31,222 nucleotides of DNA from a virus: the IMG/VR virus record IMGVR_UViG_3300015360_000133, positions 1 through 31,222 of that record; one strand, given 5' to 3'. The position numbers and the translations under genes are program-made. The notes beneath the pieces were generated by a model. The model ran no database searches, was not told the origin of the DNA, and worked only from the letters and a program-made list of their open reading frames with translations. Every line of letters starts with the position of its first letter. Within the stretch, counting starts at the first letter, position 1. Below, one piece after another: positions 1-31,222 of the stretch.

Positions 1-1786
1 AACCAGCGGGTAGGTCGATGTTAGCTGCAACGGCATTGGCGGCCCCTGAGAAAGCCATGCGGGCATGAATCTGCATAGAGTCACCGACGCGTCGCCACAC
101 TCCGGTGTAAGTCGTATTTGTATTGAAAAGCCCAGTCGGAGTGTACGCTACCCAAGGTGTAATTATCGCGCCCGGAACTGTTTGATTAGGACTAACGCTT
201 AAATCAATAACATCAATATCCCACGCCGCCGCAGTCGTGCTCGCGACGTGAAAGATTAGGCGATAATCATTGTTCGCGCTGTTTGGGTAAAACACGCCAG
301 TGTACAGAGTTGTGCTTGTGCTTGCTGCAACAGAGCCATCGCCCGTAAGTGAAGTGACGTTTAGAAGTGTCGCGCCATCGCGGTCATAAACAAACATGCG
401 AACATCGTTGTTCACATAACCCGCTGAAGTTTTATAACGAAACGAAACTACGACGGGCTTAGCTCCTTCATAGTCCGCACGGTCAAGCGTGAAGTCATAA
501 CTCCACCCCTCGCCTTGCTCGTTAACCGCAGTTTTGGACAAGCGTTGCGAACTCGTGCCTCGAAGTGGAGTCGTCGTATTTAAAGCAGCCGCCGTTAAAG
601 AACTTGCCCCGCCCGTGCCATCAACCGGCGTTGCTGCGACGGCGTCGGCGTAGATGTTTATGTCCGCGACCGAATCGCCGGAATAAAGGTCCTGTGCGTA
701 GTTCTTACCCCCGGCCCCGCCGGCCCCAACTTCTTGCTCCAGGCCCGAAGAAGTAAGCTTGTACACCTTGCCGTTTGTTTTGGCGTACATCTTATAGAAG
801 CCCGCCGCCGGATTAGCCGGAGTGCTCGCTTGGTCGTCAAGCACAAGCGTGTTTACGACCGGATCGGTAAAGGTTTTATTCGTGACCGTTTTAGTATTGG
901 TTTCAGTTAACAGCGCCGCGGTGTCGGTTATCCCGTGGATGGCTGTGGTGTCGGCTTCGTGCGCAGTCACGGCGCTAGCTGCGGCGACGGCAGATGCCGC
1001 GGCGTCAGTCGCATACTTCTTAGCTGAGAACTCAACCGTGTCGACCGTACCAGAAGTCTTATTGGCCCAGTCTTTGGCAGAGCCCTTGCCCGCGGTGTTG
1101 TCAACCCCTACGCCGCCGATCGCGTAAGCTCTGGATGAGTTGTCAGTGGCCGCGACAAGTCCCGTGGTCAAGGTTGCCCACTGAGAGGCGAGCGTTGCGC
1201 TGGCGCTTGAGGCCCCAGCTGATGCGGCCGAAGCCGTGGCACTTGCTTGAGCCCCTGAGATATCGGTAGACGTTGGCCAGAGCGTAGTCTCAGCCCAGCC
1301 GTCACCAGCTGCATTCGTAACTGGAACTTTGCTAACTGAGCCAACAATGGTGGCCGGAAGCTCTACGTTAAATAATGCGGTATCAACTTCCTCAGGCAGT
1401 TTGACTGAGCGGCTTAGCTCGTATTGCTGTTGCTGATCAAGCATCGTTAACGTGTCAAACGTATCCTCATGCTCACTTGCGTAGTACGTGCCCTCGTTTC
1501 GAATCTCGGTCGATTGAGTAAGGGTCTTCTTCCTGCGAAGAACGAGCGTGTGTCCAGAAGTGAGGTTTCCCGCCACGAGCGTAATTGTTCCGCCCGAGCT
1601 ATTGCCCACACCCGAAATTGTGTAATCTGTGACATTCGTGAGGACTGTCTTTACCGCTGGGTTCGCGTTTGTAACCTTGATGACCCGCAAGTCCGCCGCG
1701 ACGTCTATCCGAAACGAGAAGCTATACACCGATGTCGCGCCGTTGCCCGTGTACCTGACACTGTCTGTTGCTAAAGATAAGGACAT
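1..1786 (-). CDS. Tail fibre protein, T7 gp17-like N-terminus (3' end beyond window)
   Basis: Receptor-binding fibre attached to the tail. The gene starts with ATG at 1786, nine bases after a clear AGGAG, and stays open for 595 codons to the left edge, so its C-terminus is missing. Residues about 1-135 match the T7 gp17-type N-terminal adaptor that fixes fibres to the tail tube: a beta-rich start, then LRRKKTLTQSTE and a conserved EHEDTFDTLTMLDQQQQYE helix. Next comes an Ala/Ser-rich linker with the SAKDWANKTSGTVDTVEFSA motif common in phage fibre shafts, then the AIHGITDTAALLTETNTKT motif. A beta-sandwich-like domain (from about KNYAQDLYSGDS to WDIDVIDLSVSP) resembles carbohydrate-binding modules. 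The last visible part (YTPTGLF, GVWRRVGDSMQIHARMAFSG) looks like the start of a common C-terminal fibre domain. It lies directly after the giant ejection protein gene, as in T7 where gp17 follows gp16. The adaptor call is strong; the sugar-binding role is inferred. Confidence 0.9.
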   Translation of the reverse strand, partial: MSLSLATDSVRYTGNGATSVYSFSFRIDVAADLRVIKVTNANPAVKTVLTNVTDYTISGVGNSSGGTITLVAGNLTSGHTLVLRRKKTLTQSTEIRNEGTYYASEHEDTFDTLTMLDQQQQYELSRSVKLPEEVDTALFNVELPATIVGSVSKVPVTNAAGDGWAETTLWPTSTDISGAQASATASAASAGASSASATLASQWATLTTGLVAATDNSSRAYAIGGVGVDNTAGKGSAKDWANKTSGTVDTVEFSAKKYATDAAASAVAAASAVTAHEADTTAIHGITDTAALLTETNTKTVTNKTFTDPVVNTLVLDDQASTPANPAAGFYKMYAKTNGKVYKLTSSGLEQEVGAGGAGGKNYAQDLYSGDSVADINIYADAVAATPVDGTGGASSLTAAALNTTTPLRGTSSQRLSKTAVNEQGEGWSYDFTLDRADYEGAKPVVVSFRYKTSAGYVNNDVRMFVYDRDGATLLNVTSLTGDGSVAASTSTTLYTGVFYPNSANNDYRLIFHVASTTAAAWDIDVIDLSVSPNQTVPGAIITPWVAYTPTGLFNTNTTYTGVWRRVGDSMQIHARMAFSGAANAVAANIDLPAG

Positions 1787-1806
1787 ATCACTTCTCTCCT
1801 AATAGT

Positions 1807-4800
1807 TTAATTTTGCTTTGGCGACTTACCCGTCAGTACCCCGCGAGCCATATCGATAGGGCCCGAGGGCTCAACATTGTCAGTCATTACGTCTGTTAAA
1901 TATCCAACCGGACGCGCGAGCGGAGCCGCCGGGAATCCGCTCAGCATTCCGACTAAAGTTAGCGCATCCTTGATTGCAGCGCTCGGTTTGCCGTCACCAG
2001 AAAGGGCCCGCGGTACAGTCTTGATTGTCTTAAAGCTTCGCTCGATCATCGAGATGACCGGGCTCACCGTGATCTTGTCGTCAAAGGGCTTGTCATTAAC
2101 GGCGTTAAGGAGTCCGGTCGCAACAGATCCGCCTGGAATCATGGCCGTAAGGAAGCGCATTTGGCTGCCGAACATTACATCCCACGCGTCGTCGAGATAC
2201 TCCCCGTCGTCGTCTTCATCAAAGGCCCCGCCCATAGTTCGAGCAATGAGTGAACCTAATATCGCAGGCGCTGCGACTATGCAGACGTATGCATAAAATG
2301 CACGAGAGGCTCCCTGTTTTAGTCCAAGCTCGCGAGCAATTGAGAACTCAGTCGTAAGTAAATTCACCTGTGTGTTGAAGTAACCGGCAAACATTGTGAA
2401 GAGTCGCTCAAAACCAGAGCCCGCTTCCATGCGAGAGAGGTCCTCAGGGTTCATCCCCATCTGAGTCTCTCTGACCGTAGCGTCGGCAGATCTTACCGAC
2501 TCGCGCTCACTTAAACCCTGCTCAACTGCGTAGTCATATGCACCCGTCCAAGTCACAATTTCCATTACGTTTTGAGTGGCGACTTGAAAGATGTAGCCGT
2601 GCTTTGTGACGAACTCTTTCGCCTTATCGTATGCGTTCGGATTTAAGATCATGTCGTTAATCTCGGACTGAATATCAAAGCTCTGCTTGCCGATTCTAGT
2701 CTTCATGAAGTCTGACTTTTCAGTCACATGCTCGGCCATCAGCCCAGGCTTTCGAACATAGTTAAACTGCGCTCGCATTAAAATTCTTGGGGGAACCCGA
2801 ACTGATGCTGGCGAAATGCCCGTTAAGTTCTGGACCGAGTTGATTACATTTAAAACCATAAGCTGAAGCCCAGCGCGCTTCCTGAGTGTACTCGCCAGAC
2901 GGTCAAAGGCTTTGCCACCGCGGCCTTGCGAGGGAGTGTTGATGGCCTGCTGAGCCGTACGTTTAAGCCATGGCACCAACATGTCCGAGCCAACGCTTGG
3001 ATCAAAGGCCGAGAGCTGGGTTCGAAAGTCCTTGTCCATTACAATATGGCTTACGTCTTTTACTGTGGGCTCAATGTGAATGAACCTTAAGACCTTGTCG
3101 ATATGGCTTTGAACCATGTTGAGGTTCATTACCAACGGAACCGTGTAACCGTCGACTCGAGACTTAGTGAACCCTCGCCCGGTCGTTGGGAACATCATTG
3201 CGTTTTGTAAAGCCTCAAGCTGGTTCTGGTCATTTCTTAGAGCTGCGTCCTCAACGAGTAGCTGATCAGCCATGGCCGGAACATAGCCCCCCCGGTAAGT
3301 ACCAAAGGGAGTCTGAAATTCATTGGCCGTGATCTCGTTAAAGTAAAAGCCGTACATGCGCTTGTGCGCCTTTTGGGCGGGAGCTTTTAGAGTCTCGAGC
3401 AGATCCCACGTACTTTGCAAGAAGTCCATGTCAGGCTTTGTAAGGATTTGCTCTCTAAACATCTGCCCTAAGAATGCATCAAACCGGCTGCGGTTAAGCT
3501 CTCCAGCCTCATCGACCGCGCCCCAGTTTCTGCCCACTAATAGTTTTGTGAGATTCGAATTGTTGCCCATGTGAAGGAGCGCGCCCAAAAGCTCAGCCTT
3601 GTTTTGGAAAGTGTATCCAAGCTGCGTGGCCTCAATCTTCTTGCCATCAAGAGTGTTTGCGATGGGCTTTACGATCTCTCGGAACTTCTCTAAGGTTACA
3701 TTCTTCTCGATCCTGTATCTGGCCGTAGCCTCAAAGATCGGGTTGATAAAGTATTTCGTAAAGGGCCCGCCTCTATCACCGCGATCCATCGCCGTCGCCC
3801 AGTGCTCAACCCTTCGGACCATGGACTTTAAGCCAAGCAGATCAGCCCGAGTCTTCTCCCAGAAGGTGGCTGCCTGCTTGTACCCTGGCCGATCGCCCGC
3901 TCCGCTCTGCTCGTTTAATGCATCGATGAGCTCTTGGCGGACCATGTTGCGGTCCATCTTCTGGCCATCAATTTCAAACTGGCGCGTGGACTTCGAGAGA
4001 TCCCAAAGATTCTTTACGGCCTCGTTCATGTCGTAGAACTGATCAAAGGTCATCTGCTCGAACGTGGCATTTGATTCGGTTGCAGCAAGCACTTGGCTTG
4101 CAATCCCCTGATACATATCCGGGTCGTACTTTTGAATCTTCTCGAGGTAAAACATTGGCGGCTTCTCAGCACTTCCAAGTCCTATGCGCGCAAGGATCGC
4201 TCGTGCCGCATTGACTAGATCCATGTCGCGAGTCTTAGCTAAGTCCTCGTCCTTACGCTTAAGCTTCTTAAAATTCTCTAGAGCCTTTTCCTTGATCTCG
4301 TTAGCCCCTAAGGCCGCTCGGTATAGCTCATGATTTAAAAGCTCGCGGCGCTTAGCTTCGAATGCCTTTTGAAGATCCCCGCGAGTGAGAGCGTCGCCAG
4401 CCTCTTTGGCAGCATTGCGCTCAGCACGCATGAAGACGCTCGGACGGATCTCCGTTAATCGCTTCTGACCAATAAGAGTCTGGGCTTGCTTTCGAACTTC
4501 ACCCTCAGGTGGCACGCGGCGAACACCTTTTCGAACCACGTCCTTCAGAGTTGGCAGTTCTTCTGAGGCTAAGTATTCAAGCTCTAACCTAAGGAGCTTT
4601 GATCTCGGCTCGTTATGAACCGCATCCTGAGCCTGCTTCTTTACGGCGTCAGGATTGTTGATCAGATCCGGATAAAACTTATTCATGTGGTTATCAGTGA
4701 GCCGCTCAATGAGATCATCTTTTTTCTCAGCACGCCCAAGTTCAGCTAAGAGCTTCGCGCCATTTTCAAACCCCAGCATTTCCGCTGCGATATCTGGATG

Positions 4801-7800
4801 AAGCCCGCCCTTACCGTCCTTCTCTTTGATGCTGATCCCACGGGGCAGGGCCTTGACCATGTCCTTATCGAAGTAAGCATTCAGAGCTTCTTTTGAAAGC
4901 TTAATCTGATCAGTCTTTAGAATATCGAGCGCGCGGTAAATCGGCATAAGACCGACTTCCACCGCGATGCGGTCCCGGTTTGCTTGGCGCTGTTCCTTGT
5001 AGAACACTTCCCGTTGCTTTCGAAAATGCTCCATGAATTTATTTAAGAGTGTGTTGTATGCGTAATCCTTCGCTGCAGTCGTGGCCTTGCGATAGCGCTC
5101 GGCCTTCGCGCCCGTAAGCCCAAAGGTCTCTGGGTTCTCGCCAAAGAGCGGGGTAATGTTCTGCTCTGCTTGCGCTTGAGCGATCTCGGCTTCAGTCGCA
5201 ATCATTCGGGCGAACACGTCTTCAATCTCAGGACTTAGAGTGATTCCGTAGGGGCTAAGGGATTTATAGATATTAATCAGCCACACGCGAAACTTCGCGA
5301 ATACTTCCTGGAGCGCAGAAGTTGGAGCCTTACCCGTCATGAAGAAAGTCTCAGCCGCTTCAGCGAGCTTCTCATGTTGAGCCACGGTCATTGATTCAAC
5401 AGAATCTGCTTCAACGAAATCGAGCAGGGTTTTAGCATCCTTAAGAAATTGAGTTTGTGCTGGCGTAAGCGTTGCCGGGTCCAGGCTTCGGAAGTAATTG
5501 AAGTCGTCCCGCATCTCGAAAACGAAAGCATGCATTGATTCATGAAGAAGAGTTGAAACATCAGCCTTCGGCCCAAGTTCGATTAGTCTCTTGACCGCGT
5601 CGATCCTGAAGCGACCGCGGGCGGATTCCGCGTTCTGGCCGGCTTGAGCGAGAATCAATGCGGAATCGAGATCTTTAAATTGAGCGTTCACCGAGCGGAC
5701 CTGCTGTGGCTGGAAGACTGCGGCTACATCGATGGTCTCGGGATCTTCGCCACGGTAGCCGCTGAATGCAGGATCTTGTGTGTTCTTAAAAATTACGCCG
5801 TCGTAACCAGCTTCTTGTGCGCGCTCTAGAATCTCGCGGTAAGTTACCTCGCGATAGTCTGCGCCTTGAAAATCTACAATCAAGGGACGAACCATCTTTA
5901 AAACTGTTGGGTAAACAACCTGACCCTCAGTGCCTTCGAGGTTCTTAGAGAGCCTAGCTTTCATCTCGGAAAGTTCCGCTTTGGAATCCTTTATGCTGGC
6001 CTTTAGGTTCTTCTCTGTGTTCTCCGCAATCCGCGCCGTAAGTCTATCAACCACAGACTGAACGCTCGTAGGAGACTCGTAAAAGACATACTTTCTGTCA
6101 TCATCTTTATCGGATAAGTGGGGATTTACAATCTTCTCACCCGTTGAGCGATCGACCACATTGTAATTTCGACCGTCCGACGACAGGACCCAGTCTTTAT
6201 TTTCGAGTAGAGCTTTGCGCGCCTCGAGATATTTTGCGGTCTTCGCGTTTTCTTCAGCTACCGCGCCAGTTTTAAGATCCTTCTCCATCGACTGCAGCGA
6301 GACTTTGCGCTGCTCGATCTTATATTTTAGCCATTCAATTTTATGGGCGGCCGACTCCTGAGAGGCGGCGTAGTCTTCCATAGATTGCTTAAACTGTTTG
6401 GCAATACTTGCGCGCTCGGCACGCTCTTCCGTCGAAAGCTTTGAGGTCCACTTCGCCCCATACTTTTCCTTCATTCGTGCCTTGAATGCATCACTTGCGC
6501 GCGTGGCCTCGGCTTCTGTGCGTGCAGACCTGAGGGTGAGCGCATCGTCTGATGCCTCTGCATATTCGCTTGCCGTTACGGGAGATGATGCAAAGAAGTG
6601 GGCCATGCGCGCAGAGCCCGCTCCAGTGGAGGCGCCGAGCGTGTCGCCTGAAAATGATTCAATGTTCGCGCGCGAACCGTGGAACCATTGGTGACTTACG
6701 TCAAAGCCTGCACGTTTGGCGCGCTTTAGACGCTCGCCTTTAATCGTTGGAACGTCCTCAGATCCACTAATGACTTCGCGGTGATATCCGTCATCTGAGA
6801 ATTCGAGGTTAAGCTCTTTACCAGTAGCCTCCTCAATTGCTTGCTTGATGCTTTCTGCGGAGGTTTTTTGAGTTCCTTCGCGCACAGCGCCCTGGAAGAA
6901 GGCGTCGCCCTTTTGGACGGTTTTGACATCCCGCTTAAAATCGTCTATATTTACAGATTGAGGCCTTGCCTCGCCCGCTGCCTCGGTCCCAATTTCGGTT
7001 TGGTGAGCTCCGGCAGTGGGAGTTTCTTTCTCGATCGCAAACTTATCATAGAACAATTTGCCGTTAGACTCGCGCGCTACAATCTTGACGACGTACTCTT
7101 TTGTCGGCGTAGACATTGGAGCATAGAAGATTCTCAGTTTGTTGTCGTGGCCGGTGCTGTCTTCTTCTGTTCTTGAATAAACGGCAGACGCAATCAGCTT
7201 ATCCAGGTTGGCTAACGCCAATCGGTTACCGTCTGAGGCGAGCGTTGAACTCGCTTTACCCAAACCCCGGCGCTTTACCTCTATGGTCCATCCCGTATGG
7301 GAGTTGACAAAACTTTTGCCAGTGAACTGAGCTTTAGCTCCATCGCGAACTTGGGCCATGTCGCCGACTGCGTCTTCAACATGTACGACAGGAACCTGAT
7401 CAGGATAAGGAATCTCGGTTTGAAATGGTCGATCCTCACTACCCTGCTCGAAGCTCTGCGAATCGCTAGGCGCATCAGGGCTCATCTCCTGAAACGGGAG
7501 CGGGTTATTCTCAAAGAACTCTCTCTGGTTTTCGCCCCGAAGATTGGCCCTGACTTCGTTGCGGCCGGATTGCATTTCGGCAAATGCTTCGATCTGTTTT
7601 TGGGAAATATTCATCTGCTGGCCGGTAAAGCCTGACTGCTGTATCACTTGAGTTAGCTGCTCGATGATTCGGCTCTTAACCCCTTCGCGCTCTGAAGGCT
7701 CCGCTTGAACGGGCTCGGCTTCACTAGCCTTTAAAGCTTCAGCCTCAATGGCTTGAGCTTCTTCTTGTTTTAAGATCTTAATTTCGTTTACGGACTGACC

Positions 7801-9339
7801 CTCAGGGCTAAAGCGAATGTCGTCAGCTAGGCCCTGATAGTGGGCAGTTCCTGCAACCTTATGAGCCCATGTAGCTAGAGGGACCTTGATGTCGCCGCCT
7901 GTTTCCTTTGCCTCGTTGTACGCTTCAAGCACGCCGATCTCTTGCATGGCGGCCGTAGGGCTAACCTTGGCACTTTGAAAGTAGGCGTCCATGCGCTCAA
8001 CGGGGATGTAGATATTCTCAACAGGCCCGCCCTGAACTAGCTGCTCCACATATTTACGCTGAGATTCCGGTAAGCGCTTACGAAGCTTCGTAGCTTCGAG
8101 GTTTTCTTCCATGGACAGATAGAAGTTCTTCACCTGTTGCGCTCGGTGTGCGCCCGCCTGGTGATTTAAAGCAGCAGCCGGTGCGGTCATCCCGCCACCC
8201 GAAGCTGCGCCAATTAAGCCAGCGTTGATCGCGCGCTCGCCCATGCCGGTCATCGCATCGGGATTAACGCCAGTTATATAGTCAGTCGAATCTTGAGCGA
8301 CACTCGTAAGGCCTTCTTCTGTGGCCTCGCCAAGGATGCTTTGCGTGAGTGTCTTCATGTAGGCGCCAACGACTTCCTTAGAAATCTGTTTGCCATACTG
8401 TTTGGATAGGGCCTTCTCCCAAGTCTTTAGGAACCCGAGAGTACCCAAGGACTCAAAGCCCGCCTCGAAGGCGCCCGTCGCGAGTGCGTTAGGTAAACCA
8501 ATTGTTGGATCAATACCCGCCTTTAGGTTCTCAGCGTTCTTAGCCGCGGCACTTGTAGCGCCCGCTCCCGCGAGACCTGCGACACCAAAGCCCGATAAAG
8601 CGCTCGCCAGTAATAAGACTTGTTGAGGTGAGTTGGCAATGGTTTGGGCAAGTAGTGCTTTGCCTGCGCCCGAATAGTTCCCGGTCTTAATCTCTGCAAC
8701 CATGCTTTGCGAGAGCTCAGGCGCTTGATCCCGAAAGGTCTTCGCGTCCGCTTCGTACTTTTGAGTGACTGCATTGTTTTGGCCTAAGAAGGTCTGGTCC
8801 GAAGTCACACGAACGTTTCGACCAATAAGCTGATTAAGCTTATTTTGAGGCCAAGCGGCAGTATCATAAGCTAGGGCCGGAAGCTTACTAACGTCAGCAT
8901 TGAGCTGCGCCATTCCAGTTCCAACCCAATTACGAACACTTTCCATAAAGCCATGATCTTGAACCACGTCTTCAACCTTCTTCAGGCTTTGGATGTCATC
9001 TCTCGCAACGGCCGCGTTGTCAGGCTCCTGCATGAACTTCGCTAGTGCCGGGGTAGATTTAAACTCTTCTGCATAGTTCTTCGTAGTGATGACTTTTTTC
9101 TGAAGCTCATCAAAGTTCTGCTCGACAAATCTAGCTGGAAGGTTCTGTTGTTCTGAAAGCTTTAAAACTTCAGCGTGACGGTCTGGATCTCGATCAGCGG
9201 CAACGAACATGGACTGCTTAAGCTGAGCGCTATTGTCTATGTCCTCTTCTTCAAACACCTGATCATAGACATTCTTAGGAGCGAGGTCCCGTGTAGGCGT
9301 TGCCTCATCTTCATTATCAATGAAGTCGTATTTATCCAC
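1807..9339 (-). CDS. Giant polyvalent protein (2510 aa), gp16-position ejection protein with ART-like and zincin-like domains
   Basis: It occupies the place of the T7 gp16 internal virion protein, between a gp15-like gene and the fibre, so it is probably packaged and ejected with the DNA. Start is GTG at 9339, overlapping the previous stop by 8 bases. Visible parts: an acidic N-terminus with a VAADRDPDRHAEVLKLSEQ stretch typical of phage polyvalent proteins; hydrophobic Ala/Gly-rich segments near 220-265 and 365-390; a large polyvalent protein-associated domain 3 (LPD3)-like segment near 675-770; an ADP-ribosyltransferase (ART)-like domain with WFHGS near 885-889, HFFASSPVTASEYA near 914-927 and YDGVIFKN...VAAVFQPQQVRSVN near 1179-1218, its halves separated by a charged helical insert; an HESMH zincin motif near 1266-1270; a long helical second half; and a hydrophobic segment near 2347-2371 followed by DEDDDGEYLDD. 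I saw no lytic transglycosylase signature of T7 gp16. Domain names are motif recognition only; enzymatic activity is unproven. Confidence 0.85.
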   Translation of the reverse strand: MDKYDFIDNEDEATPTRDLAPKNVYDQVFEEEDIDNSAQLKQSMFVAADRDPDRHAEVLKLSEQQNLPARFVEQNFDELQKKVITTKNYAEEFKSTPALAKFMQEPDNAAVARDDIQSLKKVEDVVQDHGFMESVRNWVGTGMAQLNADVSKLPALAYDTAAWPQNKLNQLIGRNVRVTSDQTFLGQNNAVTQKYEADAKTFRDQAPELSQSMVAEIKTGNYSGAGKALLAQTIANSPQQVLLLASALSGFGVAGLAGAGATSAAAKNAENLKAGIDPTIGLPNALATGAFEAGFESLGTLGFLKTWEKALSKQYGKQISKEVVGAYMKTLTQSILGEATEEGLTSVAQDSTDYITGVNPDAMTGMGERAINAGLIGAASGGGMTAPAAALNHQAGAHRAQQVKNFYLSMEENLEATKLRKRLPESQRKYVEQLVQGGPVENIYIPVERMDAYFQSAKVSPTAAMQEIGVLEAYNEAKETGGDIKVPLATWAHKVAGTAHYQGLADDIRFSPEGQSVNEIKILKQEEAQAIEAEALKASEAEPVQAEPSEREGVKSRIIEQLTQVIQQSGFTGQQMNISQKQIEAFAEMQSGRNEVRANLRGENQREFFENNPLPFQEMSPDAPSDSQSFEQGSEDRPFQTEIPYPDQVPVVHVEDAVGDMAQVRDGAKAQFTGKSFVNSHTGWTIEVKRRGLGKASSTLASDGNRLALANLDKLIASAVYSRTEEDSTGHDNKLRIFYAPMSTPTKEYVVKIVARESNGKLFYDKFAIEKETPTAGAHQTEIGTEAAGEARPQSVNIDDFKRDVKTVQKGDAFFQGAVREGTQKTSAESIKQAIEEATGKELNLEFSDDGYHREVISGSEDVPTIKGERLKRAKRAGFDVSHQWFHGSRANIESFSGDTLGASTGAGSARMAHFFASSPVTASEYAEASDDALTLRSARTEAEATRASDAFKARMKEKYGAKWTSKLSTEERAERASIAKQFKQSMEDYAASQESAAHKIEWLKYKIEQRKVSLQSMEKDLKTGAVAEENAKTAKYLEARKALLENKDWVLSSDGRNYNVVDRSTGEKIVNPHLSDKDDDRKYVFYESPTSVQSVVDRLTARIAENTEKNLKASIKDSKAELSEMKARLSKNLEGTEGQVVYPTVLKMVRPLIVDFQGADYREVTYREILERAQEAGYDGVIFKNTQDPAFSGYRGEDPETIDVAAVFQPQQVRSVNAQFKDLDSALILAQAGQNAESARGRFRIDAVKRLIELGPKADVSTLLHESMHAFVFEMRDDFNYFRSLDPATLTPAQTQFLKDAKTLLDFVEADSVESMTVAQHEKLAEAAETFFMTGKAPTSALQEVFAKFRVWLINIYKSLSPYGITLSPEIEDVFARMIATEAEIAQAQAEQNITPLFGENPETFGLTGAKAERYRKATTAAKDYAYNTLLNKFMEHFRKQREVFYKEQRQANRDRIAVEVGLMPIYRALDILKTDQIKLSKEALNAYFDKDMVKALPRGISIKEKDGKGGLHPDIAAEMLGFENGAKLLAELGRAEKKDDLIERLTDNHMNKFYPDLINNPDAVKKQAQDAVHNEPRSKLLRLELEYLASEELPTLKDVVRKGVRRVPPEGEVRKQAQTLIGQKRLTEIRPSVFMRAERNAAKEAGDALTRGDLQKAFEAKRRELLNHELYRAALGANEIKEKALENFKKLKRKDEDLAKTRDMDLVNAARAILARIGLGSAEKPPMFYLEKIQKYDPDMYQGIASQVLAATESNATFEQMTFDQFYDMNEAVKNLWDLSKSTRQFEIDGQKMDRNMVRQELIDALNEQSGAGDRPGYKQAATFWEKTRADLLGLKSMVRRVEHWATAMDRGDRGGPFTKYFINPIFEATARYRIEKNVTLEKFREIVKPIANTLDGKKIEATQLGYTFQNKAELLGALLHMGNNSNLTKLLVGRNWGAVDEAGELNRSRFDAFLGQMFREQILTKPDMDFLQSTWDLLETLKAPAQKAHKRMYGFYFNEITANEFQTPFGTYRGGYVPAMADQLLVEDAALRNDQNQLEALQNAMMFPTTGRGFTKSRVDGYTVPLVMNLNMVQSHIDKVLRFIHIEPTVKDVSHIVMDKDFRTQLSAFDPSVGSDMLVPWLKRTAQQAINTPSQGRGGKAFDRLASTLRKRAGLQLMVLNVINSVQNLTGISPASVRVPPRILMRAQFNYVRKPGLMAEHVTEKSDFMKTRIGKQSFDIQSEINDMILNPNAYDKAKEFVTKHGYIFQVATQNVMEIVTWTGAYDYAVEQGLSERESVRSADATVRETQMGMNPEDLSRMEAGSGFERLFTMFAGYFNTQVNLLTTEFSIARELGLKQGASRAFYAYVCIVAAPAILGSLIARTMGGAFDEDDDGEYLDDAWDVMFGSQMRFLTAMIPGGSVATGLLNAVNDKPFDDKITVSPVISMIERSFKTIKTVPRALSGDGKPSAAIKDALTLVGMLSGFPAAPLARPVGYLTDVMTDNVEPSGPIDMARGVLTGKSPKQN

Positions 9340-11005
9340 CCAGGGCCTTGCCCTTCAAGTAACGGTTAACGATGTCTTTGCGTGACGGCTCTTTGCCGTA
9401 TTTGCGCTTAAAGCGTTCAACGATTTGCTCTTCATCTTGCTCGGGCACGACAACGTCCTCGACCTTACTCGGGTCAGTTACCTCAAAGGCCTTGGCTTTC
9501 GTGTCCCAGATCCAACCCTTATCCGTCACAACATCGATTAGAAGCGGCTTGCCGAGTTTTCGAAGCTCGTCATTCGTGACCTTCTTGCCCGTGCGCTGTT
9601 GATGTTGTTCAACGAGTCGATCAAGGGTTTCGCGGTATTTTTTAGCGCCGTCCTTCTTTGGATTTACACCGGCCTCAACGAGCATATTGTCGACGGTTTC
9701 CTTGTCAGATAAGAAGCCATCAAATTTGGCCTGAACCTTCTCGTCGCCCTCAGCAAGTGCCGCCTTATCATCTATATACTGTTTGAAGTGCGGCTCTGAA
9801 AGCAGGTTGCGATACTTACTCGAGGCCTCTCTTAAGTATTTTGGGCGCGTAGCCGGATTCGATAATCCAAGTTTTAACTCTTCGTAGGTGTCCCAGTCTG
9901 TGATCGTTGGATCTTTCTTCGCCTGCATATGGCGAAATCTTTCTTGATCTTCAGGGGGAAGTGAAGAGAAAAGAGGCGTGGGAATAGCTTCAAGCTTTCG
10001 CCCGCCCTTAGAGAAAAGCGAATACGCTCGGGCCTCATTTTGGTCATCATTAAGCCTCTTTGCGCTGGCACGATCTCCAAACCGCTCCTTCACTCGCCGT
10101 CTAGTTTCGTCCTGAAGCTTTGGGTCTTCGATTTTATCAACGTCTGCAAGGGCTTGATTTAGGCTCCCGTATTTACTGGCAATGGAGAGGGACTGACGCT
10201 GACTCTCACCGCGGATCGATCCTTCTTCTAAGGCCTTCTCTAAATTGGCGGCAGTCTCACCGCGAAAGCTAGACTTGTTTTCATCAAAGTATTTCTTAGC
10301 ATCTAAGTCGTCGCCGTTTGAAAGCATGCGGTCAACAATGCCTGCGTGAGTGCGGCTCGTCTCTTCTTCCATTCGCTCTTGAACAATCGGGTCATTATCT
10401 GAAAGCCCCGATCGGGCAGCCCAGCGAAGTATTGTTCCGGCTTTCGCATCAAGAGCAAGTTGTCGCTTTTCAGGATCATGGAAATTTGTGACGGCGTCGT
10501 CGTGTGCTGCAGACAGTGCAGCCTTCGTCGTGTCCTCATCGTACACCTGGCTCTCTCTCGAAACGTGGCGCTGGATGTCTCCATCAAATGCGACCATGTG
10601 ACCCTGAGCAATTTTGTTTGCGGCCTGGCTTTGAGACTGAGTCGAAAGGCTCTTCTTATATTCTTCAACTTCAGTATTAAACTTACCCAGATATTCGTCA
10701 GGCGCACTAAAGGCATCCTGACCCTTGCGAGTCATCAATCCTTCTTTTGGATCATAAATCAGCTTATTCTTAAGCTGCGTCACTTTCGTATTGAAGTCCG
10801 TAAGGAGGAGCTCATCAGCCTTGGCCCGCTCTTCGGCAAAGATCTTTTGAGATTGATTAAACAAACCGTTTGAAATCTGCTGCGATTCTTGGAATGCACG
10901 GCCTCCACCGAAGGAGTCAGCGGTAGCGCCGCCGTCAATCCTTACATTAGGAGCTGCCGTAGCTTGAACCTGTTGCTGATTAAACTTAGGAACGGTTATG
11001 CCCAC
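9332..11005 (-). CDS. Internal virion (ejection) protein, gp15-position
   Basis: A 557-residue, mostly helical, highly charged protein without signal peptide or membrane segment. It starts with GTG at 11005, overlapping the stop of the preceding gene by 10 bases, and its stop overlaps the start of the giant polyvalent gene by 8. The N-terminus (VPKFNQQQVQATAAPNVRI) followed by FGGGRAFQESQQISNGLFNQ and long helices with repeated FNTKVTQLKNKLIYDPKEGLM-like units is typical of ejection proteins found between the gp14-like and gp16-like genes of short-tailed phages. The C-terminus (FKRKYGKEPSRKDIVNRYLKGKALGG) resembles the short linear segment many phages carry here. By position it should form part of the channel through the cell envelope during DNA entry, as T7 gp15 does. 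Sequence similarity to T7 gp15 itself is not evident, so the role rests on order, length and helical character. Confidence 0.75.
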   Translation of the reverse strand: MGITVPKFNQQQVQATAAPNVRIDGGATADSFGGGRAFQESQQISNGLFNQSQKIFAEERAKADELLLTDFNTKVTQLKNKLIYDPKEGLMTRKGQDAFSAPDEYLGKFNTEVEEYKKSLSTQSQSQAANKIAQGHMVAFDGDIQRHVSRESQVYDEDTTKAALSAAHDDAVTNFHDPEKRQLALDAKAGTILRWAARSGLSDNDPIVQERMEEETSRTHAGIVDRMLSNGDDLDAKKYFDENKSSFRGETAANLEKALEEGSIRGESQRQSLSIASKYGSLNQALADVDKIEDPKLQDETRRRVKERFGDRASAKRLNDDQNEARAYSLFSKGGRKLEAIPTPLFSSLPPEDQERFRHMQAKKDPTITDWDTYEELKLGLSNPATRPKYLREASSKYRNLLSEPHFKQYIDDKAALAEGDEKVQAKFDGFLSDKETVDNMLVEAGVNPKKDGAKKYRETLDRLVEQHQQRTGKKVTNDELRKLGKPLLIDVVTDKGWIWDTKAKAFEVTDPSKVEDVVVPEQDEEQIVERFKRKYGKEPSRKDIVNRYLKGKALGG

Positions 11006-11577
11006 GACGTACCCGACCCAGATCTACGATCGTTGCGGGCTTCCTTGCGAGTGGTTGTGTCTCGCTCGTCTTTTTCCTTTGCTCTGTTCTCTTTGTAAGA
11101 CCCATAGGCCGAGAGCGCATTCCCAGCAGCCCTCATGCCGCCGTTAATGAGGGTCTGACTCGCCTGAGTTCTAGCCGTGAGGCTTGCAAACTCACCCTGG
11201 CTTTTAATGTTTGTCGCCTGAGTTCGGTAACCCCAAGCCTCTCTAACCGCGTTGTTCCTGATCGTGAGCGCATCTTGAGCGGCTACGAGCTCAGTGTCTT
11301 GTTGCATCTGAGCGGCACTTCCAGAACCTACGTCAACCCCACTTGCCGCGGCAGCTGCGCGCTGTGCTCCAACCTTAGCCCGAGTCTCTTTTTGTAAATC
11401 GCGAACCGCGCCCTCACCACGTTTTGAAGCGTCGCTAGCCTGCTCGTTTGCAAGAGCCGAGTTCATCTGAGCCATCTGCCGCTGATAACTTCCTTGGGCC
11501 TTTATCGATTCAGACTCTGAGTATGCGCTCGCAGCATCTGCTGTGCCCTGCATTGCAAAGCCGCCCGTTGATCCCAT
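10996..11577 (-). CDS. Internal virion protein, gp14-position
   Basis: A 193-residue Ala/Gln/Ser-rich helical protein. The ATG at 11577 shares one base with the stop of the tail nozzle gene (TAATG), with GGGGGC just upstream. A longer reading to 11679 is possible but would run inside the nozzle gene, so I chose the overlap start. The N-terminus (MGSTGGFAMQGTADAASAYSE) is mildly hydrophobic and is followed by long amphipathic helices with GAQRAAAAASGVDVGSGSAAQMQQDTE. This pattern is shared by many phage proteins lying immediately after the nozzle gene, including the T7 gp14 class, where the small protein is the first to leave the virion and enters the outer membrane. The C-terminus is very basic and charged (KEKDERDTTTRKEARNDRR). 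Function is inferred from position and composition. Confidence 0.75.
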   Translation of the reverse strand: MGSTGGFAMQGTADAASAYSESESIKAQGSYQRQMAQMNSALANEQASDASKRGEGAVRDLQKETRAKVGAQRAAAAASGVDVGSGSAAQMQQDTELVAAQDALTIRNNAVREAWGYRTQATNIKSQGEFASLTARTQASQTLINGGMRAAGNALSAYGSYKENRAKEKDERDTTTRKEARNDRRSGSGTSWA

Positions 11578-14453
11578 TACTGCCCCCTTAAAGGAAATAG
11601 TCCAGCCGGTGCGACGGCAAGGATTGATGCCGGAAGCGGGTCGACTTGTCTGATAAATATGCGGCCACTCGAGTTCCACTCAGGCCTAATCGCTACGGAC
11701 ACGACTCCGGATTTTAAAGCAGTCGGATCATCGTAGCTCTCGTCATCCCGGATCTTTGGCTCGGTCAGGTTCTCAAGCGGATCAACTGAGTCATCAGTGG
11801 GAGGTTTGGGCCCAACCCAAAGACCGCGAGACTTTTCAACGAACATGGTAACTTTTGAAACGTACTTGTTCTTATCCACCATGGTCTCGCCCTGAGCCGT
11901 GTCGATGTCGAGAGTCTCAATGTCAGAAATATACGGAAGGCCTACGTGTATTAGTCCGTAGCACTTAGATAAGGTGACCACGCCATTCGCTACCGTGAGG
12001 GGTGTTCCGTAAGTTGGGTTATTCGGTGAGGCTTCAACGAAACCGTCGCCTAGCACGCTGACCTTCTTGCCCTCAAGATGAGATAGAAGTGTCAACTCAT
12101 CAACAGCCTTAGTCCAAGAAGTCGTTGCCGAAGACCGCGAGGCGACCGGAACTAGGCGGTCAACCGTACCAGTCACAACCGTTGTGCTCGTATAGGCTTG
12201 GATGCTAAAGCGAAACAAAAGTCCATCAACATTGGTGAAGTGGATCTCGTTGCCAATGTCTGTGGTTTTAAAGTAACTAGCGCTTGAGGTCATAGTCAAA
12301 GTTTCGTGAGCGTCCCATGTGGTCCCGCCAGAAATTGTCATAGTCGTGGCGCTTACGTTGCGGCCGTCATACGTGAGGCTTGAATCCATGAAGATGGAAT
12401 CCTCTACTGCATCCTCGTCAACGAAGCGAGAGTTAAGTCGTTCGATATAGCGTTTGGTTACTCCGTTAATCGTTCGATTCACGACTAAGTAAAGAGCGTC
12501 CTCGTTCCCTTCAGGGATCACGCACACATTTTCAACTAGCCCGCCACTTAAGTCATGACGATGCCATGCAATGATGTCTTGATCTTTGACGTACGTTAAC
12601 CCCAAGAGTGCGCCGTCATCTCTAACAATCCATACGATCGAATTTGGAACCTGCTGGAACGCCCAATCCACAACCGTGAAACCTTCGAATAAATGCGAAG
12701 AGAACACCGTCAGGTCGTTGCCCTTGTATCCATCAATGGAGAAATCAAACGTTAAATCCCTAATGATCGAACCACGGGCTTGAACGTAGAGCGCATTACT
12801 GCCTACAACGAGCGGAGCAATCTTGCTCGCACCGTGATAGGCGTGCTGCTTGGGATTAATCCCGGCCGGTGTCAGCACTCCGTTTGAATCTCCCAGCGCT
12901 GCCCACTCTCCTGCGTTCGTGAGTATGACAAGGTTGCCAAGGTCAAGTAGGTGCCTGATCTCGTTGACTTGTTTTCCGGCAATCGTGAATGCGATTGAAT
13001 CGTCATCCGCAGCTGGTGAGTGATATGTAAACTTAGAATAGAATCCAGTCTTCGAAAGCCAGATTCCTTCAGGTTCATTCGTCGAGTTGGCGTAGCATTG
13101 ACGCTGTTGAAAGAATCCAATCACACTAGGGTAAGCGCCAGCGCCATCAAAGATTGCGCGGTCTTCTGGCAGAGTATCCGTAAGCTCTGGGAAAAGCCCC
13201 ACGTCGAGAAAGTTCACGGTCGAAGCGCCGTCGAGAGGGGCCGCCACACCTAAGAAGCCATAAACTCCATTGCTTTCTAGATAAACGTTATACTCTTTAA
13301 CTCTCAGGACTACGTCCCAAGTAATTGAGATCGCATTCGTTGGCGAAAGAACTGAGCGGATTGGAGCGTTGTGAACTGTGCAAACATTGCGGTATGCAAG
13401 AGCAATCCCGCCAAAACCAACCCAGGCCCCAAAGCCTGTTGTGTTGTATGCGACTTCGAATGTGTTTGGAGCAAAAACTAGTGTGACCGTGTAATACCCC
13501 AAGGGCATGGAGTTGTTTGCCCAATGAAGATCTTTATTTAAATAGACGGAGTCACCAGGTTGAAATTGATGATTAAAGGAAGTAGTGAATTGAACCGGAT
13601 TTGCAGCAGTTCCGGTCGTGATAGTTCGGAGAAGCTCTATGCCCGGCTCTGATTCCTCTAACGTATCTTCAGCCACGCAAGTGACCTTGTAGCGCCACGT
13701 CTTTGCGCCCGCTGTTGGAGTCGTTGCCGACGGCGCAGGGGGAAGAATTGAAGATCCGGAAAAGCTTATATTAGAAAACGCCCAGTTCGTGTTGGTTGTT
13801 CGACTAAGTCTCGCGGGCGGATACGACGAATGAACAATGGTTATTACGTCCGCACTTTGCGTGAACTGTATGTCTGCAAGCTGAAGCTCCGTATATACCG
13901 AAACGCGCTCATAGACTCTGGCGGCAGTTCCGGCACTTGTATATGTCCCATATGAAGTTGTGTTGACATTAGCGCCCGCAACCGTAGTTAGCTGGAACGT
14001 AGTAGCCGTCTTGTTCGCGACAACGAAGTAACGACCATTGACCTCAGTCATGCCGACTATGTCTTTGATATAAACCCATTGATCATTTTCAAAGACGTGG
14101 GCCACGGAAGTTGTCACCACTCCAGGGTTGGCATTCGTAATGCCGGTTATGATCTTGGCGGTCTCTAATACTGGAGCCCCATCAATATGAAAGCGCACGT
14201 AGAGGTCGCCAAACTCTAGGACTATCGCCTGATCATTACTGAAGACGAACGGAATAAGCCTCACTGCTTTGCTTGAGCTCTTAACTTCCTGAACGTAACT
14301 AGTGCCTGGCCTGTTCGCGGCACCCCCACTTTTTTGAATTACGGTATTTACGCATTGACGAAGACCGCTCTGGTATCTGCTCGTGTCAACTCTTGATCTT
14401 AGAGCCGGAGCAATCTCGCCTGCCGAAAATGATTTCTGCGAAAACGTACTCAA
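11577..14453 (-). CDS. Tail tubular protein B / nozzle protein (gp12-like)
   Basis: A large (958 aa) beta-rich virion protein expected to form the tail nozzle below the gatekeeper ring. The N-terminus FSQKSFSAGEIAPALRSRVD, then RYQSGLRQCVNTVIQKSGGAANRPGTSYV, is the hallmark of this family (a FSAGE-P-L--R-D--RY--GL--C-N-----GG--NRPGT pattern). Around residue 190 LQLADIQFTQSADVITIVHSSYPPARL and later YPSVIGFFQQRQCYANSTNEPEGIWLSKTG are also typical. The start is TTG at 14453 with AAGGGAG eight bases upstream; no ATG fits. It lies 3 bases after the tail tubular A gene and shares a base with the next gene, so the three are probably translated together. The length is above that of T7 gp12 (about 800 residues), which may reflect extra surface domains. 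Family assignment is confident; the exact structural role follows from T7-like phages. Confidence 0.88.
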   Translation of the reverse strand: MSTFSQKSFSAGEIAPALRSRVDTSRYQSGLRQCVNTVIQKSGGAANRPGTSYVQEVKSSSKAVRLIPFVFSNDQAIVLEFGDLYVRFHIDGAPVLETAKIITGITNANPGVVTTSVAHVFENDQWVYIKDIVGMTEVNGRYFVVANKTATTFQLTTVAGANVNTTSYGTYTSAGTAARVYERVSVYTELQLADIQFTQSADVITIVHSSYPPARLSRTTNTNWAFSNISFSGSSILPPAPSATTPTAGAKTWRYKVTCVAEDTLEESEPGIELLRTITTGTAANPVQFTTSFNHQFQPGDSVYLNKDLHWANNSMPLGYYTVTLVFAPNTFEVAYNTTGFGAWVGFGGIALAYRNVCTVHNAPIRSVLSPTNAISITWDVVLRVKEYNVYLESNGVYGFLGVAAPLDGASTVNFLDVGLFPELTDTLPEDRAIFDGAGAYPSVIGFFQQRQCYANSTNEPEGIWLSKTGFYSKFTYHSPAADDDSIAFTIAGKQVNEIRHLLDLGNLVILTNAGEWAALGDSNGVLTPAGINPKQHAYHGASKIAPLVVGSNALYVQARGSIIRDLTFDFSIDGYKGNDLTVFSSHLFEGFTVVDWAFQQVPNSIVWIVRDDGALLGLTYVKDQDIIAWHRHDLSGGLVENVCVIPEGNEDALYLVVNRTINGVTKRYIERLNSRFVDEDAVEDSIFMDSSLTYDGRNVSATTMTISGGTTWDAHETLTMTSSASYFKTTDIGNEIHFTNVDGLLFRFSIQAYTSTTVVTGTVDRLVPVASRSSATTSWTKAVDELTLLSHLEGKKVSVLGDGFVEASPNNPTYGTPLTVANGVVTLSKCYGLIHVGLPYISDIETLDIDTAQGETMVDKNKYVSKVTMFVEKSRGLWVGPKPPTDDSVDPLENLTEPKIRDDESYDDPTALKSGVVSVAIRPEWNSSGRIFIRQVDPLPASILAVAPAGLFPLRGQ

Positions 14454-14456
14454 AAG

Positions 14457-15062
14457 CTACTCCCTTGTCGTTATGAATTCGGAGTCCGGAGTCTCATCTC
14501 TTTGCTCTTCGTTCATCGCCGAAGCCTTAGCGCTGTTGATCATCCACATATATTGCTGGTGCGCTTGAGCGCCCCTTTTAAAAGGGTCGCCCGCCGTGAT
14601 TGCCGGTGCAATGTAGTGAGCAAGTAAGAATGAAATGGCCAAGACGAAGTCCTCAGGCCATTGTTCAACAGTTTCGTTATAATAAATAAACTCCGCGACC
14701 GCTTCGGGCTCGTCCGTTAAGACTACCTTTGCCTCATCAATCGTTGCGATCTTGTAACGGATCCTTGATTGGAGCGTGTCGTTTCTAGTCCCGCTTAAAA
14801 TGCGAATCAGGTCCAGACACCCAGATGGATATGCATAGGAGTAATCCCACTCATCCGTTGGGTTTGCCTCTATCAATCCAAGTGACTCTAGTTTAAGTGC
14901 GAATGGCCACTCGTACGCCCTAAAGGTGGACTTCAATACGGTTTCATAAAACGTTCTACAGCTCCTGGCCTCCTGGCTCTGCTCGGTATCGAGGTTCGAT
15001 ATCGTCGTGCCAATGCCTAGATGCCCAAGAGCCATATTACAAATTGAAGTTTTTGAAGCCAC
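14457..15062 (-). CDS. Tail tubular protein A / gatekeeper adaptor (gp11-like)
   Basis: A 201-residue helical adaptor that would sit between portal and nozzle. The opening ICNMALGHLGIGTTISNLDTEQSQEARSCRTFYETVLKSTFRAYEWPFA matches the gp11/tail tubular A family, in which a helical start (N-AL--LG----I--L-E-S--A--C---Y---R---L----W-FA) is highly conserved. It continues with WDYSYAYPSGCLDLIRI, the usual Y-YP-DC---R/I signature. GTG at 15062 is the chosen start, with AAGGGG six bases ahead. Its stop is 3 bases before the nozzle start codon, matching the A-B gene pair of T7-like phages. Confidence 0.88.
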   Translation of the reverse strand: MASKTSICNMALGHLGIGTTISNLDTEQSQEARSCRTFYETVLKSTFRAYEWPFALKLESLGLIEANPTDEWDYSYAYPSGCLDLIRILSGTRNDTLQSRIRYKIATIDEAKVVLTDEPEAVAEFIYYNETVEQWPEDFVLAISFLLAHYIAPAITAGDPFKRGAQAHQQYMWMINSAKASAMNEEQRDETPDSEFITTRE

Positions 15063-15077
15063 AATCGCCCCTTGAAG

Positions 15078-15332
15078 TTAAATGACGTCGTCAGATTGGC
15101 GTAATGCTTTTCTGGATTTCAAAAGTGCCGACTTTCTTAAGGGGATCTCGTCTTCGTCAATTGCGTCCATCCAAAGCGGAGAGAACTGTTCAGCAGCGGT
15201 GAACTCCCTCTCGATCATCGTCTTGCCGTCTTGGCCCAGAGCCATGCCTGTTCGTGAACGAAGTAAAAACTCTTCACCCTCGCGAACGCGCTTGTGATTG
15301 TAATAGCCCATCTTTTTTGCTCGAACTAACAT
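15078..15332 (-). CDS. Small virion-module protein with KMGYYNHKRVREGEEF N-terminus
   Basis: An 84-residue protein beginning MLVRAKKMGYYNHKRVREGEEFLL, a motif seen in many short phage proteins encoded between capsid and tail genes. The pattern suggests a small SH3-like beta-barrel followed by a variable charged tail. The ATG at 15332 follows GGAG at a normal distance. It is the first gene after the probable terminator at 15352-15384 and lies 15 bases ahead of the tail tubular A start. Its function is not known to me; it may be a head completion or tail-joining factor by position. Confidence 0.7.
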   Translation of the reverse strand: MLVRAKKMGYYNHKRVREGEEFLLRSRTGMALGQDGKTMIEREFTAAEQFSPLWMDAIDEDEIPLRKSALLKSRKALRQSDDVI

Positions 15333-15351
15333 CTTAGAAATTCTCCTTGTT

Positions 15352-15384
15352 TAGAAAAGAACGAGGGCCACACTTAGCCCCCGT
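15352..15384 (-). terminator. Probable intrinsic terminator after the cement protein gene
   Basis: On the minus strand ACGGGGGC pairs with GCCCTCGT (one G-T wobble) around an 8-base loop, followed by a T-rich TCTTTTCT. It stands in the 67-base gap after the capsid/cement genes. This parallels the partial terminator that T7 places after its capsid gene, which would raise capsid and cement transcripts over tail transcripts. The T-run is interrupted, so termination may be partial. Confidence 0.55.
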
Positions 15385-15399
15385 CCGGTCATATGAATA

Positions 15400-15828
15400 T
15401 TAAGAGATAACCAAATTATCAGCGTACGACGTGTACTTCTGAATGCTATTGGTCAGGTATGCTGAGAACGAGCCGGTCGTTAAGTCGCCATTAGCTGGCG
15501 TATATGAAAGCCTAGCGTAACGCAAGTTCATGTCGTCCGGACCAATGCGCGCATACTTCGTCGTACCTGCAGCAGAGAGCGCTGCAAACGTAAAGAGTGT
15601 GCGAGTTGAGTCAGGCGTGAAGGTCGTTGTGCTATCGCCCTCAAGTGCTACCGCTAGAGTTGAATCAGAGCCACCGTCAGTCATTGCAACCGTGCAAACG
15701 ACTACGATATAAAGGGGCTCGCCCACGCCTAAGTCCCGAGCTGCACCGAAATCAATCGTATCTGTTGATCCCGCTGCAGCCGTTACCGCCTGCGCACTAG
15801 AAAACTGAAGTTGTCTGTCTAAAATCAT
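15400..15828 (-). CDS. Bbp16-like capsid cement protein
   Basis: A 142-residue beta-rich protein starting MILDRQLQFSSAQAVTAAAGSTDTIDFG, then ARDLGVGEPLYIVV. This is the conserved N-terminal pattern of the Bbp16 family, the cement protein that binds the outside of the phage BPP-1 capsid and stabilises it. It lies directly after the major capsid gene, as in BPP-1. ATG at 15828 is preceded by AAGGAG. The C-terminal half (STLAVALEGDSTTTFTP, then KYARIGPDDMNLRYARLSYTPANGDLTTGSFSAYL) fits the same jelly-roll-like protein. Family assignment is by recognised motif; capsid binding is inferred from the relative. Confidence 0.85.
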   Translation of the reverse strand: MILDRQLQFSSAQAVTAAAGSTDTIDFGAARDLGVGEPLYIVVVCTVAMTDGGSDSTLAVALEGDSTTTFTPDSTRTLFTFAALSAAGTTKYARIGPDDMNLRYARLSYTPANGDLTTGSFSAYLTNSIQKYTSYADNLVIS

Positions 15829-15859
15829 TTGTTATTTCTCCTTTAATGTTTCTTTGGCG

Positions 15860-16852
15860 TTACGCTACGACTGCTTCGGTCTCTAGAATAGAATCGCAAA
15901 TCTTCACAGGGATTCCGCGGAAGCTTACTGCAGGCATTCCATCAGACTCTTTGTAAGAAAGCTGTCCACCAGAGATCACGTCATCACGGCGCTGAATGTC
16001 GAGCATCTGAACAACAGAGCGGCTGGCATAAAAGCAAGGCTTGCCTTTGCTCAAGTTCGGAATGCGGTGAGTAGCCTTAATCATGAGCTCAATAAGATCA
16101 GCAGCTGATGACTTCGCAACGAGGTTAGACACGTCGATGTTCGGGATACGAACAACATAGCGCCAATCCTTCAACACGAGGCCAAGCTTCCACTGCCACA
16201 AATCAAGATACGCACGGAAGCGGTTATTGCTTGCATCAAATGCATCAGCAAGTCCTAGATCTTCATGCACGAGTCCTGCTTGTGAGCCTTTAGGAAAGAT
16301 ACCGTGAACGGTGTCTTCGCCCCAGCAAACGAGCCAGATCGAGCTGTTGTCAGATCCAGCGCCCGCACCAGTGATGATGTTCTGAGCGTTGGTGGCAGAC
16401 AAAGAAGAGTAGCGAGCGGCGAGGCCCGTGAACTCTTCCGGAGCAGTCGAGCTGTTTCCGTAAATGAGGGTCTGAGAAGCTTCCTGAGACATTGCTTCAA
16501 CGAAGGGCTTAGCTTCACTCAAGCGAAATGCGCCGAGGTCAGATGCAAGGCTAGCTAAGTCTTTATCAACCTGGCTTCGCGCTTCCATCATACCGCAAGC
16601 TTCATCAACTTGAGCCGTAGTGCTCTTTGAATTCGCCACGCCCTGGTTCATCAAGCGCCAGTAAACTGCCGGTAAGCCAGTTCGGATGTTGGTGCGGTGA
16701 CCAGTAACGAGGTTTCCTTCCATGAAGGCAATGTCTTCGATCATGGGGTTAGCTACTTCGAGCAGCTCCACGATCTTGCCGATTTTTCCAGACGGGTCTA
16801 AACGCTTTGCGTGATCCGCAAGCGTTAACAGGTTAGTTCCAATAGTCGCCAT
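15860..16852 (-). CDS. Major capsid protein (BPP-1 Bbp17-like)
   Basis: A 330-residue protein of the right length for an HK97-fold major capsid subunit. Segments such as LLTLADHAKRLDPSGKIGKIVE, LLEVANPMIEDIAFMEGN and HRTNIRTGLPAVYWRLMNQGV are characteristic of capsid proteins of BPP-1-like and related podoviruses. Later come SLASDLGAFRLSEAKPFVEAM, then FTGLAARYSSLS and a C-terminal region with SRSVVQMLDIQRRDDVISG followed by FRGIPVKICDSILETE, the usual ending. It follows the scaffold gene and precedes the cement gene. ATG at 16852 has AGGAG just upstream, and a compact GC-rich hairpin lies immediately before that ribosome-binding site. Confidence 0.92.
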   Translation of the reverse strand: MATIGTNLLTLADHAKRLDPSGKIGKIVELLEVANPMIEDIAFMEGNLVTGHRTNIRTGLPAVYWRLMNQGVANSKSTTAQVDEACGMMEARSQVDKDLASLASDLGAFRLSEAKPFVEAMSQEASQTLIYGNSSTAPEEFTGLAARYSSLSATNAQNIITGAGAGSDNSSIWLVCWGEDTVHGIFPKGSQAGLVHEDLGLADAFDASNNRFRAYLDLWQWKLGLVLKDWRYVVRIPNIDVSNLVAKSSAADLIELMIKATHRIPNLSKGKPCFYASRSVVQMLDIQRRDDVISGGQLSYKESDGMPAVSFRGIPVKICDSILETEAVVA

Positions 16853-16864
16853 TTTATACTCCTG

Positions 16865-16881
16865 GCCCCTAGTTATGGGGC
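16865..16881 (-). promoter_or_regulatory. Hairpin directly upstream of the major capsid ribosome-binding site
   Basis: GCCCC and GGGGC form a perfect 5-bp stem around a 7-base loop, located between the scaffold stop and the AGGAG of the capsid gene. There is no T-run after it on the minus strand, so it is not a usual terminator. It could protect the 5' end of a processed capsid mRNA or keep the ribosome-binding site free. The role is inferred; the repeat itself is plain. Confidence 0.4.
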
Positions 16882-16896
16882 AAAGTTAATTAAGGT

Positions 16897-17502
16897 TTAA
16901 GGTTTTGAACTGGGATACAGTAGCTCTGCCGCAGACTTACTCACCGAGCCTTGCGTGCTCGACTGAACAAGTTTGTCGTCAGCCATCATGCGGCCAAGAT
17001 TTACGAACATCTTCAAGACTAACGGGTGATTTCCATAACCCGTGCGGTCCATCTCTGCCTTTAATCCTGGAGGTGCCACACGCTCAAAGGCTCTTTTGGC
17101 AAGCTCTGCGTTTTGCGCGAACGCTTCCCCACCAATGTCTTTGTCGTTGCTGGCCTCTTTGTGCCACATAGCTTTTCGCTCTTCGATAAACGTCGAGACT
17201 TCCGCCTGTTGTTTATCGACTAACCCTTGCGCTTCTTCATTTGAAAGTCCTTGGCTCCTTGCAACGGCGCCAATTCTCTCCAAAGCACTAGTGTCTAATA
17301 GCGATCCTTCAGCTAACTTAAGATCGTACTTTTCAGGTGCGACCTTTAGCTCTGCCGTTGGCTCTTGCTTAGTTTCTGCTTTTGTCTCTATAGCGGGCTT
17401 AGTCTCTACAGGTGTAACTGCGTCGACCTTCACCTCAACCGTTGCGACTGGATCTGCTTGGGTTGTAGCTGCCGCAGTCCCTTCGACTATAACTTCTGAC
17501 AT
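16897..17502 (-). CDS. Capsid scaffolding protein
   Basis: A 201-residue acidic, helical protein placed immediately before the major capsid gene. The first 55 residues are low-complexity Ala/Thr/Val/Glu/Lys with repeated ETK units. Then comes the segment VAPEKYDLKLAEGSLLDTSALERIGAVARSQGLSNEEAQGLVD, which is the classic core of phage scaffolding proteins, followed by a charged helical region and a C-terminus ending SAAELLYPSS, also typical (A-LYPS). Scaffolds of this type guide capsid assembly and leave before or during packaging. ATG at 17502 follows AAGGAG and shares one base with the stop of the preceding gene (TAATG). Confidence 0.87.
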   Translation of the reverse strand: MSEVIVEGTAAATTQADPVATVEVKVDAVTPVETKPAIETKAETKQEPTAELKVAPEKYDLKLAEGSLLDTSALERIGAVARSQGLSNEEAQGLVDKQQAEVSTFIEERKAMWHKEASNDKDIGGEAFAQNAELAKRAFERVAPPGLKAEMDRTGYGNHPLVLKMFVNLGRMMADDKLVQSSTQGSVSKSAAELLYPSSKP

Positions 17503-17825
17503 TATTTATCTCCTTGTAAGAGCGCCCAATTTTCGCGCTCCATTAACTGAAAACTTTCGTGTGATGATTCGTAAGCGTCTGACTTCACAACCCGGCCCAC
17601 GTTTCTTTCTCCAAGTGAGAAATAAGTAAGCGAGCCTGAAGGCTGGGCGTCGTTAGAGTCGTAGTGACAAAGGACATTGATAAGACGCCAGATAAACCTT
17701 CGGCCCTGAGCTGTGTTCATTACGGATGAAATGTCTTCTAACTCCCGCTCTCTTAATCTCTTCTCGCGCTGAGCCCCGTCTTCAACTTGTCGCGGGTCTG
17801 CTGCGTTCTTAACCGTTGATCTCAT
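17502..17825 (-). CDS. Bbp19-like phage protein
   Basis: A 107-residue protein with the Bbp19 pattern: RERELEDISSVMNTAQGRRFIWRLINVLCHY, then YFSLGERNVGRVVKSDAYE and a final QLMERENWA. This signature (E--D---V---PQGRR-LWR-L-------S--------F--G-RN-G) is widespread among phages next to the scaffold gene. Biochemical function is unknown; a head-assembly role is inferred from its fixed place in BPP-1-like modules. ATG at 17825 overlaps the TGA of the preceding small gene (ATGA), and its own stop shares a base with the scaffold ATG. Confidence 0.82.
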   Translation of the reverse strand: MRSTVKNAADPRQVEDGAQREKRLRERELEDISSVMNTAQGRRFIWRLINVLCHYDSNDAQPSGSLTYFSLGERNVGRVVKSDAYESSHESFQLMERENWALLQGDK

Positions 17826-17950
17826 CTTCCTCGTCTCACTCTCATAATAATTCTATACGGGCTATCGCCGATCGGAATCATGGCGCCGTCAGCTGGTGTC
17901 CAGTAACTGCCTGCAAAATAAGATTTTGCGAAGTATCCAGCGGGAAACAT
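17822..17950 (-). CDS. 42-residue protein, MFPAGYFAKSYF type
   Basis: A short open frame: ATG at 17950 shares one base with the TAA of the upstream gene (TAATG) and its TGA overlaps the ATG of the Bbp19-like gene (ATGA). The product begins MFPAGYFAKSYFAGSYWTP and ends in a basic RIIMRVRRGR tail. Aromatic-rich tiny proteins with the PAGYFA-(K/R)-YF-----W pattern are common in phage structural modules at just this position, which together with the two translational overlaps makes it a real gene. It may be a small virion component; its function is unknown. Confidence 0.75.
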   Translation of the reverse strand: MFPAGYFAKSYFAGSYWTPADGAMIPIGDSPYRIIMRVRRGR

Positions 17951-18723
17951 TATTCATCCCCCACATTATGTGTGACGGCAGTCCTGTTACCACTCGCGTC
18001 CACTGTTGCCGTGATTCTATTTGAGCCGTCAGTCGCACTTCTAATTGTGATCGTTGATGTACCGGCGCCCGACACTTTTCCAGCAAGACTTGCGAGCATA
18101 AGGCGCATGGACTCTCGTAAACTAAAGCCCGCCTCAACCTCGTTGTTATCAAGTAACTCTGTGGATAAGCCTGCGGGCGAGAGTGCAGGCGCGCCGCCCG
18201 CTGCTGCTTCCATAAAAGCTTTGGCCGTTAGCTCTGCGTTGGCATCGACCGACGAAGCGCCGCTTGCGGTAACCGAGAAAATAGCCCCGATTAAAGCACT
18301 GTTAACTGTAATGGCGAGCGTCCCACTGGCTGTCATGTTCGCCGCGCCAGCGAGGATCGCTGAAACCGCAGAAATAGAAATGCTCCCGCTAACTACAGCC
18401 GACACAATTTGATCAAGCTGTGCGTTTGTGGCTGTTATAACTAGCCCAGCGGAGCCGTTTAGATTTCTTCCGGCTACTAAGGTCAGAGCGCCTGAAATTA
18501 CTGCACGGGACAACGTCGTTGATGAAAGCGCGCCACTACTTTTTGGCAACGCAAACGCCCCTGGAGATAGGTGACCACTGGGGTAAGCACTAAAAGCCGA
18601 TTCGAAACCGCCAGCGTCTCTGTTTCTCAAAGACGCTTTGAATCGATTGCCAGAGTCTCCCCAGACGGAGCCCGAAAACTTCGCTGGGTTCTGGTTTATA
18701 TTCCTGCCGTTTCGTACAAGCAC
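17950..18723 (-). CDS. Virion-associated protein with repetitive Ala/Ser-rich core
   Basis: A 257-residue protein. The middle is a low-complexity beta-like stretch rich in A/S/G/T/V/I (for example SGALTLVAGRNLNGSAGLVI, then repeated SGS/ASG-IxI units near 110-165). The C-terminal part ESMRLMLASLAGKVSGAGTSTITIRSATDGSNRITATVDASGNRT is a motif I recognise from many phage head/tail-module proteins. Start choice: GTG at 18723, which shares a base with the upstream TAG and has AAGG about ten bases ahead; TTG at 18732 would give three more residues but lies too close to that AAGG. It belongs to a run of tightly coupled genes between portal and scaffold and may be a fibre-like or decorating protein; no enzymatic motif is visible. 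Confidence 0.75.
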   Translation of the reverse strand: MLVRNGRNINQNPAKFSGSVWGDSGNRFKASLRNRDAGGFESAFSAYPSGHLSPGAFALPKSSGALSSTTLSRAVISGALTLVAGRNLNGSAGLVITATNAQLDQIVSAVVSGSISISAVSAILAGAANMTASGTLAITVNSALIGAIFSVTASGASSVDANAELTAKAFMEAAAGGAPALSPAGLSTELLDNNEVEAGFSLRESMRLMLASLAGKVSGAGTSTITIRSATDGSNRITATVDASGNRTAVTHNVGDE

Positions 18724-19604
18724 TAAGACCAACCTTGTTCAAGAGATCCGTAAAAATTAGTTGAGGCACCAGTCGCGCCGCCTGCAAAATAAAGCCATGT
18801 CAAACACGCACCGTCTTGGATTTGTGGGAGTGAGGGCAATTGATTTAAAAAATCACGCTCACTCGCAATCGAAACAGTAGTTAAAGGAATGGTCAAAATA
18901 GGTCTCGCTAAAACTAGAGCTGCTGTGCCCGCTAAACTAGCTGCTGAGAGCTGTACCGTCTGCACTGATCTAATCCCGTAGTCGCCATTTGCGAGCGGCA
19001 GAAATGGGCCGTAGTTGTTCGCCGCTGTTCCTGAGTGTGTAATGTGCGGCGTGATTGCCGAAGCGGTACAAGAAACCGTAACAGGTAAAGTGTTAGCAGC
19101 ATTATTAGCCTGATCAGTATAGCTCATCGACAAGTTATGCGCCGTTGCGCCTGTCGTAGTGGTAATCACTAAATAAGCCCTAACGCCGTCGCCATTTGCA
19201 TATCTCAAAGTTGGCGTTCCGGTGAAAGTTTGGAGTGCTGATGAATTCATGTTAATGCCAGGGTAATAGCCCTGCATATCAACAAGCATCAATTGCCCAG
19301 GTACACCCGTAGCGACGCCTGTTAACCCAGAGCCGTTTAACACATGTTTCGTGTCGGGCGTTACATTGCCCCCATGTCGCAGGCCAAATATTTGTGTACC
19401 GTTGCCAGTCGATTCATCGCAAGCCGTCCAAGCTAAAGCTGTGCCCGCCCACGCATTTGCAATCGGAGTTCCGTTAAGTGCCGACATATCGTACCAACGA
19501 CCTGCCGTATAAGCTGCGGCACCTGTGATTTTATTCCAGTCAGTACGCCAGAATTTCCCACTCGTGATTTCACTCACTAAATTATCAATTGATGTAAACG
19601 CCAT
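18723..19604 (-). CDS. Putative virion surface protein, paralogue of the 19617-20489 product
   Basis: A 293-residue protein rich in small and aromatic residues with no signal peptide. It aligns along its length with the product of the adjacent upstream gene: GYYPGINMNSSALQTF-GTPTLRYANGDGVRAYLVI here versus GFYPLIDGDDTDLQIM-NTLTLPRYVSGVGVRVVLIV there, then PFLPLANGDYGIRSVQTVQL versus PFAPLDNGDVGVRAIESIQL, so both come from one duplication. ATG at 19604 follows AGGAGA. Its stop overlaps the next gene's start. I do not recognise a named family with certainty; the beta-rich character and place in the structural block suggest a virion protein, perhaps a capsid or tail appendage. Confidence 0.7.
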   Translation of the reverse strand: MAFTSIDNLVSEITSGKFWRTDWNKITGAAAYTAGRWYDMSALNGTPIANAWAGTALAWTACDESTGNGTQIFGLRHGGNVTPDTKHVLNGSGLTGVATGVPGQLMLVDMQGYYPGINMNSSALQTFTGTPTLRYANGDGVRAYLVITTTTGATAHNLSMSYTDQANNAANTLPVTVSCTASAITPHITHSGTAANNYGPFLPLANGDYGIRSVQTVQLSAASLAGTAALVLARPILTIPLTTVSIASERDFLNQLPSLPQIQDGACLTWLYFAGGATGASTNFYGSLEQGWS

Positions 19605-19616
19605 GCAAATCTCCTA

Positions 19617-20489
19617 TTAACTATTTATAAAAACCAATTCAGCCTGAAGCCGACCAGCTAATGATCCAGACCTTTTAATTAAAAAATTTAAGTAAGCACC
19701 CTCAATAATTTCGGGCGGTAATTGTCCGGCAATCCCGTACACTTCTTCGACCGCAACGCCTGACTCTAGCGTCATTATGGACGCCAAAGGCGAAACCAAA
19801 GCAGCGCAGAAGAAACCACCAGAACCAGAGCCGAGTTGTATTGATTCTATAGCGCGAACACCAACGTCACCGTTGTCTAGTGGTGCGAATGGCGTTGCGT
19901 TCTGAGTTAATCCATTTGTTCCCGCAGCCGTTGCGCAAACTCCAATATTTACACCTGCGATTAAATTAAAGGTGACTGATCTTCCAGCCACGCCCTCTGA
20001 ATTGGTGTAAGTGATAGTGATAGGCGCGGTAATGTTCATCGGGGCTTGAACTATTAAAACTACTCTCACGCCAACACCAGAAACGTATCTAGGAAGCGTA
20101 AGCGTGTTGTCCATTATCTGTAAATCAGTATCGTCACCGTCGATCAAGGGATAGAAACCTAAGTAGTCCGACAAAATAATATGGTCAGGCGGCACAGTGT
20201 TCGCGCCAGTGCTAGGGTTTAATACTTGAAGCGAAACTAGGTGCTTAGAAGATCCAGAAATATTTGCGCCCGTATAAACGCCACCGTTACCGCTACCCGC
20301 AAGCGGAGTAAACGCAAACTGTGTGCCCGCAAATGCATTGTACTTTGGCGAGCCGCTCGTTTGATTCATGTCTACAAAAAACCCAGCGGTGCCAGGGATC
20401 GGAGTCGCGACTTTATAAACGTACTGGTAATGGTATTTACCAGTATCGTGAATCGCCTGACCAATTGCCGAAAACCCTGACAAAGCCAT
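19617..20489 (-). CDS. Putative virion surface protein, paralogue of the 18723-19604 product
   Basis: A 290-residue beta-rich protein. The N-terminal half has GFFVDMNQTSGSPKYNAFAGTQFAFTPL, corresponding to GRWYDMSALNGTPIANAWAGTALAWTAC in the neighbour, followed by KHLVSLQVLNPS and a conserved YLGFYPLIDGDDTDLQ block. The C-terminus QLPPEIIEGAYLNFL corresponds to SLPQIQDGACLTWL. The pair therefore shares a whole-length fold but has diverged strongly in sequence. ATG at 20489 sits two bases after the stop of the previous gene. Function unknown; a virion location is inferred from the structural gene context. Confidence 0.7.
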   Translation of the reverse strand: MALSGFSAIGQAIHDTGKYHYQYVYKVATPIPGTAGFFVDMNQTSGSPKYNAFAGTQFAFTPLAGSGNGGVYTGANISGSSKHLVSLQVLNPSTGANTVPPDHIILSDYLGFYPLIDGDDTDLQIMDNTLTLPRYVSGVGVRVVLIVQAPMNITAPITITYTNSEGVAGRSVTFNLIAGVNIGVCATAAGTNGLTQNATPFAPLDNGDVGVRAIESIQLGSGSGGFFCAALVSPLASIMTLESGVAVEEVYGIAGQLPPEIIEGAYLNFLIKRSGSLAGRLQAELVFINS

Positions 20490-20490
20490 A

Positions 20491-20898
20491 TTAATCCAAA
20501 GTAAACGCTAAAGCGCCCGCTGCGAACTGTGGCTGAATCCCAGTGCTCACGGGAATGGAAGTGTTAAGCGCTGCTCTAACTAGAATCGTGCCTGCTCCAC
20601 TCGCCGTTGAGACAATCGATGCGTAAGTGATCGTCTCAGTGCCTGACGAGCACTGCGGGAACTGCTCGAGGTTAGCGTTTGAAACCTGATTTCCGGCTAC
20701 CGTGAAGTCAGACGCACGAGTCAATGTGGCTCTGGCGTAAGATCCATAAGCCGCTTCAGACGTAACAGCGGTGCCGACCTCGCCCGGATCTGCCGTGTGA
20801 AGCGCAATCCACAAGTCAGTGTTCGCATTCCAAGGAAGGGCCGTACCGACAAATACTTGGTTTAGAACCGCTGTCTCTGCTGTATTTGAAAATGACAT
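20491..20898 (-). CDS. Small phage tail-fibre-type protein (LHTADPGE family)
   Basis: A 135-residue beta-rich protein with the signature MSFSNTAETAVLNQVFVGTALP, then LWIALHTADPGEVGTA and YARATLTRAS. The pattern (S----A---LN--F-G-------LYVALHTADPGE-G-----E----YAR) is typical of a widespread phage family usually annotated as tail fibre protein or hypothetical protein. ATG at 20898 follows GGTGAAC. It lies one base after the coiled-coil gene and one base before the paralogous pair, so it is part of one operon. The exact virion location is unknown. Confidence 0.75.
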   Translation of the reverse strand: MSFSNTAETAVLNQVFVGTALPWNANTDLWIALHTADPGEVGTAVTSEAAYGSYARATLTRASDFTVAGNQVSNANLEQFPQCSSGTETITYASIVSTASGAGTILVRAALNTSIPVSTGIQPQFAAGALAFTLD

Positions 20899-20899
20899 A

Positions 20900-21382
20900 C
20901 TAGTTCACCTTCTGGCGAATAGCCGCCATCTGAGCGTTGAGTTCATTTAAGTCTTTAGACTTCACTTCGAGCTCAGCCTTTACTTCAGACAGGTCCTGCT
21001 TCGCCTTAAAAGTATCAGCCATGATTTTATCTTGCTCTGTGAGAGAAGCCTTAATGAGTTCTTTGGCTTCAACTTTGGCGGCATCACAAATGGCAACAGC
21101 CTTTTCTTGTGCAGCCTGAACTATAATTTCGGCGTTAGCATGAGCTTCATCTAGAGCTTCATCGGCTTCACGCTTGATGGCTTCAAACTCAATTTCATAT
21201 TGCGAGTGCCGGGCCTGAACCTTTGCCTCTTCATCTTTTAAGTTCGCCATGCGAACCTTGGCCTCACTCATGGCCTGCTCAATCGAGCCCATTTGCTCAA
21301 GCTCGGTTGCCACTTCCATGATTCCGCTGAGCATTCGCCCAAGCTTTTTGATATCGTCTACGGCCTTTAATTTTGCGCTCAT
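20900..21382 (-). CDS. Coiled-coil protein in the head module
   Basis: A 160-residue protein, nearly all helical, rich in Glu, Lys, Ala and Gln. From about residue 30 to the end it reads as continuous heptads (EEAKVQARHSQYEIEFEAIKREADEALDEA and SEVKAELEVKSKDLNELNAQM), so a long coiled coil is likely. There are no Cys clusters, signal peptide or membrane segment. ATG at 21382 follows AAGGGGAC at proper distance. Such proteins between portal and capsid genes may be assembly chaperones or part of fibres. I do not recognise the family. Confidence 0.68.
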   Translation of the reverse strand: MSAKLKAVDDIKKLGRMLSGIMEVATELEQMGSIEQAMSEAKVRMANLKDEEAKVQARHSQYEIEFEAIKREADEALDEAHANAEIIVQAAQEKAVAICDAAKVEAKELIKASLTEQDKIMADTFKAKQDLSEVKAELEVKSKDLNELNAQMAAIRQKVN

Positions 21383-21392
21383 CTTCGTCCCC

Positions 21393-21746
21393 TTATTTCT
21401 TCACGAGCATTGATACTGTGATGCTAGTCGTTCCGTCGCCAGCCGTTACGCGCGGTCGGATGTAGCGAGTAAGTTCAAGGACGGCTTCAATTTTTGTGGC
21501 CGTAAAATCAAGCGCGTTACCTTGAGGATCAGTAAGGACTGAATAATTCGTCCCGTCGTTTGACCCTTCAATGCGCAAGTTCCCACCAACGCCAAAGGTT
21601 CCCGTGACCTGTACTGATCTATCAGATGAACCTGGCATTTCTAGGATTGAGCCTGAGTCCCCGTTAGCGAGTAGGGTCCAAGTAATAACGTGGGCCCGGT
21701 CTCCGTATGTTGTCACGACTCCGGTTGTAGATAGAATCACTGCCAT
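21393..21746 (-). CDS. Small beta-rich virion-module protein
   Basis: A 117-residue protein with predicted beta strands throughout: VILSTTGVVTTYGDRAHVITWTLLANGDSG, then DRSVQVTGTFGVGGNLRIEGSNDGTNYSVLTDPQGN, and RYIRPRVTAGDGTTSITVSMLV. The motif GNLRIEGSNDGTNY--L-D--G is common in short phage proteins with an immunoglobulin-like or jelly-roll fold that lie near portal genes. ATG at 21746 follows GGGGAT. It is the first gene after the portal. Probable minor virion protein. Confidence 0.7.
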   Translation of the reverse strand: MAVILSTTGVVTTYGDRAHVITWTLLANGDSGSILEMPGSSDRSVQVTGTFGVGGNLRIEGSNDGTNYSVLTDPQGNALDFTATKIEAVLELTRYIRPRVTAGDGTTSITVSMLVKK

Positions 21747-21765
21747 TTAAAAATCCCCTATTGGT

Positions 21766-23520
21766 TTAAACTAAACTTCCAGCGTTTGCCTGATCCATGA
21801 GTGCTGTTAGCGCGTTCTCGCCAGACGTATCCGCCTGACTTAAGTTCTTCACACTTCCCGTCATCTCATTCATCATTTGTGATTTTGCCTGCATCTGTTG
21901 GGCTTGCGCCACCTGCGCACGAAGGCCCGCGACCTCTTCATCAGTCCTGATGACTTTTGAAGGAACACCAACACTCGTGCCGTATTCATCAATCATCTGA
22001 TCAAAATTAATCTTTAAGCCCGCATCTGGCTGTACAGCCATGATCTGCATCGCGAACTGTGCTGTGCGCTCTAGAGATCCGATCGCGATAAGCTTCTGGG
22101 CTTGAGCCATGACTGAGATATACTCGACCTTTAAGTCTTGCCCTTGAAGCTCTTCAGGTGGCTCTAAGATCCAACCTTGATTCATCATGATCTGAAAAAC
22201 TATTTTGATTAATGGATCAAGTAAATCTTGGTTGAGCTGTTCTAATACTGGCCCAAGTGCTAAGAGCTTTTCTTCGTGGCGTTCGTCGATCTCACGCGCC
22301 GTAATGTTTGAGCGGTTGTCGTTGGCGAGCATGAGGAATAGGTCTTCGTAAAAGCAACGAGAGATCCTGTGCTCGATCTTTTCAATCTTAAGATCTACTT
22401 CATTGGTCCGAAAGTTTATTTCGTGAGCCGGCCTGAAACCCTTTTGACCCTCTCGCTCATCGGCATAGGTCGTATCACCTGGGAGAATTGAAACCTTAGA
22501 GTTTCGAAGTGAAACAGGCCCTACCATGGGAGGGTTAATCATCTTCTCAATAGCTTGAGCGACCCGCTTCTCCATTAACTGGAGCTGCTTGATGTCGCCA
22601 ATGGCCTTCATGCCAGGACAATTCGTACCGTAAACATCCTCGCCCGTTACTTCCCACCGCGGGCAAAGAACGGGAAAGTAATCGTAGCCGGATTCCCTTA
22701 GGTAGATTTCTCCATCCCCGCTTTGTAGGTAGCCTTGAGACTTAGGGCCCGACGTTCCGCGCTCGTAGTAGCATGAGGCGAACTTCTTATATTTTGAATC
22801 AAGCTGCTTTTCGTCGTAATCTTCGTTTGGCTGGACGACGTGACACACGTCAACCCAAGTCTCAGTCTGCCCCTGCTGCCAGCGCTCTCTAATATGTGTG
22901 CTGAAGTTTGACCAATCGATCTCACCAGACTTTTCATCACGCTTTGCAAACTCTTCGACAAGCTGTCGCACCGTCATGCGGAACTCTCTAAAGAGAGTAT
23001 TGACTCGGCCCTTGGAATCCTTGGCGATCATGTAGCTTCCAATCGGAAGCGAGAAAGCCCTGATGACTTCATCAAAGTCTTCTTCAACGAGCATCGGAGC
23101 GGTGCCGAACGCGCCAAGATCTGAGTAAACTTGCGGAAGGACGTTGTATAAATTTGATCTCAAGAACACGTCAGCCATGCGTCGGCCGGTCTGATCAAGC
23201 CAGTACTTCACTGATCCAATCTCGGCCATGTCAGGGTCTGGAGTTGAGAGCTTAAACCAAGTGCGTGCGGGAGAAGTGATCCCGCTCATCATGCCAGACC
23301 TTAGGGTGTCGGCAGATTGCGTCGCGTGTGAATTCACGATCTTTTGGTTCTTGCGCGTTCCACGATTTGCGTCCGTGATCTGAAACCTTGGACGTGTGGG
23401 GAGGATATAGTCTGCAAGGTCTCGCCACTGCGGCATGAACGAGCTTCGCTCGGTTTCAAGCTGGCTTCTTAGAAGCTCGTGGCGTTTTCGTTTTGAGATA
23501 TAAGCTGCTTTGTTTTTCAC
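21766..23520 (-). CDS. Portal protein (head-to-tail connector)
   Basis: A 584-residue protein forming the ring through which DNA is packaged. The N-terminal part RHELLRSQLETERSSFMPQWRDLADYILPTRPRF, then NSHATQSADTLRSGMMSGITSPARTWFKLSTPD, is the classic opening of the podovirus head-tail connector family. Then follow AFGTAPMLVEED and a central MKAIGDIKQLQLMEKRVAQAIEKMINPPM helix, with NRSNITAREIDERHEEKLLALGPVLEQLNQDLLDPLI further on, all conserved in this family. The last 60 residues form a Gln/Met/Ala-rich helix, the usual barrel. GTG at 23520 shares a base with the upstream TAG (TAGTG). The family call is secure. Confidence 0.93.
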   Translation of the reverse strand: MKNKAAYISKRKRHELLRSQLETERSSFMPQWRDLADYILPTRPRFQITDANRGTRKNQKIVNSHATQSADTLRSGMMSGITSPARTWFKLSTPDPDMAEIGSVKYWLDQTGRRMADVFLRSNLYNVLPQVYSDLGAFGTAPMLVEEDFDEVIRAFSLPIGSYMIAKDSKGRVNTLFREFRMTVRQLVEEFAKRDEKSGEIDWSNFSTHIRERWQQGQTETWVDVCHVVQPNEDYDEKQLDSKYKKFASCYYERGTSGPKSQGYLQSGDGEIYLRESGYDYFPVLCPRWEVTGEDVYGTNCPGMKAIGDIKQLQLMEKRVAQAIEKMINPPMVGPVSLRNSKVSILPGDTTYADEREGQKGFRPAHEINFRTNEVDLKIEKIEHRISRCFYEDLFLMLANDNRSNITAREIDERHEEKLLALGPVLEQLNQDLLDPLIKIVFQIMMNQGWILEPPEELQGQDLKVEYISVMAQAQKLIAIGSLERTAQFAMQIMAVQPDAGLKINFDQMIDEYGTSVGVPSKVIRTDEEVAGLRAQVAQAQQMQAKSQMMNEMTGSVKNLSQADTSGENALTALMDQANAGSLV

Positions 23521-23849
23521 TATTGCCCGAGCAGTGTCTTTCCTTGACCAGCTCCGAGCGTTGGCGCTCCGCCATATCCAGTATCTCCAGCAGGACCAGA
23601 GAGAATCGTACCGGCACGATCAGACTTAACGCCCTTTTGCCGGATGCGAGCGGCGTCTTGAGAGGCTTGGACTCCTGCACGTTCCGAGTCATCCTCGGCC
23701 CTTTTACGGTTACTCGCTTGATCGCCCTTTGTTCTATTTAACGCCTGCGAGCCAAGTCTTTTTTGTTGGGATGCGTTCTCAACTGCGGCCGTAGTGCCAG
23801 CCGCTGCTACAATCGCCCCAATGATCGCGACCGTTGACGTTGCAGCCAT
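23520..23849 (-). CDS. Small phage protein with N-terminal hydrophobic helix, ending KTLLGQ
   Basis: A 109-residue protein: an Ala-rich hydrophobic N-terminal segment (VAIIGAIVAAAGTTAAV) that could be a membrane helix, a charged helical middle (NRKRAEDDSERAGVQASQDAARIRQ), and a Gly-rich end with RAGTILSGPAGDTGYGGAP and GKTLLGQ. The TIL---G--G--------KTLLG tail is a pattern I recognise from small proteins next to portal genes in BPP-1-like phages. Its ATG shares a base with the stop of the acetyltransferase gene (TAATG) and its own stop overlaps the portal start. Function is unknown; a virion or assembly role is plausible. Confidence 0.7.
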   Translation of the reverse strand: MAATSTVAIIGAIVAAAGTTAAVENASQQKRLGSQALNRTKGDQASNRKRAEDDSERAGVQASQDAARIRQKGVKSDRAGTILSGPAGDTGYGGAPTLGAGQGKTLLGQ

Positions 23850-24295
23850 TAGTTTAACCTCTTCGTGTAGATTAGATCGACGAGCGTGTAGCCTAAGCGC
23901 TCAAGCATTGGACCAAAGTTATGCGCCGCTTTTACATGGTGATAAACAGCGTCGATCTTCTCTAGGCGTAACTGGTCATCGCACCAAATAATGAAGTTCG
24001 CGCCAAAGCCTCGAACTGTAGGGTCGATGAAAATGACATCTTGGACTGCTTGAATAGAAGACTTGTAATGTAGGTTCGCCTTCACGAAGAAGACTGCATA
24101 GCCCACGAGCTTTCCGGCTTCATCCCTTGCCGTGAAGGTGCGAAGCATTCCCATCTCATCAAGCCTTGCGTATGTCTCAAAGTCTGGCTCAAGTGGGATG
24201 TCTTGGAAGTGTGCAATCTCTTTCCAGTGAAGGGTCAAGAGAGGCAGCATCTCATCAAACAATGGAGTGATGGCCGGCTCACGCTGAAACTGCAT
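23849..24295 (-). CDS. GNAT-family N-acetyltransferase
   Basis: A 148-residue member of the GNAT fold, which moves an acetyl group from acetyl-CoA to an amine. Visible features: FTARDEAGKLVGYAVFFV (strand pair), VQDVIFIDPTVRGFGANFIIWCDDQL with the acetyl-CoA loop VRGFGA, and HHVKAAHNFGPMLERLGYTLVDLIYTKRL, the usual C-terminal part. I chose ATG at 24295 because GGGAG lies just upstream; the frame extends to TTG 24331/ATG 24328 but deeper into the upstream gene. It overlaps the upstream oxygenase-like gene by 17 bases. The same small GNAT protein is found between terminase and portal in several podoviruses; the substrate is unknown, possibly a host or virion protein. Confidence 0.85.
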   Translation of the reverse strand: MQFQREPAITPLFDEMLPLLTLHWKEIAHFQDIPLEPDFETYARLDEMGMLRTFTARDEAGKLVGYAVFFVKANLHYKSSIQAVQDVIFIDPTVRGFGANFIIWCDDQLRLEKIDAVYHHVKAAHNFGPMLERLGYTLVDLIYTKRLN

Positions 24296-24854
24296 GGCGC
24301 TCCCGTCTATACTTTGGCGCAACCGCATCAACTATTAGGTGCGTGCGTGATTGTGTTGTGGGGTTGATCACCCAGTGCTCAAGCTTGTGGTTAAACCACC
24401 AGACTTCACCGGGTCTCATTTCAACGGACTCGCCGTCGCAGTAAAATGTGGTGGAAACTTCTGAATCTAGAACTAAATGGAATCGCTCGTAATGATCGGC
24501 GTAAGCGCCCTCATCCGCATGAGGAATGATCACGCCACCAGGCTTTAGCTTTACTAAGATAGCGCGCCCAAGCTTCGTTCCCTGAACCTCGCTGTAGACC
24601 TGGCTTACCGCGGATCTAAACTCAGGGAGCTTTCGTAAGGCCAGATAATCAACGGCCACGAGATCCGTGAACGCAGCTTCAGGATTAGGATCCGAGGCCC
24701 AGCGTAAGAAGATGCACTCTGTATCTTTATGTGGGGAGTCTTCAAAGGACTGCCTAGCGGTGATCTCATTCCAGATCTCAGGCTGGCGACTAAGACTATA
24801 TAAGAGATGGCGCACGTCCGCACCAGCCGATACTCTTATGAAGTTACTTGTCAT
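24279..24854 (-). CDS. Aspartyl/asparaginyl beta-hydroxylase-like 2-oxoglutarate/Fe(II) dioxygenase
   Basis: A 191-residue protein with a complete double-stranded beta-helix iron site: H112-x-D114 in LKPGGVIIPHADEG, distal H160 in WWFNHKLEHWVIN and R170 in SRTHLIVD as the likely 2-oxoglutarate-binding arginine. The surroundings (ERFHLVLDSEV-TTFYCDGESVEMRPGEVWWFNHK) match the Asp/Asn beta-hydroxylase branch. It may hydroxylate a protein side chain. The first 90 residues are a helical N-terminal part without a known motif. ATG at 24854 lacks a good ribosome-binding site. The 59-base gap upstream holds a cluster of CTTAAG/AAGTT repeats. It is translated just before a GNAT gene, so the two may modify the same target. 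The fold call is good, the substrate unknown. Confidence 0.8.
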   Translation of the reverse strand: MTSNFIRVSAGADVRHLLYSLSRQPEIWNEITARQSFEDSPHKDTECIFLRWASDPNPEAAFTDLVAVDYLALRKLPEFRSAVSQVYSEVQGTKLGRAILVKLKPGGVIIPHADEGAYADHYERFHLVLDSEVSTTFYCDGESVEMRPGEVWWFNHKLEHWVINPTTQSRTHLIVDAVAPKYRRERHAVSA

Positions 24855-24870
24855 ATGTTCAAAGAGTCTT

Positions 24871-24900
24871 TTAAGTTTAAACTTAAGTCCGGCTTAAGTT
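24871..24900. promoter_or_regulatory. Palindromic CTTAAG/AAGTT boxes upstream of the oxygenase-acetyltransferase-portal genes
   Basis: A perfect 16-base palindrome TTAAGTTTAAACTTAA (24871-24886) overlaps a second perfect inverted repeat, AACTTAAG at 24880-24887 and CTTAAGTT at 24893-24900, separated by 5 bases. The three half-sites fill the gap between the terminase stop and the oxygenase start. The same half-sites occur between the two RHH genes at 28172-28259. The likely role is an operator for one of those RHH proteins; a transcript hairpin is an alternative. No T-run follows on the minus strand. Confidence 0.55.
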
Positions 24901-24913
24901 GGCGTATGTCTAT

Positions 24914-26407
24914 TTAAAGTCTTTCGTCCGAGTAGGGGTCATAGTCAGCTTTTGATTTATCGTTGGCCTGAACTATTCCACGAAAGCTTGAACTTGATGG
25001 CGCCTCAGGAAGCGCGAACGTTAGCGCTAGTGCATCCGCGATGTCGGGTGAGAATTGAAGCCGCTTCTTAATCATGTCCTTCTCTTCAAGCCTTAGCTTC
25101 CCATTTTGAAACGTGTACGTGGGCGTTGATAGCTCCTTCTTTAGTCCCGGATAATCCGGCAAAGACCCGCCACGCTTTACCCAATCGGCCATTTCAAACC
25201 ACATTTCTGAGCGCTTATTAAAGTACCTCGAATCAATAGCCTTGCCAGAGAAGTGTATTTCTTGAGGCGAGTGGCCCGCCTGGAGTAAGAAGTCGATGAC
25301 TCCCGCACCGTACCCACCAGTGCCGTCAACGAACTCGACCTCGCTCTCCCATCTTAATTTGGCGGTCATGATCCTAGCTGCAATCTCTTGCGTGCGAGCA
25401 TTCCTCATCTCAACGGGCCTAAAAGCCACAAGGCCCTGCCTGGGGAAGATGATAGTGCGGTCATCGCCAAAGCGCGCGACGTCAACGCCCATTCTTTTCT
25501 GCGAGAAGTCGTACTGATCTATTTGTATGTGTCGATTAATCGCAGCCTCAACTTCGTCAGGACCGAGTAGCTGATTAATTGACGTTGGAGGGAAGAGCCC
25601 AAGGATTGTCGACATAACCCAAGGATTGTCGCGACCGTAAAGTTTTATCTGCTCCCTTGCGTGGTCGATATCAACGCGCGGTGTGCGCCTTGGATCTTCA
25701 GGATCTGCCGTGATCGTGATGATCTTCCACATTTCAGCCAACACCGTGGCGGTCTGATATAAGAGTCCACTCGTTGACGTCGGGTTCCCGGCCTGAGCGA
25801 TGAGCCCGTCAATAGTTCCTCCCGTAAAGATCTGCTCAGCCTTCTGGCCCACGGTTGGAGGCATGGCCCCGGTCTCATCGAGCAGCACGAAAGGAAAGGG
25901 CGAGTGAAGTCCTGAAAGAGACCTGCCGATCGCCTCCGCATCAGCATCACGGGCGTAGCTTCTAGCCGACAAAAACCAAGAACTTGGCTTACACTTGGCG
26001 TAGATCTGCTCCTTCGTCCACGTGAACTCACGCAGCAAGAATTCAGAACGGCCTTGCCACACTGAGAGCTCAGCCCAAAGGTTATCGCGAAGATTATCTA
26101 GGCCCTCGCCACTAAGCGCTGCGCCCTTTGGATGCCCATGCTCTTTAGCGAAACATGAAAGCCGCCACCAACCAATCCAAGCCAAGGTCGCACTTTTACC
26201 CGGCCCTGTGCAGGCCTTCATCGCGAGTCTTCGCCTGGGGATTGGAGCCGTGGATACAAGAGAATCAAGCGCATCTTCTTGCCAAGGATCTAAGCTCACC
26301 TTGAACACTTCAGAGACGAAGGCCTTTGGATTCTCGCGCCAGCGTCTAATATTTAACTGAGCTGATTTAAGATCAACGCTCAATTGTATTAAGTTCTGCG
26401 TGCGCAA
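24914..26407 (-). CDS. terL: Terminase large subunit
   Basis: DNA-packaging motor of 497 residues. ATPase part: KACTGPGKSA near 64-73 is the Walker A loop, and FPFVLLDETG near 171-180 is Walker B with its catalytic Glu. Nuclease part: MGVDVARFGDD near 306-316, VEFVDGTGGYG near 357-367 and SPDIADALALTFA near 453-465 supply the acidic metal-binding residues of the RNase H-like domain. The N-terminal DPWQEDALDSL adenine-binding motif is also present. The start is uncertain: TTG at 26407 overlaps the methyltransferase gene by 35 bases and lacks a clear ribosome-binding site; TTG at 26383 is another choice. It docks on the portal encoded three genes further on. Confidence 0.93.
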   Translation of the reverse strand: MRTQNLIQLSVDLKSAQLNIRRWRENPKAFVSEVFKVSLDPWQEDALDSLVSTAPIPRRRLAMKACTGPGKSATLAWIGWWRLSCFAKEHGHPKGAALSGEGLDNLRDNLWAELSVWQGRSEFLLREFTWTKEQIYAKCKPSSWFLSARSYARDADAEAIGRSLSGLHSPFPFVLLDETGAMPPTVGQKAEQIFTGGTIDGLIAQAGNPTSTSGLLYQTATVLAEMWKIITITADPEDPRRTPRVDIDHAREQIKLYGRDNPWVMSTILGLFPPTSINQLLGPDEVEAAINRHIQIDQYDFSQKRMGVDVARFGDDRTIIFPRQGLVAFRPVEMRNARTQEIAARIMTAKLRWESEVEFVDGTGGYGAGVIDFLLQAGHSPQEIHFSGKAIDSRYFNKRSEMWFEMADWVKRGGSLPDYPGLKKELSTPTYTFQNGKLRLEEKDMIKKRLQFSPDIADALALTFALPEAPSSSSFRGIVQANDKSKADYDPYSDERL

Positions 26408-27449
26408 TGCGACGCTTTGCGATTTCTAAGTACTGCTCGTCCCGCTCAATGCCGATAAAGTTAAACCCAAGGTTCACGCAAGCAACGCCCGTACTGCCCG
26501 AGCCCATGAACGGGTCGAGGCATACGCCGCCCGGAGGTGTGATCATGCGCACGAGGTATTCCATTAGCTTTACGGGCTTCACCGTTGGGTGGTGATTGAC
26601 CGCATCGCCCATGCCAGCATTGCGCTCTCGCTTACTCGCCTTCGCCACGTAAAAGAAGCGTGAAGCGCCGCCGGAGTCATTATGTGGACTAAACGCTTCG
26701 TTTTCACTGGCATTAAACGATCCTGATTTTCCGATTGTTTTGTTTTTATGTGGCCTTGATATTGAGTGACCACTCTGCGCATCGAGCATCGCCGCCGCAC
26801 AGTCCGCGTCGTGCGGATCGTTACCACAACAGGAGAGCAAAACGTTCGCGGGCCAGCGGCCGGGCGGGTTCAAACGCTCGAATACGCGGTCATCTTTTCC
26901 GTAGCGTCCATGCGCTCCCGAATTACCATTGCGAACAGTCGTCGTTTGCTCGCTCCCAATGCGAGATTGATCCACATTGATCGCACCACAACCCCACTTG
27001 AGCACGTTCGCCGCAACGGTTTTCTCTGATAGAGGCTTCCTACAAAGCGCAATTAATTCCGTGGCTGGCTTAATCGCGGTGCCGAGACCTGCATATTTTT
27101 CGGCATCTACACCCATTTTAATAATGGCTTTCTCGACATTCAACGATTTCGGAAATCCGCTAGCGTAATGCCAACAGACGGTATCGCGAATCTCAAAGCC
27201 TGCGTCCTCAATCGCAACAACCATGCGATGATACGTCCTAGTGCCACCGAACGAGAGCAAATGCCCGCCAGGTTTTAGCACTCTAAATACTTCGCGCCAC
27301 AAGTCGACTGACGGCACGTCGTAGTCCCAGTGCTTGTTCATGAAGCTCAATCCATACGGCGGATCGGTCACGACGCTATCGACGCTATTCGCATCAAGCT
27401 CACGAAGTCGCTCAAGCGAATCGCCGAGCATGAGGTTAGGTGCGCTCAC
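26373..27449 (-). CDS. DNA methyltransferase, DPPY type (beta-class order)
   Basis: A 358-residue S-adenosylmethionine-dependent enzyme acting on DNA. The catalytic motif DPPY (residues 29-32, in DSVVTDPPYGLSF) comes first, and the AdoMet-binding motif FMGSG (314-318, in CLDPFMGSGSTGVAC) comes last, which is the beta-class order. DPPY favours N6-adenine but N4-cytosine is not excluded. Other parts: LWREVFRVLKPGGHLLSFGG, HPTVKPVKLMEYLVRMITPPGG and IGIERDEQYLEIAKRRI at the C-terminus. The middle (about 130-280) is the probable target-recognition region with several Cys and His residues. GTG at 27449 overlaps the small-terminase TGA (GTGA), with AGGTGG upstream. No restriction enzyme gene is adjacent, so it is likely a solitary enzyme protecting the genome or marking it for packaging. 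Confidence 0.88.
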   Translation of the reverse strand: MSAPNLMLGDSLERLRELDANSVDSVVTDPPYGLSFMNKHWDYDVPSVDLWREVFRVLKPGGHLLSFGGTRTYHRMVVAIEDAGFEIRDTVCWHYASGFPKSLNVEKAIIKMGVDAEKYAGLGTAIKPATELIALCRKPLSEKTVAANVLKWGCGAINVDQSRIGSEQTTTVRNGNSGAHGRYGKDDRVFERLNPPGRWPANVLLSCCGNDPHDADCAAAMLDAQSGHSISRPHKNKTIGKSGSFNASENEAFSPHNDSGGASRFFYVAKASKRERNAGMGDAVNHHPTVKPVKLMEYLVRMITPPGGVCLDPFMGSGSTGVACVNLGFNFIGIERDEQYLEIAKRRIAHAELNTIER

Positions 27450-27946
27450 TCACCACCTGGAAGGGTTACGTCAGCCCGGTTGGATCCAGCGACAAGGGCT
27501 TCGAGGGTAATGGTTCCGGAGTGTTCAATTCTTTCTGTGAATAGCTTTAAGTGCCGGCCAAGCAGCTCGAGTGCTTTCTCTTTATTAAGCTTCACCGTGA
27601 ACCGGCCATCCTTATCCCAAGACCAACCAGTGATTGCACGGCGTACGAATTCAGGGAGGTCCGCGATATCTTGAGGTGTCTTGATAAGGACTAAATCTTT
27701 GGGATCAAAGAACGCGAGGGCTTCGATTTCCTTTAAGACTCTTTCTGCCGTGATACCCGTCTTCTTAGCTCTAGCCTCAAGTAGTTTCGAGATGGCGTCC
27801 TTTACTAAAGGTTTCTGCAGTAGCTGGTAGCCTTGCACCTCGGCACTTTTGGCGCTGAATCCAGCGCGCTCTGCAGCTTTTGAGGCGTTTAGGTCTAAGA
27901 TGTACTGCTCGCAGAAGAGCTGTTGCATGGGGCTAAGAGAGCGCAT
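27446..27946 (-). CDS. terS: Terminase small subunit
   Basis: A 166-residue protein that recognises the packaging start and feeds DNA to the large subunit. The N-terminus LSPMQQLFCEQYILDLNASKAAERAGFSAKSAEVQGYQLLQKPLVKDAI is the classic small-terminase helix-turn-helix domain, followed by GITAERVLKEIEALAFFDPKDLV, also typical. The C-terminal half holds the oligomerisation helices (KEKALELLGRHLKLF). ATG at 27946 shares one base with the TGA of the RHH gene upstream (TGATG), with AAGGG ahead; a TTG one codon earlier is also in frame. It is separated from the large subunit by an intervening methyltransferase gene. Confidence 0.9.
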   Translation of the reverse strand: MRSLSPMQQLFCEQYILDLNASKAAERAGFSAKSAEVQGYQLLQKPLVKDAISKLLEARAKKTGITAERVLKEIEALAFFDPKDLVLIKTPQDIADLPEFVRRAITGWSWDKDGRFTVKLNKEKALELLGRHLKLFTERIEHSGTITLEALVAGSNRADVTLPGGE

Positions 27947-28155
27947 CAATCGCCCTTTCCATTATCGAACTCTTGCGGCGCTATCTCGCAAAGTCTTTTA
28001 AGTTCACGCTGGATTACTCGCCTTAGGACTTCGGCTGAGTTGATACCCACTTGATTTAAGTGGCGATACATTTCTTTAGTTTCGGGTTCGACCCAGATAT
28101 TTATCTGCTGGAGGAACTTCTTTGCTCTTACTTTTGGTGTGTCGCCATAGCTCAT
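27946..28155 (-). CDS. Ribbon-helix-helix-like DNA-binding protein (leftward)
   Basis: A 69-residue protein with an RHH pattern: basic N-terminus, beta strand QINIWVE, first helix PETKEMYRHLNQVG, turn, and second helix INSAEVLRRVIQRELKRL. It aligns with the product of the divergent gene at 28271 (QINIWVEPETKEMYRHLNQVGINSAEVLRRVI versus QINIKVSAELKKKASILKGHGVDTAELFRRVI). ATG at 28155 lies about eight bases after AGGG. It is the first gene of the packaging operon and overlaps the small-terminase ATG by one base. Likely a transcription factor or terminase/packaging accessory. The fold is inferred from sequence pattern only. Confidence 0.72.
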   Translation of the reverse strand: MSYGDTPKVRAKKFLQQINIWVEPETKEMYRHLNQVGINSAEVLRRVIQRELKRLCEIAPQEFDNGKGD

Positions 28156-28270
28156 CCATGTACCCTGAATTTTAAGTTGATCTTAAGTCAGGATACTTCT
28201 GAATTTGTGATACCGAAGGTTAACTTGAAGTTACTCTTTACACATAAACTTCTAGAGTTACTATTAAAGT
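28156..28270. promoter_or_regulatory. Divergent promoter/operator region between two RHH genes
   Basis: The gap holds three repeat elements: TTAAGTTGATCTTAAGT at 28172-28188 (two TTAAGT units 11 bases apart), the perfect palindrome TAACTTGAAGTTA at 28221-28233, and AACT-N5-AGTT at 28247-28259. They share AAGTT/AACTT half-sites, as expected for an RHH operator. For the plus direction TTTACA at 28237-28242 and TACTAT at 28259-28264, 16 bases apart, are the best promoter boxes. For the minus direction only a weak TAAAAT at 28169-28174 is seen. Since the repeats overlap these boxes, binding would repress. Confidence 0.6.
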
Positions 28271-28468
28271 ATGCAGCCAAAACAAATCCCGATGCTTTCC
28301 GGATACTCGTTCACAGAACAGATCAACATTAAGGTTTCAGCAGAGCTTAAGAAGAAGGCTTCTATTTTAAAAGGCCATGGCGTTGATACGGCTGAGCTAT
28401 TTAGGCGAGTGATTGATTCTACAATCCGAGACACAATTGAGAAACTTGGCATCGAGAAGGCTGGATAG
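28271..28468 (+). CDS. Ribbon-helix-helix-like DNA-binding protein (rightward)
   Basis: A 65-residue protein with the same fold signature as its divergent neighbour: strand EQINIKVS, helix AELKKKASILKGHG, turn, helix VDTAELFRRVIDSTIRDTIEKLG. The two genes face each other across 115 bases of repeats that could be their operator. The start at ATG 28271 lacks a good ribosome-binding site; it would lie at the transcription start expected from the TTTACA/TACTAT pair, so a leaderless message is possible. Probably a repressor of the packaging genes, of itself, or both. Another possibility is the antitoxin half of a toxin-antitoxin pair, but no toxin-like gene is adjacent. Confidence 0.7.
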   Translation: MQPKQIPMLSGYSFTEQINIKVSAELKKKASILKGHGVDTAELFRRVIDSTIRDTIEKLGIEKAG

Positions 28469-28640
28469 TAGTAAGTCAAGCGGGGCCCAGCCCTAGAGTA
28501 TCCAGGTCTCTACGGCAAAGAGTCGTCAATCCTTCGATTTCTCCAACCCCAAGTCAATGTTAGCACAAAGTCTAAATTCTTCTGTGTCGAGTTTTGTTTA
28601 TCTTTATTTTCTCTCATACTGAGATTATGGAGAAATTCAA

Positions 28641-28832
28641 ATGCGAAAGAAGCAGAAGAAGAGCGAAGTCATTTTCGAGACGGCGTGCATTCTTGTTCGT
28701 TACGTGGATTACAAGAAAGCCGCGGAGCTTGCGAAGTTAATCTACGCTGACGTCGTAGCCCCTGCTGTCGACTTCGAGCGGCGATCGTGGGAGGATTTAA
28801 ATCGCGCTAAAGAATCAAACAGCATCAACTAG
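28641..28832 (+). CDS. Small basic protein of unknown function
   Basis: A 63-residue protein: a Lys-rich N-terminus (MRKKQKKSEV), then a helical part (IFETACILVRYVDYKKAAELAKLIYADVV) and an acidic/charged tail. ATG at 28641 is preceded by GGAG at nine bases. It follows a 172-base gap with no recognisable gene or clear promoter, and stands 10 bases ahead of the next gene. No motif that I recognise is present; the reading frame, ribosome-binding site and gene spacing are the support. Confidence 0.6.
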   Translation: MRKKQKKSEVIFETACILVRYVDYKKAAELAKLIYADVVAPAVDFERRSWEDLNRAKESNSIN

Positions 28833-28842
28833 ATCCGAAGAC

Positions 28843-29154
28843 GTGACCATTGCACCGCTTGGTAAGATCGGTGACGTTGAGGTTTCCGTTGGCGCAAACG
28901 GAGTCATGCTTCTCGCAATTGCTTTGATGCAGCTAATGGGGCTTGTTCGCTGGATGGCCAAAGTTTTCTTCGATACGTCTAAGAAGCGCGAAGAGGCCAG
29001 AGACAAGCTCATGAGTTCAATGGCTGAGTCCATTCAAAGTTTGAGCCGAGATATTCATATAATGAAACACACGATGTTAACTGACGAGGATGTTTTAAAG
29101 AGCGTTCAGCTTGAGGTTTACAAGATGACACATGTGAAGGGAAAGAACACATGA
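28843..29154 (+). CDS. Small membrane protein with cytoplasmic or periplasmic coiled coil
   Basis: A 103-residue protein with one hydrophobic segment (about residues 19-44, in NGVMLLAIALMQLMGLVRWMAKVFF) followed by a charged helical stretch (TSKKREEARDKLMSSMAESIQSLSRDIHIMKHTML) with coiled-coil character. Start at GTG 28843 is weak; no better codon is available with a full membrane segment. The TGA overlaps the ATG of the next gene (ATGA). The arrangement of a single-helix coiled-coil protein overlapping a short Cys-containing exported protein recalls spanin pairs, but positively charged residues after the helix point to a cytoplasmic C-terminus, which would argue against an inner-membrane spanin. 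Could also be a holin-like or host-interaction protein. Confidence 0.6.
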   Translation: MTIAPLGKIGDVEVSVGANGVMLLAIALMQLMGLVRWMAKVFFDTSKKREEARDKLMSSMAESIQSLSRDIHIMKHTMLTDEDVLKSVQLEVYKMTHVKGKNT

Positions 29155-29351
29155 AGGACCTGCTTCTCATGGTCGTGTGCATGATTATCTTTGGAACGGT
29201 CTTATCTGAATGCCGGGAAACCAAGATCCACCTGTGCTCAGCTATGTGTGCAACAAAGGGTCAAGAATGCGCGAGTGTTTCAAAAGGCTTCGTAAATAAG
29301 TTCACATGTCGAAGGCCCGCAGAACTTCCGCCGTCACTTATTAAACGTTAA
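29151..29351 (+). CDS. Short exported or membrane-anchored Cys-rich protein
   Basis: A 66-residue protein: a hydrophobic N-terminus (residues 4-18, LLLMVVCMIIFGTVL) followed by six-Cys spacing (C10, C21, C29, C33, C40, C53) and a Pro-rich end (RPAELPPSLIKR). The CxxxC-x6-C-x12-C pattern after the hydrophobic part suggests disulfide bonds outside the cytoplasm. LSEC at 18-21 resembles a lipobox but has Glu at -1, so lipidation is doubtful. ATG overlaps the previous stop (ATGA), so the two proteins are made together. It ends ten bases from the convergent gene at 29361. Outer spanin, secreted peptide or membrane protein are all open. Confidence 0.6.
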   Translation: MKDLLLMVVCMIIFGTVLSECRETKIHLCSAMCATKGQECASVSKGFVNKFTCRRPAELPPSLIKR

Positions 29352-29360
29352 CATACCAGA

Positions 29361-29582
29361 TCAAGGGTCCGCCTGATCCAGCCCACCGCAGCGCCAAACG
29401 TCGTCGTCTTCGTGGCCCCAGATCTCATCAGCCTCGCTAATATCCGCCGTGCGCTTGGGTGTCGTTGAAGGCTTCAACTGCTCGTGAGACTTTCGTAGAG
29501 ATGCCAGCTCAGCTCGCGTCTCTTCCAACTCCCGCACCAATCTTTGAAAGTTCTCTAGCGTAAACTCGGTGATGTGGGTCAT
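29361..29582 (-). CDS. Small acidic coiled-coil protein
   Basis: A 73-residue protein with a helical N-terminal half (FTLENFQRLVRELEETRAELASLRKSHEQL), which reads as a short coiled coil, and an acidic Trp-containing tail (DEIWGHEDDDVWRCGGLDQ). ATG at 29582 overlaps the preceding TGA (ATGA) and has GGAG at normal distance, encoded in the last codons of the upstream gene. It is the last gene of the right-hand accessory operon. I do not recognise the family. Confidence 0.62.
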   Translation of the reverse strand: MTHITEFTLENFQRLVRELEETRAELASLRKSHEQLKPSTTPKRTADISEADEIWGHEDDDVWRCGGLDQADP

Positions 29583-29728
29583 TGTATCTCCTTATGCAGA
29601 TAACATTTCACGCCGTCTTGACCAGAGTAGTCCGCCACAAGCTCAGGCTCGCACCAACAGTCCGCAGACTCGATATGCTGAGGTCCATCGGTCGGCATCG
29701 TGTGGACATTCCCGTCAGGCTGGCTCAT
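29579..29728 (-). CDS. 49-residue phage protein with HIESADCWCEPE motif
   Basis: A short frame starting ATG at 29728 inside the end of the upstream gene and ending with TGA that overlaps the next ATG (ATGA). The product contains HIESADCWCEPELV, a motif (H-----DCWC-P) that recurs in many tiny phage and prophage proteins, with a third Cys in KCYLHK near the end, so a metal-binding knuckle is possible. The filled gap, the double overlap and the motif make it a real gene. Function unknown. Confidence 0.78.
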   Translation of the reverse strand: MSQPDGNVHTMPTDGPQHIESADCWCEPELVADYSGQDGVKCYLHKEIQ

Positions 29729-29972
29729 ACGTCATTTCGAATATGTCGGGTTTGCATGGGTAAAACTCCCCTTTGACGCCCTTGATGATCCAATCACCAA
29801 AGGTGACACGCATTTGACCTTCAAGCGTTTGTATAAAAAGTTCTAGCACTTGATCGTCAAAAACAGAGCATTCTTTAAACTCATCACCCCATGCTCGATA
29901 CATCTCGTCTATACTCGGGCCGTACTTAAACTGATATGCCTCAATGACTACTGGCTTTTTTCTAAACTTCAT
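29715..29972 (-). CDS. Conserved phage accessory protein (MKFRKKPVVIEAYQF family)
   Basis: An 85-residue protein starting MKFRKKPVVIEAYQF and ending WIIKGVKGEFYPCKPDIFEMTYEP. Both blocks are highly characteristic of a small protein found in many phages and prophages of Proteobacteria and Firmicutes. The variable middle (EFKECSVFDDQVLELFIQTLEGQMRVTFGD) would form strands of a small beta fold. ATG at 29972 is preceded by GAGAGG. Its molecular role is not known to me. It lies in the small-gene operon, 5 bases after the preceding gene. Confidence 0.82.
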   Translation of the reverse strand: MKFRKKPVVIEAYQFKYGPSIDEMYRAWGDEFKECSVFDDQVLELFIQTLEGQMRVTFGDWIIKGVKGEFYPCKPDIFEMTYEPA

Positions 29973-29977
29973 CTGTT

Positions 29978-30265
29978 TTACCTCTCATTGTCGCCGGAAC
30001 CGAAACGTGAGCTTCTCGGTTTAATCGGCGTCACTTTCAACGTCGGACTTGATGAAATCCCATAGTGCTTCATTATTTTAACCTTAAATGTCGCGAGAAT
30101 ATCGTTCACGGCAATGCCGTTCATGTAGCGAATACCGTCCACGAAAGTTTCATTCACCTTGAACCTTGTGCCACTGTGAAATTGCTCCATCGCTTCGCCG
30201 TGAAAGATCTCGATTGGCGCGGCGTCGTAATCATCCCACGTCGGCTTTTTGCTCACGTCACTCAT
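29978..30265 (-). CDS. Hypothetical phage protein, 95 aa
   Basis: I chose ATG at 30265, seven bases after GGAGGGG, rather than the upstream extension to 30388, which lies inside the preceding gene and has no ribosome-binding site. The product MSDVSKKPTWDDYDAAPIEIFHG continues with KVNETFVDGIRYMNGIAVNDILATFKVKIMKHYGI and a basic C-terminus. The frame overlaps the end of the preceding gene by 8 bases. I do not recognise a named family; soluble and without a signal peptide. Confidence 0.65.
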   Translation of the reverse strand: MSDVSKKPTWDDYDAAPIEIFHGEAMEQFHSGTRFKVNETFVDGIRYMNGIAVNDILATFKVKIMKHYGISSSPTLKVTPIKPRSSRFGSGDNER

Positions 30266-30710
30266 CTGTTTTCCCCTCCATAGCACTGCGAATTTCGGCG
30301 TCGCGTTCAGCCTCAAGCTTGGGCTTGCAAATTTGTTGTGTCGCCCAAGTACGCACTCGGCGCCACCTGTCCTCGGGACTTTCTGCATAGCCTTGGTCGT
30401 TCTCCCACTCTATTTCCCGCACAAGTTGGTGGGCGATGCCAAACTCATCTGCGATTGCTTCGTAGTCGTATGGATCAAGTGACTCTAAATCTATTCCACG
30501 CGCTGAACCAACGGCGCCCATGGCACAAACTTCACCATTTTTTCTAAGCTCCTTTGCAATTAGTCGCTTATCAGGCATTGCCTCAAGTGCAGCGATTAGC
30601 TCTCGTAAAAATGCTTGGCCGCACTTCCCACGAATAGCGCTCATCACTTGGCCGCGCCATTTAATTTGCGCCCAATTATCACATTCCTCTGAATACCCTG
30701 ATCTGCCCAT
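30258..30710 (-). CDS. Conserved phage protein, MGRSGYSEECDNW family
   Basis: A 150-residue protein starting at ATG 30710 after GGAGGGGGAG. It begins GRSGYSEECDNWAQIKWRGQVMSAIRGKCGQAFLRELIAALEAMPDKRLI, then EVCAMGAVGSARGIDLESLDP and FGIAHQLVREIEWENDQGY; I recognise this as a widespread family of small phage proteins of unknown function, usually annotated as hypothetical. The upstream extension to 30749 is rejected because the good ribosome-binding site serves 30710. The C-terminus (AEIRSAMEGKTDE) carries the coding part of the GGAGGGG site for the next gene. Confidence 0.82.
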   Translation of the reverse strand: MGRSGYSEECDNWAQIKWRGQVMSAIRGKCGQAFLRELIAALEAMPDKRLIAKELRKNGEVCAMGAVGSARGIDLESLDPYDYEAIADEFGIAHQLVREIEWENDQGYAESPEDRWRRVRTWATQQICKPKLEAERDAEIRSAMEGKTDE

Positions 30711-30738
30711 CACTCCCCCTCCGGTGCGGTTGGTTTGC

Positions 30739-30915
30739 TCATAGCGCATGCTCTAATGCTTCGATAGCGTGTCGAAAAGTATCAGCCCGGTTCATCTGCA
30801 CATAACAATCCTTTGGAGCATCAAACTCGCTGAGCACGCTGCGCAAGGCCTCAGACTCCTGTTGAAGTAAATAAATCAAAGTGAGCAATTGGCGCTCACG
30901 CTCTGTCGTGTTCAC
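30739..30915 (-). CDS. Small helical protein, 58 aa
   Basis: GTG at 30915 follows GGAGGGGAA and overlaps the TGA of the preceding gene (GTGA), giving a 58-residue product; a longer frame to 30966 would lie entirely inside that gene. The protein is helical and charged: MNTTERERQLLTLIYLLQQESEALRSVLSEF, then KDCYVQMNRADTFRHAIEALEHAL. There are no motifs that I can name. Its place in a coupled operon supports it as a gene. Confidence 0.62.
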   Translation of the reverse strand: MNTTERERQLLTLIYLLQQESEALRSVLSEFDAPKDCYVQMNRADTFRHAIEALEHAL

Positions 30916-31139
30916 TTCCCCTCCAAACCCTTGCGCGGCTTGCAATGCATCTTGCCGCACCAACAACAGCGGCCATCAGGGAATGATTGGTAAAGATTAA
31001 GTCGACACATGATTTTCGAGTAAGGCCTAGCGAGTAGTGTAAAGTACAATGCTCGCCAAAACACTTTACGCGCCCAACGCCAACGCCGATCTAGCTTTGG
31101 ATATTCGTGTTTAACTTCACTACCCCTGTCCTCGCCCAT
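30912..31139 (-). CDS. Small Cys-rich phage protein, 75 aa
   Basis: ATG at 31139 shares a base with the TGA of the upstream gene (TGATG) and has GGAGGGGAA just ahead; the frame continues to 31217 but that part overlaps the other gene. The product starts MGEDRGSEVKHEYPKLDRRWRW, has an aromatic/hydrophobic patch (FWRALYFTLLARPYSKI) and ends RLNLYQSFPDGRCCWCGKMHCKPRKGLEGK. The R---FPDG-C-WCG--H pattern, with CCWC and a following Cys, suggests a zinc-binding knuckle and is seen in other small phage proteins. Function is unknown. Confidence 0.68.
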   Translation of the reverse strand: MGEDRGSEVKHEYPKLDRRWRWARKVFWRALYFTLLARPYSKIMCRLNLYQSFPDGRCCWCGKMHCKPRKGLEGK

Positions 31140-31222
31140 CACTTCCCCTCCACCACGCCGCGAATTTCGGCGAGTGCTTTCCGCGCAGTGTCTCGGCATC
31201 CACCACAATTCCCGCATTCAGC
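31139..31222 (-). CDS. C-terminal end of a small CxxCxxC phage protein (5' end beyond window)
   Basis: Only the last 27 codons are inside: AECGNCGGCRDTARKALAEI, then RGVVEGK and stop. The CGNCGGC cluster looks like a metal-binding site, and CGGCRDTARKALAEIRGV resembles the C-terminus of small phage proteins that I have seen in similar operons. Its stop overlaps the next ATG, and its last codons contain the GGAGGGG ribosome-binding site. The N-terminus lies to the right of the window. Confidence 0.6.
   Translation of the reverse strand, partial: AECGNCGGCRDTARKALAEIRGVVEGK

What the first reader, a model, noticed from the sequence alone, without database searches (positions are those of the whole stretch)
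1807..9339. 2510-residue polyvalent ejection protein with ART-like, zincin-like and LPD3-like parts
Polyvalent proteins are known as phage- or plasmid-delivered fusions of effector domains that act early in the host. Here one sits at the T7 gp16 position and seems to replace the lytic transglycosylase type of leader. Seen: WFHGS and FFASS blocks, HESMH, and an LPD3-like region; inferred: delivery into the host with the genome.
Basis: partly seen in the sequence, partly recalled or inferred. Interest (0 to 1): 0.65.

Follow-up and report, generated by a model that had tools for sequence, protein, structure and literature searches.

The report
Phage injection protein with swappable effector
This is a giant protein that a short-tailed phage very probably injects with its DNA: two constant ends, one carrying a built-in protease motif, hold an interchangeable middle that here looks like an enzyme for chemically tagging host molecules.

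Summary
The 2,510-residue ORF is real (minus strand, GTG at 9339, stop at 1807). It lies directly after T7 gp11/12/14/15-position genes and before a tail-fibre-position gene. Pfam places LPD22 (aa 42-130), LPD3 (664-764) and a two-piece ART-PolyVal (886-1220, split by a helical insert). An HExxH zincin-type motif (1266-1270, plus E1323/E1330) is invariant in 39/39 members. The ART model matches known ARTs. The protein does not 'replace a transglycosylase leader': in this family that enzyme sits in the gp15-position neighbour.

New here: relatives (328 confirmed in IMG/VR; 73 measured) share one layout: a constant ~590-aa N domain, a variable slot of 26-2051 aa (650 here), then a constant zincin plus ~1,120-aa helical body. 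Slots carry ART, RNase, Zeta, GNAT, ParB or RES domains. Two phages 92-95% identical in the ends have different slots. Three members have almost no cargo yet keep the zincin motif.

Polyvalent proteins and zincin processing were proposed in 2017, so this is a new member of a known kind with an unusually clear cassette layout. Packaging, injection and enzyme activity are untested.

The parts
1807..9339 (-). CDS of the giant gp16-position protein, 2,510 aa (P0001)
   Evidence: PHROG 9880 over residues 11-2507
7579..9339 (-). constant N-terminal domain, aa 1-587, with a hydrophobic stretch at aa 241-259
   Evidence: 593-position HMM hits all 73 N-complete members; hydropathy
8950..9216 (-). LPD22, aa 42-130
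   Evidence: Pfam PF18834, E 2.7e-16; in 15 of 17 members scanned
5629..7578 (-). cargo slot, aa 588-1237 (650 aa here)
   Evidence: 0 of 55 relatives align to aa 801-1100 by BLASTP; cargo length 26-2051 aa across 73 members
7048..7350 (-). LPD3, aa 664-764
   Evidence: Pfam PF18798, E 2.4e-15
6508..6687 (-). ART first half, aa 885-944: H887 (FHGS), aromatic F915, Y926
   Evidence: Pfam ART-PolyVal; alignments
5947..6507 (-). mainly helical/coiled-coil insert inside the ART, aa 945-1131
   Evidence: AF2 model mc8a33d386cbd: long helices plus short strands
5680..5946 (-). ART second half, aa 1132-1220, with invariant D1180 (GYDGV)
   Evidence: iterated ART HMM 47 bits; D invariant in 22 of 22
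5185..5628 (-). zincin-type metallopeptidase domain, aa 1238-1385
   Evidence: invariant H, E, H and two downstream Glu in 39 of 39
5530..5544 (-). HExxH motif HESMH, aa 1266-1270
5350..5376 (-). second-helix motif, aa 1322-1330 (E1323 and E1330 invariant)
1810..5184 (-). constant mostly helical C-terminal body, aa 1386-2510
   Evidence: 48 or more of 55 relatives align over aa 1251-2500; AF2 mean pLDDT 80; VIA top rows include T7-type core/ejectosome chains
9332..11005 (-). gp15-position neighbour, 557 aa, no recognisable peptidoglycan hydrolase
10996..11679 (-). gp14-like internal virion protein
   Evidence: Pfam PF24072 T7_gp14, E 1.2e-10
11577..14453 (-). tail tubular/nozzle (gp12-position) protein
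   Evidence: PHROG 376, E 1.8e-200
14457..15062 (-). tail tubular A (gp11-position) protein
   Evidence: PHROG 394, E 1.6e-42
2..1786 (-). tail-fibre-position gene (gp17 position), cut by the window end
   Evidence: position and open frame only; no Pfam family over cut-off

Best explanation
The protein is the gp16-position ejection protein of a BPP-1/AF-like podovirus, built as a chassis with a slot. Inferred: it is packaged in the head core with the gp14- and gp15-position proteins and ejected before or with the DNA. Its constant N domain and constant helical C body help build the conduit across the envelope, and the slot between them carries an interchangeable effector into the cytoplasm. 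Here the cargo is LPD3 plus an ADP-ribosyltransferase that would modify a host macromolecule early in infection, as T4 Alt does. The zincin just downstream of the slot probably cuts the polypeptide, freeing the cargo and perhaps also remodelling the ejection proteins. Shown: gene order, domain content, constant ends with a variable slot, cargo replacement between near-identical phages, and invariance of the metallopeptidase motif. Inferred: packaging, ejection, NAD+ chemistry, targets and cleavage.
For: Gene order and T7_gp14/tail PHROG matches. ART-PolyVal, LPD3 and LPD22 over Pfam cut-offs; ART-fold matches spanning the whole model, MbcT 6fkg Z 7.5, NatT 8qnq Z 7.3, tankyrases about Z 7. N domain in 73 of 73 complete members, cargo 26-2051 aa, HExxH-to-end length 1092-1424 aa, mostly 1200-1390. 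Slot contents by Pfam over 52 members: ART in 24, and DUF7178, GNAT, PBECR1/3/5 RNases, Zeta toxin, ddrB-ParB, RES and LPDs in others. L093 and L097 are 95.5% identical in aa 1-667 and 92% in the C part but have unalignable 780- and 1135-aa slots. HExxH and two Glu invariant in 39 of 39. In the VIA comparison of the C body, T7-type core/ejectosome chains rank 1, 2 and 5 of 939. Iyer et al. 2017 (PMC5512222) proposed zincin processing of polyvalent proteins. A giant DarB-like protein, last in a 196-aa, 510-aa, 4515-aa series of virion genes, is in virions of podovirus JC1 by mass spectrometry (PMC9144972).
Against: Z values for the C body against T7-type core chains are only 5.5-6.8, below the usual line for helical proteins, and profile-profile scores are weak (P 0.03-0.06). 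Foldseek alone gave nothing at E <= 0.001 for either model. Three members (L011, L018, L044) have almost no cargo yet keep the zincin motif, so cargo release cannot be its only role. The ART's strand-2 aromatic is Phe where most have Tyr, and the ART is split by about 187 residues. No virion proteomics for a demonstrated homologue was found.
Confidence: 0.7

Rival explanations
1. The zincin works in entry itself (it cuts ejection proteins to switch the conduit state, or host envelope proteins), and the cargo merely rides along without being released by it.
For: HExxH and downstream Glu are kept in the three members with essentially no cargo and with every cargo type; the zincin is contiguous with the constant C body, not with the cargo.
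Against: It always sits directly at the downstream edge of the slot (about 28 aa from slot end to HExxH), where a release protease would be expected; Iyer et al. 2017 find zincins as the hub linking unrelated effector domains (PMC5512222).
Confidence: 0.4
2. The ART is degenerate or structural: the split domain with Phe at the strand-2 position no longer catalyses, and the middle is a spacer.
For: The window ART scores weakly (33.5 bits whole protein, 30.5 as a segment), carries a long insert, and has Phe for Tyr.
Against: H887 and D1180 are kept; the strand-2 column holds F, W or I as well as Y in relatives; other relatives also carry inserts at the same place (L029, L049, L056); the model matches ART folds over its whole span.
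Confidence: 0.2
3. It is an ordinary gp16 of T7 type whose middle has simply diverged.
For: Position and weak structural similarity to T7-type core proteins.
Against: No SLT domain; known effector families in the slot; clean cargo replacement between 92-95% identical flanks.
Confidence: 0.05
4. The protein is not ejected but acts inside the producing cell (assembly scaffold or late host modulation).
For: No direct virion data for this family were found in the papers held.
Against: Conserved last position of the internal-virion gene series in the annotated relatives examined; JC1 gp69, a giant DarB-like protein in a comparable position, is virion-associated; N4 gp50, also last of a small-mid-giant series, is ejected.
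Confidence: 0.1

Closest known systems
Polyvalent proteins of phages (Iyer et al. 2017, PMC5512222)
   Same: Several unrelated domains in one chain, LPDs, ART of the H-Y-D type, HExxH zincin, virion-gene context
   Different: Here a single fixed layout (constant N domain, slot, zincin, constant C body) at the gp16 position, with cargo replaced between near-identical phages; this layout was not found described in the papers searched
Bordetella phage BPP-1 Bbp10 and Pseudomonas phage AF gp16 (annotated 'crystallin beta/gamma motif' or hypothetical)
   Same: Homologous zincin plus C body, N domain, same operon position
   Different: Shorter chain with a different, shorter slot; a lytic enzyme is annotated in the gp15-position neighbour (transglycosylase in BPP-1 bbp11, structural lysozyme in AF)
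T7 gp16
   Same: Last gene of the internal virion series before the tail fibre; possible shared C-body fold (VIA rank 2 for T7; phiM1 and E1004 core chains ranks 1 and 5)
   Different: T7 gp16 is 1318 aa with an N-terminal endolysin/transglycosylase part; no LPD, ART or zincin is known in it
N4 gp50 virion RNA polymerase
   Same: Giant ejected protein whose enzyme part is followed by an HExxH domain and about 1,270 residues to the C-terminus, similar to about 1,245 here
   Different: Cargo is an RNA polymerase; homology of zincin and C body not established (hhalign P 0.012, but one of 25 shuffles scored higher; VIA Z 3.9)
T4 Alt
   Same: Head-packaged, injected ADP-ribosyltransferase (PMC9503650)
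   Different: Another ART family and not part of a gp16-position protein

Membership tests
Polyvalent protein (Iyer 2017) | Two or more unrelated domains including LPD/enzymatic domains in one polypeptide | tested here: met
   LPD22, LPD3, ART-PolyVal over Pfam cut-offs, plus HExxH domain
Polyvalent protein (Iyer 2017) | Delivered into the host with the DNA | not testable with these tools
   Only gene position and analogy to JC1 gp69 and N4 gp50
Zincin-like MPTase | HExxH on one helix and a Glu on a following helix | tested here: met
   H1266, E1267, H1270, E1323, E1330 invariant in 39 of 39; both lie in helices of the model
Zincin-like MPTase | Zincin fold | tested here: inconclusive
   No Pfam zincin model hit; best PDB sequence match Spartan at E 0.065 with HExxH aligned; the domain was not fold-searched by itself
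ART-PolyVal (PF18760) | Score over curated cut-off | tested here: met
   33.5 against 31.2 bits for the whole protein in two stretches; 30.5 when only the slot segment is scanned
ART-PolyVal (PF18760) | H, Y, D active-site residues (Iyer 2017) | tested here: inconclusive
   H887 and D1180 kept; strand-2 aromatic is F915; the column also holds F/W/I in relatives; assignment of columns to the triad is from alignment only
ART superfamily | ART fold | tested here: met
   Full-span VIA matches to MbcT, NatT and tankyrases, Z 6.8-7.5, 107-140 residues, 3.3-4.8 A; model pLDDT only 70 and Foldseek alone missed them
LPD3 and LPD22 | Score over curated cut-off | tested here: met
   57 and 60 bits against 27 and 28.6
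T7 gp16 family | Last internal-virion gene after gp14 and gp15, before the tail fibre | tested here: met
T7 gp16 family | N-terminal transglycosylase (SLT) domain | tested here: not met
   No SLT match in the protein or among the 17 members scanned
T7 gp16 family | Homologous C-terminal body | tested here: inconclusive
   VIA Z 5.5-6.8 at ranks 1, 2, 5; hhalign 31.7 against shuffle maximum 29.1, P 0.03
N4 vRNAP family | T7-type single-subunit RNA polymerase domain | tested here: not met
   No polymerase match by Pfam or PHROG

The most novel reading that the evidence does not exclude
A large family of podovirus ejection proteins is a true delivery platform: a constant N domain and a constant zincin/C body, with an exchangeable effector slot that phages swap by recombination at fixed borders, the zincin cutting the effector free in the host; N4's virion RNA polymerase would be one special cargo on the same kind of chassis.
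Probability: 0.3. Interest if true: 0.8.

Novelty: new member of a known kind. Interest (0 to 1): 0.5.

Why it matters
It gives the polyvalent-protein idea a concrete anatomy that can be tested in culturable relatives (BPP-1, AF, Caulobacter, Vibrio and Xanthomonas phages): what is constant, what is swapped, and where the borders lie. Naturally cargo-swapped and cargo-less members are ready controls for asking what the embedded metallopeptidase does and whether the cargo reaches the cytoplasm. It also corrects uninformative labels ('crystallin beta/gamma motif', 'lysin') carried by many of these proteins.

Tried and rejected
Single-protein IMG/VR scan found nothing; the 17-member alignment was too divergent to search with; a 4-member alignment worked. 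PADLOC: no hits in any slot. Megablast of the structural region against phages: no match. PDB sequence search with the C-body profile: only chance-level hits. Foldseek alone against PDB: no match at E <= 0.001 for either model. Homology of the C body to T7 gp16 and to N4 gp50 by profile comparison: suggestive registers (GGYVP with GTYVP; HExxH with HExxH) but not significant, so not claimed. The idea that the zincin replaces the missing peptidoglycan hydrolase was dropped because relatives carry both. The Bcep22 record was not held under the accession tried, so homology of JC1/Bcep22 giant proteins to this family is untested beyond the tblastn search, whose listed records do not include them.

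Full report
OBSERVATION. The reported ORF is real but lies on the minus strand (GTG at 9339, stop at 1807; 2,510 aa), with its start overlapping the end of the upstream gene by 8 bases. The window is a 31,222-base virus record. Upstream, in the direction of transcription, come tail tubular A (14457-15062), tail tubular B (11577-14453), a T7_gp14-family protein (10996-11679) and a 557-aa gp15-position protein (9332-11005); downstream is a cut gene at the tail-fibre position. This is the T7 gp11-12-14-15-16-17 order.

DOMAINS. Pfam gives LPD22 at 42-130, LPD3 at 664-764 and ART-PolyVal in two stretches. An iterated ART profile shows why: the ART is split, FHGS...HFFASS...EYA at 886-944 and VVYPTVLKMVRPLIV...GYDGVIFKN...QQVRS at 1132-1218, with a mainly helical insert between. 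H887 and D1180 are kept; the strand-2 position has Phe where most relatives have Tyr, though the column also holds F, W and I. An AlphaFold2 model of 866-1232 (mean pLDDT 70) aligned over its whole span with ADP-ribosyltransferase folds: MbcT Z 7.5, NatT Z 7.3, many tankyrases near Z 7, 3.3-4.8 A; most other rows in that list match only the coiled coil. Foldseek alone did not find these.

ZINCIN. HESMH is at 1266-1270. Across 39 divergent members the two His and the Glu of HExxH and two Glu of a following helix (E1323, E1330) are invariant, the pattern Iyer et al. describe for polyvalent-protein metallopeptidases (PMC5512222). No Pfam zincin model matched; the best solved-structure sequence match is Spartan at E 0.065 with HExxH on HExxH. 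So the motif is firm and the fold likely but not shown.

FAMILY AND SLOT. Relatives: 44 GenBank phage records and 328 IMG/VR stretches, with prophage relatives frequent in Betaproteobacteria. A BLASTP coverage profile over 55 non-redundant relatives is sharply two-ended: about 27-39 align over aa 51-520, none over 801-1100, and 48-55 over 1251-2500. A profile of the N domain hits all 73 N-complete members, its end lying in most at about residue 550-680, so the slot can be measured: 26 to 2,051 aa, median 907, 650 in the window; the part from HExxH to the C-terminus stays within 1,092-1,424 aa. Pfam over 52 slots finds ART in 24 and, in others, DUF7178, GNAT, PBECR1/3/5, Zeta toxin, ddrB-ParB, RES and LPDs. 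The cleanest case is L093 against L097: 95.5% identical over aa 1-667 and 92% over the C part, but with a 780-aa stretch in one and an unalignable 1,135-aa stretch in the other. Among pairs with 60-70% C-part identity, 30 of 100 have mostly unalignable slots. Many of these pairs share ancestry, so the counts are not independent events.

C BODY. The AlphaFold2 model of 1236-2435 (pLDDT 80, pTM 0.65) is almost all helical. Foldseek alone found no match. In the VIA comparison T7-type core chains rank 1, 2 and 5 of 939 (8vb2 phiM1 Z 6.8; 9jyy T7 Z 6.3; 9vvp E1004 Z 5.5), N4 gp50 rank 32 (Z 3.9). These Z values are within the range of chance for helical proteins; that the top rows are phage ejection proteins makes a real relationship plausible but unproven. 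Profile-profile comparison with a T7 gp16 family gave 31.7 against a maximum of 29.1 in 25 shuffles, but a C-terminal sub-comparison was not above shuffles. N4 gp50 has 1,272 residues from its HExxH to the end, close to the 1,245 here.

TRANSGLYCOSYLASE. In the 17 aligned phages the gp15-position gene carries SLT (11), M23 (1) or GH108 (1); in the 30-member set closer to the window at most 9 have a recognisable hydrolase. No SLT was found in the giant protein of the 17 scanned. So the peptidoglycan hydrolase is a trait of the neighbouring gene, it is missing or unrecognised in the window, and the zincin is not its substitute since other relatives carry both.

MECHANISM. Most likely: packaged in the core, ejected with the gp14/gp15-position proteins, cargo carried to the cytoplasm, ART modifies a host molecule early. 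Zincin cutting of the chain is a published proposal that fits its place at the slot's edge, but three members with 26-49 aa of linker in place of cargo keep the same catalytic residues, so it probably has some duty besides cargo release. Physical support for packaging comes only from analogues: JC1 gp69, a 4,515-aa DarB-like protein preceded by 196- and 510-aa virion proteins, is found in virions by mass spectrometry (PMC9144972), and N4 gp50 is ejected (PMC12633501).

NOVELTY. Polyvalent proteins, their ARTs, LPDs and zincins were described in 2017. The only paper in the searched library that names LPD22 is that one. What this work adds is the measured chassis-and-slot layout at the gp16 position and a near-identical pair with swapped cargo. 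Not all papers are in that library, so priority is not claimed.

Noticed in passing
window 9332-11005 (-): The gp15-position protein lacks any recognisable peptidoglycan hydrolase, unlike most GenBank relatives; no virion-borne cell-wall enzyme was identified among the window proteins scanned.
   Followed up: partly
window 15860-16852 (-): Major capsid protein matches Pfam GP7 (430 bits), while the internal virion genes are of T7 type.
   Followed up: no
window 26373-27449 (-): N6/N4 DNA methylase gene next to the terminase small subunit gene.
   Followed up: no
window 24279-24854 (-): Aspartyl/asparaginyl beta-hydroxylase (cupin) gene, with an acetyltransferase-like gene (23849-24331) beside it, in the head region.
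   Followed up: no
L172-L179 and similar T7 relatives: Several T7-like gp16 proteins match T7 only from residue about 144-159 on, so their N-terminal transglycosylase part looks replaced or lost.
   Followed up: no
L093:8746-17220 and L097:2716-12258: Two phages with 92-95% identical ends and unalignable slots; both cargos have ART-like parts by Pfam, the second below cut-off.
   Followed up: yes
L015:2066-4435: In this relative the gp15-position gene is annotated as an M23 peptidase instead of SLT, so the cell-wall domain there looks exchangeable too.
   Followed up: partly
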